Origin: Alteromonas sp. BL110
GTDB lineage: Bacteria; Pseudomonadota; Gammaproteobacteria; Enterobacterales; Alteromonadaceae
Length of the DNA: 64,000 nucleotides
Direction of reading: 5' to 3'
NCBI RefSeq assembly: GCF_003443615.1
Contig: NZ_CP031967.1
Coordinates: forward strand, 1 to 64,000
Part shown: piece after piece, positions 1-64,000 of the stretch
Layout: each line of letters opens with the position of its first letter
Position numbering within the stretch: position 1 is the stretch's first letter
Position numbers and translations under genes: made by a program
The notes under the pieces: model-generated
Told to the model about the DNA's origin: nothing
What the model saw: only the letters and a program-made list of their open reading frames with translations
Database searches by the model: none

Positions 1-408
1 CGTTTGCGCAAGTTTTGCCGGTGTTAGCTTATTAATTAAAGGCGTATGTTTAGCAAACTTAAAGAAATAACTCAGGGGACCAACAACTAACGGCGGGTCG
101 AACAAAATAACGCCCCTAAATAGTTCAGGCGCCTCACAGGCCGCCATGTAGGTGATTACCGCACCAAACGAATGCCCTACACCAAAGACACCACGCGGAT
201 CCTTATTTTCCTTCCTAATGTGTTTTATGAGTTCTTGAACTTGGTTGCGCCAGTTGCCATTCACTGGAAGCTGAGGGTCATGCCCAAAGCGCTCAACGTG
301 TAAACGATTGAAGTGGCTAGGTAACGCCGAAAACATTGCATTATAACTGCCCGCAGGAAACCCGTTTGCATGGGCAAAATGAAAACTCAACTCAGACGAT
401 GACACCAA
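1..408 (-). CDS. Alpha/beta hydrolase, partial (3' end outside the window)
   Basis: I translated this by hand because it runs off the left edge. About 135 residues of the N-terminal part are present. The frame reads HFAHANGFPAGSY near the start, a typical oxyanion-hole region of alpha/beta hydrolases, and contains the nucleophile elbow GHSFG with its serine, followed by VILFDPPLV. The catalytic Asp and His would lie beyond the window. Two adjacent start codons are possible, TTG at 408 and GTG at 405; an AAGGAG ribosome site lies a few bases upstream, and GTG has the better spacing. Substrate cannot be told. It is transcribed in the same direction as the MFS transporter upstream, about 70 bases away, so the two may be co-transcribed. 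Confidence 0.8.
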   Translation of the reverse strand, partial: MVSSSELSFHFAHANGFPAGSYNAMFSALPSHFNRLHVERFGHDPQLPVNGNWRNQVQELIKHIRKENKDPRGVFGVGHSFGAVITYMAACEAPELFRGVILFDPPLVVGPLSYFFKFAKHTPLINKLTPAKLAQT

Positions 409-475
409 TAAACTCCTTCAACTTCAAACAATAAAGGGCCTATAATCAGCCCCTTATCATGAAAGGTCGATAATA

Positions 476-1798
476 CTACAAGCCCCTAGATTCTGCCATT
501 TCCCAATCTTTGACAATTTTAGTGCTTGTCCATAAGAACACGGCAATTGAAATGGCGTAAGGAACTACCAGGTAAATCAGTGCTTGCCTTAATGCCTCTG
601 TTTCGCCTAATGAAGGCACGAGCGCTTGGCTTATTATACCGGTAAGTGTAGGTCCTCCACCTAACGCAATGATATTCAAAACAAAGAAGAAGAGTGCCGT
701 TGACATCGCCCTTACGTTTATCGGCGCAAGGGTTTGTGCCATCGCAAAACTTGGCCCTAAGTAAGACCCACTTGTAAATAACAGCAGCGCCATTAGTCCA
801 ACAGATAACCACAAATCTTGAACTTGTAACGATGCATAAAAGGCAGGTACGCCGATGATAAGCGCGATAGCAGGCAATAACGCATAAGCTTTCTTATTGT
901 GCTTACCCCATCTGTCAGCAATATAACCACCTAGCCACACGCCCAATGCATAAGCGGTACCGTTAATAATACCAAATACAATAAGAAGCTGAGTTATATC
1001 AAGACCTGCAAATGCTCGAACATAGTAATCAATGACCCATGTCGATATTGCATAGTTACCGAACGAACCAAATGAAATGCCTAATGCCATCCCCCACCAC
1101 GTAGGTATTTTTAGCAGCATTTTCAATGACGATTTAACACTCGGCTTATTAGCGTCATCCGCACTTGGTGCAGAAACTGTTCTAACGGGCTCTCTTACTG
1201 TCAACTTCAGCAAAATAGCCAGTAACACGCCTGGTATACCCACGCTATACATTACCGTACGCCAGTCAGCAGACCCGCCCTGTAAAAAGAATGCTGAGGC
1301 AAAAAACGCCAGCATCACACCAAATGGAATGCCTAAAGAGTATATTGCAAGCGCTCCCGCACGTTTTTCTTTAGGAAAAAGATCGGAAATTATACTGTGC
1401 GACGGTGGGCTTCCCCCAGCCTCCCCAATACCAACACCAATACGAGCAATAGCAAGTTGCATATAGTTGGCTGCCAAACCAGATGCGGCAGTAAAACCAC
1501 TCCAGAGTGTTAATGATATTGCGATGATATTTACGCGGCTATAACGGTCTGCAAGCCACGCAATTGGAATACCCATTACGGTATAAAGTAGCGCGAAATA
1601 GATACCTTTAAGCCATCCCAACTGGGCGTCATCTAACCCTAAGTCAGCTTTAATAAAGGGCGATAATATTCCAATAATTTGCCTATCTATAAAGTTAAAG
1701 GCATACACCAAGGTTAATATGAACAGAACGTAATTGCGGTAACTTCTAGATGTTCCAGCTTCGTTAGCAGGAATACCTTCAACGTGCGTATGGGCCAT
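476..1798 (-). CDS. Major facilitator superfamily transporter (spinster-like)
   Basis: This 440-residue polytopic inner-membrane protein has about 12 hydrophobic segments. The first helix carries NFIDRQ (residues 35-40), and an MFS motif-A-like loop, GIPIAWLADRYSR, lies at 76-88. RIGVGIGEAGGSP in helix 4 is characteristic of the spinster/sugar-phosphate-like MFS branch. A hydrophilic central loop near residues 205-225 separates the two six-helix halves. An AAAAGGACTG ribosome site precedes the ATG. The substrate cannot be assigned from sequence. The neighbours, an alpha/beta hydrolase downstream and a divergent acyl-CoA-thioesterase-like gene, hint weakly at an organic-acid or lipid-related substrate; that is inference only. 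Confidence 0.88.
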   Translation of the reverse strand: MAHTHVEGIPANEAGTSRSYRNYVLFILTLVYAFNFIDRQIIGILSPFIKADLGLDDAQLGWLKGIYFALLYTVMGIPIAWLADRYSRVNIIAISLTLWSGFTAASGLAANYMQLAIARIGVGIGEAGGSPPSHSIISDLFPKEKRAGALAIYSLGIPFGVMLAFFASAFFLQGGSADWRTVMYSVGIPGVLLAILLKLTVREPVRTVSAPSADDANKPSVKSSLKMLLKIPTWWGMALGISFGSFGNYAISTWVIDYYVRAFAGLDITQLLIVFGIINGTAYALGVWLGGYIADRWGKHNKKAYALLPAIALIIGVPAFYASLQVQDLWLSVGLMALLLFTSGSYLGPSFAMAQTLAPINVRAMSTALFFFVLNIIALGGGPTLTGIISQALVPSLGETEALRQALIYLVVPYAISIAVFLWTSTKIVKDWEMAESRGL

Positions 1799-1967
1799 AA
1801 CAGTCCTTTTGAGTGACGATGGCCCAGTCTACGCACCTGGTAAAAAAATAAACAACTAATTGTTACTTATTTGTTAACATAACGGAAATTTCTAACATAG
1901 GCTTTTCGTTCTATAGCGCTTAAGGTAGGATGACAACCACTTAACTCATCAGACCAGATACAACACT

Positions 1968-2783
1968 ATGACAGTAGATGAATTGCTTAATATTCCTCAA
2001 TTATCACAAACATCGGAAAATACCTGGAAGGTTGACGGGTTAGTCATTCCCAAAACCTGGGGACAAGGACGTACGGCATTCGGCGGTATTTCTGCTGGCA
2101 TGCTTTATACCGCTGTGAAGCAACAAGTGACTGATAATCGTGTACTACGCTCTTTTACTACTAATTTTGTTGGCCCTTTATCGCTCGAAGCCCCCTTTTC
2201 TATCGAAGTTACCCTATTGAGAACGGGTAAGAATGTCTCGCAATATACTGCGCATGCCATTCAAGACGGCAAAAGCTGCGTCTTTTCCCAAGCTTGTTTC
2301 GGGGTTGCAAGAGAATCTGGTATTAAGGTAGAGAATAGGGAAAAGCACGATATGCCTTTGCCTAATAAAGCGAAGTTCATTCCGCAAATACCTAAGGTTA
2401 CGCCAAAATTTTTACGTTACTTTGATTTAGCCATTGAAGATGGCGGTATCCCATTTACGCGCAGAAAAACCAGTCACTACCACGGCTTCATGCGGTTTAA
2501 ACAAGCACCTGAAGCGATAACTGATGCGCACATCATTACCATGATCGATGCTTGGCCGCCCACGCTATTGCAAATGATGAAGTTGCCGGCACCGGCTAGC
2601 ACGGTTAGCTGGAATTTAGAATTTATCCACCCGCATAGACCAGTAAGCCCTACTGATTGGTTCGGCTACAAAGCCCATACAAGGCAGGCGGCTGACGGTT
2701 ATGGCCATACGGAAGCGACGATTTGGGATAAAGATAACGAAGTGATAGCAATTAGCAGACAAACCGTAGCGATTTTCGATTAA
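1968..2783 (+). CDS. Acyl-CoA thioesterase-like double-hotdog protein
   Basis: At 271 residues it has the size of TesB-like double-hotdog thioesterases. The N-terminal hotdog shows GRTAFGGISAGML (about residues 35-47) followed by the strand pair SFTTNFVGPL and IEVTLLRTGKNVS. The C-terminal hotdog contains WNLEFIHPHRP, equivalent to the strand carrying substrate-pocket residues. The expected reaction is hydrolysis of an acyl-CoA thioester in the cytoplasm; chain-length preference is unknown. The gene is divergent from the MFS gene, with about 170 bases between them holding both promoters. A perfect inverted repeat overlaps its stop codon. It could be only a thioesterase-fold protein without activity. 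Confidence 0.8.
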   Translation: MTVDELLNIPQLSQTSENTWKVDGLVIPKTWGQGRTAFGGISAGMLYTAVKQQVTDNRVLRSFTTNFVGPLSLEAPFSIEVTLLRTGKNVSQYTAHAIQDGKSCVFSQACFGVARESGIKVENREKHDMPLPNKAKFIPQIPKVTPKFLRYFDLAIEDGGIPFTRRKTSHYHGFMRFKQAPEAITDAHIITMIDAWPPTLLQMMKLPAPASTVSWNLEFIHPHRPVSPTDWFGYKAHTRQAADGYGHTEATIWDKDNEVIAISRQTVAIFD

Positions 2784-2792
2784 TCGCTACGG
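2764..2792 (+). terminator. Stem-loop over the thioesterase stop codon
   Basis: An 11-bp perfect stem (CCGTAGCGATT at 2764-2774 pairing with AATCGCTACGG at 2782-2792) closes a 7-base loop at the end of the thioesterase gene. No clear T-tract follows on either strand, so its role as an intrinsic terminator is uncertain; it may instead protect the mRNA 3' end between convergent genes. Confidence 0.4.
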
Positions 2793-2821
2793 CAATATCT
2801 ATGATTAGAGGCTATTAAGTC

Positions 2822-3667
2822 TTAGTAAAGCATAAACGCGTTAGGGTTAAACAGTGAGATAACCGAAATACATTGAAGATTGGTTATGTCTAGCGCGTCT
2901 TCCAAATCCTCTCGATTTAGCGATAACGCCTCGTGCATCTCAGGTTTTAAATTGTGATAGCTTGGGTAAATTTCTGGGTTTACATTGTCTAGCGCTAGCA
3001 CGTAAGAAAGCTGTAGAATTTTCTCTTCTACACCTGTGTCTGCTTCTTCGCCTCTGTGAATACTGGCGATAGGCGTGTAAATTGAACTAGGGATACCCCA
3101 TTTTTCAATCAGTTTTGCCGAGAGTTCTGCGTAAGTAAACCCCAACACGCCAAATTGAAGCTCGGCGGGGCTTACCCGTGCGTTAAACGCCTGGCAACGG
3201 GTTGCTGACTCAGGCATTAACGAAACGGTAACTAGCTCCCCGATATTGTGAAGTAGCCCAGAAACAAAGAGTCTTTCAGGCTCTCTGATATTACGCATAT
3301 CGGCGAAGTACTTGGCTAGTAACCCACAAGATACACTTTGTTCCCAGAACTTATCTAAGTCTACTACTTGGCCATCCACATCGCTAAATGCCTGACTTAC
3401 CCCATAAGCCAACGCTAAGTCGTAGGTAGAACGGGTACCCACAACCTGAATAGCCCTTGTAATCGTGTCAATTTTGTTGGGAAAACGATAGAGCGCTGAG
3501 TTTGCCACTCTGAGTAACTGGGTGGCCAATGACGGGTCGAAAGCAATGATATCGCCAATATCGTCAATGCTTGAAGCTTCATCATCCATACAAGCTTTAA
3601 GTCGCGTTACCGAATCTGGTAAAACAAAGAGGTCTTCCGCTTTCGAAACTAATTCATCTAAATTCAT
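2822..3667 (-). CDS. HDOD domain protein
   Basis: This 281-residue soluble protein consists almost entirely of one HDOD domain (about residues 10-205). Family signatures include LPDSVTRL, then FDPSLATQLLRVANSALY, then AIQVVGTRS and LFVSGLLHNIGELV. HDOD proteins are relatives of HD phosphohydrolases that lack the full metal-binding set and act as regulatory scaffolds in signalling, often linked to c-di-GMP, motility or stress. No output domain is attached, and the last 70 residues are helical without a recognised domain. It is convergent with the thioesterase. Partner and signal cannot be read from the sequence. Confidence 0.88.
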   Translation of the reverse strand: MNLDELVSKAEDLFVLPDSVTRLKACMDDEASSIDDIGDIIAFDPSLATQLLRVANSALYRFPNKIDTITRAIQVVGTRSTYDLALAYGVSQAFSDVDGQVVDLDKFWEQSVSCGLLAKYFADMRNIREPERLFVSGLLHNIGELVTVSLMPESATRCQAFNARVSPAELQFGVLGFTYAELSAKLIEKWGIPSSIYTPIASIHRGEEADTGVEEKILQLSYVLALDNVNPEIYPSYHNLKPEMHEALSLNREDLEDALDITNLQCISVISLFNPNAFMLY

Positions 3668-4156
3668 TCGTGCACTCTCTTCAATGCAGTCTCTGTCATT
3701 GTTGTGTTCAAGGCATCTCCTTTCGCCATGACCTACAATAAGGTATAGGCGTTAAAACTGAGGAGGTCAATTAATATTACCTAGTAAAAAAGTATGATTT
3801 CTTTACTAATCAGAAGGTTAAAAAGTCTAAAAAAGTAATGATTAATTGATTACTCTCGAAGAGTATAGGCTGTTTCTCCAACTCTGAGCATTATCAGTTG
3901 TGGTAATACCGTAAGCTACCAAGCCCCACTGGTATCCCTTAAAAAAGTTGAAGCGTTGCGTATTATAACTAGCAGCTTGTTTTTACAAACCTAAAATTCT
4001 ATTTCAAAGAAAAACTTAGGGTAATTACCTATAAGAATTAGAATTTCTAAGGCACACCCCCTTTAAGCAATAGCGGTCCGTGTTTTGTGATAATATTTGC
4101 CGCAACATAACAGTGCAGTTCAGGCACATTTTTTAATAAGAGTTGTAATCCATACC
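3668..4156. other. AT-rich intergenic region, no gene seen
   Basis: About 490 bases separate the divergent HDOD and glycosyltransferase genes. I find no convincing coding frame, tRNA or terminator here. The stretch is rich in A/T runs and must hold promoters for both flanking genes, but I could not single out a reliable -35/-10 pair. An upstream TTG at 4097 would extend the glycosyltransferase by 20 residues lacking family character, so I treat 4097-4156 as untranslated. Confidence 0.5.
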
Positions 4157-5455
4157 ATGTTAAAAGTTGTTGTAGTCGGCTATGTGTGGCCAGAGCCAAA
4201 TTCCTCCGCAGCAGGACAGAACATGCTGTCTATTATTGATCGATGCTTAGCCGCTAACTTCAACGTGACTTTCTTAACAGCTGCTACCGATAGCGAGCAC
4301 AAAGCCGATCTTCAAGCAATGGCGGTAAATGTTCAGCCTGTCGCGCTAAACTGTAGTTCGTTTAATACTCTTATAGCAGACTTAGCCCCAGACGTAGTTG
4401 TTTTCGACCGCTACATGACTGAAGAACAGTTTTCTTGGCGAGTAAAAGAAGTTTGCCCGGATGCACTTAGAGTGCTTAACACTGAAGATTTGCATAGTCT
4501 TCGCCAAGCAAGACATGAGGCGGTCAAAAAGCATGGCGACCCTAGCCTAGCGCACTTGCATAGCGAACTGGCCCAAAGAGAAATTGCATCCATTATTCGA
4601 AGCGATCTGACCTTGGTAATTTCAAAAAAAGAAATGTCTTTATTGATTGAGCACTACGGTGTACCTTCAGCGCAACTTCAATACCATCCACTTGTAGTTG
4701 GTCGGTCTATTAGCTCCACGCCATCATTCGAACAACGCTCACACTTTATCCATATTGGTAATTTTCGCCATGCGCCCAACTGGGACGCAGTTTTGCAGTT
4801 AAAGCAGCATCTGTGGCCTTCAATCAAAAAAGCGTTGCCCCATGCTGAATTACATATCTTCGGTGCTTACCCACCTAAGAAAGCAACGCAACTTCACAAC
4901 GAGAAACAAGGCTTTTTAGTGAAAGGCTGGACGAAGGATGTCGAGTCTGTAATGACGAATGCCAAAGTCCTTATTGCCCCCTTGCGGTTCGGCGCGGGCG
5001 TAAAAGGAAAGCTGCTAGATGCGATGCGCTGCGGCACGCCTAGCATCACAACCTGGATTGGCGCAGAAGGTATTGCTCAAAATAACATTGATGCAAATAG
5101 TGATATGAGAGCAATAGAAGGAGACAACACCGCACATTTTCAGTCTACACTGTGGCCTGGTGCCTTATGCGATACTGATACTTCTAAAGCAACCGTTGTT
5201 CAAGACTATGTTGCTAAATCCGTAGCGCTTTATGAAGATGAAAAAGCCTGGAATTTAGCAAATCACCAAGCTGCCAGTGCGCTTAACGCGTTTAGACAAC
5301 AGCAACCGCAAGTGTCGCTTATTGAGAGAATAAGTGAGTTGAAACAAGAGCTTGATAATCATAGAAGTACTTTGTTTATGCAAAGCTTGTTGTGGCATCA
5401 GACGCTTGCTGCTAGCAAATATATGAGTCAGTGGATTGAGGCGAAGAACAAATAG
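4157..5455 (+). CDS. Glycosyltransferase, GT4-like (GT-B fold)
   Basis: The protein is about 432 residues from the ATG at 4157, where the GT-B Rossmann start VVVVGYVWPEPNSSAAGQ begins. A TTG at 4097 opens the frame earlier but adds an atypical tail. The C-terminal half has HIGNFRHAPNWDAV and the donor-site region FGAGVKGKLLDAMRCGTP, typical of group-1 transferases. The last 60 residues are helical and have no match I recognise. It presumably moves a sugar from a nucleotide donor to a glycan or lipid acceptor in the cytoplasm. It stands alone, 25 kb from the polysaccharide island, so its pathway is unknown. The 3' end is convergent with sufE, 18 bases apart. Confidence 0.8.
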   Translation: MLKVVVVGYVWPEPNSSAAGQNMLSIIDRCLAANFNVTFLTAATDSEHKADLQAMAVNVQPVALNCSSFNTLIADLAPDVVVFDRYMTEEQFSWRVKEVCPDALRVLNTEDLHSLRQARHEAVKKHGDPSLAHLHSELAQREIASIIRSDLTLVISKKEMSLLIEHYGVPSAQLQYHPLVVGRSISSTPSFEQRSHFIHIGNFRHAPNWDAVLQLKQHLWPSIKKALPHAELHIFGAYPPKKATQLHNEKQGFLVKGWTKDVESVMTNAKVLIAPLRFGAGVKGKLLDAMRCGTPSITTWIGAEGIAQNNIDANSDMRAIEGDNTAHFQSTLWPGALCDTDTSKATVVQDYVAKSVALYEDEKAWNLANHQAASALNAFRQQQPQVSLIERISELKQELDNHRSTLFMQSLLWHQTLAASKYMSQWIEAKNK

Positions 5456-5473
5456 AGGAGCAAAAAGCTAGGC

Positions 5474-5866
5474 CTATGTGCCCTTCAACTTTGTGATCAC
5501 TGACTTTATCCCGTTTCCCCGCGATTGACTTAGATATCGCTCTAACTGGCAGCGAGACAAGTAACCTTCGAAGTCAAAATTACCACGCTGCGTGTCGGGC
5601 AAGGCATTAGCTTTTTCAAGCAAGACAGCAAGTACTCCACGAATTACCTTGCTTGGCGAGTACGCCATTAAACTGCCATGCTCAGTCGAATAAGCTAACC
5701 ACACAGGGCTTTCACAGCCTTCGACCGCAGTATCGGCAGTGCGTTCACTTTCAGGCAGAGGAGTTAGAGACTTACCCGCTAGCATAAGCGTGCGCGTGAA
5801 GTCATCCCATCCTTTTGAGGCGGCAAGCGAGGAAGCTAAAGGAAGTAAGGTATCATCCGAACTCAT
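5474..5866 (-). CDS. SufE-family sulfur acceptor protein
   Basis: At 130 residues it is close to the usual SufE/CsdE length. The diagnostic VEGCESPVWLAY contains the sulfur-accepting cysteine, Cys51, followed by the family core with SPSKVIRGVLAVLLEKAN and a C-terminal GNGIKSVITKLK. SufE proteins accept persulfide sulfur from a cysteine desulfurase (SufS or CsdA) for Fe-S cluster or tRNA-modification pathways. No desulfurase gene is adjacent, so I cannot choose between SufE and CsdE. It lies 16 bases after the DUF2750 gene on the same strand, probably as one transcript. Confidence 0.88.
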   Translation of the reverse strand: MSSDDTLLPLASSLAASKGWDDFTRTLMLAGKSLTPLPESERTADTAVEGCESPVWLAYSTEHGSLMAYSPSKVIRGVLAVLLEKANALPDTQRGNFDFEGYLSRCQLERYLSQSRGNGIKSVITKLKGT

Positions 5867-5882
5867 ATGCTAAACGCCCAGA

Positions 5883-6278
5883 TTAATTACCGCTTATTTC
5901 GGCAGCCAAATCTTCTGCGGTCATAACTAGGTTTTCAACGTCACTTGTAGTTGGAAACATAACCAGTTCCACGCCATTTTTAGTAAGACCAGGCAGCCAA
6001 GTTTCTGCAAATTCGGCTAGCTCAACACTTACGCATTGGCCTTCTATTTCGTTTATGTCTACGAACTTTTGCGCGAGATCGCGATGTGGAAACACAGGTA
6101 ATTGAACACTCTCGCCGCCTTCGAACATAACAAAGCCTTCACTGCCCTGTATCATCCATATTTCTTTTGCTTTCGCTATATAGCTAACAACAAGCTCTTG
6201 TCGTTCTTCAGCACTTAGCTTCATCGCTTGCTCAATGACCGCATAGCTCAACTTATCTGCAATTGTTTCTGGAAACAC
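5883..6278 (-). CDS. DUF2750-like protein of unknown function
   Basis: This small acidic cytoplasmic protein (131 residues) starts with GTG at 6278, preceded by AGGTGA at good spacing. The pattern WMIQGSEGFVMFEGGESVQLPVFPHRDLA followed by AEFAETWLPGLTKNGVELVMFPT resembles the DUF2750 family, whose function I do not know. (The first motif is split here as WMIQGSEGF and VQLPVFPHRDLA.) There are no membrane segments and no catalytic motif. It is the promoter-proximal gene of a likely two-gene unit with sufE. The 38-bp repeat array begins about 75 bases upstream of its start, so its promoter must lie in or next to that array. Confidence 0.65.
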   Translation of the reverse strand: MFPETIADKLSYAVIEQAMKLSAEERQELVVSYIAKAKEIWMIQGSEGFVMFEGGESVQLPVFPHRDLAQKFVDINEIEGQCVSVELAEFAETWLPGLTKNGVELVMFPTTSDVENLVMTAEDLAAEISGN

Positions 6279-6353
6279 GTTTATTCACCTATCTCAAAAT
6301 TTCGGGCAAGTATACCCGCACCAGCAAAAGGCGCAATGCAATAGTCACCAAAA

Positions 6354-6700
6354 CCTCTCTTGCAAAGACACCCATGCTAAGCAGCAAACCACCCTTACAA
6401 TGACACCCTTACAATGACACCCATGCTTAAAGCAACAAACCCACCCTTACAATGACACCCACGCTAAAAGCAACAAACCCACCCTTACAAAGACACCCAC
6501 GCTTAAAGCAACAAACCCACCCTTACAAAGACACCCACGCTTAAAGCAACAAACCCACCCTTATAAATACCCCCATGCTTAAAGCAACAAACCCATTCTT
6601 ACAAAGACACCCATGCAAACTACTAATCAAACGAGAAAATTTGAAATTAACTCGCTTTTCTTCAATTCACTACCGGTTACAAAGACACCCATGCTAAAGT
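6354..6700. repeat. 38-bp tandem repeat array with GACACCCA core
   Basis: Successive units start at 6405, 6443, 6481, 6519, 6557 and 6595, an exact 38-bp period. A diverged unit begins near 6354, a 14-bp partial unit lies at 6391-6404, and an isolated core copy sits at 6684. Each unit reads ACCCTTACAAAGACACCCA then YGCTTAAAGCAACAAACCC. Units differ at a few sites (AATGAC for AAAGAC, CAC for CAT). There are no unique spacers, so it is not a CRISPR array. The period is not a multiple of three, so it is not a coding repeat. It occupies most of the divergent intergenic region between the DUF2750 gene and the heme-oxygenase-like gene. Confidence 0.95.
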
Positions 6701-6751
6701 AAAGCCAAATCGATAATGACTAGAAAGCTACAACGCCAAGATATTTAAACC

Positions 6752-7435
6752 ATGCGCAATCTTTTCACTGCACTTAAGCAAGACACCCAGGCAAACCACA
6801 GTGTTTTGGAAAACACGTTTCCCTTTTCTATTTATCACGATGATAGTTTGTTCGATGAAAAGGCATATCTCGCTATTCTAAAGATCATGAGTATGTTCCA
6901 CCAGGCTGCGGCAGAAGCTGTGCAGCAAGCAGAACTCAGAGCTCCAGCGCTTACACCAATAGCATCGATGATAAACAGTGATGTAATTCAAAACGCGTTA
7001 AATAAAGACATTCTTGCGCTTACCAAAAGTTCGCTTACCAGAGACACCCACGCTTCAGATACATACAAAACCAAGGCTTACGCAGACATCCACCCCAATA
7101 AACCATCTACCTTAAGCAGCAACTCGCCAACCAGCCAAGCTATATCGGCCATATACGTCTGGTTAGGCTCATCAATGGGAGCGAATATCATTGTACGCAG
7201 GTTAAACGCCATGGAGCGCGATATACCCACAAACTATTACCAAGCGATGGCGGGGTGTGCGAAAGCATGGGTGTCATTCAAACAAGAAGTCGATAGGCTA
7301 ATCCCTAAACTCGGTCTAGAAGATGAAGCCTTTGTTGCAGATGCAGTGACAGATGCGAACGCATGGTTTACATACCTGATTTCATTAGCCGATGTTGTCG
7401 TACACGACGCCACGCAGGCGGTTGCGGTTAACTAG
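6752..7435 (+). CDS. Heme-oxygenase-like protein
   Basis: This soluble, mostly helical 227-residue protein resembles bacterial heme oxygenases. The N-terminus LKQDTQANHSVLE matches the helix carrying the proximal-His region (His16 candidate), and YVWLGSSMGANIIVRRL near residue 135 matches the distal-helix glycine-rich region. If active it would open heme to biliverdin using reductant and oxygen. No phytochrome gene is next to it. Residues of about 92-126 look like an insertion made of polar, low-complexity sequence; it includes a DNA copy of the neighbouring GACACCCA repeat at 7043. Further copies of the octamer lie at 6782 and, inverted, 7268. Heme binding is unproven, and a non-enzymatic member of the fold is possible. 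Confidence 0.65.
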   Translation: MRNLFTALKQDTQANHSVLENTFPFSIYHDDSLFDEKAYLAILKIMSMFHQAAAEAVQQAELRAPALTPIASMINSDVIQNALNKDILALTKSSLTRDTHASDTYKTKAYADIHPNKPSTLSSNSPTSQAISAIYVWLGSSMGANIIVRRLNAMERDIPTNYYQAMAGCAKAWVSFKQEVDRLIPKLGLEDEAFVADAVTDANAWFTYLISLADVVVHDATQAVAVN

Positions 7436-7440
7436 GATAG

Positions 7441-7461
7441 CGCTGCCTGAAGCAGCGTTTA
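7441..7461 (+). terminator. Weak stem-loop after the heme-oxygenase-like gene
   Basis: A 6-bp GC stem (CGCTGC at 7441-7446 with GCAGCG at 7452-7457) closes a 5-base loop just after the stop codon and is followed by TTTA only. The stem suits a terminator, but the T-tract is poor. Confidence 0.4.
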
Positions 7462-7670
7462 GCCTCCTCTTTAAAAGGAAACTTTTCCCGTAGCAATTCC
7501 TTTCTCCTGCCCCCTTGGGCGTTATTTCAGGTTATTCATAGCCATATAGCTATAAATAAACTTAATCCAGTCAATCGCCTGAATGCATTAATATATTGGC
7601 AGTTCTTCGTTAAGCGTCCGCTTAGTTTCTGATAGAATTGATGTAACGTTGAAACAACAAAAATATAAGC

Positions 7671-8477
7671 ATGAAAGTAATCTCATTTAATATAAACGGC
7701 ATACGCGCCCGCTTGCACCAACTACAAGCGGTTATCGACGCACATCAACCAGATATTATTGGTTTGCAAGAAATTAAGGTCCACAACGAGCAGTTTCCAG
7801 TTGAAGCAGTGGAAGCCATGGGCTACCACGTTTATTTTCATGGTCAAAAAAGTCACTATGGCGTAGCGTTTTTGGCAAAGAAAGAACCGCTTTCTGTAAC
7901 TATGGGTTTTCCCACCGATGACGAAGACGCGCAGCGTCGAATGATCATGCTAAAAACCACCGACGAAACTGGCGAGCCTGTAACCATCCTTAACGGTTAC
8001 TTTCCTCAAGGTGAGAACGAAAAACACGAAACAAAATACCCTGCTAAGCGCAAGTTTTATAAAGACTTAATGACGTATTTGAATGAAACCCACACGCCGG
8101 ATGAGAACGTAATTGTGATGGGCGATGTGAACATTTCCCATACGGATCTCGACATTGGCATTGGCGAAGAAAACAAAAAGCGCTGGCTAAGAACAGGTAA
8201 GTGCAGCTTTTTACCGGAAGAGCGCGAATGGTTGAATACGCTCATGGACTGGGGTTTTGAGGATAGCTTTAGAACACTTAACCCAGAATCTAATGACAAG
8301 TTTTCGTGGTTTGATTATCGCTCAAAAGGCTTTAACGATAACCGCGGCCTGCGCATAGACTTGATTCTGGCTACAAAAGCTTTGCATTCACGTCTGCACG
8401 ACGCTGGGATTGACTATGAATTAAGAGGCATTGAAAAGCCATCTGACCACGCCCCAATTTGGGCTGAATATAAATAA
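7671..8477 (+). CDS. xthA: Exodeoxyribonuclease III
   Basis: It is 268 residues, the same length as E. coli XthA. The endonuclease/exonuclease/phosphatase fold is clear: FNINGIRAR at 6-14 with metal-site Asn, LQEIK with Glu34, [13 protein letters not shown] with Asp152 and Asn154, and the C-terminal SDHAPIW with the catalytic His near 260. The enzyme repairs abasic sites and removes blocked 3' ends in the cytoplasm, using Mg2+. No strong Shine-Dalgarno precedes the ATG. The gene is monocistronic, or is followed by the membrane protein 45 bases downstream. Confidence 0.97.
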
Positions 8478-8522
8478 TAGTTGGCCGATAGCAAATAGAG
8501 TAGCGCCGATTAAGGAGTAACA

Positions 8523-9164
8523 GTGAGTTCATTACAGTTGTTGGCATTGCTGATTTATGGCGCGTTTTTATTGGGCGCGGTTAAGCATATCGACTTTACT
8601 CACTTTGCTCGCAATAAGCTGCAGCAACACCTTATGTTCGGCACTGCTGCCTCTTTATTTGTGCTTTGGTTGTTTAAAGCAGGTATTTTTGAAGGCCTAG
8701 ACGTACATTTTCTAGGCCTATCTGTTCTCACTCTTATGTTGGGCTTTAGAAACGCGATCATTGCTTCTTTTATCGCGCTTTTGGGTGCAAATTTAATAGG
8801 TTATGGTACATGGGAAAACTTCGGTGTTAATGGCCTGCTTGGAACTATCTTGCCTATTGGAATAACCTACCTTTTCTATATGTTGTCTTTCCACCGCATA
8901 CCCAGGCAACTCTTTGTGTATATTTTTGTGTGTGCTTTTTTTCCTGCAGCACTTTCAATCGCTCTTAAAACATTATCGCTGGGTGCCTTCTACTATTTTG
9001 AAGGTACATACACATGGGACATCGTTTTTGATAACTACATTTTACTCATCCCGCTATTAGTGTTTCCAGAAGCTCTTTTGAATGGAATGGCTATTACCCT
9101 ACTCGTTATCTACCAGCCGACGTGGGTGTATACCTTCCACGACAAATTTTATCTCGATAATTAA
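8523..9164 (+). CDS. Predicted membrane protein, CbiM/COG3235-like
   Basis: This 213-residue polytopic membrane protein has about six hydrophobic segments and starts with GTG after AAGGAG. The sequence LTLMLGFRNAIIASFIALLG and the late PLLVFPEALLNGMAIT resemble proteins annotated as energy-coupling-factor-type permeases (COG3235, distantly CbiM-like). A typical ECF permease has ATPase partners; none is adjacent, so transport and substrate are unknown. The C-terminal 20 residues are polar and probably cytoplasmic. Confidence 0.65.
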   Translation: MSSLQLLALLIYGAFLLGAVKHIDFTHFARNKLQQHLMFGTAASLFVLWLFKAGIFEGLDVHFLGLSVLTLMLGFRNAIIASFIALLGANLIGYGTWENFGVNGLLGTILPIGITYLFYMLSFHRIPRQLFVYIFVCAFFPAALSIALKTLSLGAFYYFEGTYTWDIVFDNYILLIPLLVFPEALLNGMAITLLVIYQPTWVYTFHDKFYLDN

Positions 9165-9274
9165 GCCCTCTACCCATTAGTCACTTCATTTATTGAACTT
9201 ATTAAACTAATAGTTAATAAGCTTTTCCCAATTTCAATCTATGATTAGAGTGAGAAGTTCAGTGGTAGAGCTAG

Positions 9275-10450
9275 ATGAATATTCAGACACTTGCTTTAGA
9301 GTGCGATGGTACTGTGAGCGTAGCATCGCAACTAGAAAATATTTTAACCAATAAACGGCCTTCATTACTCCTTGGTTACGGTAACACTGACTTACCATTA
9401 GAAACGCTTGCATCGGCCATTGGCGATGCTGCGCCACCATTTTTTATCTCAAGTTCCTGCTTAGGCGCGTTGCTTTGCGATGACAACATAGCCTCGCCCC
9501 ACTGTGACGTTGCTTTGTTCTGCATAAATGATGACAACGGGGCCTACGGTGTTGGCAGCGCTGACATAGCTGAAAGCACACCATTTGAGGCGGGAGCAAC
9601 TGCATTGAAGGAAGCATTGGCGCACGCCGAGAGGCCTTATGAGAGCCCAGCACTTATATGGTGTTCGCTTCCCCCAGGCAATGAAGAGAGAATACTTGAG
9701 GGTTTTGCTAGCATTGTCGGAACAAAGGTACCCATCTTTGGGGGCTCAATGGCAGACAATACTGTTTCAGGTAATTGGCGCATAGTCACTAAAACATGTT
9801 CAGGGTCTCAAGTCGTTGCCGCGGCAGTTTTGTATCCTTCAACGCCGCTTGGCTTAAGTTATAGCTCTGGTTATAAACCTACCGAAACCGTGCTTAAAGC
9901 CACAAAAGCGCAAGGAAGGCAACTTCAACAACTCGATAATGATAAAGCGAGTACTATCTACAATGTTGCGACAAACGGCCTGATTTCAAACCAGCTAACA
10001 GGCGGGCAAATATTAGGACTTACGTCATCGGCTCCTTTAGGCAAGCCTGTTGAACTAGACAATGGCGCGGTTAACTATCTTCTTTGCCACACCGACTCGG
10101 TAGACCAGGATGGCACCCTTCATGTTTTTTCCGAAGTCCAAGAAGGCGAAGAACTGGTATTAATGGAAGGCAATATTTCTAGTCTCACCTCCCGTGCAGA
10201 ACGGGTTATTAATAATGCAATCATGCTGCTTCCGGAAAACAAGAAGCCTGTTGGCGTATTGATGATCTATTGCGCCGGATGCAGATTAATGGTGGGCGAT
10301 GAGATAAACGCTATGTTGAACTCATTGCAAGAAACGTTTCCCTCGATACCTATTTGTGGCCCTTTTACTTTTGGCGAACAAGGGCGTTTTTTAGACGGTA
10401 AGAATAGACACGGTAACCTTATGATATCAGCGGTAGTGTTTTCTCAATGA
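9275..10450 (+). CDS. FIST domain sensory protein
   Basis: The 391 residues carry a FIST N domain (about 25-215) and a FIST C domain (about 220-375). Key stretches are LLLGYGNTDLPLETL, then VPIFGGSMADN in the middle, then MIYCAGCRLMVGDEI and PICGPFTFGEQGR near the end. FIST proteins are thought to bind small ligands, possibly amino acids, and to feed signalling proteins. The stop codon overlaps the start of a histidine kinase (ATGA), so this is probably the input half of a two-gene sensory unit. No signal peptide or transmembrane segment is seen. Confidence 0.9.
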   Translation: MNIQTLALECDGTVSVASQLENILTNKRPSLLLGYGNTDLPLETLASAIGDAAPPFFISSSCLGALLCDDNIASPHCDVALFCINDDNGAYGVGSADIAESTPFEAGATALKEALAHAERPYESPALIWCSLPPGNEERILEGFASIVGTKVPIFGGSMADNTVSGNWRIVTKTCSGSQVVAAAVLYPSTPLGLSYSSGYKPTETVLKATKAQGRQLQQLDNDKASTIYNVATNGLISNQLTGGQILGLTSSAPLGKPVELDNGAVNYLLCHTDSVDQDGTLHVFSEVQEGEELVLMEGNISSLTSRAERVINNAIMLLPENKKPVGVLMIYCAGCRLMVGDEINAMLNSLQETFPSIPICGPFTFGEQGRFLDGKNRHGNLMISAVVFSQ

Positions 10451-11889
10451 ATAAAGATTACGAAAATGTCTTAGAAGACTTAGCCCTTGTTTACCGCTTG
10501 AAGCAGCAAGCTGAGGCGTATAAAAAAGAAAGCGATGCATTGTTAGAAGGCACGCGGGTGCTGCTTACCGCCGAGGATGAAGCAGATCTTTTCAAAAAGA
10601 TGTTTAGTGTTTTTAAAGGGCTTTATAATTACGAAGCATGCTTCGTTCTTCAGAACGAAAGTGCGGGTAAAATGAGATGCGTAAACAGTACCCATGCACC
10701 TTTACTCAACACTGTTTGGAAGATAGACGATACACTTTCTAGAGCAGTCAAAAGTGAACCCGTTGCATTATTTAACGTTCAACAACAGCCTACTTGGCAA
10801 CAGCACTTGCCATTATTTGAGACTCCCGTCACATCAGTACTCTATTGCCCGTTTAAAGTAGATCAGCAGCAGGCCGTTATTGTTTTTTGCCATCAATCGC
10901 TGGGTTACTACACCCGAGAATACGTAGATATGGCCAATAGGTATCGTACCTTCACCGAGCAAATGGCAATGGGGATGCAGGCAAAATTAATGACACTTGA
11001 AACCGTAAGGTTGAAAGAAGAAAAAGCTAAAGTAGAAAAAAGCCTTATCGATTCTGAAAAAATGGCCTCTCTAGGATTATTGGCAGCAGGCGTGGCTCAC
11101 GAAATTAATAACCCTGTAGCATTTATCAACAGTAACATTCATTTTTTAAGGAACGTATTGCCTGCTCTCTCTCAAATGCAAGACATAGTGCTGAGGTTGG
11201 CATCCAGCGTTAGCGATGAAGAAAGAACAAAGTTAGCCCAAGAAGCAATGTTGTGGCAATCACACAATAAGATTGATTCACTAAGTGAAGAAATTGCAGA
11301 TATTTGTGGGGAATCTGAAGAAGGCTTAAACAGAGTAACTGATATAATCACCAGCCTTCGTTCATTTTCTCATGATGCAGACATCCCTGATGACGAAACT
11401 ATCAACGTAAATGATTGTATTGCACATGCTCTAAGGTTAGTTAATAGCGAATTAAAGCACCGCATTAAAATACAGCAGCACCTAACAGAGGTCCCTTTAA
11501 TTAAGGGTAAAACAGGAAAGTTGAATCAGGTGTTGGTTAACCTTTTTGTCAATGCTGCGCAAGCGATGGAAGATGGTGACAAGCTAACCATATCTTCTTT
11601 TGAAGACGACAATCATACTGTTATCACTGTTAAAGATACGGGTTGTGGTATCGAAAAACATGCCCTGCAAAAGCTTTTCGAGCCGTTTTACACCACTAAA
11701 CCTACCGGTAAAGGGACTGGGTTAGGTCTTTATATTTCTTTTTCTATTGTTGAAGCTATGGGTGGCACTATTGGCGTTGATAGTGAAGTTAACGTGGGCA
11801 CTACGTTTACCCTCTCGTTTCCAACGAATTTAGCCAATAAAAAAACCGCACAATCGTGCGGTTTAGATACGTTCGATAGCAATTCGTAA
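10447..11889 (+). CDS. Soluble sensor histidine kinase with GAF-like domain
   Basis: The 480-residue protein overlaps the FIST gene by 4 bases. An N-terminal coiled segment leads into a GAF-like region (about 40-175). A coiled coil at 183-205 precedes the HisKA dimerisation helix with GVAHEINNP, phosphoacceptor His218. The HATPase domain shows NLFVNAAQAMED (N box), DTGCGI (G1) and GKGTGLGLYI (G2). There is no transmembrane segment, so it is cytoplasmic and likely senses through the FIST partner. No response regulator follows. The last 20 codons overlap a hairpin that serves as terminator for the convergent gene, giving an unusual C-terminal tail. Confidence 0.93.
   Translation: MNKDYENVLEDLALVYRLKQQAEAYKKESDALLEGTRVLLTAEDEADLFKKMFSVFKGLYNYEACFVLQNESAGKMRCVNSTHAPLLNTVWKIDDTLSRAVKSEPVALFNVQQQPTWQQHLPLFETPVTSVLYCPFKVDQQQAVIVFCHQSLGYYTREYVDMANRYRTFTEQMAMGMQAKLMTLETVRLKEEKAKVEKSLIDSEKMASLGLLAAGVAHEINNPVAFINSNIHFLRNVLPALSQMQDIVLRLASSVSDEERTKLAQEAMLWQSHNKIDSLSEEIADICGESEEGLNRVTDIITSLRSFSHDADIPDDETINVNDCIAHALRLVNSELKHRIKIQQHLTEVPLIKGKTGKLNQVLVNLFVNAAQAMEDGDKLTISSFEDDNHTVITVKDTGCGIEKHALQKLFEPFYTTKPTGKGTGLGLYISFSIVEAMGGTIGVDSEVNVGTTFTLSFPTNLANKKTAQSCGLDTFDSNS
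11834..11864 (-). terminator. Intrinsic terminator of the phosphoribosyltransferase gene
   Basis: AAACCGCAC (11843-11851) pairs with GTGCGGTTT (11856-11864) around a 4-base loop. Read on the minus strand the stem is followed by a run of Ts, a classic intrinsic terminator about 50 bases after the phosphoribosyltransferase stop. It lies inside the last codons of the convergent histidine kinase. On the plus strand only TTTAGA follows, so termination there would be weaker. Confidence 0.8.
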
Positions 11890-11912
11890 CGGCTACTAAA
11901 GCTATATAGCGG

Positions 11913-12476
11913 CTACTTTTGGAACAAAATATCCATTACGTCAGCCAACTCGCCTTTTCCTTCGCGAATCTCTTCTTCTGACAAACCAGCAATTTCGTGA
12001 GGAAATACTAGCCATTCATCACTTTCGTTTACGTAGTAATCTGGCACGATATCAGTAGTGTTGTTTTGAGGCTTATACCACGGGCACGCTATGCGAATAT
12101 CTTTTGGCATGTTTAAGCGCATTAGCTTATTGATTTGCTTGATAAGCGCATCAACACTTCGGCCTGAGTCAAAAACATCATCAACAATCAATAACTTGTC
12201 GTCAGCGTTGGCATTTTCAACCAAGTAGTGTAACCCGTGCACACGGATTTCTTTCGACTGTTTATTGATTCCATAGTAAGACGAAGTACGTACCGCGATA
12301 TGGTCGGTTGACGTATCTTTAAATTCAAAGAATTCTTGAACTGCGATACCAATTGGAGCACCACCACGCCAAATACCGATAATAAAGTCAGGGCGGAAGC
12401 CGTCTTCATACACCTTTGCCGCTAAGCGAAAGGAATCCTGTAGAAGCGATTGCGAGGTGATAAAATTCTTGTTCAT
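11913..12476 (-). CDS. Hypoxanthine-type purine phosphoribosyltransferase
   Basis: This 187-residue type I phosphoribosyltransferase has the PRPP-binding loop KLLIVDDVFDSGRS at 94-107 and the early IIGIWRGGAPIGI loop at 32-44. The Tyr-rich flexible loop VRTSSYYGIN lies between them. Such enzymes convert hypoxanthine, guanine or xanthine plus PRPP to the nucleotide. The C-terminal extension DEWLVFPHEIAGLSEEEI resembles stand-alone phosphoribosyltransferases of the xanthine/hypoxanthine group, so base preference is not certain. It starts 77 bases after the LolC/E-family gene on the same strand and may share its transcript. Confidence 0.82.
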   Translation of the reverse strand: MNKNFITSQSLLQDSFRLAAKVYEDGFRPDFIIGIWRGGAPIGIAVQEFFEFKDTSTDHIAVRTSSYYGINKQSKEIRVHGLHYLVENANADDKLLIVDDVFDSGRSVDALIKQINKLMRLNMPKDIRIACPWYKPQNNTTDIVPDYYVNESDEWLVFPHEIAGLSEEEIREGKGELADVMDILFQK

Positions 12477-12553
12477 GACGTCTCACTGAGCAAATTTTAA
12501 AAGACCGCGAGTATAGTGAATTTCACGGTCTTTTGCACGGTAAATTCAACTAT

Positions 12554-14035
12554 TTATTCGTTTTGAAGAGCTTGCGACGGTGCAATTTTCATCGCTTTGC
12601 GCGCAGGATAAACGCTAGCTAAAACACACAGCAGCAAAGACAATAACGTAATGCTGATAATCTGCACGACGTCCATTTCAATAGGCAGTCCTCTTCCATC
12701 AGCTGCAAGTGCTAAGGGTGAACCTATTACGTCCAGAATATTATTTAGCTGAAGAGTAATAAAGACACCCAAGATAAGCCCTATACCTGCACCTTTTATA
12801 CCATTAAATAAGCCATTTAATACGAAAATCCACATTACCGAGCTGGGCAACATGCCCTGAGTTTGCAGTACCGCAATATCACCCTGCTTTTCGGTTACCA
12901 CCATTACCAGTGCAGACACTATGTTAAACGCCGCTACAGCAATAATAAGTAGCAACATAAGTGTCATCATGTTCTTTTCCATTTTTACTGCATCAAATAG
13001 CGGCCCCTGGCGCTCACGCCACGTTCTAATATTATTTACAGAGACACCCACCCTATCAGTTAATTGATCAACCACAGTTTGGTAGTTAAACGCGTCATTC
13101 AGAAAGAAACGCAATGATTGTTCGTTTCCCTTTGGGTCGCGCATTAAGCGATTCACATCATCAAGGTTCATGTACATTACCTTGTCATCCATTTGCGAGC
13201 CCATATCGAAGACACCCACTACAGTCACAAGCCGCTGACTTGGCATTCTTCCAAACGGTGTAAAAACGCTGGCCCCTGCAACCATAACTCGCAGCCTATC
13301 TCCCACACGCGCTTCAAGCTTAATAGCAAGAGAACGCCCAATAATAGCTGCGAAGCTGCCTTTAGCGAGGTCACTGAATCGACCTTGTTCCATATGGTTT
13401 GCAACTAAGGTGTGCTCAAGCATCACATCTGGCTGAACACCGTGAACCTGCACGCCACGCAAGTCTGAGCGTGACTGCACTACGGCTTCCGCTTCTCTGT
13501 AATCCATACTGGCAACAACGCCTTCGATGGGTGTCATGCTAATTTCATTTAATGATAGGGGTTTAGGTTCGGTAGCTTTTTGGGTGGGTGTCTCTGTAAG
13601 CTCCGCAGTTTTTCTGACCTCTTTGACATTGGGTGTCTGGCTAAGTTTGTCGGTTGTGATGGGTGTCTTTGTAGCTTCATTTGCAACTTCTTTTTGCGTG
13701 GGTGTCCCGCTAAGACTGTTTTGCATCTTTAACGTGGGTGTCTCTGCAACTTCTTTTTGAATGGGTGTCTTGCTAAGGCTGTTGCTTGCAATGGGTGTCT
13801 TTGTAATTTCGATGGGTGTCTTTGTAATTTCGATATGCGGGACTATGCCTAGTATGCGCTGTTTTAATTGCCCTTCTAGGCCGTTCATTACGGATACGAC
13901 AATAATAAGCGCCATTAGCCCTAGCGCGATGCCGGCCACTGAAAATCGGTTAATAAATGAAACGAAACTGGTTTGGCTTGCTTTGTTAGACTTGGCATAA
14001 CGATAAGCAATGAATGCAGAAAGAGGATAAAACAT
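12554..14035 (-). CDS. LolC/LolE-family lipoprotein-release permease with repeat-derived insertion
   Basis: The N-terminus FIAYRYAKSNKASQTSFVSF and first membrane helix (about 33-50), then MNGLEGQLKQRILGIVPHI, are typical of LolC/LolE. Three more membrane helices sit in the last 130 residues, ending in VYPARKAMKIAPSQALQNE (FtsX family). With LolD and a second permease, such proteins pull lipoproteins from the inner membrane for LolA. The usual length is about 400 residues; this one is 493. The excess is a segment at about 69-168 with nine Thr-Pro dipeptides (73, 80, 90, 99, 111, 124, 134, 149, 168), placed just where the periplasmic domain begins. No lolD gene is adjacent. Confidence 0.88.
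   Translation of the reverse strand: MFYPLSAFIAYRYAKSNKASQTSFVSFINRFSVAGIALGLMALIIVVSVMNGLEGQLKQRILGIVPHIEITKTPIEITKTPIASNSLSKTPIQKEVAETPTLKMQNSLSGTPTQKEVANEATKTPITTDKLSQTPNVKEVRKTAELTETPTQKATEPKPLSLNEISMTPIEGVVASMDYREAEAVVQSRSDLRGVQVHGVQPDVMLEHTLVANHMEQGRFSDLAKGSFAAIIGRSLAIKLEARVGDRLRVMVAGASVFTPFGRMPSQRLVTVVGVFDMGSQMDDKVMYMNLDDVNRLMRDPKGNEQSLRFFLNDAFNYQTVVDQLTDRVGVSVNNIRTWRERQGPLFDAVKMEKNMMTLMLLLIIAVAAFNIVSALVMVVTEKQGDIAVLQTQGMLPSSVMWIFVLNGLFNGIKGAGIGLILGVFITLQLNNILDVIGSPLALAADGRGLPIEMDVVQIISITLLSLLLCVLASVYPARKAMKIAPSQALQNE
13528..13820 (-). repeat. In-frame GACACCCA repeats inside the LolC/E-family gene
   Basis: On the minus strand GACACCCA occurs nine times, at plus-strand starts 13528, 13585, 13630, 13660, 13699, 13735, 13762, 13792 and 13813. 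Every interval (57, 45, 30, 39, 36, 27, 30, 21) is a multiple of three, and each copy is read in the same frame as x-Thr-Pro-Ile/Thr/Asn. Similarity to the 6.4-kb array extends past the octamer: ACAAAGACACCCAT is shared, and GACACCCACG-TTAAAG near 13735 parallels GACACCCACGCTTAAAG. Flanking sequence also repeats locally (CAAAAAGAAGTTGCA twice). Confidence 0.92.
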
Positions 14036-14227
14036 AGCGCCTTGCTTTTCAGTAATACGGTAATCTGCCTTACATTTAGCTATGCTTAGTGAATAAATAA
14101 TTCAGATAAGTAGCCCAAAGGCGAGATGACGGGTTAACCCCAAAATAGTAAAGTGGGTATACTACGTGTGAACGGTATACTACTTATAAGTTACTAGCGG
14201 CACAAGAAATAGTGGCAGAGGAATGAT

Positions 14228-14830
14228 GTGAGCGAACTTAGCCTAGAACAAAAAAAAGCCCAATTCGACGAGTATTTTTCTATCGCGCACAGCATAAATG
14301 CGAATGTGCGCCCTTTAGGTGAACACGAAAAAATACCTGATGAGGAAAATCTTGAAGACTCGATGCCCTATGCATTTCGCATTGCCAGCGAAATGGCCGC
14401 GTTAGAAGCACAGGCCATCCGCCCGTTAAGAAATTTAGGCGATCACGCTGAAACCTTGGCCGAATACTTAAATCATCAGTCACGAAAAATTGACCTGATG
14501 ATGTCGTTTGTATTGCACCAGCAAGATGAACCCGAACATCGCTTCAAAACCGTAAAACTCGGTGGTGGTGGCGTGATTATCGAATCACCCGAAGCGCTTG
14601 ATATAGGTACGAAAGCGGAACTTAAGCTTTTCCTTGATGCCGAAGCTGCAGCAATTTTCTGTTTTGGTGAAGTAATTACTTGCGAGGAAGTTGAAGATAG
14701 TTACCATATCGCCTTTATTTTTAATACCATTCGAGAGCAAGATCAGGAGCTTTTGGTTCGCGCCAGTTTGCATATCCAAACGCAACAACTAAGAAAACGC
14801 GCAAAAGAAAAAAAAGCGGGATCTGAATAG
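14228..14830 (+). CDS. PilZ-like domain protein
   Basis: This 200-residue cytoplasmic protein starts with GTG at 14228 after AGAGGA. The first 95 residues are helical; the second half has the strand pattern KTVKLGGGGVIIESPEALDIGTKAELKL (split: KTVKLGGGGVIIES, then IGTKAELKLFL) and ends with YHIAFIFNTIREQDQELLVR, resembling PilZ-type beta barrels. The canonical RxxxR c-di-GMP motif is not evident before the barrel, so c-di-GMP binding is doubtful. The C-terminus is Lys/Arg rich. It lies 58 bases before mfd on the same strand. Its role is unknown; the call is by fold resemblance. Confidence 0.6.
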   Translation: MSELSLEQKKAQFDEYFSIAHSINANVRPLGEHEKIPDEENLEDSMPYAFRIASEMAALEAQAIRPLRNLGDHAETLAEYLNHQSRKIDLMMSFVLHQQDEPEHRFKTVKLGGGGVIIESPEALDIGTKAELKLFLDAEAAAIFCFGEVITCEEVEDSYHIAFIFNTIREQDQELLVRASLHIQTQQLRKRAKEKKAGSE

Positions 14831-14888
14831 CCCCTAGCAACAGTATATAAGCCGTAAAACTCATCTTGCATTTAGAAAACAGGACGTC

Positions 14889-17800
14889 ATGACAGCCACT
14901 TTATTATCGCTTCCATTACCTGCGCCTAAAAAAGAAGCCTCATCACAAGATCATAAACACTGGGGCCAACTTCAAGGCAGCAGCGCTGCGCTATGTATAA
15001 GCCAGGCTCTTAGCCAATATAAAGGCCCTATTGTACTCATCACCGCCGACACGCCATCGGCAATGAAGCTTGAAAAAGAAATAGCGTTCTTCTTAAGCGA
15101 TAGTCAAAAAAATACGCCCATTACTCTGTTTCCAGACTGGGAAACGCTGCCATACGATTCCTTTTCGCCTCATCAAGATATTGTGTCTCAGCGATTAGAA
15201 ACCCTATTCCGCTTTACGCAGCAAGGCGATGGTATTTTCATCGTACCCGTTAACACCCTAATGCAGCGCCTTGCGCCTACCGATTATTTAGCAAAGTATT
15301 TGCTTATGCTAAATAAAGGCGACACCTTAGACAGAGACCAATTTAGACGAAACTTAGAGCAAGCGGGCTATTTGCACGTTAGCCAGGTGATGAGCCACAG
15401 CGAATTTTCGGTACGCGGCAGCATTATCGACCTGTTCCCTATGGGTAGCGACCAGCCGTTTCGAATAGACCTGTTCGATGATGAAATCGACTCTATCCGC
15501 TATTTCGATACCGAAACTCAGCGCTCTGGCGAAGCAGTAAACAAAATTCGCCTGCTGCCCGCTCGAGAATTTCCTACAGACAAAGAAGCAATAACCCTTT
15601 TCCGCCAACAGTTCTTGGAAAAGTTCGATGCCAATAACGCATCTGAAAGCGTATTTACTCAAGTAAGCAAAGGCACTATGCCAAGCGGCGTGGAATATTA
15701 CCTTCCCCTGTTTTTTAAGCAAACCGCGACTTTGTTCGATTACCTTCACCCGAAAAGCCTGCTGCTACTTCACGGCGACGTGCAAGACGCTAGCGAGTTT
15801 TTCTGGGCCGACGTGCAAGAACGCTACGAGCAGTATCGCTATAACCTCGCTCGCCCACTACTTGCGCCAGATGAACTGTTTTTACCCATTAACGAGCTAT
15901 TCGGTGCTATTAAGCAATGGCCTCGTGCGTCGCTGTCCAGCAAGGTACTTGAAGAAAAATCAGGTTCTAGCAACCTTCAATGCGAAAAGCTTGATGACAT
16001 CGCGATTAACTCGCAAAAGAAAGTCCCTGCTGAGCGTTTAATTAAAACCGTAAATCAGGCCACTGACAACGGGGCTAAAGTACTGTTTTGTGCTGAAACC
16101 CAAGGTCGCCGAGAAGGTTTGCTGACGGTACTTGCCAAAGCAGGCATAAAACCCAAAATTGTAGATAGCTTTAGCGACTTTATTGGAAGCCACGACAATA
16201 TTGGTATCACCGTGGGTATGGTTGATAACAGCTTCCGCTGGCAAACCCAAGAAGGTGAGCTGTTATTTATTACCGAAACGGAGCTATTAGGCCAAAAGGT
16301 TAGCCAGCGCCGCCTACGTGATAAGCGCACCGCTACCGATGAAAGTGCAATTATCCGAAACCTAGCCGAGCTTTCTATTGGCCAGCCAGTGGTGCACTTA
16401 GACCACGGCGTAGGCCGGTACTTAGGCTTACAAACTTTAGATGCCGGCGGCGTTGCTACTGAATATTTGTGTATTGAATATGCGAAACAGTCGAAATTGT
16501 ACGTACCCGTTGCATCGCTGCACTTAATTTCTCGCTACACCGGCGGTGATGCCGATAGCGCGCCAGTAAGCGCATTAGGTTCTGACGCATGGACAAAGGC
16601 CAAACAAAAAGCGGCTGAAAAAGTCCGTGACGTGGCTGCGGAACTACTCGATGTGTATGCTCGCCGTGCTGCCAAACCGGGCTTTGCCTACAATATAAAC
16701 TGGGACGATTACCAAGCATTCTCAGACAGCTTTCCCTTTGAAGAAACGCCCGATCAAGCCCAAGCCATTGCAGCAGTTATGCACGATATGGGCAGCCCGT
16801 CTGCCATGGACCGCCTGGTATGTGGTGACGTAGGTTTCGGTAAAACCGAAGTTGCCATGCGCGCCGCATTCCTTGCCGCTAACGCGGGCAAACAGGTGGC
16901 AATATTGGTGCCCACTACCCTGCTAGCCCAACAGCATTACGAAAACTTTAAAGACCGCTTCGCCGCTTGGCCGTTTGAAATTGAAGTAATGAGTCGCTTT
17001 GTAAGCGGCAAAGCGCAGAAATCTGTGGTGGAGCGTATTGGCGAAGGTAAAGTCGATATCGTGGTAGGCACACATAAGTTGCTGTCTAGCGATATTAAGT
17101 ACAAAGACTTGGGCCTTGTGATCATCGACGAAGAACACCGCTTTGGCGTGCGTCAAAAAGAGAAGCTTAAATCTTTACGCGCCGATGTAGATATTCTAAC
17201 TCTTACCGCCACGCCTATTCCTCGTACGCTTAATATGGCGTTATCGGGCATGCGCGACCTATCTATTATCGCCACCGCGCCGGCCCGTCGTTTATCCATT
17301 AAAACCTTTGTGCAACAGCGTAATAAAGCCGTTATTCGTGAAGCTATCATGCGTGAAATTTTACGTGGTGGTCAGGTTTATTTCCTTCACAATGAAGTGG
17401 AAAGCATTGCACGAACTGTGGAAGAGATTGCCGAGATTGTTCCCGAAGCGCGTATCGCAATGGGGCACGGTCAAATGCGCGAGCGCGAGCTCGAAGGCGT
17501 AATGAGCGACTTCTACCACCAGCGTTACAACGTACTCGTTTGTACCACTATTATTGAAACAGGTATCGACGTACCAAGCGCAAACACCATCATTATGGAT
17601 AGAGCCGACCATTTAGGCTTAGCGCAGCTTCACCAGCTTCGCGGTCGTGTCGGGCGTTCACACCACCAAGCCTATGCTTACTTGCTAACACCGCATCCAA
17701 AGCGTATGACCAAAGATGCAGTGAAACGCTTAGAAGCCATATCTCAGCTTGAAGATTTAGGTGCTGGTTTTGCCCTTGCCACCCACGATTTAGAAATTCG

Positions 17801-18386
17801 AGGTGCAGGAGAGCTTTTAGGCGACGACCAATCGGGGCAAATTGCCAGCATTGGATTTAGCCTATATATGGATATGCTAGATAAAGCGGTTAATGCCCTT
17901 AAAGACGGTCGAGAGCCATCGCTCGATGATGCAACATCAGGGCACACTGAGGTGGAGCTGCGTATTCCTGCGCTACTGCCTGAAGATTACATTGCCGACG
18001 TTAACACCCGTCTATCGCTATACAAACGTTTGGCAAGCTGTACTAACCAAGACGATATTGACGAGTTCCAGGTAGAGTGCATTGACCGTTTCGGGCTTTT
18101 ACCAGAGCCTGCTAAAAATCTGATAGAAGTGGCTGAAATTAAACTAAAAGCCCAAGAGTTAGGCATTCTAAAAGTAGACTTGTCGGCCCAAGGCGGTACC
18201 ATAGAGTTTAAAGAAAACACTAAGGTCGACCCGGGCTTTATTATCAGCCTGGTACAAACCAAACCGAATACCTTTAAATTTGAAGGTAGCCAAAAACTGC
18301 GTTTGGTGAAAAAGACTGAAACAGCTAAAGAGCGCATCGCGTTTATTAGCGATATTATTGCCGATTTTGCAAAGGAGTCGCGATAA
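14889..18386 (+). CDS. mfd: Transcription-repair coupling factor Mfd
   Basis: At 1165 residues it is the expected size (E. coli 1148). An N-terminal UvrB-like region (FPDWETLPYDSFSPHQDI near 80) is followed by the RNA-polymerase-interacting domain (LSIGQPVVHLDHGVGRYLGL). The RecG-like translocase has Walker A GDVGFGKT (646-653) and DEEH (747-750), then TATPIPRTLNMAL and QLRGRVGRS. A C-terminal TRCF domain masks UvrA binding. The ATPase removes stalled RNA polymerase from lesions and recruits UvrA. AGGA precedes the ATG. The csiV start follows 1 base after the stop, implying co-transcription. Confidence 0.98.
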   Translation: MTATLLSLPLPAPKKEASSQDHKHWGQLQGSSAALCISQALSQYKGPIVLITADTPSAMKLEKEIAFFLSDSQKNTPITLFPDWETLPYDSFSPHQDIVSQRLETLFRFTQQGDGIFIVPVNTLMQRLAPTDYLAKYLLMLNKGDTLDRDQFRRNLEQAGYLHVSQVMSHSEFSVRGSIIDLFPMGSDQPFRIDLFDDEIDSIRYFDTETQRSGEAVNKIRLLPAREFPTDKEAITLFRQQFLEKFDANNASESVFTQVSKGTMPSGVEYYLPLFFKQTATLFDYLHPKSLLLLHGDVQDASEFFWADVQERYEQYRYNLARPLLAPDELFLPINELFGAIKQWPRASLSSKVLEEKSGSSNLQCEKLDDIAINSQKKVPAERLIKTVNQATDNGAKVLFCAETQGRREGLLTVLAKAGIKPKIVDSFSDFIGSHDNIGITVGMVDNSFRWQTQEGELLFITETELLGQKVSQRRLRDKRTATDESAIIRNLAELSIGQPVVHLDHGVGRYLGLQTLDAGGVATEYLCIEYAKQSKLYVPVASLHLISRYTGGDADSAPVSALGSDAWTKAKQKAAEKVRDVAAELLDVYARRAAKPGFAYNINWDDYQAFSDSFPFEETPDQAQAIAAVMHDMGSPSAMDRLVCGDVGFGKTEVAMRAAFLAANAGKQVAILVPTTLLAQQHYENFKDRFAAWPFEIEVMSRFVSGKAQKSVVERIGEGKVDIVVGTHKLLSSDIKYKDLGLVIIDEEHRFGVRQKEKLKSLRADVDILTLTATPIPRTLNMALSGMRDLSIIATAPARRLSIKTFVQQRNKAVIREAIMREILRGGQVYFLHNEVESIARTVEEIAEIVPEARIAMGHGQMRERELEGVMSDFYHQRYNVLVCTTIIETGIDVPSANTIIMDRADHLGLAQLHQLRGRVGRSHHQAYAYLLTPHPKRMTKDAVKRLEAISQLEDLGAGFALATHDLEIRGAGELLGDDQSGQIASIGFSLYMDMLDKAVNALKDGREPSLDDATSGHTEVELRIPALLPEDYIADVNTRLSLYKRLASCTNQDDIDEFQVECIDRFGLLPEPAKNLIEVAEIKLKAQELGILKVDLSAQGGTIEFKENTKVDPGFIISLVQTKPNTFKFEGSQKLRLVKKTETAKERIAFISDIIADFAKESR

Positions 18387-18387
18387 C

Positions 18388-20124
18388 ATGAAGTTATCTC
18401 GCTGGTGCCCGATAGTTGCATCAATAAGCGCCGCATTTTTAACAACAATTTCGACCACGGCCCACGCCAATGATAAATGGTGGTTTGATGTGGAAGTGAT
18501 TGCGTTTAAACGCAACATGGCACTTACTGAATTAGAAGAGCAGTTTTCACTGGCTGATAATTTATCGGCCCCTCGTGCTCAGGCAGACATCATCAGCGAT
18601 GTTATTGCACCAGATATTAGTTATTTAAAACAAGGCTTAGCGGTTTGCGGTGCAGACTCTACGGTAAAATGGCCAAACGAAACCCTTTTTGATATTCCTT
18701 CAAAAGATGTGGATTTCTTATCACTATCACATGGCGAGCAGAGCACCGCTCACTACACTGATACGCCAACAACATCTTACTCTGACGATAACGGCAGTAC
18801 TTACAACACTACTTCAAGCCAAGCGGTAAATGCTAATACGCAGGCTGGCGAAGCGTTTACGTCAGGCCAAGATAACATGGCTTATTCATCGGCAGGTTAT
18901 AGCAATAACCTTGGCTATTTAAATGAAGAAGTTACGGGTACCGCGCCAGATGCAGCAACCATCGCTAGCTACTGGACTTCGTTTTTCGGGGTAAAACAAA
19001 CTACGCCTGTCACTGTACCTGCATTTAAATATTGTGAAGAAGCAAAGCCTTGGCTTAGCGCTGAAATTACCACTGTACTGAACGTTATGGCCTCGACTGA
19101 GAGCGACGTAAACAATGAGGCAATGAAAAACGGCAGCACAGCGAAAACCCGCGCAATGCAATCTGCAATTAAGCCAGCAATAGTATGGAAGGTAAACAAA
19201 CCAGACAACAGGCTACCCGCCCCTGCTAGCTTACCCATTGTGGTTGAAGGCCACGACTGGCCCCTAGCGACAAAAGCGCACCTGCTTACCAGTAACCAGC
19301 AGGCGCTGTCATCTATCTCACGCCAGATACGCTCGAACCGACAGCTAGAACGCTTGTTTCATGCAACTTGGCGTCAGCCCGTTATATTCGGCAAAAATAA
19401 CGCTTTTGATGTTCGACTTTACGGCGGAAAAAATTACGCGCAGCAGTTCGATTTAAACGGCGACATGCGAAAGCAGCAACGCAGCGCAGCGCTGGTTAAC
19501 TCTTCCGATAGCGAAGCGGAATTTGGCTATGACGCAACCGCAAATTTAACCAGTGGCGAAAGCAATCAAAATACGCTAGGCACAGGTGAAGCGCAGTCAT
19601 CTCTTACAAGCACCACAGCCGACAATGAGTTTTCGGCGAACGTTAGCAGTGCAACAACGCAAAACATAAGCGAACTAGCCACCACTTCAGATATTTTTGC
19701 AGATCTTGAGCGACGGTTATCAAACCCACAAGCTATTGGCTATGATGCGTTCAAAGCGCTTGATACCCCCATAATTGTGGAACAAGATGACGACAACGCA
19801 CTAGATCCATCGCTAAGAACTCCGATATGGGAAATTGACGGCACTATTAAAGTCTTTCTCAAATACATCAACCGCGTGCCCTACCTGCATGTTGACGGTG
19901 AAATATTTTACAGACAGCCGGTGCCGCTCAGTTATTTTAGCAGTGAAGAATCTAGCAGCAGCTTAACCGCAGGCCAGCCTTCGCGTACTGAATACAAACT
20001 AGTTTCTGTGCCGTTAGCTGAACAACGCCGGGTTATCAGTACCCAACTGCACTATTTCGACCACCCGCTGTTTGGTTTTGTGGTACAGGTTCGTCGCTAT
20101 AACCGCCCAGGCGCTAGCGAATAG
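18388..20124 (+). CDS. csiV: CsiV-family periplasmic peptidoglycan-binding-type protein
   Basis: I place the start at ATG 18388, which follows AAAGGAG; a TTG at 18358 only lengthens the frame into mfd. The result is about 578 residues. A signal peptide (LSRWCPIVASISAAFLTT, cleavage near AHA) precedes KWWFDVEVIAFKRN, the CsiV signature. The conserved C-terminus includes IKVFLKYINRVPYLHVDGEIFY and a final HYFDHPLFGFVVQVRRY. Between them are Ser/Thr/Asn-rich stretches (about 125-185 and 375-450) that make it longer than usual. CsiV proteins are reported to bind peptidoglycan and help cells tolerate D-amino acids or septal synthesis; the role here is by family only. Confidence 0.85.
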   Translation: MKLSRWCPIVASISAAFLTTISTTAHANDKWWFDVEVIAFKRNMALTELEEQFSLADNLSAPRAQADIISDVIAPDISYLKQGLAVCGADSTVKWPNETLFDIPSKDVDFLSLSHGEQSTAHYTDTPTTSYSDDNGSTYNTTSSQAVNANTQAGEAFTSGQDNMAYSSAGYSNNLGYLNEEVTGTAPDAATIASYWTSFFGVKQTTPVTVPAFKYCEEAKPWLSAEITTVLNVMASTESDVNNEAMKNGSTAKTRAMQSAIKPAIVWKVNKPDNRLPAPASLPIVVEGHDWPLATKAHLLTSNQQALSSISRQIRSNRQLERLFHATWRQPVIFGKNNAFDVRLYGGKNYAQQFDLNGDMRKQQRSAALVNSSDSEAEFGYDATANLTSGESNQNTLGTGEAQSSLTSTTADNEFSANVSSATTQNISELATTSDIFADLERRLSNPQAIGYDAFKALDTPIIVEQDDDNALDPSLRTPIWEIDGTIKVFLKYINRVPYLHVDGEIFYRQPVPLSYFSSEESSSSLTAGQPSRTEYKLVSVPLAEQRRVISTQLHYFDHPLFGFVVQVRRYNRPGASE

Positions 20125-20191
20125 CGTATCGTTCGCTTCCACATTGGCACTTGCCACCTCAAAAAGTGGTGAGTCGCTAACTTTTATCGGA

Positions 20192-20263
20192 GAGTTTGCG
20201 AGTTTGCGAGTTTGCGAGTTTGCGAGTTTGCGAGTTTGCGAGTTTGCGAGTTTGCGAGTTTGC
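20192..20263. repeat. Nine perfect tandem copies of an 8-bp unit
   Basis: GAGTTTGC is repeated exactly nine times (72 bases) between csiV and the cobalamin adenosyltransferase gene, ending 62 bases before the ATG at 20326. Perfect octamers of this kind are prone to slipped-strand mispairing. Because 8 is not a multiple of 3, open frames crossing it change phase with copy number; neither strand has a frame here that I consider a gene. Confidence 0.97.
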
Positions 20264-20325
20264 AGCATAAAACGCAAAGCGTTTAAAAAACAACACAAGC
20301 AATTCACTTAAAAAATGAGATTTCT

Positions 20326-20841
20326 ATGAAGATTTACACTCGCACTGGCGATAAAGGCAGTACGCAGATTTATGCCGACAAAGCCGTACGTGTTGATAAA
20401 GATGATTTGGTCGTACAAAGCTACGGTGACATGGACGAACTCAATAGCCATATTGGATTGCTAGCCGCATATGTCGCAGACCAACATAAACCTATGCTGC
20501 ACGATGTTCAACGTAACCTGTTTCAAGCTGGTTTTGCCATATCGGCAAGCTCTACATTAACGCAAGCCGATGTTGAAAGCTTAGAAAGCCTGATAGACAC
20601 CATTACAAGTAAAATGCCGCCTAACACATCCTTCGTGCTACCTGGCGGATGTAAAGCTGCTGCGCAAGCACACGTGTGCCGTGCGGTGTGCCGCCGTGCT
20701 GAGCGCGCTGTTATCAGCCTATCTAAACATTACGACGTACCAGAAGTGGTTCATGCTTATTTAAACCGCTTAAGTGATTTCCTTTTCACCTTTGCCCGCT
20801 TCATGAATGTAGAAGCTGGGGTAGAGGAAACAAAGGTTTAA
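20326..20841 (+). CDS. PduO-type cob(I)alamin adenosyltransferase
   Basis: This 171-residue protein has YTRTGDKGSTQIY near the N-terminus (residues 4-16), the ATP-binding signature of PduO-type adenosyltransferases. SYGDMDELNSHIGLL, then FVLPGG and CRAVCRRAERAV with the conserved Arg residues, and the final LNRLSDFLFTFAR complete the family pattern. It transfers the 5'-deoxyadenosyl group of ATP to reduced cobalamin. No other cobalamin gene is adjacent, and no B12 riboswitch is obvious upstream. The octamer repeat occupies its leader region. Confidence 0.95.
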   Translation: MKIYTRTGDKGSTQIYADKAVRVDKDDLVVQSYGDMDELNSHIGLLAAYVADQHKPMLHDVQRNLFQAGFAISASSTLTQADVESLESLIDTITSKMPPNTSFVLPGGCKAAAQAHVCRAVCRRAERAVISLSKHYDVPEVVHAYLNRLSDFLFTFARFMNVEAGVEETKV

Positions 20842-20923
20842 AGTCCGTTTCATAGCAGCTTATTAAATGACTGACGGTCGGTTAGCTAAGATACTAAGTT
20901 AACGAATCAGCGAATTGCTTTCA

Positions 20924-20953
20924 GTAAAAAACGGTAGGCATAAAACCTACCGT
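20924..20953 (-). terminator. Intrinsic terminator of nagZ
   Basis: ACGGTAGG (20931-20938) pairs with CCTACCGT (20946-20953) around a 7-base loop. On the minus strand a T-run follows. The upper arm overlaps the nagZ stop codon at 20947-20949. The preceding adenosyltransferase gene is convergent and may use the stem as well. Confidence 0.8.
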
Positions 20954-22002
20954 TCGCTTAATTGCTTTACCAACTCAACGGCACTGTCGTACTTATCATT
21001 AAGCCCTGCAGGCATAACCCGCCCGTAAAGCCCCATAACCCGTTCTTGCTTCTGTAAATCTCTGTCACTCAAGTTAGAAAAGCGCGCTTCTAATCCATCC
21101 AAAATGCTTTCTGCCCCTTTTGGATTATTGCAAGCAAGTACCATGTCGCAGCCAGCATCTAGCGCAGCTTCAGCACGCTCAACATAGCTTCCGGCAACAC
21201 TGGCACCATGCATAGACAAATCGTCAGAAAACACCGCGCCACCAAAACTTAAATCACGCTTAAGTACATCTTGTAGCCACTTCGGTGAAAACCCTGCAGG
21301 CTTATCGCACACCTGGCTGTAAATAACATGGGCAGGCATAACACCATCAAGCAATGCGCGCTCAATTAGGCGTTCAAACACCACCATATCGGTACTGCGT
21401 ATCTCATCGAAATCTCGCTCATCTACCGGTAATGCGATATGCGAGTCGGGTGCGACACTACCGTGCCCTGGAAAGTGCTTTCCAATAGCGGGCATATTTA
21501 CGGTTTTAAGCCCTTGTATAAGGTGGGAAGCAAGGCGTATTACGTCGTTTGCACTATCAGCGAATGCTCTATCGCCAATAACTTGCGATACACCGTTAAT
21601 ATCAAGCACAGGTGCAAAACTAAAATCGATATCTAATGTTTTAAGTTCATGCGCCAACACTAACCCGCATGCTTTAGCATATGCAGCACTTTCATCTTGG
21701 TGTTCTGACTGTTTTAGAATATTGCCCATGGCAGGTATTGCGGTAAAATCTTCACGAAAGCGCTGAACTCGCCCTCCTTCGTGATCAACCGCTATCAGAA
21801 CAGGGCGCTTGGCATAGCGTCTTATGTCTTGAACAAGCGCAGAAAGTTGGCGCTTATCATGATAATTACGACTAAATAAAATTACGCCCCCTACTACGGG
21901 ATGGGCTAACTTTTCCTTTTCTTCAGGCGCAAGTTCTTCAGCCTGACAATCCAACATTAATGGTCCCACGGCACCGCCTTTGTATGTGTCATAAAACATC
22001 AC
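20947..22002 (-). CDS. nagZ: Beta-N-acetylhexosaminidase NagZ
   Basis: This 351-residue GH3 enzyme has the NagZ hallmark KHFPGHGSVAPDSH at 175-188 (catalytic His in the mobile loop) and the nucleophile Asp260 in VFSDDLSMHGA. It is cytoplasmic, without a signal peptide, and removes GlcNAc from anhydro-muropeptides in cell-wall recycling. The frame opens with GTG at 22002 directly followed by ATG at 21999; the latter may be the true start. It is divergent from the penicillin-acylase-family gene with 53 bases between them. Confidence 0.95.
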   Translation of the reverse strand: MMFYDTYKGGAVGPLMLDCQAEELAPEEKEKLAHPVVGGVILFSRNYHDKRQLSALVQDIRRYAKRPVLIAVDHEGGRVQRFREDFTAIPAMGNILKQSEHQDESAAYAKACGLVLAHELKTLDIDFSFAPVLDINGVSQVIGDRAFADSANDVIRLASHLIQGLKTVNMPAIGKHFPGHGSVAPDSHIALPVDERDFDEIRSTDMVVFERLIERALLDGVMPAHVIYSQVCDKPAGFSPKWLQDVLKRDLSFGGAVFSDDLSMHGASVAGSYVERAEAALDAGCDMVLACNNPKGAESILDGLEARFSNLSDRDLQKQERVMGLYGRVMPAGLNDKYDSAVELVKQLSER

Positions 22003-22055
22003 TTCAATTTTGCTAGTTCTGTGGTTAGGATAGAGAAAAATAGGGAGTTTTACAC

Positions 22056-24533
22056 GTGATAAATTGGGTCAAGTGGTTGGTTTTAAGTGTTTTCACACTG
22101 CTTTTATTAGTGGCGTCTGGGCTTTATATAACGCTTCGCCTAAGTTTGCCTGCGCTTGATGGAAATAGCGCCACTTACCACGTAAACGCACCTACGGAAC
22201 TAAGCCGCGACAGCTTAGGTCATGCCGTCATCAATGCTAATGACATTTTTGATGCCGCCTACGCTTTAGGCTTTGCCCACGCCCAAGACCGCTTTTTTCA
22301 AATGGACTTACAGCGACGTGCCGCATCGGGGAGTTTGTCGCAATGGGTGGGCAATTTGGCTTTAGATATAGATAAAAAAGCACGCTTTCATCAATTCGAA
22401 AAACGAGCAAAAACCGTATTCCAGGACCTGCCTTCAACGCAGCAAGAACTGCTAGTACGCTACGCACACGGTGTAAATGACGCACTAAGTGAATACACCC
22501 TACCGCCATTTGAGTACCTAGCGGCAGGCGTTGACATAAAACAATGGCAGCCCACCGACAGCATTCTAGTTATTTACAGCATGTATTTAGACTTACAAGG
22601 TACCCAAGTAGAACTAGACTTAGCCAGAGAAGCGCTGCTTTCAACGTTCGGGAATGATATATATAGCTTTATTACCCAGCCAAGTAACTATCAGGCAGCA
22701 TTAGACGCTAGCGAAATTCCCTTACTTGAAGCTGAAATACCAGACTACCCTGCTTCGCTTCATACAGATACCACTGCACCAGCTCGAATTATTGATGAGA
22801 GTACTGAACAGCGCTCGGAAAACAAAACAGTTGAGCCCATAAGCGACAATCAAAGTGAAAATTCAGCATCTATCGAATTTTCACCCAATAAATATGGCAC
22901 AGCTGAACCTACCCCAAGTAAAACCATCAATAAAGACACAGCTATTGCTCGGGCTCAATATAACGGTACAGAGCTACCTGATATTGGCAGTAACAATTGG
23001 GCGGTTACCGGAAGTCACACAACAACAGGTGCAGGCCTTCTAGCGAACGACATGCACCTAGGCTTGCGGGTACCTATTATTTGGTATCGCGCCCAGCTTA
23101 ACTATCAGGAATCGGGTAGTAATGTGCAGGTAACTGGCGTTTCTTTACCCGGAATACCTGGAATAGTGGTGGGTACTAACGGCCATATCGCGTGGGGTTT
23201 TACTAACGCTAACCTAGATAATGTCGATTGGATTGAGTTAGAAGAAACAACGCCTACCGATACTGTAACAGAGCGTATTCCCCTGCCCGATGGCGAGCAT
23301 GAATTCACATTTGAAATAAGCGAATACGGCCCTGTAAAAGAACTTAACGGCAAGCGTTACGCACTAAATTGGGTAGCTCACCACCCGTTTGCAGCCAATT
23401 TGGGTATTATAAATTTTGGTACTACAAAGAATGTTCAAGCCGCAATAAACACAGGCAAGCGCATTGCCATTCCAACACAGAACCTAGTAATTGTTGATGA
23501 AACCGGCAATGCTGCGTGGCTTCCTGGCGGCGCGGTAATGGATAGGCAGCAAGCGTCGTTCACCGCCATAAAACAGCAAAACGCGGGGGAGCCCAGACGT
23601 GCGACAGAACTACCAGTGCTGTTAAACCCAGAAATGGGAAGAATATGGACAGCCAATGCCAGAGTAATATCAGCTGAAGATTTCAAAGTGTGGGGTGATG
23701 GTGGTTATGCTCTTGGTGCGCGCGGGCAACAAATAAGAGACCGGCTTTTTGAAAAAGACACTTTCAGTGAAACCGACTTTTACGCTATTCAGCTAGATAA
23801 TCACGCCCGATTCCTCATACCTTGGCAGCACCTTTTGTACGGGTTGTTGAATATGCAAGATATTGAGTTCAAACCAGACTTGGCTTATTTAAACGCATGG
23901 AAAGAATGCGCATGTGAAGACTCGGTTGGCTACACCCTAGTGAAGCACTTTAGGCGCGAGGTAATACAAACACTTTTTGGTGGCATGCTTTCACACCTAG
24001 ACCAACAAGGCGTAAACAGCCGTACTCTACTTAGAGGTATTGAGCCTGCCACTTGGCAGCTTATTCATAGCCAGCCTGGCTCATGGCTGCCTGCCGACAC
24101 TGAAAGTTTCGACGAATTACTGGTAGATGCGTACAGACGCGCTAAACACAAATTGCTAGATAAGTATTCTCCGGTAGAAGCTGACATGGAAACCTTAGCT
24201 TGGGGTAAGGTCAATGCTTTATCAGTAGAGCACCCTTTCGCCAGTCAAATTCCACTACTTGGCAGCATGTTAAATATGCAGCAAGTGGAAGGCTTTGGTG
24301 ATACTTACATGCCTGCGGTTCAAGCGCCTAGCTTTGGTGCATCGGAGCGATTCTTTGTAAGCCCTGGTCATTTAGAAGATGCCATCCTAACCTTACCTGG
24401 TGGGCAGAGCGGTCACCCGCTGTCAGAATTTTTTACAGCAGGTTTTAGCGACTATGCCACACATGCGGCAACGCCCTTACTGCCAAGCGAACCTATACAC
24501 AGCCGAACGTTCTATAAAAAAGAGGTTGAATGA
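22056..24533 (+). CDS. Penicillin acylase family Ntn-hydrolase
   Basis: The 825 residues start with GTG after AGGGAG. A membrane anchor or signal (residues 6-28) leads to the alpha-chain region with YALGFAHAQDRFFQMDLQRR. The autocatalytic site is GSNNWAV, making Ser312 the N-terminal nucleophile of the beta chain. LANDMHLGLRVPIIWY and WGFTNANLDNVDW follow as in the family. The segment before the cleavage site (about 230-308) is a polar Ser/Thr/Asn/Glu-rich spacer, longer than I would expect. The protein acts in the periplasm or at the membrane on amide bonds; substrates may be acyl-homoserine lactones or other N-acyl compounds, unresolved. The stop overlaps ybaK. Confidence 0.9.
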   Translation: MINWVKWLVLSVFTLLLLVASGLYITLRLSLPALDGNSATYHVNAPTELSRDSLGHAVINANDIFDAAYALGFAHAQDRFFQMDLQRRAASGSLSQWVGNLALDIDKKARFHQFEKRAKTVFQDLPSTQQELLVRYAHGVNDALSEYTLPPFEYLAAGVDIKQWQPTDSILVIYSMYLDLQGTQVELDLAREALLSTFGNDIYSFITQPSNYQAALDASEIPLLEAEIPDYPASLHTDTTAPARIIDESTEQRSENKTVEPISDNQSENSASIEFSPNKYGTAEPTPSKTINKDTAIARAQYNGTELPDIGSNNWAVTGSHTTTGAGLLANDMHLGLRVPIIWYRAQLNYQESGSNVQVTGVSLPGIPGIVVGTNGHIAWGFTNANLDNVDWIELEETTPTDTVTERIPLPDGEHEFTFEISEYGPVKELNGKRYALNWVAHHPFAANLGIINFGTTKNVQAAINTGKRIAIPTQNLVIVDETGNAAWLPGGAVMDRQQASFTAIKQQNAGEPRRATELPVLLNPEMGRIWTANARVISAEDFKVWGDGGYALGARGQQIRDRLFEKDTFSETDFYAIQLDNHARFLIPWQHLLYGLLNMQDIEFKPDLAYLNAWKECACEDSVGYTLVKHFRREVIQTLFGGMLSHLDQQGVNSRTLLRGIEPATWQLIHSQPGSWLPADTESFDELLVDAYRRAKHKLLDKYSPVEADMETLAWGKVNALSVEHPFASQIPLLGSMLNMQQVEGFGDTYMPAVQAPSFGASERFFVSPGHLEDAILTLPGGQSGHPLSEFFTAGFSDYATHAATPLLPSEPIHSRTFYKKEVE

Positions 24534-25000
24534 CACCTGCAATCACACTACTTACCAAAAAGCGTATAGCGCATAAGGTATTAAAGTACGACCACGATGC
24601 AAATGCTGCATCCTACGGGCTAGAAGCGGTTGAAAAGCTAAACCTAAACGCCGACACCGTATTTAAAACCTTAGTGGTTAGTACAGACAACAATAAACTG
24701 GCTGTTGCTGTAGTACCGGTAAACACCAAGCTAAGCGAAAAGAAAATGGCAAAAGCGTTAGGCGTAAAAAAGGTAGAAATGGCGCAAGCAAACGCGGTAA
24801 TGGTTGCCACGGGGTATGTATTAGGTGGTGTAAGCCCGTTAGGGCAGAAAAAGCGGTTAGCAAGCGTAATTCACATAAGCGCTGAAAGCCTCACCACTAT
24901 GCACGTAAGCGCAGGAAAGCGTGAGTTAGAAGTGGCCCTTGCTCCTGCCGATTTGGCTTTGCTGACGAGCGCTAAATTTGCAGATATTTCGGTAAGTTAA
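24530..25000 (+). CDS. ybaK: Cys-tRNA(Pro) deacylase YbaK/EbsC
   Basis: This 156-residue editing-domain protein overlaps the upstream acylase gene by ATGA. The motif TVFKTLVVS and the glycine-rich GYVLGGVSPLGQKKRL are typical of YbaK, in which the conserved Lys (in VFKTL) deacylates Cys-tRNA(Pro) formed by prolyl-tRNA synthetase. It is cytoplasmic and single-domain. The overlap implies translational coupling, though I see no functional link between the two proteins. It is convergent with the next gene, about 40 bases away, without an obvious terminator. Confidence 0.93.
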   Translation: MTPAITLLTKKRIAHKVLKYDHDANAASYGLEAVEKLNLNADTVFKTLVVSTDNNKLAVAVVPVNTKLSEKKMAKALGVKKVEMAQANAVMVATGYVLGGVSPLGQKKRLASVIHISAESLTTMHVSAGKRELEVALAPADLALLTSAKFADISVS

Positions 25001-25042
25001 CTTAGTAAAAACAAAAACTGTTGTAATTGGTTAAGCGACTGC

Positions 25043-25588
25043 CTAATTACCCGCCTGCGCTAACCATTGCTTGCGCGCTTCTTCAAGCGCTGCTTCATCG
25101 GGTTGTTCGTTGCCCGAAATAGCTACGGCAATTTGCTGAATAATGTCATCGCGCTTTTGAATCAACGCATCGGTGCGTGGGAATAAATCTTTCGCTTCAG
25201 GGTATTGAGCTTTTAACGGCTCTGCATCTTCTAGTGCGTAATAGCGCGCTTCAAAGGCTTCGTTGTACAGCTGACGTTTAGCATTAAATACCACGTAATC
25301 TTTCGCGGTATCTGAATTAAGATAGTCCATATCTTCAGATGATAGGTTAGCCGCCTGCCCTACTTCACTGGCCTGAGCCATCCACGAATCTACAGCTTCA
25401 GCGTCGCCATTTTTAACAGCCTGTTTTACGCCTTGCTGCAAATCGCTTGCGTGAAGAATTTCCATAACCGTAATAAGTGGAACTTGCGCTTCATCTTGAT
25501 CTCGCTTGTCTGCATCTAGCGACAAATAAGCGAACCATGAAAAGGTAGCGGCAATAATAATAGCAAGAACGACAAGTGCTTTTTTCAC
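25043..25588 (-). CDS. Membrane-anchored protein of unknown function
   Basis: I start it at GTG 25588 because TTGGAGGAAAGT, a strong ribosome site, ends right before it; the ATG at 25606 would place that site inside the coding region. The protein is about 181 residues: an N-terminal hydrophobic helix (KKALVVLAIIIAATFSWFAY) and an acidic, helical remainder rich in Ala, Glu and Asp, probably periplasmic. I do not recognise a domain. It follows the ihfA terminator on the same strand and so may have its own promoter in the 100 bases before it. Confidence 0.75.
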   Translation of the reverse strand: MKKALVVLAIIIAATFSWFAYLSLDADKRDQDEAQVPLITVMEILHASDLQQGVKQAVKNGDAEAVDSWMAQASEVGQAANLSSEDMDYLNSDTAKDYVVFNAKRQLYNEAFEARYYALEDAEPLKAQYPEAKDLFPRTDALIQKRDDIIQQIAVAISGNEQPDEAALEEARKQWLAQAGN

Positions 25589-25652
25589 ACTTTCCTCCAA
25601 AAACATTGCATATAGAAATCAGTGCGGATGCACTGTAAAAAAGAGGCAATAC

Positions 25653-25680
25653 AAAAAGAGCGAGAGATCTCGCTCTTTTT
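25653..25680 (-). terminator. Strong intrinsic terminator after ihfA
   Basis: AAAAAGAGCGAG (25653-25664) and CTCGCTCTTTTT (25669-25680) form a 12-bp perfect stem with a 4-base loop, U-rich in both directions. It lies about 20 bases after the ihfA stop and should close the pheS-pheT-ihfA operon. Confidence 0.9.
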
Positions 25681-25702
25681 CAGTATTGTAACGACCTAAA
25701 GA

Positions 25703-26002
25703 TTATTGGTCGACAGGCTCTGAGTTTTCAACTCGGCTTTTTAATTTTTGACCCGGGCGGAATGTCACCACGCGGCGCGCTTTAATTGGAATGTCTTCAC
25801 CGGTTTTAGGGTTACGGCCAGGACGTTCGTTTTTATCACGCAGGTCAAAGTTGCCAAAACCTGACAGTTTTACTTGCTCACCAGATTCCAGAGCGCCTTT
25901 AATCTCTTCGAAAAAAAGCTCTACCAGATCCTTCGCATCACGCTTGTTAATGCCTAGTTTCTCGAATAGGTGTTCAGCCATCTCGGCTTTGGTCAATGCC
26001 AT
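25703..26002 (-). CDS. ihfA: Integration host factor alpha subunit
   Basis: At 99 residues it matches E. coli IhfA (HimA) in length. It starts [30 protein letters not shown] and the DNA-intercalating [10 protein letters not shown] (60-69, Pro65) are conserved. With IhfB it bends DNA sharply at nucleoid, recombination and promoter sites. The start lies 3 bases after the pheT stop, the same order as in E. coli. Confidence 0.97.
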
Positions 26003-26005
26003 AGT

Positions 26006-28393
26006 TTACTCTCTTAACGCGGCCCCAAACTCAGATTCCAGACCTTTAACCACAGTATCTACAGCTTGCTGAATTTCAGCTTCTTCCAAGGTTTTATCCG
26101 GATCTTGTAAATGAAGTGACAAAGCAAGGCTCTTATAGCCAGGCTCAATTCCCTTGCCTTTGTACTCATCGAACAAGTTTAGAGCAACTAGTTGATTTAC
26201 GCCAATATTTTCTATGTAAGAAAGAACATTCCCTACACGCACTTCATCTTTTACCGTAATAGCAATATCACGGCGATTTGATGGGAAGCGCGATACTGGT
26301 ACGGCTGACGGTAATTTACGATCGGTAATGGCATCTACCACTAGTTCGAACACAAATACGCGGCCGTTAACACCAAGCAGTTTAGTAAACTGCGGGTGTA
26401 TAGCACCAATATAGCCAACTTCTTCATCATTAAGCAAAATTTTTGCCGTCATGCCAGGGTGTAACGCACTATGCTGCCCTGTAACGAACTGGAACTCACC
26501 GGTTTTACCCGTAAGTGCCAACAACGCCTCAACATCGGCTTTTGCATCGAAGAAATCAACCGGGCTGTCGCCCAAGTCCCAATGTTCTTCATTACGACGC
26601 CCTGCTACTACACCACCAATTACTTGTTGTTGCAATACACCATTTGGCGCATCTTGTTGAGGAATAAAGCGTAATCCGGTTTCAAACATGCGAACACGTT
26701 GTTGCTGACGCTTCTGATTATACGCAGTAGCACCTAGCAAACCCGGCCATAAACTTACGCGCATTACCGACATATCAGATGAAATTGGGTGCGGTAACAC
26801 CATGCCTTTCACGTCTGGGAATAATGCGTTTTGAATTTTAGGATCTACAAACGAATAAGTAATCGCTTCATTATAGCCACGGCTAAGTAGCAACGACTTC
26901 ATAGTGTTTAGCGGCAGCTTAGCTTCTTGCGAAGGCAACATAGCCAAGGTCGCCTTTGGCGCCACGTTTGGAATGTTGTTGTAGCCGTAAACTCGGGCAA
27001 TTTCTTCAATCAAATCTTCTTCAATTGAAATATCGAAACGATAGCTTGGCGCAACCGCTTCCCAGCCTGCTTCTGTTTGAGTAACGTCTAAACCAAGGCG
27101 GTTAAGCATTTCCGTTACTTTTGCATCATCTATGCTAATGCCTAGTACGCGAGATAAACGTTCGCGACGTAGCGTAACCGTAGCTTGCTTAGGTAGCTTG
27201 TCTTCAGCCACTGCTTCAACAACAGGGCCAGCTTCACCACCACATATTTCTAGTACTAGTGCAGTAGCGCGCTCCATGGCTTTACGCTGAAGCTGTGGGT
27301 CTACACCACGCTCGTATCGGTGCGACGCATCGGTATGCAAACCGTACTGACGGGCACGGCCCATAATCGCATCACGGCTAAAGAACGCACTTTCAAGCAA
27401 AATGTCTTGAGTTTCAGTAGTTACACCTGAGTGTAGGCCACCGAAAATACCTGCCATTGCTAGCGCTTTGTTGTCGTCAGCAATAACCAAAGTATTGCTT
27501 TGCAGCTTAGCTTCGGTTTCGTCAAGTAGCGTAAGGGCTTCACCTTCGTTCGCCATACGCACGTTAATGTTGCCTTCAATGCTGGCAAGGTTAAACGCGT
27601 GCATTGGCTGGCCAAGCTCTAGCAATACAAAGTTAGTCACATCAACGATTGGGTCGATGCTGCGAATACCGCAACGACGTAGCTTTTCAACTAACCACAG
27701 TGGCGATGCAGCTTTAACATTTACGCCTTTAACAACCCGGCCCAAATAACGTGGGCATGCGTCATCCGCGCTTAACGTAATTGACAATTTATCTTCAATA
27801 GTTGCGTCTACCGCAGCTACTTCAGGCTCGCACACGTCAAGGTTATTAAGCACGCCTACTTCACGGGCAATACCGCGAATACCCAAACAATCTGCACGGT
27901 TTGGTGTTAGGTCTACTTCAATGGCGTTGTCGTCAAGACCAAGGTAATCGCGAATGTCTTCGCCAATAGGTGCATCGGCTGGAAGCTCGATAATACCGTC
28001 GTGGTCGTCGCTAATACCTAGCTCAGAGAAACTACATAGCATGCCGAATGACGGCTCGCCGCGAAGCTTCGCTTTTTTAATTTTAAAGTCGCCCGGCAAC
28101 ACAGCGCCAACAACAGCAACTGCTACTTTAATGCCCTGACGGCAGTTAGGCGCACCACAAACGATATCAAGTAGCTCATCGCCACCTACGTTAATTTTAG
28201 TTACGCGCAGTTTATCGGCGTTCGGATGCTGACCGCACTCCACTACTTCACCTACTAGCACGCCTTTAAAATCGCCTGCTACTGGCTCAACACCGTCTAC
28301 TTCTAGGCCAGCCATGCTCAACTGTTCAGACAGCTCATGTGCCGACAGCGACGGGTTAACCCACTCTCTTAACCATTTTTCACTGAATTTCAT
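26006..28393 (-). CDS. pheT: Phenylalanyl-tRNA synthetase beta subunit
   Basis: At 795 residues it is the family length. The N-terminal tRNA-binding OB domain (about 40-150, with [21 protein letters not shown]) leads to B3/B4 editing domains, B5 with [12 protein letters not shown], the class II-like core starting near [15 protein letters not shown], and the C-terminal anticodon-binding domain with [17 protein letters not shown]. It forms the alpha2-beta2 enzyme that charges tRNA(Phe). It starts 14 bases after the pheS stop. Confidence 0.98.
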
Positions 28394-28407
28394 GTGTACT
28401 CTCTGCC

Positions 28408-29497
<1,090 letters not shown>

Positions 29498-29539
29498 TAC
29501 CGCTACCCTATATAGCTGATAATGGCGAAATTTTGTGGG

Positions 29540-29568
29540 TTTTAAACAGACGACGGGATAACTTACAA
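29540..29568 (-). promoter_or_regulatory. Candidate sigma-70 promoter for pheS-pheT-ihfA
   Basis: On the minus strand TTGTAA (-35) and TTAAAA (-10) are separated by exactly 17 bases, about 150 bases upstream of pheS. A promoter is needed here because rplT is no longer adjacent. The -10 is a poor match, so this is tentative. Confidence 0.3.
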
Positions 29569-29665
29569 CGTTATTTGAAACCCGTACGATATAACAAAGA
29601 AGTTCTAGCAACGTAGTCATCAGTAGACTAAAGTATAATTTTTAAGCAATCATTTAGGCTACTTT

Positions 29666-30487
29666 ATGAATATATCGTATCGTCAACTGCTAAGTAGTAT
29701 TGCTCTCATCTTTGCGAGTTTTTCGGTGAACAGTGCAATTGTAACTTATAACTTCAACGGGTTTGTCTCAGAAGTAGAAAACTCAGCGCTGGAGTTTTTC
29801 GACCCGTTTGATTTACTGGGAGAACAGGTAACGGGTTCTTTCACGTTAGACACTTCAGCGCCAATTCGTGGCAGGCTTGAGACAAGCTATTACTGGTGGT
29901 CTGTACACGATAACGACCGCCCAGCAATAACATCTAGCATTAGTTTTGGTGATATGCTCTTTAAGTTGAACAACGAAGGGGTTTATCAACCAGAGTATGA
30001 TGAATATTATCCCGAAGAAATGTTAGAAATGTACGATGGGCCAACTTATGACGATGGCTATATTGGCGATGGCATATCGCTTAAAGATTACGCTAGAAAA
30101 ACTACCCTTTTTTCGGATCGTAGTTTAGAAAGAACACAGGATTTGAGCTTCGGCTTTCGCGACTTAATAAATGATTTCTTAGCCTTTAATGAAGACACCT
30201 TATTACGAGACGAAATGCCTGATTTCACTTCGCCAGTTTCATGGTTCGATAACGACCTTACTACAGGAACCCAAAAAGGTGGCGGCTCACTTAAACTTGT
30301 TGAAAGGGTTGATGATGTAAATGCTGGAGTTACTTATCCTGTAGATTCTACCGTTAGATTTACTCTAACGAGTGTGGAAACGGTTAAGGTAAGTTCGCCA
30401 ACAATAGACTCACTTTTACTGCTATCGCTACTATTACTTTGGTTTAGTCGTATAGAAACGCGTAAGACAATATTCTTCAAGGTCTAA
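29666..30487 (+). CDS. Secreted protein with degenerate PEP-CTERM-like tail
   Basis: The 273 residues begin with a signal peptide (about 1-23, ending VNSA) followed by AIVTYNFNGFVSEVEN and VTGSFTLDTSAP, a pattern common in PEP-CTERM proteins. The middle is acidic, rich in Asp, Glu and Tyr. The C-terminus reads VSSPTIDSL, then a hydrophobic stretch, then RIETRK: the layout of a PEP-CTERM sorting signal but with SSP for PEP. If it is one, an exosortase would cleave and transfer the protein to the surface matrix. A TATAAT at 29634-29639 could be its -10. It is the first gene of the island next to pheS. Confidence 0.65.
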   Translation: MNISYRQLLSSIALIFASFSVNSAIVTYNFNGFVSEVENSALEFFDPFDLLGEQVTGSFTLDTSAPIRGRLETSYYWWSVHDNDRPAITSSISFGDMLFKLNNEGVYQPEYDEYYPEEMLEMYDGPTYDDGYIGDGISLKDYARKTTLFSDRSLERTQDLSFGFRDLINDFLAFNEDTLLRDEMPDFTSPVSWFDNDLTTGTQKGGGSLKLVERVDDVNAGVTYPVDSTVRFTLTSVETVKVSSPTIDSLLLLSLLLLWFSRIETRKTIFFKV

Positions 30488-30649
30488 CGTTTGACAAAAC
30501 TAATGCAGTGACTTCAATATTCGTGCATCATTGGGGCAAGGAAGTAAAAGCCGCATGTACCTTCAAAAGTTTTGGCGGTACATATATTGCTTTACTTTGT
30601 GTGGGAGTGCTCTTTAGCCAATACAATCACCTTAAATACGGAAGTGAAA

Positions 30650-31501
30650 ATGCCAAACACTGTGTCTGTTGTAATCACAACGCATAATCGCCCAGACTAC
30701 CTCAAAGAATCACTCGCTGCAGTATTAAAACAAACTGTTATGCCAAAAGAAGTGTTCGTTATTGATGATGGCTCGTCAGTAAGTTATGAAGAAGTATTAT
30801 CTCTTTTTCCAAGTGAGCAATTTACTTACGTTAAAGTTCCAGTTGCATCAGGTGCTAACGCGGCACGTAATTTAGGTATATCCAAGTCGACATCAGATAT
30901 TATTGCGTTCTTAGATGACGATGATGTATGGGACAATGATTATCTAGAACAGCACATTGCAGAGCATCAACATGCAGATGCCGTGACCTGCGGTTATCGA
31001 TTTCTTGAAACACCGGATAAAATTCACATTAACGAAACTGAAATCATTACCACCGATGTAATCAAAAAAGGTAATAAATTCTGCGGAATGAGTGGTGTTA
31101 CGTGCAAGGCTTCATTAGCTAAAAAGCTGATGTTTGATGAAGAATTAAAGAACAGCCAAGATTGGGACTTCTTCGTTCGTATTACACTAGAAGATGCTGT
31201 GTTCAAAAACATACCTAAAGATATTTATTTCTATCGCAGAGGACACGTTAGCATTTCTACCGAAGTAGCCAATATGCCCTTAGAAAAAGTCTTTCCAAGG
31301 CTTAAGGCATTTAAAAAACATAAAGCGCTATTAGGCAAAGAAGCTTATAACGACCGTGTTGCTAATCAAATACTTAGTCAGATTGGCAAGAAAAATAATA
31401 AGCTGGGTTGGATTGGATTGTCTGTGAGAGAAGCTGGGTTAGTTGCAACAGCCAAGGTTATTTTAGGGAAAGATAGGCTTCGTCGGAAGTTCGGCAAGTA
31501 A
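30650..31501 (+). CDS. Glycosyltransferase family 2
   Basis: I choose ATG 30650, after GGAAG, over a TTG at 30572 that adds 26 unrelated residues. The 283-residue protein has the GT-A fold start VSVVITTHNRPDYLKESL, VFVIDDGSS and the metal-binding FLDDDDVW. ANAARNLGISKS lies between them as usual. It adds a sugar from a nucleotide donor in the cytoplasm; donor and acceptor are unknown. It is convergent with a GT4 gene, probably serving the same polymer. Confidence 0.9.
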   Translation: MPNTVSVVITTHNRPDYLKESLAAVLKQTVMPKEVFVIDDGSSVSYEEVLSLFPSEQFTYVKVPVASGANAARNLGISKSTSDIIAFLDDDDVWDNDYLEQHIAEHQHADAVTCGYRFLETPDKIHINETEIITTDVIKKGNKFCGMSGVTCKASLAKKLMFDEELKNSQDWDFFVRITLEDAVFKNIPKDIYFYRRGHVSISTEVANMPLEKVFPRLKAFKKHKALLGKEAYNDRVANQILSQIGKKNNKLGWIGLSVREAGLVATAKVILGKDRLRRKFGK

Positions 31502-31523
31502 GCAGCATTTACAAAACTATCAT

Positions 31524-31552
31524 GTGCGCTGTTATCGATATTAACAGCGCAC
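31524..31552. terminator. Stem-loop between convergent glycosyltransferase genes
   Basis: GTGCGCTGTTA (31524-31534) pairs perfectly with TAACAGCGCAC (31542-31552) around a 7-base loop, midway between two convergent genes. Neither side has a T-tract, so termination would need more than this hairpin. Confidence 0.5.
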
Positions 31553-31573
31553 TGTTACGTTAGAAGTAAAACT

Positions 31574-32671
31574 TTATAAACTATTTATTACGTCCGCATA
31601 ACGTTCTGCCACACTCTCCCAGCTAAAATCAGCCGCTTGCTCTATTGGCGCGTTGGCCCAGTCGGTTGATAGTGTAGTGGCTATGGCAGCAGCGTATTCT
31701 TCAGTATTTTCAACGTTACAAACCACCCCGGCTTTACCTATTAGTGTTCTGCGCATGGAGTCATCGGTAGCTACAACAGGTAACCCGCTAGCCATTGCTT
31801 CTAGATATACTCGCCCAAAAGGCTCGTCTTCAGATGGCAATGTAAATGCATCAACTGAACGATAAACATTAGGAATATCAGCGAAGTCGACTTTAACGAT
31901 TTTGAAGCGTTGCACACCTAACTTTTGTGTACAAAGGTCATTAAAGTACTGTACATCTGGGCCGTCACCACAAATAAGTAACGACACGTCGTTTAGTTGA
32001 CTTACTGCCTCGATGGCTAAATGTATACGCTTGTGATTTTGCCTATTTAACGCACCAACAGTTAATAACACTTTGCCCTGTAAACCATGCTCATATTTTT
32101 CGCCCTGCGGGCTAAATTTAGCTAAGTTTACACCGTTAGGGATAATCTCGACCCGTTGTTCAGGTGCTATAGAATGAACATACTCTTTGGTTTCTTGGTT
32201 AAACACAACCAAGCAATCGGGCTTAAATTTCAAATTGCGACGTAATACTTTACCGTTTGATACCATCCCTGCCCTTTCGGTATAAAGAATGGGAGTCTTA
32301 AATAGCTTTCTAATTACTGCTGCTACTGCTAAGCCACCATAATCGTTATTAGGGTAAATGACATCGCACCGCTTAAACATTAAATATGGCGTGTATGTTA
32401 AGAAGCTACTTAGCGATTCGATAAGCAAAGATGGATTAGAAACAAAGCGCGTTAGCAACCAGTCAATGGTTTTATTGCGCTGTGCTTTTTTCACTTTCCC
32501 TCTGGGAATACAGGGAATTACTACACTGTGTTCACTACATTTGGATGAGCTTAAAAGCTTTACGTCAAAAAATGTGGCAAGATGTTCCGCCATTTCATAC
32601 GCACTGAGCTGAGATCCGCCGCTTGATGAAAACCCTGCTTCAGGGTGAATAACGGCTACTTTTTTCTTCAT
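31574..32671 (-). CDS. Glycosyltransferase family 4
   Basis: This 365-residue GT-B protein begins KKKVAVIHPEAGFSSSGGSQ (glycine-rich acceptor loop). It has PNGVNLAKFSP, VLLTVGALNRQNHKR at the start of the second Rossmann domain, and the EX7E donor motif in DEPFGRVYLEAMASGLPVV. It likely extends the island polymer in the cytoplasm. It stands alone on the minus strand, with its promoter in the 329-base gap shared with the divergent lipoprotein gene. Confidence 0.9.
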   Translation of the reverse strand: MKKKVAVIHPEAGFSSSGGSQLSAYEMAEHLATFFDVKLLSSSKCSEHSVVIPCIPRGKVKKAQRNKTIDWLLTRFVSNPSLLIESLSSFLTYTPYLMFKRCDVIYPNNDYGGLAVAAVIRKLFKTPILYTERAGMVSNGKVLRRNLKFKPDCLVVFNQETKEYVHSIAPEQRVEIIPNGVNLAKFSPQGEKYEHGLQGKVLLTVGALNRQNHKRIHLAIEAVSQLNDVSLLICGDGPDVQYFNDLCTQKLGVQRFKIVKVDFADIPNVYRSVDAFTLPSEDEPFGRVYLEAMASGLPVVATDDSMRRTLIGKAGVVCNVENTEEYAAAIATTLSTDWANAPIEQAADFSWESVAERYADVINSL

Positions 32672-33000
32672 AAAATTTCCATTTTAGTGCATAGAAGCAA
32701 TTGCTTTGTCCGGTTTACAAACGAGTATACCAAATTGACTCTTAATATTATTCTTGAAATGGGTGAGTTAATAACAAACAATCATTAATAGTCCATTTTC
32801 AAATATTTAGATTAAGCAATTTAGATTCCGCTTTTTCTAAAACTTCAAAGAACCACAATAAGGCGGGCTGTTTTACCAGCAGAAGCAAACTAAAATTGTA
32901 AAGATCCTAGCCACCGCCTTGCTACGTACCAACGTTAGCACTACCCTTTTAATACAGCCCTAGTTTTCCTTTCATGTTTTGCAATCTATAGGGATATACC
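32672..33000. other. Divergent intergenic region, no gene seen
   Basis: These 329 AT-rich bases separate the GT4 gene and the beta-helix lipoprotein gene and should contain both promoters. I see no coding frame, RNA gene or clear hairpin. AGGGA at about 32992 is the ribosome site for the lipoprotein. Confidence 0.5.
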
Positions 33001-35472
33001 ATGCACTCTGCTAACTCAAAGCCATCTATTTTTCGCTTCGCTTTTATTGGTTTACTGTCGTTTCTAATGCTTTCTTGTGCCACAGTGAACAAGAATGACA
33101 AAGGTTATACAAAGGGCGGTCAACCCGGTGATATTTTGCATAACTATCTTAATGCAAATATTAATGACAACAATACCGTAAACTCATTACTAGCTGATTA
33201 CAAAGGCCCCAAAAACCTATCAACCGTTGTTGAAAAGTACGACGACGAAATAGCCCAACTGTATAAGCAAAAAGTGTTATCACGTAAGCCACCACTTAGT
33301 GAAGAAGCAAAGAAAACGCTGTTCGCCAATTTAACCTCTAACCAAGCCTCTGCGCTATTTGCTTTGTACCCAATCGATACAGCAAAGTGGATGAAAATAA
33401 TTTCAACATATTCAGGTTTGAGCAAAAACGATATTTACGAGGCTGCGATTACAGCAGGGTTAGACCCTTCGATAGTTTTTGCCGCTTCGGCTTCTGGCTT
33501 TGAAGATACTGCTACCCCACTTATTAACTCTATAGGGTTAGTTATCTACGGCCAGGATGAAGAAAGTACCGCCACCGTCAAATTTAGAGCCGAAGATGAT
33601 ACTTATTGGCGTGAAGGGCTAGATTTATCTTGGGAGCCCATTTACGGGTCGTTTGCTGGAAGTATAGTGTACCTAGAAGCAGACACTACATACCATATTG
33701 AAGTGACGATTACGGATGCTTATGGCGATATCGTTGAACATTCCTTTCAAACCACCACAAAACCAAATACGCCCCCTATCGACCCAAACAAAATTTATTA
33801 CCTTTCTGAAATTTACTCTGGCGGCCAACTAGATTTAGAAGCGCTAAATATAGAAGGTAGCGCAGATGGCTATGCAAAAATTATAGGCGACGGCCCCGTT
33901 ATTGAAGCTGGCAACGATGTACTTACTGCTGTGAATATTGGTAACAACTCGTATGTTATGCTAGAAAACCTTACAGTTAAGGGCGGGCAACGTTACGGTA
34001 TATTTGCAAAGAAAGCACACCATATCTGGATTAAAGGTTGCAACGTATCGGAGTATGGTAGAGAGGCCGTAGATATCAGAAACGGTGTAGCCTATTCAAG
34101 TACTACTAATAATTCACCTATCAATTACGATTCGGGTATTTACCTAGAACGAAGTGGAATTGCAGTAATTGAAGAATGTGAAGTCCATAGCCCTAACTTA
34201 GGTGCGAATAGCTGGGCAGTAGGTCACCCTAAAGGTGCAAATGCGCTACAAGTTTGGGCATACCACGATAGCGATGCATACAGAGGCGAATTCATTGTTA
34301 GAAATAATCGCTTTTACGGCGCGCCAGACCACAGGTTCAATGATGTTATTGAGGGCAGAAAAAACTTCGAAAGACGTGGTGGCTTCGTTAAGAACTCGGC
34401 AATCTATGGCAACTACCTAGCCTATGCAAATGACGACTTGATAGAAATAGATGGCGGCCAACAAAATGTGTTGGTATACGATAACGAAATGGAGCAAGGC
34501 TATGCTGGTATTAGCATAGCGCCGAATACATTAGGCCCCAGCTATATTTTTCATAACTACATACACAATTTAGGTGACGAAACAGGTAAAGAGTGGACTG
34601 CAATAAAAGCTGGAGGACTAATTTCTAAACCAGCAGGCAGAACCTATGTTTTCGAAAATGTTATTGACGTAGAGCGTAATGGCATTGCTGCATCGAAAGT
34701 AAATAATGACACGACATTTTGGGTTACCACCCAGAACAATATTATATTGACTAAGAATACGGGCTATTCAGTTGGCTACTGTATTTTTGATAAAGAAAAA
34801 TATATAGGCAGTACAAGCACTAACGACCTTTGTTTTAACGAGAACTCTGGTGACGCAAGATACGAATTTAATTTAGATAACGTTGTTGAACACCCCTACT
34901 CTGATGATTTTTCATACATTGAGTCACTGCAAAGTTCGTCTGAACCTACTTTATATGTACCCGAAGAATTTAAAATACCTAACTTTTCTACGGAAGTAGC
35001 GTTACAAGCAGTCGTAGTGCAGCCACCAACAGTGTGGGAATTTAAAGCGAGCGAGATTGAGTATACGGGTTTTCCTAAACAGTATCGCTACGGAACTACT
35101 ACCATTTCCGACGACAATACCGTTACCTTGACTGGCAACAATTGGCAGATGTTTCCTATTAGCTACGTATTAACCGAAGACTCTGTATTAGAATTGGAGC
35201 TTGAAGTAGAAGGTAACCCAGAGGTAGTTGGTATTGGCTTTGAGACAGACACTAAATTAAATAGCTCTAGAGTGGTTAAATTTTATGGTAAACAGGCTTG
35301 GGGGATCAGAGGTGAAGATTCTTTTATCCCAAAATCAAGCACTATAACTTTTCCTATTGGGCAATATGTAAAAGGTAAAGTGAACTATTTGATACTAGTA
35401 CTAGATAATGACGATATTGAGAGCTGGCGTAATAGAGATAAAGCGGCTTTTAAAGCGATAAAAATCAAATAA
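33001..35472 (+). CDS. Outer-membrane lipoprotein with parallel beta-helix and C-terminal shared module
   Basis: The 823-residue protein has a lipobox (LMLSC, lipid at Cys26; Ala at +2 suits the outer membrane). Residues 50-166 are a helical domain ending GLDPSIVFAASASG. A fibronectin-like segment follows (about 175-255), then a right-handed beta-helix (about 290-600; repeats such as YVMLENLTVKGGQRYGIF and NVLVYDNEMEQGYAGI). The last 145 residues (from about 679) form a beta-rich module also present in the PEP-CTERM protein at 38872. Beta-helix proteins of this size are often polysaccharide lyases or epimerases, so tailoring or release of the island polymer is plausible; no catalytic residue can be named. 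Confidence 0.8.
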   Translation: MHSANSKPSIFRFAFIGLLSFLMLSCATVNKNDKGYTKGGQPGDILHNYLNANINDNNTVNSLLADYKGPKNLSTVVEKYDDEIAQLYKQKVLSRKPPLSEEAKKTLFANLTSNQASALFALYPIDTAKWMKIISTYSGLSKNDIYEAAITAGLDPSIVFAASASGFEDTATPLINSIGLVIYGQDEESTATVKFRAEDDTYWREGLDLSWEPIYGSFAGSIVYLEADTTYHIEVTITDAYGDIVEHSFQTTTKPNTPPIDPNKIYYLSEIYSGGQLDLEALNIEGSADGYAKIIGDGPVIEAGNDVLTAVNIGNNSYVMLENLTVKGGQRYGIFAKKAHHIWIKGCNVSEYGREAVDIRNGVAYSSTTNNSPINYDSGIYLERSGIAVIEECEVHSPNLGANSWAVGHPKGANALQVWAYHDSDAYRGEFIVRNNRFYGAPDHRFNDVIEGRKNFERRGGFVKNSAIYGNYLAYANDDLIEIDGGQQNVLVYDNEMEQGYAGISIAPNTLGPSYIFHNYIHNLGDETGKEWTAIKAGGLISKPAGRTYVFENVIDVERNGIAASKVNNDTTFWVTTQNNIILTKNTGYSVGYCIFDKEKYIGSTSTNDLCFNENSGDARYEFNLDNVVEHPYSDDFSYIESLQSSSEPTLYVPEEFKIPNFSTEVALQAVVVQPPTVWEFKASEIEYTGFPKQYRYGTTTISDDNTVTLTGNNWQMFPISYVLTEDSVLELELEVEGNPEVVGIGFETDTKLNSSRVVKFYGKQAWGIRGEDSFIPKSSTITFPIGQYVKGKVNYLILVLDNDDIESWRNRDKAAFKAIKIK

Positions 35473-35966
35473 AAGGAAACTGTGATTGGCAATAGAAAGC
35501 GTATTTTCTAATTCTTAATAAGGCCTTAGTATAGCTCTCAGGTAACCTGAAAGGTTAGGAGTAACTTCTTCTCGGCTTAATAGTTTGGCTATCGGTAAAA
35601 CGCGGGTCACTGTTAACCATTGATTCAGGATGTTTACCAAAATTGTAAAAGACGGGCGCTTCTATTCAACAAGAATAACTTCTTACAGAAACTATACTTT
35701 CGTAAGCACGTTACGCCTTCCATTTTTACGAATAATTTGTCACCTTGCATTCAATAATTGATGTTATCATTCCTGAAAGCTAGGCAATTTTAATAATAGT
35801 AGAACATTCATTACATATTATTCCTATTTAAGCACACTCATACCACATAAAATCAAGGTATGTTTATTGCTAAATGTTCGGCAACTGGCAATTTCTAAAG
35901 CTACCATCGATACAGTTTTATAACAACTCAATTAAAAAATAAGTACATGAAAGGATTTAACATTTT
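35473..35966. other. AT-rich intergenic region, no gene seen
   Basis: About 490 bases before the flippase gene hold no open frame that I trust. There is a short inverted repeat, CAGGTAACCTG, near 35540, and many A/T runs. The flippase promoter must be in this region. No JUMPstart/ops element (GGCGGTAG) is present. Confidence 0.5.
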
Positions 35967-37391
35967 ATGAGCAGGATAGTTAACGCTACTAAATGGACTA
36001 CCGTCGCCACCATGGTAACTATACTGTTAACAATATTACAAATATCAATTTTAACCCGTTATATCGAGCCTTCTACTTATGGATATTTCGCTATTGTCAA
36101 TTTAGCTATCGAAGTATTCACAGCTATGGCCCTTGGCGGCATATCCTCATTTGTAATATATAAAAAAGAAATAAGTCAACGTGGCACTAATACCATTTTT
36201 CTGATGGTTGCATGTAGTGGCATTGCAGCATTTTTATTTTTTTATTTTGTAGGCCCAATGCTTACCACACTACTTGGCTACCCTATCCTCGAAGGGCCAA
36301 TGCAGTTGGCTGCAATTCTGCTTCCACTTTCAGCACTATCGTCTCAATACCAAGCTATTGGACTCAAGCAATTTTCACACGATAAGGTTGCAAAGATTGA
36401 AATAACAGCCAAATCTCTATCTTTTCTAATCGCTATCAATACCACCGAGCTAGAAATTTTCTGCTTACTCGTATCGTATATTAGTTATTATATATTTAGG
36501 CTTATTGGTTTGATTATTGTTTTTAGTAAAGTCGTGAACTTTAGCCCCTCTTTTGAAAAAGCTATTATAAGAGAAGCATTTAACTACGGTGCTTTCGAAT
36601 TTGGAACACAAAGCTTAAATATCGTTCGACGTCAACTAGATGTCCTCATATTGTCACTTACATTGAGCGCGAACGACCTTGGCATTTACCATGTCATCAA
36701 GCAATTGGCCAGTCGGCCAGCTATGGCAGTACAACCAATAGTAAATAAGGTAGCGCTGCCAACTTTTGCGGGATTACAGTCTAATGCAAATCGCTTAAGA
36801 GAAACCTACTTGGATTTCATGGGCGCTCAATCATTTGTATTAGCATTTTTCTATGTGCCAATCATTGTCTTTTCTGATTTAGTAGCTTCGTTGTTATTGG
36901 GTGACGAGTACGCCTCGCAATACATAGTTCTATCCTTATTAGGTGCTTTTTGGTTTATTAGAGTAGGTTCTAGTAATTTGATAGGCCCCATTGTTCTTTC
37001 TTCTGGAAAAACCAAAGCTAACTTTTACTGGAATCTTGGCATCATGATTCCGAATATTGCAGTTATATACGGCTCTTCATATTTTGGTGTAATTCACCTC
37101 GCTGTAGCGTTGATTATTTTCCAGCTACTAGTTATACCCACTGCAAACAAGTTGGTTGTAGGGCAAGTTTTAACCATCCCATTGACTGACATTATACTCA
37201 GTTTGGCGATCCCTTTTTCACTACTGCTGATTCCATTAATATTACTAAAAATGCTTTTCTTAAACGTAACTATCGATATCTTTCTGGTACGGGAAGGCAT
37301 CGTAGGTTTAGTAACGCTCTTAGTATCACTCCTATGCTTCAAATACATTTCTTCTATTAGAGATGGCCTTCTTCGATTAAAAAAAGGATAG
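35967..37391 (+). CDS. Wzx-type polysaccharide flippase (MOP superfamily)
   Basis: The 474-residue protein is hydrophobic throughout, with about 12-14 membrane helices. The start IVNATKWTTVATMVTILLTI, then LTRYIEPSTYGYFAIVNLA and FEFGTQSLNIVRRQLDVLIL, are typical of WzxC/Wzx-like lipid-linked oligosaccharide flippases. It would move undecaprenyl-linked repeat units to the periplasm. The next gene starts 5 bases after the stop. This stretch is visibly richer in A/T than the flanking core genes, as is common for surface-polysaccharide genes. Confidence 0.9.
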   Translation: MSRIVNATKWTTVATMVTILLTILQISILTRYIEPSTYGYFAIVNLAIEVFTAMALGGISSFVIYKKEISQRGTNTIFLMVACSGIAAFLFFYFVGPMLTTLLGYPILEGPMQLAAILLPLSALSSQYQAIGLKQFSHDKVAKIEITAKSLSFLIAINTTELEIFCLLVSYISYYIFRLIGLIIVFSKVVNFSPSFEKAIIREAFNYGAFEFGTQSLNIVRRQLDVLILSLTLSANDLGIYHVIKQLASRPAMAVQPIVNKVALPTFAGLQSNANRLRETYLDFMGAQSFVLAFFYVPIIVFSDLVASLLLGDEYASQYIVLSLLGAFWFIRVGSSNLIGPIVLSSGKTKANFYWNLGIMIPNIAVIYGSSYFGVIHLAVALIIFQLLVIPTANKLVVGQVLTIPLTDIILSLAIPFSLLLIPLILLKMLFLNVTIDIFLVREGIVGLVTLLVSLLCFKYISSIRDGLLRLKKG

Positions 37392-37396
37392 TTTCG

Positions 37397-38626
37397 TTGA
37401 AAAAAGTTATATTCTTTGTCAAAAAGTTTCCGATTCTTTCGCAGACCTTTGTTATAGACCAAGTGAATTCACTTATAGATAATGGGTTCGACGTCCAGAT
37501 AGTTTCGTTCTATAAAGAAAAAGAAACTGTTCATTTAGCGTCGTTAGAACGGAACAACCTTTTATCTAGGACGCACTTTATTAGCCCACAGGGTGCTCAA
37601 TCAGTGAAAAAACCCTTTAAGCTGATGTTCATAGCAAAATTTCTAATATTGTCTCGAACTTATGAAAAAAAATTAGCGCCATGTGCTGATTTAGTAGTTC
37701 ACCTTATGAAAAACAACAAAATAACTTTAGCCTATGAAATAGCAATTACTTCTTGGAAAAATAAAACAAAAAATTTTAGTGCTAACAGCATAATTGCTCA
37801 CTTCGGAAATAACGGTGTGATTGCTAAGGCAATGAAAAACTCAGGCATTTTATCTGGTCATTTAAATACAGTTTTTCATGGTTACGAGATTAGTGAATAT
37901 GAAAATATAGAACTGTGGAAAAATAAGTACGTTGACCTAGCAAAAGATAGTACTTTACTACCAATAAGCAATTTTTGGAAAAAGCGCTTAGAGCAATGGG
38001 GAGCTAGCAGCGAATCGATAAAAGTTTTGCGAATGGGCGTAGATGTTGACAAGTTATCACTAAAATATAAACCTGTGAACAAACCCATTCGAATTATTAG
38101 TGTAGCAAGAGCAACAGAGAAGAAAGGCCTTAAGTATGCTATTTCAGCAATGCGCTATTTATCTGATGATTTCCATTTAGACATAATAGGCGGTGGCGCA
38201 TTACATGATGAACTTGTAACATTGAGTAAAGCCATTTCAGTAGATCATCGTATAACCTTCCACGGCGCTCAATCGCCAGATTACGTCCAAAAAAGCCTTG
38301 AAAAATCAGATATATTTTTATTGCCATCGATAGTTGATAGCAAGGGAGATATGGAAGGAATACCGGTAGCTTTGATGGAAGCTATGGCTTCTGGCTTAGT
38401 AGTTGTTAGTACTTATCACAGTGGTATCCCTGAACTAATCGAAAATGGTGTAAGCGGATTTTTAGTCCCAGAACACGACCCTGAAGCTATTGCAATGGCT
38501 ATAAAAAACGTTGCTAATAGTGACGATCTAAACGACGTTGTAAAGGAAGCTAGAAAGAAGGTTGAAAACGAGTTCAACTCTTTAAAGCTGGGGAAGGAGC
38601 TAAGCACTCTGCTTAATAAACAGTAG
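37397..38626 (+). CDS. Glycosyltransferase family 4
   Basis: This 409-residue GT-B protein starts with TTG, with AAAGGA 9 bases upstream. KKVIFFVKKFPILSQTFV opens the N-terminal domain; LPISNFWKKRLEQWG, then RIISVARATEKKGLKYAI, then EGIPVALMEAMASGLVVV (EX7E) mark GT4. It resembles colanic-acid-type WcaL transferases in its start motif. It is coupled to the flippase gene 5 bases upstream, so the two serve the same polymer. Sugar specificity is unknown. Confidence 0.9.
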   Translation: MKKVIFFVKKFPILSQTFVIDQVNSLIDNGFDVQIVSFYKEKETVHLASLERNNLLSRTHFISPQGAQSVKKPFKLMFIAKFLILSRTYEKKLAPCADLVVHLMKNNKITLAYEIAITSWKNKTKNFSANSIIAHFGNNGVIAKAMKNSGILSGHLNTVFHGYEISEYENIELWKNKYVDLAKDSTLLPISNFWKKRLEQWGASSESIKVLRMGVDVDKLSLKYKPVNKPIRIISVARATEKKGLKYAISAMRYLSDDFHLDIIGGGALHDELVTLSKAISVDHRITFHGAQSPDYVQKSLEKSDIFLLPSIVDSKGDMEGIPVALMEAMASGLVVVSTYHSGIPELIENGVSGFLVPEHDPEAIAMAIKNVANSDDLNDVVKEARKKVENEFNSLKLGKELSTLLNKQ

Positions 38627-38828
38627 GCTACTCGCTACCTTATTTGACAAATGTTGTTGCACTACTTTAATAACCCAACGGTTTGAAACAAGGAAATGCA
38701 AGCTAGCTCGCGTTTGAAAAAGCATTTATGCAAAGTATCGTTAATGGTAAAGGCCGGATGGCATTAACGTTTTTGAACGTAATGCCATTTAAAATTATCC
38801 CATTAAAGCAGACAGGAAGATTAACACA

Positions 38829-38857
38829 AAAAAAGCCGCTCAATGAGCGGCTTTTTC
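38829..38857. terminator. Bidirectional intrinsic terminator
   Basis: AGCCGCTC (38834-38841) and GAGCGGCT (38845-38852) form an 8-bp stem, with an A-run before and a T-run after it, so it works in both directions. It lies between the convergent GT4 gene and the PEP-CTERM gene, 15 bases from the stop of the latter. Confidence 0.9.
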
Positions 38858-38871
38858 ATATCGATGTTGGT

Positions 38872-39510
38872 TTACTTTTTGATTTTACGTCTCAGCGCAC
38901 CAACTAGCATGATAGCTAGGCCCGCAAAACCAATATGACTTGGTTCAGCTACTTGAGTTACTGAAGAAGACTGGCAAACTAAGATGTTGTCACAAATTTC
39001 AACATTGGTGAATGAAGCAACAGAACCCGACCAATTTTCATCATTATCAAGAATAAAAACTATACGGTTAAATGAACCAGTAATATATTGTCCAATCTCA
39101 ATTGAAAAGTTAACAACGCCATCGCCACTTTCATAGTCAGAAAGAACATTTGCGCTCGGGAACATAGTAGATTGCGACCCGCCCACAAAAGCAAAATCAC
39201 CCATTTCTGATACAGAAAAACTATCATCAATATCAAAAGCAATGCCGTATAACTCTGCGTTTAAACCATTCGCTTCAAACGTGAAATTCAAAATAGAAGT
39301 ACTTGTCAGAGTAGTATTAACTAAGATGTCTACCCATAGGTTCCCATCTAACGTTAGGGTACTTCCGCCATTATCAACCGTAGCAGTGCCTGCTTTATAC
39401 TGGTTACTATACTCTGTCGCAGAGTAATCATTAAAATCAATAAAAGCAGCGTTCGCGCTGCTCACTAAAAACAACGTCGCGATACACGCAATTTTAGAAA
39501 TAAACTTCAT
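38872..39510 (-). CDS. PEP-CTERM sorting domain protein
   Basis: The 212-residue protein has a signal peptide (1-21, ending ANA), a 145-residue beta-rich module, and a C-terminal sorting signal of VAEPSHIGFAGLAIMLVGA then RRKIKK (187-212). PEP-CTERM proteins are processed by an exosortase and usually belong to the exopolysaccharide matrix. The module (TLDGNLWVDI, ELYGIAFDIDD, IGQYITGSFNRIVFILDND) matches the C-terminus of the beta-helix lipoprotein at 33001. Two Cys near the end (CDNILVC) may form a disulfide. It has its own promoter region and terminator. Confidence 0.9.
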   Translation of the reverse strand: MKFISKIACIATLFLVSSANAAFIDFNDYSATEYSNQYKAGTATVDNGGSTLTLDGNLWVDILVNTTLTSTSILNFTFEANGLNAELYGIAFDIDDSFSVSEMGDFAFVGGSQSTMFPSANVLSDYESGDGVVNFSIEIGQYITGSFNRIVFILDNDENWSGSVASFTNVEICDNILVCQSSSVTQVAEPSHIGFAGLAIMLVGALRRKIKK

Positions 39511-39646
39511 TTTAAATCCTTTGACAAAACTAAAAGGTCAAACCACTAATCAGCTATATGCAAACCGCGTGCCAATAAAAATAGACAGAAAATACAATAA
39601 CTTACAGAAGCACCTTGTATTAGTGTAAAAATTATTGACAAAAATT

Positions 39647-40882
39647 CTAATTTAATGAGTGAGCGATCATGCTACGGGCTCTTTCGCGTTCTGATTCCAC
39701 AGCAATACGTACATTTTCATTCACTAAGGCGATATCAGATAATACACTGAATACTTTTTGCTCTAAAGTTTTGTCTATTAATTCTACTAATGGAACCCCG
39801 AAGTCACTTAACCCAAGTTGATTCATTATGCCTTCAGACTTGTGCTCGTAATTTAAAGCGAACGCTGGTGTACCAAAGTTCATAGATATTATGGCGCTGT
39901 GGAGCCTAGTTCCAATTGTCAGCGCGCATTTACTAAGAAGATTGCCTAACTCCACATCATTCAACTCGTCCATAACAACTTTGAATTTGTCAGTGTTTTT
40001 TATAAGCTTACTTACTCTAAAAGCTACCATTCTATCGTCTTTTTGGTAACCCTCTATTCCAGTGCAAGTAGAGCACGCTAGAACATTTACCCCTTTATCA
40101 ATAAGACTATTGCACAACTTACCAAAAGCAGTTTCATATTCTTCTTGAGATATACCCAACCTTTTATCAAATGGTTTAAGCTCTCTTAATGTGATTGCTA
40201 CTGTTTTTCCACTAGCCACAAACTCGTCTAAAGTTTGATTTTCTAATACAAGTTTATTACGACCAACTAACCACGCAGTGTCTGCTCCTTCAAAAAAACC
40301 TTCAGGCAGAGGCATTTTCTCTTCAAGAAGCCCTTTACTTACTGGCTCACGCAATCCAAGTATTTTAGCTTTTGAAAAAACAAGTTCTGCAGCTTCGCAA
40401 AATAACTCATTTTCAAAAGGTCCTACTGAATGGCCAAGCATTAACAATGGACGTTTGGCAGCTATTGCGCAAAATGCGTGATAAAACTGGCCTAGACCAT
40501 ACAAGTCAACAAAAAAAGAGCCGCCAACTTGAATTACATAGTCATATTTTGCCAGTGAAGTTATATAGTCTTTAAATTCAACAGGTAGGTTTTTGTCAGC
40601 TTCGCCCTCTTTAGCTGAAGACAAAAGCTGCTGAAAGAGTTTATTTTTAAAAAGCCTGTTCTTAATCTTTCCTTTCAAACCGCCTGAATAACTTTTGTAT
40701 CTATATAACCAATCATTCTCGAACTTTTTGCCTAATAGTATTTCTGAACTAATTGGAAAACGCGAAATAAGATCAATATCAATATTCTTATCATGCCTTT
40801 CAAGCTCTTCTATTAAACCGCGAAGTATCGCTCCATCACCTCTATTGCCACACGAGTGATTGCCTATTATTAAAACTTTCAT
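39647..40882 (-). CDS. Polysaccharide pyruvyltransferase family protein
   Basis: The 411 residues begin MKVLIIGNHSCGNRGDGAIL, the start of the WcaK/CsaB pyruvyltransferase family. Later QVGGSFFVDLYGLGQFYHAF, LMLGHSVGPF and TIGTRLHSAIISMNFGTPAF are family landmarks. Such enzymes add pyruvate ketals from phosphoenolpyruvate to sugars, giving the polymer negative charge. It is the last gene of a five-gene minus-strand run (GT4, Wzy, GT4, GT2, this gene). Confidence 0.88.
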   Translation of the reverse strand: MKVLIIGNHSCGNRGDGAILRGLIEELERHDKNIDIDLISRFPISSEILLGKKFENDWLYRYKSYSGGLKGKIKNRLFKNKLFQQLLSSAKEGEADKNLPVEFKDYITSLAKYDYVIQVGGSFFVDLYGLGQFYHAFCAIAAKRPLLMLGHSVGPFENELFCEAAELVFSKAKILGLREPVSKGLLEEKMPLPEGFFEGADTAWLVGRNKLVLENQTLDEFVASGKTVAITLRELKPFDKRLGISQEEYETAFGKLCNSLIDKGVNVLACSTCTGIEGYQKDDRMVAFRVSKLIKNTDKFKVVMDELNDVELGNLLSKCALTIGTRLHSAIISMNFGTPAFALNYEHKSEGIMNQLGLSDFGVPLVELIDKTLEQKVFSVLSDIALVNENVRIAVESERERARSMIAHSLN

Positions 40883-40942
40883 TATTTAGTTGTTCCGTTA
40901 ATACTTAAGATTTGAAAATTGTGGTCAAATGAAATACTAAAA

Positions 40943-41845
40943 CTAACTTCTATTAGCCTCTTTACCCAAAAAAAGACGAAAGAACTCAACATTACTAGTT
41001 ATCCAAATTTTGAACAGTAGATAAATTAGGCCTGCTTTCCTACTGAGGGTTAGGTTAGAATTGAATAAGACGCTCTTTCCGCGCCCAAGAAACATTTTTA
41101 AAAGTTTAACTAAAAAAGCGACTCTTTCTACAGTTGTCGAGCGTTTTAACTTTGTCTCCCAGTTTCCACCTATAATTCTTTTACGTTTGACAATCAATTC
41201 ATGGACATTTCTAGATGGGTGATTGACTGATGCTTCAGGGTTAAATATTACTGCTCCCCCCTTAGTTACAGCGCGCTGACTTATTTCTACATCTCCCCCA
41301 GACTTTAATTTAGAATTGAATACACCCACGGAATCGAAGAATTTCTTATAACAGAAGAAGTTTGCTGTAATACACTTGCCATTTTTAGCATTTTCTTCTT
41401 GTTTCATTGAGAAAGTATTTTCAAAATCAATAGCGCTTTGTTCAGTAAATTTTTCGTTCTCTTTAAAAAAATTGACCTCACCGGCTATTATTGTCGTAAC
41501 CCCTTCCCCTTTAATCTTCGTAAGATTGGCGTCTATCCAGTTTTTCGAAACAATACAATCCGAATCTGTAAAAGCAGTAAAGTCGCCGTTACACACCGAC
41601 AAGCCTTGATTACGCGCAGCATAGGAACCTGGAACTTCACATCTTTCCAATATCAAGTCTTTATACTTAGTTTTAAGTTCACTTTCGATAATAGCAAGGG
41701 TGTTATCTGAAGAGCCGTTATCTACTACTATGACTTCTAAAGAATAATTTTTCTGAGACTGTTCATATACCGAATTCACACAATCTATAATGCGCTTTTC
41801 GTCGTTGTAGACTGGTATAATTACACTAACTAATGGTTTTGCCAC
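40943..41845 (-). CDS. Glycosyltransferase family 2
   Basis: This 300-residue GT-A protein has VSVIIPVYNDEKRI, VIVVDNGSSDNT, and the acidic metal site FTDSDC in the usual positions, then GGDVEISQRAVTKG. The C-terminal 60 residues are basic with a hydrophobic stretch, perhaps membrane-associated. It lies 60 bases before the pyruvyltransferase gene in the same operon, so it probably acts on the same repeat unit. Confidence 0.92.
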   Translation of the reverse strand: MAKPLVSVIIPVYNDEKRIIDCVNSVYEQSQKNYSLEVIVVDNGSSDNTLAIIESELKTKYKDLILERCEVPGSYAARNQGLSVCNGDFTAFTDSDCIVSKNWIDANLTKIKGEGVTTIIAGEVNFFKENEKFTEQSAIDFENTFSMKQEENAKNGKCITANFFCYKKFFDSVGVFNSKLKSGGDVEISQRAVTKGGAVIFNPEASVNHPSRNVHELIVKRKRIIGGNWETKLKRSTTVERVAFLVKLLKMFLGRGKSVLFNSNLTLSRKAGLIYLLFKIWITSNVEFFRLFLGKEANRS

Positions 41846-41917
41846 TTTCTTCCCTCTGGATACACCGGTTCTTAGTAGCAGAATGCTGTAGCATTCGCCT
41901 ACACCATTACCATGAAC

Positions 41918-43024
41918 CTATTTTTTGACTTTTGCTATTCTTCTTACGATAGAGGTAGTTGTTTCAGCAATGTTTCCCCAATCAAATCGAGATAAGAAAC
42001 TTTGCTGGTCAAGTTTTAAATCTAAACTTGCTAATTTATTAAGTTTAGTTGACAGCTCTTCAATATCTCCGACACGAAAATAGCTATCGCTTTTAGCCTC
42101 TATATCTTTATTAGGGGATATGTCGCTCAGTAAAACTGGCGTTCCTGCGCTAATTGCCTCTAATGCTACGATAGGAAGCCCCTCATGATAAGAAGGTAAA
42201 ACAAATACATTTGCGTACTTAAATAAGGCGTGTAATTCGTTTCCGCTTCGACGTCCTGCGAATATTACATTTTCCGCTCTATTATTTAATAAAGTTGATG
42301 CATATTCATCGACGTGATCAGCATCACCAACAATCACTAAAGGTTCCGCTATACCCGAACTTTTGTAAGCTTGTACAAGATCATGAAATCCTTTTTCAGG
42401 CACTAATCTTCCCACCGCGAGCACGTAGTTATGTGATTTCAATCCAAGATCTTTAGGAAGAAAAGAGTCGGAAACATTCTCAGCAAATTTCGGTAGCATG
42501 CCGTTAGGAACGTATTGCAGTTTATCTGAGTCATTTGGGAAACGTAATTTCAACTGCTCTGTTAGGGTCTTCCCTACGACTAAAACAGCATTGCCATAAT
42601 TTATACCCATCTTTTCGCCAAACTTTAGTACCTTTTTAGCGAATGGACTCCACTTTTGCCTGTCGTAGTCTGCCCCGTGGTGAGTAACCATAACCTTCAT
42701 ACCAAGTAATCGCGCTAATGGCGTAAATAATGCCGGCCCTATGGCATGCAAATGCACAATATCTGGTTTTAAAAAAAGTCTGGCGTAAATAATAGCGATG
42801 AAGGTATGCAAGAAGGTTTCTAGCAATTTATGCCTTAGCGCCCAAACACTAATAACTTCTACACCTTCATATTTATATCGTTTCTGACTAACATAAGGCG
42901 AGCGCGCAAGAACTGTAACTTCTGCGCCTTGCTTTACCATCTTTGGGTAAAGCTGTTGGCAATGAGACTCTATTCCCCCCATAACATCAGGAATACCGCG
43001 TAGACCTATTGCGCATATCTTCAT
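41918..43024 (-). CDS. Glycosyltransferase family 4
   Basis: This 368-residue GT-B protein starts MKICAIGLRGIPDVMGGIE, typical of transferases annotated as rhamnosyl- or mannosyl-type GT4 in surface-polysaccharide clusters. VTHHGADYDRQKW, VPNGMLPKF and LAVGRLVPEKGFHDL follow, with EX7E in HEGLPIVALEAISAGTPV. It starts 4 bases after the polymerase gene, indicating tight operon structure. Sugar specificity is not predictable. Confidence 0.92.
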   Translation of the reverse strand: MKICAIGLRGIPDVMGGIESHCQQLYPKMVKQGAEVTVLARSPYVSQKRYKYEGVEVISVWALRHKLLETFLHTFIAIIYARLFLKPDIVHLHAIGPALFTPLARLLGMKVMVTHHGADYDRQKWSPFAKKVLKFGEKMGINYGNAVLVVGKTLTEQLKLRFPNDSDKLQYVPNGMLPKFAENVSDSFLPKDLGLKSHNYVLAVGRLVPEKGFHDLVQAYKSSGIAEPLVIVGDADHVDEYASTLLNNRAENVIFAGRRSGNELHALFKYANVFVLPSYHEGLPIVALEAISAGTPVLLSDISPNKDIEAKSDSYFRVGDIEELSTKLNKLASLDLKLDQQSFLSRFDWGNIAETTTSIVRRIAKVKK

Positions 43025-43028
43025 AAAA

Positions 43029-44351
43029 CTAATCCGTTGTTGTTAATAGTGCTAACTGGTTTCTAAAACTATAACGCGCTTTTACAGGGGTAGTATTTCC
43101 TAAAGAAACGCCTATCAAAATTGCGAAGAATATTAGTCCTTCTATATTCCATAGTGGCATTGTCGCTAAATTCATTGTTAGAAAACCAATCAAAGAGAGT
43201 GGTAAGATTTTTGACAAGCGTTTGTCTTTTACACCAGCCGTGATAATCAAAGAATACGAGCATAGGAAAAGAAATGAGAACAGCCCTATGTATCCGTATT
43301 CATAAAAGTAAGAAACATATGTGTTATGTGCGTAATGCTTAAAGACACCATTCCACGCCTCTGGTCCATAACCAATCAATTGTTGAAGCAAGTCTGAATT
43401 TGTCAAAGCATCTATATATTGGCTCCACAAATATACTCTTGAAGACATAATGTCTTTTTCAGCTTCAGTAAAATAAGCAGGTGCTTTAAATATTAGGTCT
43501 AAGTTCGATGCTAACGTTCCAACGTCGGCAAACCTTTCCCTCATCGTAAAAGAAAGTGCAACGAAAGCAAAAATCAGAAACATAGAAACAACTGTTAAAA
43601 CAGGGGCTTTTTGAGATGGCTTTAAACGCTGTTCTACTAACGAGTAATAGAATATTGCAGCAATGGGTAGAATTGTTAACACTGCAGTTCTGTAATTAAC
43701 GAGTATAAGTAGAAAAACTGCTATCGTAAAAAGTGTAGTTCGAAACTTGATAGCATGTCTTTCTGTTAACCCAAGTACAAATATGAAGCTAACTATTATC
43801 ATAGAGAAAGCTGCTTCGTGGTTGTACCCGCCAATATAGCTAGCCGAGCCGTCATTCTCTGTAGCTTTCACTTCCCCAAGCACTATAGACAGCACTTGCA
43901 TTGCTACAGGCATAAAAAAGCACACTAATAGCTTTTTGAAAGTAACACTGTGACCTTGAGCCCTTACAGATAAAAATATAGCCCCAGTTAACACCAAGAA
44001 ATAACACCATTTAACTAAGACGTTTATAGTGCCTGGAATCAACATGTTGACAAAGCCACTTATTGCAATGGCAAGAAACAGAAAGTAGAAAGGAAGTAGT
44101 TTACGTAAGGTAAATACTGCAAACGGCAGAAAGAAAAGCCCAAGCCCAGCTACAGAAATACTTGAAAGCGCATTAATCGAAAAACCCGCTACCAAAGAAG
44201 GGTAAGTAATACTATGAAACGCTGACAAAAAAAATCGCAGCCATATAGCGCAAATAGCAAACGCCAAATATTTATTGCAGTTCCCCGTTATGGTGCGATA
44301 CACCATAATGAAGCTTATTAGGCCAACAACTACCTTTAACCCTTCGAACAT
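43029..44351 (-). CDS. Wzy-type O-antigen/exopolysaccharide polymerase
   Basis: This 440-residue integral membrane protein has about 11-12 helices and a larger periplasmic loop with SRVYLWSQYIDALTNSDL then GYGPEAWNGVFKHYAHNTYV. That His-Asn loop is characteristic of the Wzy/WaaL O-antigen polymerase-ligase superfamily. By context it would join flipped repeat units in the periplasm. It is 2 bases from the GT4 gene before it and 4 from the one after it. Ligase activity cannot be ruled out; a second family member lies at 49198. Confidence 0.85.
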   Translation of the reverse strand: MFEGLKVVVGLISFIMVYRTITGNCNKYLAFAICAIWLRFFLSAFHSITYPSLVAGFSINALSSISVAGLGLFFLPFAVFTLRKLLPFYFLFLAIAISGFVNMLIPGTINVLVKWCYFLVLTGAIFLSVRAQGHSVTFKKLLVCFFMPVAMQVLSIVLGEVKATENDGSASYIGGYNHEAAFSMIIVSFIFVLGLTERHAIKFRTTLFTIAVFLLILVNYRTAVLTILPIAAIFYYSLVEQRLKPSQKAPVLTVVSMFLIFAFVALSFTMRERFADVGTLASNLDLIFKAPAYFTEAEKDIMSSRVYLWSQYIDALTNSDLLQQLIGYGPEAWNGVFKHYAHNTYVSYFYEYGYIGLFSFLFLCSYSLIITAGVKDKRLSKILPLSLIGFLTMNLATMPLWNIEGLIFFAILIGVSLGNTTPVKARYSFRNQLALLTTTD

Positions 44352-44353
44352 GT

Positions 44354-45493
44354 TTATTTACAAACCTTTTCAATAATGGCTATTACTTTTTCTTGAAAGG
44401 CATTGTAAGAAAATTGCTTTGCACAGTTTTTGCTCTTTGCAGCGTAAGATACCCGAACAGTTTCATCACTGAATGAGCTTAACGCGCTTGCAACACCTTC
44501 AGCGTTATTTAACTCACACAGAATACCGTTTTTTTCCTCACTAGCGCCAGTTACTCTGTAAGGATATTGTTCGGCAATAATTTCCGCAGGGCCCGACTCA
44601 CAGTTTGTTGCTATTACTGCTTTTTCTAAACACATAGCTTCAACAATGGCGTTGGGAAATCCTTCAGCATTCGACGTACTTACAAAGTATTCGGCATTAC
44701 TTAAATAAGGGTATGGGTTTGCTTTAAAGCCAAGAAACTGAACCTTGCTATCAATTTCTAGTTCTTTAGCTTGCGCTTTAAGGTTTGCTTCTTCATCGCC
44801 TACGCCCAAAATCACCAAGTTTTCTGCTATGTTTGCCTTGGCGTAAGCATCAATAAGCAGAGAGAAGTTTTTATTCTTAACTAAGCGCCCTACTCCAATA
44901 ATGTAAGGTTTAGTTGGTAGGTCCGACACACTTTCTGAAGCCTGGGCCTGAAGCTGGTCGATATCGTAAGGGTTGTACAACACCGATACCTTATCTCTTG
45001 ATACTGAATAGTTATCGATAAGGTCAGCTCTTACACCTTCAGATACAGCTACTACGCTGTCGGCTTTATTGTAAAGCAAACGAACTAATAGTCGGCTAAC
45101 ACTGTCTTTTAGGCCGCCAGAAAGATGGCTTGTGGTATTAACGCGCTCGCTTATTATAGCTTTAAACTTTAAGCGCTTGGCTAACGTAACGTTCAAGAAG
45201 TTACTTCGCGTTAAAAAGCTAAAGCAATATTCTGGGTTTAGTTCTGCTAAAACAGGTTTAAGCTGTTGATAACCTGAAACTAAACTGCCTTGGGAATTAA
45301 GCACTATTTTATTAACGTACTGGGGGCAAACTTGAGATTCGGGCAAATCGTCTAGCAGAATCAGATGTACAGGAATGTTTTTAGCAACGAAATAAGATTG
45401 CATTATGGTTAACAGTTTAACCATTACTCGTTCAGCGCCACCGCCTTCAAGTGAATTAATGATAAACACCGCTGGACGCGCTGAGTACTCCAT
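44354..45493 (-). CDS. Glycosyltransferase family 4
   Basis: I set the start at ATG 45493, behind AAAAGGAAC; the frame is open to 45568 but those 25 residues look untranslated. The 379-residue GT-B protein has FIINSLEGGGAERVMVKLL (acceptor loop), SVLYNPYDIDQL, IIGVGRLVKNKNFSLLIDAY and EGFPNAIVEAMCLEKAVIAT (EX7E). It heads the five-gene minus-strand glycan operon, with its promoter in the following divergent gap shared with lapG. Confidence 0.9.
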   Translation of the reverse strand: MEYSARPAVFIINSLEGGGAERVMVKLLTIMQSYFVAKNIPVHLILLDDLPESQVCPQYVNKIVLNSQGSLVSGYQQLKPVLAELNPEYCFSFLTRSNFLNVTLAKRLKFKAIISERVNTTSHLSGGLKDSVSRLLVRLLYNKADSVVAVSEGVRADLIDNYSVSRDKVSVLYNPYDIDQLQAQASESVSDLPTKPYIIGVGRLVKNKNFSLLIDAYAKANIAENLVILGVGDEEANLKAQAKELEIDSKVQFLGFKANPYPYLSNAEYFVSTSNAEGFPNAIVEAMCLEKAVIATNCESGPAEIIAEQYPYRVTGASEEKNGILCELNNAEGVASALSSFSDETVRVSYAAKSKNCAKQFSYNAFQEKVIAIIEKVCK

Positions 45494-45847
45494 GAAAGTT
45501 CCTTTTCGTTGTAAATTTACTACAAAGCTTGGTAATGATACCAGAAGGTGTGCAAGTTCATAACCCACACCCTGTACTTATATGTTTAAAATTCTATTCG
45601 AAGATAGGTTAAACATAAAATGTGCCAAAAAGATCAATAACGAACAAAAAAACTTTATGGCTTCCAAAATGCCTTTCAAGTTCTTAATAAGTTTGCCATC
45701 ATTGTCTTATTGGTAGGCAAGCTATGCTATCGCATGGTAGTGAAAGATTTTTTACACTTGCCTTAATCTATTGCACAAAGTACCCACGGTTTGCACCAAA
45801 AGAAACGTTTTTGCTTTCCTTTTCTTACCCATTCAACTGTGCGCAGC
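45494..45847. other. Divergent gap between glycan operon and lapG
   Basis: About 350 bases carry the promoters for the minus-strand GT4 operon and for lapG-lapD. I see no gene. A TTG at 45791 opens the lapG frame early, but the ATG at 45848 begins a clean signal peptide. Confidence 0.5.
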
Positions 45848-46519
45848 ATGCTAACCGCTGTTCGCTCGGCTGTTGTTGTAGGTCTTACTTTACTTGCGGT
45901 TACATCGCCAATCGCCCAACAAAAAACCGTTTTCACACCGCAAGTTTATGACCGTATAGGCTCAATTTATGGAACTGAAGCTAGCGAAGACGTTGCTAAA
46001 TGGCGACAATTGGTTGATGAGTTACAGAGCGAAGATCTAGACGAAAAGCTTTATCAGATAAACCGCTTTTTTAACCGTTTTGATTTTGTAGACGACCTTG
46101 TTCACTGGCAACAAAAAGACTATTGGGCAACGCCAATTGAGTTTATTTCTACGGGTGCTGGCGACTGTGAAGACTACACTATTGCCAAATACTTCTCTTT
46201 AATTGAACTTGGCGTTCCTGAACAACAGTTGCGATTAATGTATGTAACCGCCCTAGAATTACGCCAACCTCACATGGTTTTGGCGTATTATGAAACCCCA
46301 ACCTCTATTCCACTTGTTTTGGATAATATAAATAGGCGTATATTGCCTGCTAATAAAAGAAGAGATTTGTCACCCATTTATAGCTTTAATGGTAACGGCC
46401 TGTGGGCTGCGAAAGCTATGGGAACGGGCCGCAAGCTGAGGGGAAGCGGCCCGATGAAGATGTGGGACGATATGGTAGAGCGGCTAGACCGCGTTATGTA
46501 CGGAGATAAAGAAGAATAA
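45848..46519 (+). CDS. lapG: LapG-type periplasmic cysteine protease
   Basis: From ATG 45848 the protein has 223 residues, with a signal peptide (VVVGLTLLAVTSPIAQ). The transglutaminase-like catalytic triad is visible: Cys107 in GAGDCEDYTIAKY, His142 in RQPHMVLAY, and Asp159 in LVLDNINRRI. LapG proteases cut the N-terminal anchor of large LapA-type adhesins to release cells from biofilms, and are held inactive by LapD when c-di-GMP is high. The stop overlaps the lapD start by one base (TAATG). No LapA adhesin gene is in the window. Confidence 0.92.
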   Translation: MLTAVRSAVVVGLTLLAVTSPIAQQKTVFTPQVYDRIGSIYGTEASEDVAKWRQLVDELQSEDLDEKLYQINRFFNRFDFVDDLVHWQQKDYWATPIEFISTGAGDCEDYTIAKYFSLIELGVPEQQLRLMYVTALELRQPHMVLAYYETPTSIPLVLDNINRRILPANKRRDLSPIYSFNGNGLWAAKAMGTGRKLRGSGPMKMWDDMVERLDRVMYGDKEE

Positions 46520-48456
46520 TGAGACTATCTACCCAATTAAGTACAAGCTTACTCGTTTTTTTGATACTGGTTTTTATTGGTTCTTTCATAATAAACGTTA
46601 AGTTAACTAGAGAGTATGTAAACGAGCAGCTTGCCACCCACGCTCAAGATACCGCGACTTCGTTGGGGCTATCTATCACCCCATATTTAAGTGAAGACAA
46701 CGGTATTGCGGTAGCCGAAACCATGGTAAACGCTATTTTTGATAGAGGGTTTTACCAATACATAACCATTACCGATATGGAAGGGAATTTACTGATTGAA
46801 AGGCGCAACCCTAATACCATTGATTCAGTGCCAGACTGGTTTACTAACATTGTGGAAGTTACACCACCGGTAGAGAAAACTGAATTGAATAATGGTTGGA
46901 CGATGGCGGGTGAGCTTGCGGTTCAAAGTCACCCAGGGCTTGCTAATGCAACCTTGTGGGAAAGCGTTAAACAAAGTGCGTTTATGTTTTTTGCAGCCTT
47001 CGTGTTCGCCTATATTGCTCTGCTGTTTATCATTACTGCCATTACAAAACCCCTTCGCATTGTGGTAAACAAAATTGAAGATATTCAAAATCAAAAGTTT
47101 TCCCACATTAACTACAAACCTTTCACGAAAGAACTTTCTTTTATAACTCAGGCGGTAAACAGACTTTCTTCGTCTGTTGAGGTAATGTTTAAAGAGCTAA
47201 CCCAAAAGGCCGAGCAGTTCAGAATTCAAGCTTTTGAAGACAGTCTTACCGGTGTGCAAAATAGAAACGCTTTCACCCGTCATATGAACGCGCTACTAAG
47301 TAAAACTGCCACCTCGGATGAAGGCTATGTGATTTTAATACGACTTGCACAACTAAACGCGATAAACATGACGTTAGGCGCACAGGATGGCGATAAGTAT
47401 GTTACTGGTGTAGCTGATGAGCTTAAAAACTTCTCATCTAGTATTCAGGAAACATCATTTTTGTTTAGGATATCGGGCGCTGATTTTGTTTTAGTTACAG
47501 AGGCTATGACAAAGCAAGAATGTGAAGCGCACCTTCAGGTACTTAATACCACCTTGTCTCACTACAACCCGCTTAAAGATGGCAGTAAGGCAGTATGGAT
47601 AGGTGCAGCGCAATTCAATGACCAGCAATCTTTTTCTGAAATTATGGAAAACGCTGATAGCGCGCTTATGGCAGCCACAAAGCAACCCAATGGCTGGCAA
47701 TTTGCGTCTGAGCTTTCTCACATTCACAGCAATACGGCGTGGAAAGAACGGTTAAACCAAATTTTGCACCAGCAGTACGCCGATATACTTATTCAGCCTG
47801 TGATGAACGTTGAACAAAACTCGCCCGCTTATTATGAAGCGTTTGCGCGATTTAAAGACAGAGATACTGGCAACCCTATACCAATGGCTCAATTAATTCC
47901 GGCGTCAGAGCGTTTGAACTTAATTCCTGAGGTAGATAAGTTGGTGGTAAGCCTAGTGCTTAATAAGCTAGCAAAAGATAAACGTAATGTTGCCATTAAC
48001 ATTGCGAACGCGTCGCTAGCTAATGCTTCGTTTAGACAGTGGTTATTAGGTTTGCTGAACCAAAATGAAGCGCTATGCACTTATTTGATCTTCGAATTAG
48101 AAGATTCTGCGTTAATACATCATAAAAACGATGCGGTATCATTTTGCAAGTCGCTGGTTAATTTAGGCTGCAAGATAACTATTGAACATTTTGGTGACAA
48201 TCTTGCATCATTAGTTGGATTGAGGGCTATTCAGCCTCATTTTGTAAAAATTTCCGGCAAACTTACGAAAGATATTCACTCAGACAAAGACAGTCAGCTG
48301 TTTGTAAGTAGTTTATTGAGTATCGCTCGTGGGTTAAGTATTAATATTATTGCTGAACTTGTTGAGAATGAAGCGGAATGTGTCGCTTTATCAAAGTTAG
48401 ATGTTTCATATCAGCAAGGTTTCTATTTTGCGAAACCTTCGCTGTGGCAGTATTAA
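46519..48456 (+). CDS. lapD: LapD-type c-di-GMP receptor (degenerate GGDEF-EAL)
   Basis: The 645-residue inner-membrane protein has TM1 (about 10-28), a periplasmic LapD/MoxY-type domain, TM2 (about 153-175), a HAMP linker (ITKPLRIVVNKIEDIQ), then GGDEF and EAL domains. Both are degenerate: SGADF (319-323) replaces GGDEF, and EAF (440-442) stands where EAL would be, so neither synthesis nor hydrolysis of c-di-GMP is expected. That is the LapD pattern: the EAL domain binds c-di-GMP and the periplasmic domain then sequesters LapG. Its operon partner lapG supports this. Confidence 0.92.
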   Translation: MRLSTQLSTSLLVFLILVFIGSFIINVKLTREYVNEQLATHAQDTATSLGLSITPYLSEDNGIAVAETMVNAIFDRGFYQYITITDMEGNLLIERRNPNTIDSVPDWFTNIVEVTPPVEKTELNNGWTMAGELAVQSHPGLANATLWESVKQSAFMFFAAFVFAYIALLFIITAITKPLRIVVNKIEDIQNQKFSHINYKPFTKELSFITQAVNRLSSSVEVMFKELTQKAEQFRIQAFEDSLTGVQNRNAFTRHMNALLSKTATSDEGYVILIRLAQLNAINMTLGAQDGDKYVTGVADELKNFSSSIQETSFLFRISGADFVLVTEAMTKQECEAHLQVLNTTLSHYNPLKDGSKAVWIGAAQFNDQQSFSEIMENADSALMAATKQPNGWQFASELSHIHSNTAWKERLNQILHQQYADILIQPVMNVEQNSPAYYEAFARFKDRDTGNPIPMAQLIPASERLNLIPEVDKLVVSLVLNKLAKDKRNVAINIANASLANASFRQWLLGLLNQNEALCTYLIFELEDSALIHHKNDAVSFCKSLVNLGCKITIEHFGDNLASLVGLRAIQPHFVKISGKLTKDIHSDKDSQLFVSSLLSIARGLSINIIAELVENEAECVALSKLDVSYQQGFYFAKPSLWQY

Positions 48457-48487
48457 TACACGCGTAAAATGAGCATAAGTGAATAGA

Positions 48488-48529
48488 TGTACAACAAAAG
48501 CGAGACCTTGTACGTTCACTTGTTGTACA
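48488..48529. promoter_or_regulatory. 10-bp perfect inverted repeat, possible operator
   Basis: TGTACAACAA (48488-48497) and TTGTTGTACA (48520-48529) are perfect reverse complements with a 22-base spacer that contains another TTGTAC. The element sits 32 bases after lapD and 60 bases before the next start. Without a T-tract it looks more like a regulator site or mRNA stem than a terminator. Confidence 0.45.
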
Positions 48530-48588
48530 ATATGGCCATATGGCGTTAGCAAGAAGCTAAGCCGACGTTTTTAATCTAAGGATAAGTT

Positions 48589-49158
48589 ATGCGTAGCAAC
48601 GTTTTTTTATCTGTGCTTTTAAGCGCTTTAATCGCTTTTTCGACAGTTTCTTTTGCACAAGAAGGTAGCGTACCAGGCCTACAAGTTAGAAACCTTTTGG
48701 TTACTGAGATTGAAGAAGGTTCCGCGGTTGAGCAAGCAGCTAGTGAAGTAAGCCAGACTGTGCTTGATGAAGCACTATTTTTTGATGCATCAGCTATGGC
48801 TTATTTAGGTGAAAATCAGAATGCTTTCGAATCATTGGTGGGCCTTTTGAATGATAACGCCACCGGCTTTGAACTTGCTATAGCAGGTTTTACAGCATTG
48901 CCTGAACAAGCTGCGCAGGTTGTAACCATTGCTATTTTGATGTTCCCAGAAGATGCTAACGAGATTTATAACATTGCCCTTCAGATGCAGGTTATTAGCG
49001 AAGAAGATGCACTATTAGCAGTTATTAATGCGGGTGTAGACCCTAGTACCTTAACTGCAACTGCTGCTGGTGCGGCTGGAAATACGTTCTCACCGCTAGG
49101 TGTAGGTACGGGAGCTGCTGGCGCTGGCGGTGGCGACACCACTATTTCAGCGAACTAA
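48589..49158 (+). CDS. Secreted protein with helical repeat and Gly/Ala-rich tail, unknown function
   Basis: The 189 residues have a signal peptide (1-23, ending SFA), a helical middle, and a low-complexity Gly/Ala/Thr tail (from about 158). AAGGA precedes the ATG. The segment MFPEDANEIYNIALQM then AVINAGVDPSTLTATAAG (118-161) resembles residues 122-166 of the beta-helix lipoprotein at 33001. I do not recognise a named family. Its place between lapD and the O-antigen-ligase-family gene suggests a matrix or export accessory role; that is inference. Confidence 0.75.
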   Translation: MRSNVFLSVLLSALIAFSTVSFAQEGSVPGLQVRNLLVTEIEEGSAVEQAASEVSQTVLDEALFFDASAMAYLGENQNAFESLVGLLNDNATGFELAIAGFTALPEQAAQVVTIAILMFPEDANEIYNIALQMQVISEEDALLAVINAGVDPSTLTATAAGAAGNTFSPLGVGTGAAGAGGGDTTISAN

Positions 49159-49197
49159 AAGTCCATTACATTTAAATTTCGCGCTAGTACGTTGTAA

Positions 49198-50610
49198 GTG
49201 CCTATTTTAAATACCCAGAAAACCGAAAAGTTTCTTTTCGGTTTTCTTTTGTTTACCTTGTTTTGGCTGCCTTTATCACTAGGTGCCAATCGCCCGTGGG
49301 CGTGGGCGCTAATGCAAATGTCAGTTTTCTTTCTTGGCGGCATCTTATTACTTACGCACAAATCTCTACTTACAAAGCTATACACACAATACAAACTGCT
49401 GGTAATTGTTTGGTTAGTATTTTTAACCTGGCAGCTCATCAATATAGTCCCTCTGCCCTTTTCTTTGGTTGAAGCTTTACGCCCCGAACGCGTTAATTTT
49501 TTACTTAATGAAAATATTCAGGGCATGGAAAATATAAGTTCGCAATGGCTACCTCTTAGCTTCGATGTGGGCCAAAGCGATGTAATATTCTTTAAATCCC
49601 TCGCCTATTGTTTCTTATTTTTTATAACGCTGACTTTGGTTAATACAGGCAAGCGACTTAGATACATATTAATAGTGATAAGTGCTGCTGGCGTGTTTCA
49701 GGCTATATATGGTTCGTTAGAAGTATTATCTGGCTTACAGTATAGCTTGGTGTTTAAGTTACCTGTTTCGCATATTGCCACTGGAAGTTTTGTATATAAG
49801 AACCACTACGCTAATTTTCTTTTGCTATGTTTAAGCGCTGCCATTGGTTACATGATAGCGAGTTTACGTGTTCGAAGCGGCTCTAGCCCTAGAGAGCGTT
49901 TACGTAGAATAGTGCGTTTTTGGTTAAGCAATAAAGTGCTGTTTCGTATTGGTATTATCATTATGGTTATCGCGTTAGTTATGTCTCGCTCTAGAATGGG
50001 TAACAGCGCCTTTTTCATAGCGATGACTATTACCGCCACACTAGGGTTAATTTACTTTAAACCGCGCCAAAAAAGCTATGTAGTGCTATTTATCAGTATG
50101 CTGGTAATCGACATTCTTATTGTTAGTAGCCTTTTCGGACTAAAACAAGTACAGCAACGCATAGAGCAAACAAACTTAACCCAAGAAAGTAGGGATGAAG
50201 TGGTTACTGATGCCCTACCCCTTCTTTCGCAATATGGAATTATCGGTACAGGCGGAGGCACCTTTTATACGGTATACCCTCAGGTACAAAGTGAATCTAT
50301 TCAGCACTTTTACGATCATGCTCACAATGAATACCTTCAGTTTGCTATTGAGTTTGGCATAGTAGGCGCAGCCATTATAGCCGTGCTTGTATTGCTGTGC
50401 GCGAAAAGCGCCTTAAGCGCAATACGACACCGAAGACATCCACTGCCAAGAGGAACAGCCTTTGCAACTGTTATGGCGGTTATAGGGATGGCATTACACA
50501 GTACAGTAGACTTTCCTCTGCAAGCACCAGCAAATACCGCTATATTTATTATACTGTTAGCGCTAGGTGCGTTAAGCCGCGATATACCTATGGGAAGACA
50601 AGATAAATAA
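49198..50610 (+). CDS. O-antigen ligase family membrane protein
   Basis: This 470-residue protein with about 12 helices starts with GTG at 49198 without a clear ribosome site; the first helix (FLFGFLLFTLFWLPLSLGA) begins near residue 11, so a much later start is unlikely. SRSRMGNSAFF and the periplasmic loop with HFYDHAHNEYLQFAIEFG are hallmarks of the WaaL/Wzy superfamily. In a vps-like cluster this could be the polymerase or a ligase; the gene at 43029 is a second candidate. A terminator-like hairpin overlaps its first codons. Confidence 0.85.
   Translation: MPILNTQKTEKFLFGFLLFTLFWLPLSLGANRPWAWALMQMSVFFLGGILLLTHKSLLTKLYTQYKLLVIVWLVFLTWQLINIVPLPFSLVEALRPERVNFLLNENIQGMENISSQWLPLSFDVGQSDVIFFKSLAYCFLFFITLTLVNTGKRLRYILIVISAAGVFQAIYGSLEVLSGLQYSLVFKLPVSHIATGSFVYKNHYANFLLLCLSAAIGYMIASLRVRSGSSPRERLRRIVRFWLSNKVLFRIGIIIMVIALVMSRSRMGNSAFFIAMTITATLGLIYFKPRQKSYVVLFISMLVIDILIVSSLFGLKQVQQRIEQTNLTQESRDEVVTDALPLLSQYGIIGTGGGTFYTVYPQVQSESIQHFYDHAHNEYLQFAIEFGIVGAAIIAVLVLLCAKSALSAIRHRRHPLPRGTAFATVMAVIGMALHSTVDFPLQAPANTAIFIILLALGALSRDIPMGRQDK
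49219..49250 (+). terminator. Terminator-like hairpin in the 5' end of the O-antigen-ligase-family gene
   Basis: AAAACCGAAAAG (49219-49230) and CTTTTCGGTTTT (49234-49245) form a 12-bp perfect stem with a 3-base loop, followed by CTTTTG. It lies 60 bases after the stop of the secreted-protein gene and at codons 8-16 of the next. It probably ends the upstream transcript and may limit read-through into the polysaccharide gene. Confidence 0.7.
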
Positions 50611-50643
50611 CCAGCATTGGTTTTATAACACAAGGGGATTTGT

Positions 50644-51054
50644 GTGGTATTAAAGATAAAGCGACCGATAAAAGAAGAGCCAAACGTTCAACATATGCTG
50701 GAACGTATGCCTAAAAATGTTGCCGATTCTTTTACTGACGACCAACTGTTTCACTTAAACACAGCCCTTGCCGGTCGGCGATGGGGTAGCCACAAAGTTG
50801 ATGTAAGAGGCACTATAGGTTTACTACGAAGCCGATATTACTTTGTTTTATTGGCAGGCCGAGATAAGCGCGACCTATCGCGTACCGAGAGCCGCATAGG
50901 CAAACTGGTGATGGCAGCGATCATTGCCCTGTTTTTATGCGTTTCATTAGTGTTGGGCTTAGTACTGCTGTATGTATTGAAAAGCTGGCTGGGTATAAAC
51001 CTTTTTGAAGGGTTTTCTTTAGGCTTGTGGGATTGGCTAAACGGAAAAGGCTAG
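50644..51054 (+). CDS. Small membrane protein of exopolysaccharide cluster, unknown function
   Basis: The 136 residues start with GTG at 50644, preceded by AAGGGG at good spacing. A basic N-terminal half with RGTIGLLRSRYYFVLLAGRDKR precedes one clear membrane helix (LVMAAIIALFLCVSLVLGLVL; about residues 89-111) and a short tail. I do not recognise a named domain. It follows the O-antigen-ligase-family gene by 33 bases and is probably co-transcribed. Its stop is next to that of the convergent VpsP-like gene. Confidence 0.75.
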   Translation: MVLKIKRPIKEEPNVQHMLERMPKNVADSFTDDQLFHLNTALAGRRWGSHKVDVRGTIGLLRSRYYFVLLAGRDKRDLSRTESRIGKLVMAAIIALFLCVSLVLGLVLLYVLKSWLGINLFEGFSLGLWDWLNGKG

Positions 51055-51822
51055 CTAATTATATGTTATACAGTTAGGAATGCGTTTTCGAACTGGGTAA
51101 CTGGCATCGCGCAACCATCTACAAACGGTTTCACTCGCATTGTGCTTTTGTATTGCCTTTAATACAAAATCTCTGCTTAGCGGGTTTTGAAGGCCTAAAT
51201 TCAAATGCTGTTTCAATTGCTCTTTAATTTTTACGTAGTGAATAGACCTTGCACTAAACATTTCTAAGCCGAATTCCACAATAAACTTGTGCACTATGGC
51301 ATCTTGTGGGCCGGCTTGCCTCGCGTTTTTTAGATAATGATAAAACTCATCATCTAACTCATCACGCAGCAGCTTTACCGATGCCAAGCCAAGCCAACTG
51401 CCGCTCCAAGTAGGCCTTAATAACAGGCTTTTTTCATAGCTTTGTGCCGCATTGTTTAAGTTATCACTATGGCTCTTTAAGCCTAATTCAGCATCGCTCG
51501 ACTCTTCATTTCTCTTTTCAACAACGGCTTTCCACTCGAATAGCTGCCCTTGTATTTGATAATACAAAGCGTTATCTGGGAAATACTCTATAGCGTTTCC
51601 AATTTTACCGAGGCCCCTGTCAATTCTGTTTATTGAAGCCATGTCAGGGCTTAGTTGCCACCCCTCAATATCGTTTTTCACACTGTAATACGCGTTACCC
51701 GCAATGAAAAGCTGGAAGCTCCACAAAAAACAGAATGCGGCTAGTAGCACCGTTATCCACTTCAGTATTAAGCTTTTATTTGTGAGAGTGTTAAGCAAAC
51801 GACTAGTCATTGATTGGTTCAT
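51055..51822 (-). CDS. VpsP-like membrane-anchored polysaccharide biosynthesis protein
   Basis: The 255-residue protein has one N-terminal membrane helix (WITVLLAAFCFLWSFQLFIAG) followed by a TPR-like helical periplasmic part (AAQSYEKSLLLRPTWSGSWLGLA). That layout, and its place after a tyrosine-kinase/phosphatase pair, resemble VpsP of Vibrio exopolysaccharide clusters; the match is from memory. Its first 20 bases overlap the end of the CpsB-type gene. It ends a five-gene export operon. Molecular function is unknown. Confidence 0.65.
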   Translation of the reverse strand: MNQSMTSRLLNTLTNKSLILKWITVLLAAFCFLWSFQLFIAGNAYYSVKNDIEGWQLSPDMASINRIDRGLGKIGNAIEYFPDNALYYQIQGQLFEWKAVVEKRNEESSDAELGLKSHSDNLNNAAQSYEKSLLLRPTWSGSWLGLASVKLLRDELDDEFYHYLKNARQAGPQDAIVHKFIVEFGLEMFSARSIHYVKIKEQLKQHLNLGLQNPLSRDFVLKAIQKHNASETVCRWLRDASYPVRKRIPNCITYN

Positions 51823-52543
51823 TTTTTGGTTCGAACGACACTATAGCACCAGGTCGCGTTACAAAAACCTCTTTTGCGAACTCATCACTGAATGTCGATA
51901 CAACTTCGTAGGCGGCGCTCATATCGTTAGGGCGGCGTACAAGGTCATGGGTGTCTGACGCTACAACATGAAACGCTTTGTTTCGCATCATAGCTAATGC
52001 GAAATCTTCTACCTTGTCGCCAAAGCGGCCTGTTAACGCACCTGCGGTTACTTGAAACATACAGCCCTGTCGCTTCAGCCAATTAAATTTGTGCTGCTCG
52101 GCTAGCAGTTCGCGATTGCGCTCTGGGTGTGCAATAAGTGGCTGTACGTTATTTTTCAAGAGCCATTTTATAAGCACTTCCAAGCCTTGCGGTATATGAC
52201 TATGTGGCATTTCCAGTAGCAGGATATGCTTGCCGTTATAATCGCCTAAAAAAGGCAGTTCCTTTTGTTTGTACCAAATAGGAATTAGCTCGTTGACGCG
52301 CACTTCTGCGGCAAAAGAAAGAGAAAGAGGAATAGACGCGCGGTTTATTTCTTTTTTAAATTCTAGGAAAGTATGTTCGATAGACTTAAACGTATTGTCA
52401 AAGTAGCCTTTGTGAATATGTGGTGTACAAACCATATGGCGAACACCGCCATCTACAGCTTGCTGCGCCATTTCCAAGGCAATGTCTAAAGACCTGGCAC
52501 CATCGTCGATGCCAGGCAATATGTGGCTATGTAAGTCTATCAA
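51803..52543 (-). CDS. CpsB/CapC-type PHP tyrosine-protein phosphatase
   Basis: This 246-residue PHP-fold metalloenzyme has MIDLHSHILPGIDDGA with metal ligands His5 and His7, CTPHIH, then LIAHPERN and VASDTHD near the end. CpsB-type phosphatases use Mn2+ to dephosphorylate the tyrosine cluster of the cognate BY-kinase, tuning chain length and export. The kinase gene lies 9 bases upstream. The gene overlaps the VpsP-like gene by 20 bases. Many proteobacterial clusters use a low-molecular-weight Wzb phosphatase instead; none is seen here. Confidence 0.93.
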   Translation of the reverse strand: MIDLHSHILPGIDDGARSLDIALEMAQQAVDGGVRHMVCTPHIHKGYFDNTFKSIEHTFLEFKKEINRASIPLSLSFAAEVRVNELIPIWYKQKELPFLGDYNGKHILLLEMPHSHIPQGLEVLIKWLLKNNVQPLIAHPERNRELLAEQHKFNWLKRQGCMFQVTAGALTGRFGDKVEDFALAMMRNKAFHVVASDTHDLVRRPNDMSAAYEVVSTFSDEFAKEVFVTRPGAIVSFEPKNEPIND

Positions 52544-52552
52544 TAAATGCTG

Positions 52553-54769
52553 TTAGCTGTTTTTATGACTGGTATACCCATATTGGTCATAAAACCCAGC
52601 GTACCTTTGTGCTGCTCCTGATTTGCGTAAGTCTACTTGATTTAGTACTACACCATCAAGGCGATGGCCTACTTGTAAGAAGCGAGACAACCCATTATTA
52701 ATAAGCTTTTCACTGGTACTGTCGGCACGCACAACGTAAATTACCGAGTCACAAGAGTTCGCAATTAGCATAGAATCGCTTACCGCTTGAGTAGGTGCAG
52801 TATCAATTACAACATACTTATACTGTGTTTTTAACAGCGCTATAAGCTCGTTGAAACCTTTATCCGACAATAATTCCTGCGGGTTAGAAGGTATAGTACC
52901 TGCTGATAAGATGTCGATATTCGACTCTTCATCTCTAACCAAGCACTCATCTAATGTATGAGACTTTAAGATAAGGTTTGCTACGCCCGGCTGATAGTTC
53001 GGAATATTAAATTGTTTACCTACACTAGGGCGACGTAAGTCGGCATCGATAAGTATCGTTTTATCTAGCTGGCCTAAGGCGAATGCCAAGTTTATAGAAA
53101 CCGTCGTTTTACCTTCTTTAGGTACACTTGAGGTTACCATTATGGCTTGTTGCTCTTTGTCTAGATTCAATAGCGACAAGCTAGTACGCAATGTGCGAAC
53201 AGACTCGGCAAACTGATGTTTTTTGCCGTCGAAGAATGAACGAACGGGCAAATCAGTCTTTTTCTTGTGTGGTAGCCAAGGAATAAGGCCCAACATACGT
53301 TGACCAAGCTTGCGCTCTACATCTTCCACCGAGCGTATACCGCTATTAAGCGTTTCCATCGCAATAGCTAGGAACACACCAAAGCCAACACTGAATACGA
53401 AAGCTGCGCCAATTAACAATTTCTTGTTTGGTTTTGAAGGCGCGTAATTTGGAAGCGCTTCATCCAATACTCTGGCGTTTGCAGATTCAAACCCACCTAG
53501 CTCGTCTGTTTCTTTTAAACGTGTGAAAAATGAATTGTATAGCTGCTGATTAATATCAACTTCGCGCTGAAGGGCTTTGCGCTGATTATCCAATCCAGAC
53601 AAGTCGCGGAATTCAGCTTTCGCACGAGACACTTCTCGTTCTAATTGCGCTACCCTATCTTCAGATACTTCGTATTGCGTTGTAATACTTCTAATAAGGT
53701 CGCGTATTTGACCGTTCAGTGTTTCCCTAATTGATGAAAGCTCGGCATTTGCTGCAATCATACGCGGGTGTTTCGGGCCGTATACATTGCTAAGCTCACT
53801 TACTCGCGTCATCGCCTTAGCTTCATCGCGGCGTACGTCTCTAATAGTCGGGTGGTTCAGCACTTCAGGCAGGCGTGCAATGTCATCCAATGAAACATCA
53901 TTACGCGTTTGCTTGTAAATAACCGCGTTTAATTTAAGCGCCGTTTGCGCATCTAATAACTGCTTACTTAGCTGCTCTAGTTCTTCAGACGCTAAACCTA
54001 CTACACCGTCAATGTTTACTACTTGGTTTTCTTCGTAGAACTTCGCTAAATTACGTTCTGCAACATCTAGCTTTTGCTTCAAACCTTCTAAGCTTTCTGT
54101 AAGAAAAGACGTCGCTTTTGCTGTCATATCCAACTTAGCTTGAAGGTAGTTTTCGATGTACACGTCAGCAACAGCGTTGGCTAATTCAGCCGACAGTCGC
54201 GGAGATTCAGTAGTAACGGTAATACGCATTACTTGCGTGTTATCAACCATCTCTACTGACAATGCTCTCATTAATAACGACGTTGCTTTACGCTTTTTAC
54301 CCGCTAAAATTTGCTCTTCGGTAAGCTCTTTTGGGTCTTCTTGCGGCAAAAATGGCAGTGCTTCCAAAAGCTTCGCTTTAAGCCCGTCTACCAGGCCTGG
54401 CTCTTCTTTGGCTGGCATAAACTCTTCATTATTCCATAATGACAAGCTTTCCACCGTACGCTCTGCAATTTGACGCGACTGTAATATTTCAAACTGAGTT
54501 TGCATGTAGTCTTTACGCTTGGTATCTAAGCCATAGACTTCTTCAATTGAAACAACATTTGCTTTGTCTGCTTCAACCAATATAGTGGTGGTAGAAGTAT
54601 ACATAGGCGTCATGCGCATTACCAAAAGCGCCACAAGTATTGTGAACGCAATTGCTAGCGAAATAATACGAAATGCGTAACGCTTTATAATTCCTAAATA
54701 GTGAGCAATGTCGATGGTTTCATTTTCAAACACACCGGCGTTTAACTCTTCCCTGCTATTTACTGCCAT
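52553..54769 (-). CDS. Wzc-like polysaccharide co-polymerase and BY-kinase
   Basis: The 738 residues comprise a Wzz domain with TM1 (about 33-52), a long periplasmic coiled coil (about 190-410), TM2 (about 445-465) and a cytoplasmic BY-kinase. Walker A is SSVPKEGKTT (Lys near 554), Walker A' is TILIDADLRRP, and Walker B is YVVIDTAP. The C-terminus has a tyrosine cluster (Tyr 723, 727, 730, 732), the usual autophosphorylation site. It controls chain length and export together with the Wza-like protein. It sits between the Wza-like gene and the CpsB-type phosphatase gene, in line with a kinase-phosphatase pair. Confidence 0.95.
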   Translation of the reverse strand: MAVNSREELNAGVFENETIDIAHYLGIIKRYAFRIISLAIAFTILVALLVMRMTPMYTSTTTILVEADKANVVSIEEVYGLDTKRKDYMQTQFEILQSRQIAERTVESLSLWNNEEFMPAKEEPGLVDGLKAKLLEALPFLPQEDPKELTEEQILAGKKRKATSLLMRALSVEMVDNTQVMRITVTTESPRLSAELANAVADVYIENYLQAKLDMTAKATSFLTESLEGLKQKLDVAERNLAKFYEENQVVNIDGVVGLASEELEQLSKQLLDAQTALKLNAVIYKQTRNDVSLDDIARLPEVLNHPTIRDVRRDEAKAMTRVSELSNVYGPKHPRMIAANAELSSIRETLNGQIRDLIRSITTQYEVSEDRVAQLEREVSRAKAEFRDLSGLDNQRKALQREVDINQQLYNSFFTRLKETDELGGFESANARVLDEALPNYAPSKPNKKLLIGAAFVFSVGFGVFLAIAMETLNSGIRSVEDVERKLGQRMLGLIPWLPHKKKTDLPVRSFFDGKKHQFAESVRTLRTSLSLLNLDKEQQAIMVTSSVPKEGKTTVSINLAFALGQLDKTILIDADLRRPSVGKQFNIPNYQPGVANLILKSHTLDECLVRDEESNIDILSAGTIPSNPQELLSDKGFNELIALLKTQYKYVVIDTAPTQAVSDSMLIANSCDSVIYVVRADSTSEKLINNGLSRFLQVGHRLDGVVLNQVDLRKSGAAQRYAGFYDQYGYTSHKNS

Positions 54770-54795
54770 TTTTATTCCTGAACGCTACGTATAAT

Positions 54796-55344
54796 TTAGA
54801 AGAAACGCTGATTAATGGTGATAATGTCACCAGGTTGGATCATGTCGCTAACCGTTACAGTGAACTCGTTAGTTCTGCCGTCTTTTTCGCGAATGATGGT
54901 AATTTTGTCTCGCGCTGCGCGTTCGGTATACCCGCCTGCTAACGCGGCCGCTTTGTTTACTGACAACCCTGGTTGATAAGCATAACCGCCAGGGCGCTTA
55001 ACTTCGCCATCAATAAAGAACGGGCGATATTCCACGATAGCTACAGAAACAGATGGGTTAACAAGGTAGTCACCTAGTAAACCGTCGTATATAAGCTGCT
55101 CTACTTGTGCTGCAGTTAAACCTACAAGCTTTATTTCACCAAGAAATGGATAGTTGATAGTACCAACATCTGGCAGGCGAACTTCCATTGAAAGGTCTTC
55201 TTGCCCAAAAACGCTTATTTGAATTCTATCGCCAGAGCCCAACTGATATTGGCTCATACTTAAATTGCCCTCTTGGGCCATTACTTGTAACGAGCCAAAA
55301 AGTAAGAATATTAATGAAAATAAGCTAACCGCTTTTTGCTTCAC
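54796..55344 (-). CDS. Wza-like polysaccharide export protein (Poly_export/SLBB)
   Basis: This 182-residue protein has a signal peptide (about 1-23, ending VMA) without a lipobox Cys. The Poly_export domain (SGDRIQISVFGQEDLSMEV, about 38-110) is followed by one SLBB domain (FFIDGEVKRPGGYAYQPGL). It is half the length of E. coli Wza (379) and lacks the C-terminal outer-membrane helix, so it probably works with the barrel protein whose gene overlaps it by 4 bases (ATGA). It ends GDIITINQRFF. Confidence 0.93.
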   Translation of the reverse strand: MKQKAVSLFSLIFLLFGSLQVMAQEGNLSMSQYQLGSGDRIQISVFGQEDLSMEVRLPDVGTINYPFLGEIKLVGLTAAQVEQLIYDGLLGDYLVNPSVSVAIVEYRPFFIDGEVKRPGGYAYQPGLSVNKAAALAGGYTERAARDKITIIREKDGRTNEFTVTVSDMIQPGDIITINQRFF

Positions 55345-56546
55345 AGTGTTACCTCTACTGTTACACCAATTTCGCTTTTGTCGTAGCCGATAGTATCTCT
55401 GTTACTATCTCTATCTGTGTACTGATAAAACGTGCTGAATTTTAACCATCTACGTGCTTGATAATTTAGCGCTGCAGAGTAGTTCATCAATTCGTCATCC
55501 CTATTAACAATATCTATTTCATTGAATACATATTCGTCATTTTGCTGCGTAACACTAAAAGACGTGCTGACTCTCTCTAACCAATCATGGTTCCATCGCA
55601 CACTATAATTTTGACCTCGAATGAAGTCACCTTCTCCGTTGGTTTCAAATGTATCTGCACTGGTAGAAATTCTTACAGTTGAATAGCTTACAGGTTGCCA
55701 ATCAATACCCACTTCCCAGTCGGTACCATAGAAAGTACCACGTGCTTCGTTGTCAAAGTCTTTCTCTTTATAGCCTACCTTCGCGAAGCCGGTAGTTGCC
55801 GCTGTACTCTCCCAAACAACACCTACAAGTATGCGAGTTTCATCATTGTCGCGAGTAACTAAATCAAGCTGTTCGTCATATTTAATGAAAGTCTTGGTTA
55901 CATCCAAAACCATGCTCGTCGCAGAACCAATCTGATAACCAAATTCAGCACCAACCATGTTTTTCGCGCGGTCGCGAATGATATAAGCATCTTCGGTTCT
56001 ATCGTAATCTAGGGTTTGACGACGAGCTTTTAACGTTATCATACCGTCAGTAGTAGCCGCACCGTAGCTATATTCAGCTGATAGGTTGGTGCTTTTGTAA
56101 GTATCCGGAGTGGTGATCTCCAAGCCTGAACCAATTGAAAAACCGGTTCCTCGATCTTCATGACCATCTTCATATTGAGCAAGGGCACTTACGCGATGAC
56201 GGCTGTTCAACTCGAAATCGCCCGATGCTTCTACAAAATGATCGGTGTAATCGTCGTTATCGCTTGAGAAATAAACGCCTCGTTCTAATCTGTAACCCAC
56301 CTGAATAGGATTTCCATCGACCTCTGTTGCAGCAATCAACTCTGGTGAAAGAATCGCTCTCCAACTATAGATTTTACTTTGGTTATCCCGTGCATTTGCA
56401 ACGTTATCAACATAGGCCATCGATGAAGTAAATGATGGTATTAAATCGAATTGCCCAGCTTGAATTCGACCGGCCTCTTGGGCATATAGTGTCGGAGTGG
56501 CGCAAATAACCGACATTGCTATGATGCTTTTGGTCCTTTTAAACAT
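55341..56546 (-). CDS. Outer-membrane beta-barrel of the exopolysaccharide export system
   Basis: The 401 residues begin with a signal peptide (ending LYA). The rest is alternating strands (for example RVSALAQYEDGHEDRG, VGYKEKDFDNEARG and LKFSTFYQYTDRDSNRD) ending in VTVEVTL, typical of an outer-membrane barrel. It resembles the VpsM-like/outer-membrane beta-barrel proteins found beside short Wza-type genes. It could provide the outer-membrane channel that the short Wza-like protein lacks. It heads the minus-strand export operon, with its promoter in the large divergent region next to it. Confidence 0.82.
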   Translation of the reverse strand: MFKRTKSIIAMSVICATPTLYAQEAGRIQAGQFDLIPSFTSSMAYVDNVANARDNQSKIYSWRAILSPELIAATEVDGNPIQVGYRLERGVYFSSDNDDYTDHFVEASGDFELNSRHRVSALAQYEDGHEDRGTGFSIGSGLEITTPDTYKSTNLSAEYSYGAATTDGMITLKARRQTLDYDRTEDAYIIRDRAKNMVGAEFGYQIGSATSMVLDVTKTFIKYDEQLDLVTRDNDETRILVGVVWESTAATTGFAKVGYKEKDFDNEARGTFYGTDWEVGIDWQPVSYSTVRISTSADTFETNGEGDFIRGQNYSVRWNHDWLERVSTSFSVTQQNDEYVFNEIDIVNRDDELMNYSAALNYQARRWLKFSTFYQYTDRDSNRDTIGYDKSEIGVTVEVTL

Positions 56547-57214
56547 GTTTTTTCCTTCCTTCGATGACCTATCTATAATGACAAACTATAAACTGTAACT
56601 TCGTTTCGGTTTCACACATTGCACAAGCAAATAATTCTATAAAGAGAAAAATTGCATCTTTTACAACTTTTGGTGTTTTTTTACCGATTTTCCTAAACTA
56701 TATCTTACCGTGAGCAATAGACGTGCCGATTTTGCGGGATCGTGCTTTGATGTGTAAGAAGTTGGTTCGTTCACATCTAAGTTAAACTCTCTCACTTACT
56801 AACACATCAGCCAAAGCAAAAGTATTTCCTAAAGTACCTAGGTATTGTTTCAGCTATATGTCGTCACGCTATTCTGCTTAGTATGCTATCGTATTTATAT
56901 AACTAATGGAAAGTGCGTGGGCGTCATTCTACTCTTTCTGCACCAAATTAGTACGAAATAAAGTCGCTTGCTGTAATAAAATTACAATAACGGTCCAATA
57001 TTGTTACAATGGCAAACGATGAATCTAAAATAACTAAGTTAATTACGTATAGTTGAGTGAGTGGCAGAGGTGACTACACCACCAGGCATGACTCTTGCTT
57101 AGATTTAGACAAATGTATTAGCTGTTTTTACTGTTTACGTAATATTTGGATCAAGTTAGTAAGATAACCAATCCATTCACGGCGGCCTTCACTTTTCACC
57201 TAGAGATTACCTAA
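56547..57214. promoter_or_regulatory. Divergent regulatory region of the exopolysaccharide genes
   Basis: These 668 bases without a gene separate the export operon from the initiating transferase gene. Two symmetric elements stand out: the palindrome TACCTAGGTA (56835-56844), and ACAATA/TATTGT arms (56984-56989 and 56999-57004) flanked by direct TTACAAT copies. They are candidates for regulator binding, but I cannot name the protein. No reliable -35/-10 pair was found by eye. Confidence 0.45.
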
Positions 57215-58669
57215 ATGGACAATAGAGTAGATTCTAACAAAGCGATTAAAGCTCATCCGGTTGAACCCAACACCAACGGTGGTTTAGTTGTTAGAAACCA
57301 AAGTGGTTTTTCTACTGTTTACAGACTTATTGACCTTTCCCTTGTCACTATTCTTTATTATTCATCTGCTGCGTATTACGGAAACCAGATAGACACTACA
57401 AGCCTTATCCTTTTATTTGTTAATGTAATTTGCTTTCAAATTTCGGCAGAAGGCGTAGAGCTCTATCGGTCTTGGCGTGGGCATGGAACCCAAGAGATGC
57501 TTAGAGCAGCGGCTATCACTTGGGCATTGAGTATTTTGGGTACTATGACGATGGGGTATTTCTTTGTTCAAGAAATTAAGACCCCACCGCCTGCAATTTT
57601 ATTATGGTTCGCATCGTCATTTGTTGTGTTGATAATGTGGCGATTTGTAATGCGTAAATTTTTGTTTCGCATTCGTAAAAGTGGCCTTAACTCTCGTCGT
57701 TCAATCATTATTGGCGCAACTCAACTTGGCGCAAATGTCGCACTTCAGATACAGCAAAATGAGCATTTGGGTATTAAGTTCAATGGCTTATTTGACGATA
57801 GAGAAGCAGAAAGACTGCCTCACGAAATGCAAGGCGCGGTGCTTGGAAATATAGAAGCCGCGATAGAAATGGCAAAGCGCAATGAAGTTGATTACATTTA
57901 CATTGCCCTTCCTATGAGTGCAGAAAACCGGATTCGCAGCATACTAGAGCAGTGTAGTGATACTACGGCAAACGTTTATGTTATTCCGAACTTCTTCATG
58001 TACAACCTACTAAACGCTCGCTGGCAGACGGTAGGTAACGTCCAGGCGCTAAGTGTTTACGACACACCGTTCCAAGGTGCAAGCGACGTACTTAAGCGTT
58101 TTGAAGATGTAGTTTTAAGTTCGTTAATTCTTATGCTGATTTCTATACCCATGTTGGCGATTGCAGCAGCTGTTAAACTTACGTCTAAAGGGCCCGTAAT
58201 TTTTAAACAAAAGCGTTACGGATTAGATGGTAAACAAATTACAGTGTACAAGTTCCGGTCTATGACTACGCAAGATAATGGTGCAGTTGTAAAACAAGCC
58301 ACTAAAAATGACGCGCGCTTAACTAAGATTGGTGGTTTCTTAAGAAGAACCTCTTTAGATGAACTTCCGCAGTTTATTAATGTTCTGCAAGGCCGTATGT
58401 CGATTGTAGGCCCTCGCCCTCACGCTGTGGCGCACAACGAGGAATATCGTAAGATCATTACAGGCTACATGTTACGCCACAAGGTTAAACCAGGAATTAC
58501 AGGCTGGGCACAAGTGAATGGCCTGCGTGGTGAAACTGAAACCACTAACAAAATGGTTCAGCGCGTAGAATATGATTTAGATTACATACACCGCTGGTCT
58601 ATTTGGTTTGATATCAAAATAGTATTTATGACTGTTTTCAATGGTTTCATTAATAAGAACGCCTATTAA
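57215..58669 (+). CDS. WcaJ-type undecaprenyl-phosphate glucose phosphotransferase
   Basis: The 484-residue polyisoprenyl-phosphate hexose-1-phosphate transferase has four N-terminal membrane helices (about 30-130), a Rossmann-like domain with SIIIGATQLGANVALQI, a further helix (about 298-320), and the catalytic domain: KQKRYGLDGKQITVYKFRSM, then LRRTSLDELPQF and MSIVGPRPHAV. It would load the first sugar phosphate, probably glucose, on undecaprenyl phosphate and start repeat-unit synthesis. Vibrio VpsL is a comparable enzyme. It is divergent from the export operon. Confidence 0.93.
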   Translation: MDNRVDSNKAIKAHPVEPNTNGGLVVRNQSGFSTVYRLIDLSLVTILYYSSAAYYGNQIDTTSLILLFVNVICFQISAEGVELYRSWRGHGTQEMLRAAAITWALSILGTMTMGYFFVQEIKTPPPAILLWFASSFVVLIMWRFVMRKFLFRIRKSGLNSRRSIIIGATQLGANVALQIQQNEHLGIKFNGLFDDREAERLPHEMQGAVLGNIEAAIEMAKRNEVDYIYIALPMSAENRIRSILEQCSDTTANVYVIPNFFMYNLLNARWQTVGNVQALSVYDTPFQGASDVLKRFEDVVLSSLILMLISIPMLAIAAAVKLTSKGPVIFKQKRYGLDGKQITVYKFRSMTTQDNGAVVKQATKNDARLTKIGGFLRRTSLDELPQFINVLQGRMSIVGPRPHAVAHNEEYRKIITGYMLRHKVKPGITGWAQVNGLRGETETTNKMVQRVEYDLDYIHRWSIWFDIKIVFMTVFNGFINKNAY

Positions 58670-58746
58670 GTAATAGTTTTTATGGGCATACCATAATAAA
58701 TAGGCGCATTCCTGTATGTTAAAAAAGTAGTGACGTTGAAAGTAGT

Positions 58747-60654
58747 ATGAAATTTAGAAGAGATATTAATGGTCTTAGGGCTATAGCTGTAATTTCTGTC
58801 GTCTTATTCCACTTTAATGAATCTTGGATGCCGGGTGGATTTGCTGGCGTCGACGTATTCTTTGTCATTTCAGGCTTTTTAATGACAAGTATATTGTTTA
58901 GTTCCATGGAAAAAAGTGGCTTTTCTATTGTCCGTTTCTATTTAGCTAGGGCAAATAGAATAATTCCCGCTTTAGCCGTTTTATGTATTTGCTTAATGAC
59001 TGTCGGTTTATTTTTCCTTCCCCCTTTGGAATATAAAGCTTTAGCTAAACATAGTGCAGCAAGTATTAGCTTCCTTTCAAATTTTGTATATTGGACGGAG
59101 TCTGGCTACTTCGATGTAGATTCTCACAGAAAATGGTTACTTCATACATGGTCACTTTCTGTAGAGTGGCAGTTTTATCTAATTTACCCAGTTTTGCTTT
59201 TAGCATTACGCTCGGTATTTAGTGTTTCTAATTCAAAAAAAGCTATTCTTGCATTAACAGTTATAGGCTTTGCTATAAGCGCCATTGCATCTTCTCGATG
59301 GCCAGATTCATCTTATTTCTTAATTCATACAAGAGCGTGGGAGATGCTGTTTGGCGGTTTAGCTTACTTATATCCGCTTCAGCTCGCTGAGCGTCATAAA
59401 CGGCTAACGGAATATATTGGTATTCTATTGATACTGGTGTCTTACGTCTTCATTACATCGTCTAATGCATGGCCAGGATATTTATCACTTCTCCCCGTAC
59501 TCGGCTCTTATTTGATCATACAAGCTTATAGGACAAATAGTCTTTCAACAGGTAATGTAGCTTTCCAGTATATAGGGAAATGGTCCTATTCTATCTACCT
59601 ATGGCATTGGCCTATTGTGGTAGCAATTAGTTACTTTAAGTTAGGGGTTGAGTACACATTATTTGGCTTAGTTTTAACATTAATCTTAGGTTTTTTAAGT
59701 TATCGATTTATAGAAAGCTTTAAATTTACTTCAGCGCTTAAGTCTATATCTGATCTATTAAATAAAAAGATAACTTATATAACCCTGATTCCACTACTGG
59801 CCACATCTTTCATCTACTTTAATACTAATTTGGTATTTGGACTTCCAGAAAACATATTCAAGAATACTCTTGTGAATAAAGATACTGAAGGTAATGGAGT
59901 ATATACCTGGGAACTTCATAAACGCCTTAATGGTGACGAGTTTGTGAAGGACGGTCGTAAAAAAGTACTTGTTATTGGTGACTCTCAGGCAGGCGACTTT
60001 ATTAACATGTTATCTGAAACTGAAAGTTTTGAAGAAATTGACTTAGTCAGTCGAATAATATACTCACGTTGTAGAAGCGTTTATTTAAATAATCCTTCTT
60101 TAGACAAGATGTTCTCTTCTCTGTCAAAAGAATTGTCAGGAAAGCAAGTTTCCGAATGCAAGACTGCGCTAACGAGTTTGCAGACGGATGAAACAATTAG
60201 GAAGGCAGATACGATAGTTTTAGCTATGCACTGGCACAATGACTTCATTTCGTACCTCTTAGATTCGATTAAGCAAATAAAAGAGCTTAACGAAACGGTT
60301 AATATACTTGTTATCAGTGGAAAATCATTCGCAACGGAAGTACCGTTGATGTTATTCAACTCTTATGAGTCAGAAAAAGAGTTGTCTAGCATAGCTTATG
60401 CGCACATTCCTACTTCGTCTGACTACAACTATGAACTGCAACATAAACAGCTCTTCGCAAACCAGTCGACGCTAGGATACGACTATATAAACCTATTCGA
60501 CTTCTTCTGTAACCAAAGTCAGTGCCAAGTTGCTGATCAGGATTCAAATGTATATTTCTACGACAAAAATCATCTAACGAGATTAGGGGTTAAGAGGCTA
60601 GGTGAAAAGCTTGAACAGAGTAAGTTTATTAAGCAATTAACCACAGTAAATTAA
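58747..60654 (+). CDS. OafA-type acyltransferase with SGNH domain
   Basis: The 635 residues have an acyltransferase-3 membrane domain (ten or so helices, residues 1-375) starting FRRDINGLRAIAVISVVLFH, with FAGVDVFFVISGFL and LLHTWSLSVEWQFYL as family signatures. A periplasmic SGNH domain follows, with GDSQAGDF (Ser413) and DKNHLT (Asp606, His609). Such proteins O-acetylate sugars of surface polysaccharides. It starts 78 bases after the WcaJ-type gene on the same strand and probably modifies the same polymer. Confidence 0.93.
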   Translation: MKFRRDINGLRAIAVISVVLFHFNESWMPGGFAGVDVFFVISGFLMTSILFSSMEKSGFSIVRFYLARANRIIPALAVLCICLMTVGLFFLPPLEYKALAKHSAASISFLSNFVYWTESGYFDVDSHRKWLLHTWSLSVEWQFYLIYPVLLLALRSVFSVSNSKKAILALTVIGFAISAIASSRWPDSSYFLIHTRAWEMLFGGLAYLYPLQLAERHKRLTEYIGILLILVSYVFITSSNAWPGYLSLLPVLGSYLIIQAYRTNSLSTGNVAFQYIGKWSYSIYLWHWPIVVAISYFKLGVEYTLFGLVLTLILGFLSYRFIESFKFTSALKSISDLLNKKITYITLIPLLATSFIYFNTNLVFGLPENIFKNTLVNKDTEGNGVYTWELHKRLNGDEFVKDGRKKVLVIGDSQAGDFINMLSETESFEEIDLVSRIIYSRCRSVYLNNPSLDKMFSSLSKELSGKQVSECKTALTSLQTDETIRKADTIVLAMHWHNDFISYLLDSIKQIKELNETVNILVISGKSFATEVPLMLFNSYESEKELSSIAYAHIPTSSDYNYELQHKQLFANQSTLGYDYINLFDFFCNQSQCQVADQDSNVYFYDKNHLTRLGVKRLGEKLEQSKFIKQLTTVN

Positions 60655-61129
60655 TTCTTCACAAAGGATATCCAACTCTTTTGGTATCAGCCAACTATTC
60701 CATGGCTACTATCAGTAGCGAAAGGGCTCAGGAAAAATCCCTCTAGAGCTTATAGAGGTGCAGTCGGGCGCGTAGAGAAAAAGTAAGAGAGAGCGCTATA
60801 CGCTAACGAAATAAATATAAGCAGAGCTTTGGCTCTGCTTTTTTGTACTTGGGGATATAAAGGCTCTATTACCTACAACAATCGAAACCACAATAGCAGG
60901 TTGTCCATTCGAGGTAAGGAAACCTCTTAATAGGCCTGACGAGCGTTGCTTGTTGGAAATCGCGCTATCGGCAAGGTTAATTGTTGAATTATTGGTATGC
61001 ATTGTTGCTACTTACTTTATTGCTATGCTTTTACATCAGGAGCTTATTCGCAATTCCTTCATATAAGATCCTATATAAAATTTTTGCTATACTGCGCCGC
61101 TGTATTTCTTAACCTTAAAAGTCATAAAA
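60655..61129. other. Intergenic region at the island's right edge
   Basis: About 475 bases between the acyltransferase and glutaredoxin-like genes hold no protein gene that I trust. A clear terminator lies 165 bases after the acyltransferase stop. The sequence before it has a small hairpin (CCTCTAGAGC then TTATAGAGG near 60741) that could belong to a 3' UTR or a small RNA. Confidence 0.45.
60820..60845 (+). terminator. Intrinsic terminator at the end of the island
   Basis: AGCAGAGC (60820-60827) and GCTCTGCT (60832-60839) form an 8-bp stem with a TTTG loop, followed by TTTTTT. It would end the WcaJ-type/acyltransferase transcript or a separate small RNA. Confidence 0.88.
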
Positions 61130-61501
61130 TTGAGCTTATTCATTTCCCTAATTCGCAACGCACTTGGCGGTGTTATCGCCTTGCTTGATTTAATTACTCG
61201 TGGCAGAAAACTTAAACGATTGCCACAAGAACAACAGCAGGTTGAAAAAGCCGTACAAGAATTAACACTTTATCAATTTTTTGCATGCCCTTTTTGTATT
61301 AAAACACGCCGCGCTATGTATAAAATGAATTTGCCTATTCGTAAGCGCAGCGTATCGAGTGGGTCACCGTATCGTAATGAATTGGCGCAAGGCGGAGGAA
61401 AAGTGAAAGCCCCTTGCTTACGCATACAAACTGCTGAAAAGGATATTTGGTTGTACGAGTCTTCAGAAATTATTAAGTATTTGCAGCAACGCTTTCAGTA
61501 A
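61130..61501 (+). CDS. Glutaredoxin/GST-N-terminal-like protein
   Basis: The 123 residues start with TTG at 61130. An N-terminal hydrophobic/basic segment (LISLIRNALGGVIALLDL) precedes a thioredoxin-fold domain with the redox motif CPFC in LYQFFACPFCIKTRRAMYKM, then KVKAPCLRI with the cis-Pro region and a final LYESSEIIKYLQQRF. The fold fits a monomeric glutaredoxin or the N-terminal half of a glutathione S-transferase. It would act on glutathione mixed disulfides, perhaps at the membrane. The start is uncertain. It is convergent with rplT. Confidence 0.85.
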   Translation: MSLFISLIRNALGGVIALLDLITRGRKLKRLPQEQQQVEKAVQELTLYQFFACPFCIKTRRAMYKMNLPIRKRSVSSGSPYRNELAQGGGKVKAPCLRIQTAEKDIWLYESSEIIKYLQQRFQ

Positions 61502-61590
61502 GTTATTTATGTTAGCTGCTTAAAGGCTTGCAAAGCCAGCGAGAAGGTAAGTACCACGAATAGAGTGATTTATCTAAACCCCAGAAACGA

Positions 61591-61619
61591 AAAAAGGCGA
61601 GCATCCTGCTCGCCTTTTT
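61591..61619. terminator. Bidirectional intrinsic terminator after rplT
   Basis: AAAAAGGCGAGCA (61591-61603) and TGCTCGCCTTTTT (61607-61619) form a 13-bp perfect stem with a 3-base loop, T-rich on both sides. It lies about 30 bases after the rplT stop on the minus strand and should end the thrS-infC-rpmI-rplT transcript, so pheS cannot be reached from it. Confidence 0.92.
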
Positions 61620-61650
61620 CCGAAAGAACTTAAACTTAATTAGTTAATAA

Positions 61651-62010
<360 letters not shown>

Positions 62011-62025
62011 TCAGTCTCCTAAGTC

Positions 62026-62223
62026 TTATACGTAAGGCAACATGCGCTGAACCAATTTGGTATCAGAGTCATGAACCAGTTTTTTGCCACGAAGGTGACG
62101 TTTACGCTTAGAGCTCTTCTTAGTCAGAATGTGACGTAAGTGAGACTGTTTGCTTTTAAAGCGGCCAGAACCCGTTTTCTTGAAACGTTTGGCGGCACCG
62201 CTTACAGTTTTCATTTTAGGCAT
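62026..62223 (-). CDS. rpmI: 50S ribosomal protein L35
   Basis: At 65 residues it has the family length. It begins [20 protein letters not shown] and ends [10 protein letters not shown], with the strongly basic middle [11 protein letters not shown]. It lies between infC and rplT as in other gammaproteobacteria. The 118 bases upstream may hold the L20-dependent regulatory RNA structure known in E. coli; I did not fold it. Confidence 0.97.
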
Positions 62224-62341
62224 TGCTAAAACTCCGCATTGTTTAATATCGGTATTTTTCGTGTTGCAGTCACTTCATACCGGCTAATGTTTAGCAGCAA
62301 GGTGTTTAAGGGTGCAGATTCCTTAAAACTTTAGACCGTTA

Positions 62342-62881
62342 CTACTTCTTATTTGGGGCTAGCACCATGATCATCTGACGGCCTTCCACACGACGTGGGA
62401 AAGACTCGCATGTAGCGATCTCTTCTAAATCCGTTTTAACGCGGTTTAGCAAATCGATACCGATGTCTTGGTGCGCCATTTCACGACCGCGGAAGCGGAT
62501 CGTAACTTTGGCTTTGTCACCACCTTCAAGAAAGCGACGCAGGTTGCGCAGTTTTACCTGGTAATCGCCTTCATCAGTGCCAGGGCGAAATTTAATCTCC
62601 TTGACCTGAATTTGCTTCTGTTTTTTCTTCTGCTCTTTTTGAGCTTTACTTTTTTCGAAGAGGAATTTGCCATAGTCCATAACTTTACAGACTGGCGGCT
62701 CGGCATTCGGACTGATTTCTACTAGATCTAGGCTCGCTTCTTCAGCGGCACGCGTAGCATCTGCTAGCGAAACCACACCAACCTGTTCACCGTCTTTGCC
62801 AATTAATCTTACTTCTCTGGCTTTAATCTCATCGTTAATGCGGGCTTTGTCGCCCTGAGCCTTGTTGTTAGCGCCTTTAAT
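62342..62881 (-). CDS. infC: Translation initiation factor IF-3
   Basis: Read from the rare start ATT at 62881 the protein has 179 residues, close to E. coli IF-3 (180). The ATT follows GGAGG by 8 bases. The upstream extension reads [18 protein letters not shown] then [20 protein letters not shown], matching the IF-3 N-domain, so an ATG/GTG-only start would cut the protein by about 35 residues. [20 protein letters not shown] and the C-domain [12 protein letters not shown] follow. IF-3 checks start-codon pairing, and a non-AUG start in infC allows it to repress itself. Confidence 0.96.
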
Positions 62882-62993
62882 GTGCTATTCCTCCAAACAT
62901 TTAATTCTTTTGTCTGCTTCTGGGGTGGTCGATTGACCTAAAGTAAAACCAAAAGCAGACACCTTACTTGTGTATTATACACAAATTGCTCAA

Positions 62994-64000
62994 CTATTTA
63001 ATTGTCTTTTCTACAACTTCTTGTTGAGCCATGGCAATAAAGTCTTCCAGGCTCATTTTGCCTAGGTCGTCGCCGCGACGAGAGCGCACTGCTACTTCGC
63101 CCGCTTCCATTTCTTTATCGCCCACAACTAGCATATATGGAATACGCTTAAGTGTGTGCTCGCGGATTTTAAAGCCGATCTTCTCATTACGCAAGTCAGA
63201 CTTTGCTCTAAACCCTAAATCTTGCAGTTTTTTTACACAATTTGATGCGTAATCAGCTTGTTTGTCAGTAATGTTCATTACTACAACCTGCTGAGGTGCT
63301 AACCAAAGTGGGAAGAAACCTGCAAATTCTTCGGTCAAAATACCAATGAAGCGTTCTAGTGAACCCAAAATAGCGCGGTGAATCATTACCGGTACTTTGC
63401 GCTCGCCATCTTCTGCCACATAGGTAGAGCCTAAACGACCTGGCATTGAGAAATCTAGCTGTACGGTTCCGCACTGCCATGCACGGTCTAAGCAATCGTG
63501 CAGGGTAAATTCAATCTTCGGACCGTAAAACGCACCTTCGCCTGGCTGATAATCGAACTCGATATCGTTAGCTTTAAGTGCTTCCGCAAGCGCAGCTTCA
63601 GATTTATCCCAAATCTCGTCAGCACCTACACGCTTTTCAGGGCGAGTAGACAACTTAACTTTGATATCTTCAAAACCAAACGCCGCGTATGTCTCATACA
63701 CCATCTTAATACAGTCACTTACCTCTTGAAGGATCTGTTCTTCTGTACAAAAAATATGAGCGTCGTCTTGTGTAAAGCCACGAACACGCATTAGACCGTG
63801 AAGTGCACCCGATGGTTCGTTACGGTGACAGCAGCCAAACTCCGCCATTTTAAGCGGTAGGTCGCGGTACGATTTCAAACCTTGGTTGAAAATTTGAACA
63901 TGGCCAGGGCAGTTCATCGGCTTAACCGCATATTCACGCTTTTCAGATTCAGTGGTGAACATGTTTTCAGCGTACTTGTCCCAGTGCCCCGATTTTTCCC
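62994..64000 (-). CDS. thrS: Threonyl-tRNA synthetase, partial (5' end outside the window)
   Basis: About 335 C-terminal residues are present; the frame stays open to the right edge, where it reads [14 protein letters not shown]. Class II motifs are clear: [12 protein letters not shown] and [20 protein letters not shown] (motif 2), then [17 protein letters not shown] (motif 3). The anticodon-binding domain follows ([12 protein letters not shown], then [13 protein letters not shown]). The enzyme charges tRNA(Thr). The infC start is 112 bases downstream on the same strand, as in E. coli. Confidence 0.98.

Follow-up and report, generated by a model that had tools for sequence, protein, structure and literature searches.

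A locally clustered octamer in Alteromonas sp. BL110 as the probable DNA mark of a RAYT-like HUH transposase

Exact copies of the octamer GACACCCA occur 23 times on the two strands of the window (the whole 64-kb stretch analysed), whereas 100 dinucleotide shuffles averaged 0.89 copies and never exceeded 4. All but a lone stray at 51948 (22/23) lie within 6367–7275 and 12764–13820, and the clustering reported in the earlier note, which had counted 22 copies with 21 in these two clusters, is real. Seven words are intergenic and on the forward strand (6367, 6416, 6454, 6492, 6530, 6606, and 6684; span 6367–6691), and part of them are included in a tandem array at 6404–6613 with a 38-bp unit in 5.5 copies. 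This array at 6.37 kb is oriented away from a transposase gene that lies to its left. A heme-oxygenase-family gene (6752–7435, forward strand; Pfam Heme_oxygenase) contains two sense words (6782 and 7043) and one antisense word (7268). Another 12 words are found in a LolC/E-type lipoprotein-release permease gene (12554–14035, reverse strand; FtsX and MacB_PCD domains). Nine of these are in-frame sense words encoding ...KTPI/ETPT..., situated within a variable insert (13528–13820, reverse strand) or at its end, and are oriented towards the transposase gene. The other three are antisense, on the forward strand, at 12764–12771, 13043–13050, and 13211–13218, the last in conserved codons with the sense reading GTG GGT GTC. 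The tandem array, the in-frame LolC/E expansion, and the three words of opposite orientation had all been described before and are confirmed here, and both gene identities agree with the Pfam domains.

In the whole Alteromonas genome (4.46 Mb), GACACCCA is present 130 times, and 66 of these copies fall inside a single 48.5-kb domain; the remaining 64 are dispersed across the 4.41 Mb outside it, and a reversed control word has 96 copies genome-wide. The domain spans the numbering origin of the circular genome, beginning at base 4,423,901 and ending at window base 13,820. Its share of the window is 1–13820 (unstranded) and the remainder is genome 4,423,901–4,458,618 (locus L002 from base 5283, plus L001). 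The two window clusters are only its right edge, and further clusters lie to the left of the window at −34.7, −29.7 to −28.6, −15.0 to −14.5, and −12.8 to −2.1 kb; the genome thus does not hold background counts and two clusters alone, the outcome that would have left a purely local repeat. Open reading frames hold 50 of the 66 domain words, and an AraC-type gene contains a tandem array of words (11 x 39 bp). Around the octamer, flanking positions −7 to −5, −2, −1, +8, +11, and +12 reach 0.3–0.7 bits, with lower values elsewhere, as computed over 680 sites at all loci bearing GACACCCA. The extended context TTACARA...YGC proposed earlier therefore persists as a mere tendency around the core.

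A RAYT-like Y1/HUH transposase gene (genome 4,453,357–4,454,403, forward strand; L001:14739–15785) sits within the word domain, outside the window and 10.6 kb to the left of its first word. The 348-aa protein contains NHVH, FWEGRF, and YVDLNP motifs, and its listed homologs are mostly 323–339 aa. In the available text of Quentin et al. 2018 (PMC6006769), subclass 2.3 of TnpAY1 is characterized by WE and YVDLNP, an NHYH-type HuH motif, a length of ~325 aa, and occurrence in Alteromonadales or Chromatiales. The BL110 protein shows WE, YVDLNP, a HuH motif, the length, and the Alteromonadales host, and is assigned to this subclass by motifs. Profile matches to Pfam PF01797 (20.1 bits, cut-off 23) and to the RAYT/TnpAREP family NF047646 of NCBIfam (38.4 bits, cut-off 80) are significant though below the cut-offs, and the protein, like RAYT/TnpAREP enzymes, has an HUH Y1 fold and the catalytic residues H, H, and Y. 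A PDB sequence search with the transposase profile gave no match at E 0.01. Synonymous divergence (dS) is saturated between the BL110 and A. portus transposase genes, so no ratio was obtained.

Across Gammaproteobacteria, a significant GACANNCA word was found within 10 kb of 59 of 82 homologous genes, compared with 2 of 77 control windows, both of which apparently adjoin such a transposase gene. No significant word lies within 10 kb of the other 23 genes, which include 13 of the 21 loci of other genera. Some loci without a significant word bear other arrays. Most tested family genes have their own GACA-N5-N6-CA word, mostly convergent and close by (median distances from the aligned gene part: 101 nt on the upstream side, 242 nt on the downstream side), and additional copies extend out to 10 kb at family loci and to ~30 kb at the BL110 locus. 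Words flank the gene on both sides within 400 nt, the TIRtron/TIRYT arrangement, in 48/82 cases, and the arrangement is divergent in 2/82. Counted by neighbourhood, the orientation is divergent in 4 of the 33 that have a word, a conservative number because the clustering merges loci with common host genes even though their transposase offsets differ. Paralogs in one genome are surrounded by differing words, and the same word classes reappear near members of this gene family in further gammaproteobacterial families. The base before GACA is G in 25/25 GA, 62/69 GT, 229/756 CC, and 18/93 GG words.

Word choice tracks the transposase tree. Residue 171 (Arg or His) predicts the word, correctly at 29 of 31 held-out loci, and both misses are R171 with GACACTCA. 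At one locus with two copies and a fragment (G026_L187), two R171 genes were scored with GACAGTCA. Joint changes of residue and word fall on few independent branches, where 4/4 pairs agree (p=0.125, the lowest value that four pairs can give); this count includes a manual reassignment of G026_L185 from GACACTCA to GACAGTCA, made once its convergent words had been noticed.

Where the transposase is present, words are retained far above background, also inside ordinary genes, in counts that take in loosely aligned array words. They decay in G102, the sole genome that lost the transposase gene and the one on which the loss test rests. The LolC/E word at 13211 is identical at synonymous sites in BL110 and six relatives having a transposase ortholog, and is broken by a single synonymous change in A. 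abrolhosensis, which is without one. Three genomes that keep the LolC/E word (G099, G101, and G103) have one stop listed in the aligned stretch of the transposase, possibly its natural end. The LolC/E insert is missing from aligned relatives without a close transposase ortholog (L025, L026, L027, L029, L033, L034, and L035), and also from L030, which has a 54% homolog. In duplicated transposase units, 12 of 18 ends are near words and 6 are not, with a proximity limit of 14 nt that was set after the ends were seen.

Together, the words near homologous genes, their orientation, their match to the tree and residue 171, their retention and decay, and the unit ends make it highly probable, as judged from sequence comparisons, that GACACCCA is the recognition site and terminal inverted repeat of the RAYT-like Y1/HUH transposase of subclass 2.3. 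It would thus mark the DNA around a nearby domesticated-transposase gene, with a halo kept in the surrounding host genes. The transposase would read the word via its residue-171 segment, presumably on single strands like other HUH Y1 enzymes, would cut or hold the DNA there, and may move as a unit bounded by a convergent word pair. After a unit settles, the flanking host DNA would gain words mostly by in-place point change and tandem duplication, and these might be kept because each would offer the resident protein one more end to use or site to bind. We speculate that the words favour retention or transfer of the locus along with its flanks. We lean towards the broader reading of a new transposase-site system, in which an HUH Y1 protein would read a bare polar 8-nt word with no hairpin by a simple residue-171 code, would hold the codon choice of unrelated host genes in place over the surrounding tens of kb, and each paralog in a genome would thereby have its own word in a territory apart, pointing at itself. 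The code proposed as part of this joint reading would pair R171 with C at position 6, H171 with G at position 5 and any base but C at position 6, and Y171 with GA.

A possible but doubtful alternative is that the transposase copies word-bearing single strands nearby, and that the halo is an insertion population of REP/REPIN-like miniature elements. Its probability and that of the recognition-site explanation overlap because the recognition step is common to both and only the origin of the words differs. The HUH Y1 fold, the coincidence of unit ends with words, and the repeats flanking the gene in known REPtrons all suit such elements, but 43 of 67 word differences between close relatives are in-place substitutions. 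The other 24 are indels, and dispersed word inserts are not visible among the 67. The LolC/E codons GTG GGT GTC also pair gap-free with other codons in aligned relatives, and the distribution is not the genome-wide, extragenic one of a REP/REPIN population, with about half of the copies in 48.5 kb and 50/66 domain words in coding sequence. In one register the consensus arms flanking CC-class and GG-class words show weak complementarity, but when right flanks were shuffled among the words of a locus, no within-locus covariation of the arms emerged there (z 0.4 for CC, 0.1 for GG). In the adjoining register z is 2.5 for CC alone (5/500 shuffles), which we do not claim as a hairpin. A hairpin element with the word in its loop was rejected because shuffled right flanks pair equally in the self-complementary register. 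The REPtron foot was likewise not found: of 972 words, 9.9% have a GTAG at a distance of up to 30 nt, vs 13.8% of 2,916 random places, and 11.6% vs 16.6% have a GTGG, while on the other strand the values are 14.5% vs 15.0% and 23.0% vs 18.0%, respectively. Neither a GTAG enrichment nor covarying arms of a palindromic hairpin thus accompany the words.

It is improbable that the octamer is a polar word of the Chi, KOPS, or parS-like kind, recognized by a host protein in chromosome maintenance. The word is short, polar, conserved, and frame-tolerant, and the 3′ end of its G-rich strand, TGGGTGTC, points outward from the gene, the orientation for a Chi site acting on an enzyme from outside. However, paralogs of one genome have different words, the word tracks a transposase residue, and the excess is missing from genomes without the gene. 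We rejected chromosome-structure words since neither an E. coli-type dif (within 8 mismatches) nor a GC-skew switch is present in the 384 kb around the domain.

Less probable still is the spreading minisatellite raised in the earlier note, in which a short local repeat spreads by slippage with no enzyme and the transposase is a bystander. The tandem arrays (the 38-bp array and the 11 x 39 bp of the AraC-type gene) and certain word gains that resemble tandem duplications agree with it. However, unlike sites have the core alone in common, and the word classes recur around the gene family elsewhere, follow its tree and type, mostly point at the gene, and are retained to the point of hyperconservation; the residue-171 prediction at held-out loci also contradicts it. 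The same note had likened the octamer to DNA-uptake or other recognition words, and it does behave as a recognition word in its fixed core, use of either strand, and frame tolerance, but not as a genome-wide one. An uptake sequence or similar genome-wide word has almost no probability left, as there are 64 copies in the 4.41 Mb outside the domain against 96 reversed-word copies genome-wide, and eight genomes of the genus that contain no transposase homolog have GACACCCA below its reversed control (ratios 0.59–0.98, mean 0.79), with no genome-wide over-representation.

Reading the octamer as the transposase's site proposes the missing DNA partner for a widespread orphan class of domesticated transposases, and offers a one-residue specificity code that is directly testable. 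A mark that is tied to a transposase and shapes how nearby core genes are encoded would bear on why bacteria keep RAYT genes, and the low-complexity inserts of LolC/E, a phytase, a hydrolase, and the AraC-type regulator would be word arrays, not protein features.

Whole-word literature searches with GACACCCA, TGGGTGTC, GGACACCC, and GGGTGTCC returned unrelated papers only, and none was found on Alteromonas with a tyrosine transposase and inverted repeats. The association of word and transposase is not described in the literature searched, which leaves subscription papers mostly outside and includes the available parts of PMC6006769, PMC3733652, PMC3686654, PMC8266576, and PMC2386152. DUF1568 is a name borne by some homologs of the BL110 transposase (Paraglaciecola), and an apparent DUF1568 transposase occurs in clusters of hypothetical genes in Saccharophagus degradans, with no repeated word described in the available text (PMC2386152). 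IS200/IS605 TnpA enzymes (IS608, ISDra2) bind subterminal hairpins at both ends according to the portion available (PMC6006769), whereas inverted words are the unit ends here. With RAYT-REP/REPIN (E. coli TnpAREP, PDB 4er8; PMC8266576), the system has in common an HUH fold with a catalytic tyrosine, enzyme-site co-evolution, and a gene under purifying selection. REPs form hairpins with a tetranucleotide foot, lie mostly outside genes, and have many copies per genome; the site here is a bare 8-nt core, mostly genic and local, with no hairpin or GTAG shown. TIRtrons/TIRYT resemble it in having a RAYT-like gene between inverted repeats that bear no relation to GTAG hairpins (BMC Genomics 2013, PMC3733652, available text). 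The motif GGGGWSAS that these repeats share includes GGACA[CG]; the latter overlaps GGACANNCA words in their 5′ part and is common to many words here, a comparison that covers that part alone. The same text names no Alteromonas or Alteromonadales, nor does it describe for the TIRs a dense local halo, their maintenance, a word/protein code, or a test of decay after loss. The BL110 protein fits TnpAY1 subclass 2.3, also of Alteromonadales, long (348 aa here vs a median of 325), and with several unlike copies per genome, though the hydrophobic HuH residue is V here and Y in the subclass table (PMC6006769, in part). For subclasses 2.1 and 2.3, automatic and manual searches gave no REP-like sequences in the available text of Quentin et al. 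2018 (PMC6006769), whereas an associated sequence is identified here.

The octamer GACACCCA, hereafter the word, occurs 23 times in the window against an expectation of 0.89 (maximum of 4 in 100 shuffles), and 22 of these copies lie at 6367-7275 and 12764-13820. The clustering reported in the earlier note, which had counted 22 copies, is real, and the tandem array, heme-oxygenase gene and LolC/E-type gene (lipoprotein-release permease type, with nearest named relatives from Alteromonas species) are present as it described them. The BL110 genome is a single 4,458,618-bp contig of which the window is the first 64 kb, with 130 copies of GACACCCA and 96 of the word read backwards. Within 384 kb examined around base 1, the excess is confined to -34,717 to +13,820 relative to that base, and copies elsewhere are scattered over the genome; the idea that the word might be a genome-wide recognition word thus fails. 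The window shows merely one edge of a word domain. This domain holds 66 words, 50 of them within ORFs, which cover 43,362 of its 49,838 bases, and copies occur in an AraC-type regulator gene (11, in a 39-bp array), a phytase gene (eight), an alpha/beta-hydrolase gene (nine) and a run of genes including biotin carboxylase (six). Separately, the window contains nine perfect tandem copies of an 8-bp unit, GAGTTTGC, at 20192-20263, which is unrelated to the word, and two copies of a 21-bp unit (80% match) at 46413-46453.

Left of the window, at 4,453,357-4,454,403, the genome encodes a RAYT-like Y1/HUH transposase (TnpAY1 subclass 2.3). The earlier note had suggested looking for the word in related genomes, and it recurs there: an unbiased 8-mer ranking around the transposase ortholog placed GACACCCA first in eight of nine genomes, and second in genome G028, after its own shifted overlap AGACACCC. 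No such word was ranked at a tenth locus, that of a 54% homolog of genome G026, and the same ranking of three 40-kb control stretches gave nothing. Among three BL110 paralogs ranked, one showed GACAGGCA, another GGACAGAC(A), and the third nothing clear, while GACACCCA, GACAGGCA or GGACAGTC appeared in the majority of 40 additional loci from the genus. The top 8-mer fell in the general frame GACANNCA (+/- one base) at 53 of 79 loci (82 genes) versus 2 of 77 controls, and a significant GACANNCA word (Poisson test on 16 words, corrected for 16, threshold 1e-3) accompanied 59 of the 82 genes versus 2 of 77 controls. The two controls that scored as significant (L030 and L031) come from genomes with 54-58% homologs, which their coordinates suggest lie 8-9 kb past the locus end; for L031, the contig bearing the homolog P0024 has the same length as the contig of the locus (215,108). 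In other genera, 8 of 21 loci were significant and 13 had no significant GACANNCA word; words pointed towards the gene in 23 of 25 cases at one significant locus and 13 of 13 at another. Across 59 genomes of the genus, the word/reverse ratio rises with homolog number (Spearman 0.60, p 5e-7; BL110 entered with seven homologs, three of them weak partial matches), from a mean of 0.79 in eight homolog-free genomes to 1.59 in 18 genomes with six or more. These sequence comparisons assign the GACANNCA-type word to this transposase gene family. The three weak BL110 matches (2346704, 3694978 and 3036323; 34-39% over 60-73 residues) are probably other Y1 subclasses. Near the gene in the BL110 domain, GACATCCA, which differs from the word by one base, ranks second in abundance among GACANNCA words, with 9 copies in 80 kb; this variant may represent a nascent site or one that is tolerated.

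Words surround the gene in a preferred orientation. At 43 loci with one gene and at least 7 words each, the 2.5 kb adjoining the gene carries ~1.4 words per kb on one side and ~1.3 on the other, and the gene itself none. Of the words within 5 kb, 371 are oriented towards the gene and 100 face away from it, and 50 of 55 loci are convergent (2 divergent, 3 tied); when loci with common neighbours are pooled, convergence holds in 29 of the 33 groups that have a significant word (two-sided sign test, ~1e-5). A convergent word lies within 400 nt upstream of 71 of 82 genes, downstream of 55 and on both sides of 48 (random placements in BL110 control stretches: 6 of 5000). In nine within-genome pairs of similar copies picked from the tree (18 ends), homology stops within 4 nt of a convergent word at 8 ends and within 14 nt at 12, limits chosen after the ends were seen; random ends gave 1.3 and 3.6, and 0 of 5000 draws reached the observed counts. 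On this evidence, the words seem to act as terminal inverted repeats.

The words are retained where the gene is present. In five orthologous domains, 43/47, 33/39, 23/26, 22/27 and 16/20 aligned BL110 words are kept, compared with 43, 22, 19, 13 and 13% of all octamers, respectively, and neither anagrams of the word nor octamers flanking it exceed background. The LolC/E codons GTG GGT GTC are identical in BL110 and six relatives, while nearby synonymous sites vary; three loci (L023, L030 and L031) whose genomes carry a 54-58% homolog lack this codon word, and A. abrolhosensis has GTA at the conserved-word codons. The latter genome has no transposase ortholog (best match 50%), and the ortholog site measures 150 bp versus 1,353 in BL110. 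Only 12 of 25 BL110 words survive there, versus 33/39 and 23/26 in comparisons of similar distance (p 0.004 and 0.003), and of the 13 changed words five are one base off, five two bases and three more than two. The persisting word remnants lead us to infer loss of the gene, not its absence from the outset. Five more distant ortholog-free genomes have 0-2 words in 40 kb.

Between close relatives (18 of 20 directed comparisons, the G009 pair excluded), 268 words are unchanged, 60 unaligned and 67 different; substitutions account for 43 of the differences (29 of them single) and indels for 24, of which 4 resemble tandem duplications. That 43 of the 67 differences are substitutions speaks for an origin in place rather than by dispersed insertion: words would be made where they stand and then kept by selection or protein-dependent maintenance, and some may be added by tandem duplication.

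Word choice follows the protein. When the 59 genes with a significant word are labelled by it on a tree of all 82 proteins, 10 changes are required, versus at least 17 in 300 label shuffles and at least 12 in 300 within-genome shuffles. Among the alignment columns scanned, one alone separated the classes cleanly: residue 171, which stands two positions ahead of the invariant W173. With classes named by bases N5N6 of the frame, it is R in 37/37 CC-word genes, H in 9/9 GG-word genes, and H in six and R in two of the GT class, both R171 genes being near-identical copies at a single locus where a fragment and CC words are present too. We fixed beforehand the prediction that R171 gives C at N6, and H171 gives G at N5 but not C at N6. 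Among 20 newly fetched loci and those 16 of another 30 that were not in the first set, 33 of 36 contained two or more copies of a convergent word, and 29 of 31 with R or H agreed (R 21/23, H 8/8), although many are orthologs of training loci and independent switches are few (4/4 agree, p 0.125, with G026_L185 relabelled by hand). Both misses pair R171 with GACACTCA. Two Y171 loci, outside the prediction and scored as wrong by the script, carry GACAGACA, as does the Y171 gene of BL110. Together these patterns suggest a one-residue specificity code in which residue 171 tracks word class. A structure model places it in a loop before strand 176-182 (block mean pLDDT 68).

Other repeats accompany these genes. 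TACGACGC faces the transposase gene in 12/12 copies at L252 (G466) and 6/6 at L245 (G261) and may represent another word family of these enzymes, and arrays adjoining the gene at L246 (G468) and L248 (G373) carry CTATCCTC (13/13 towards it) and CCGACAGC (12/14). Interspersed repeats of ~100-500 bp are common to transposase neighbourhoods of several genomes (L157-L158 of BL110 at ~271 kb, L178, L189, L208, L173 and L188), with CTAGGGGA enriched at L157-L158 and L178.

The GTAG-contacting residues of E. coli TnpAREP lie partly around strand beta4 and include Q95 (PMC8266576), and going by the motif table the WE of our transposase would correspond to W94-Q95 of that enzyme. The nearest known kind is the TIRtrons (PMC3733652), in which inverted repeats that have no relation to GTAG REPs accompany RAYT-like genes and in some cases contain GGGGWSAS. 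As far as literature searches show, several features are new: a word for subclass 2.3, the mostly convergent halo that it forms locally in coding DNA, and word maintenance together with a one-residue code.
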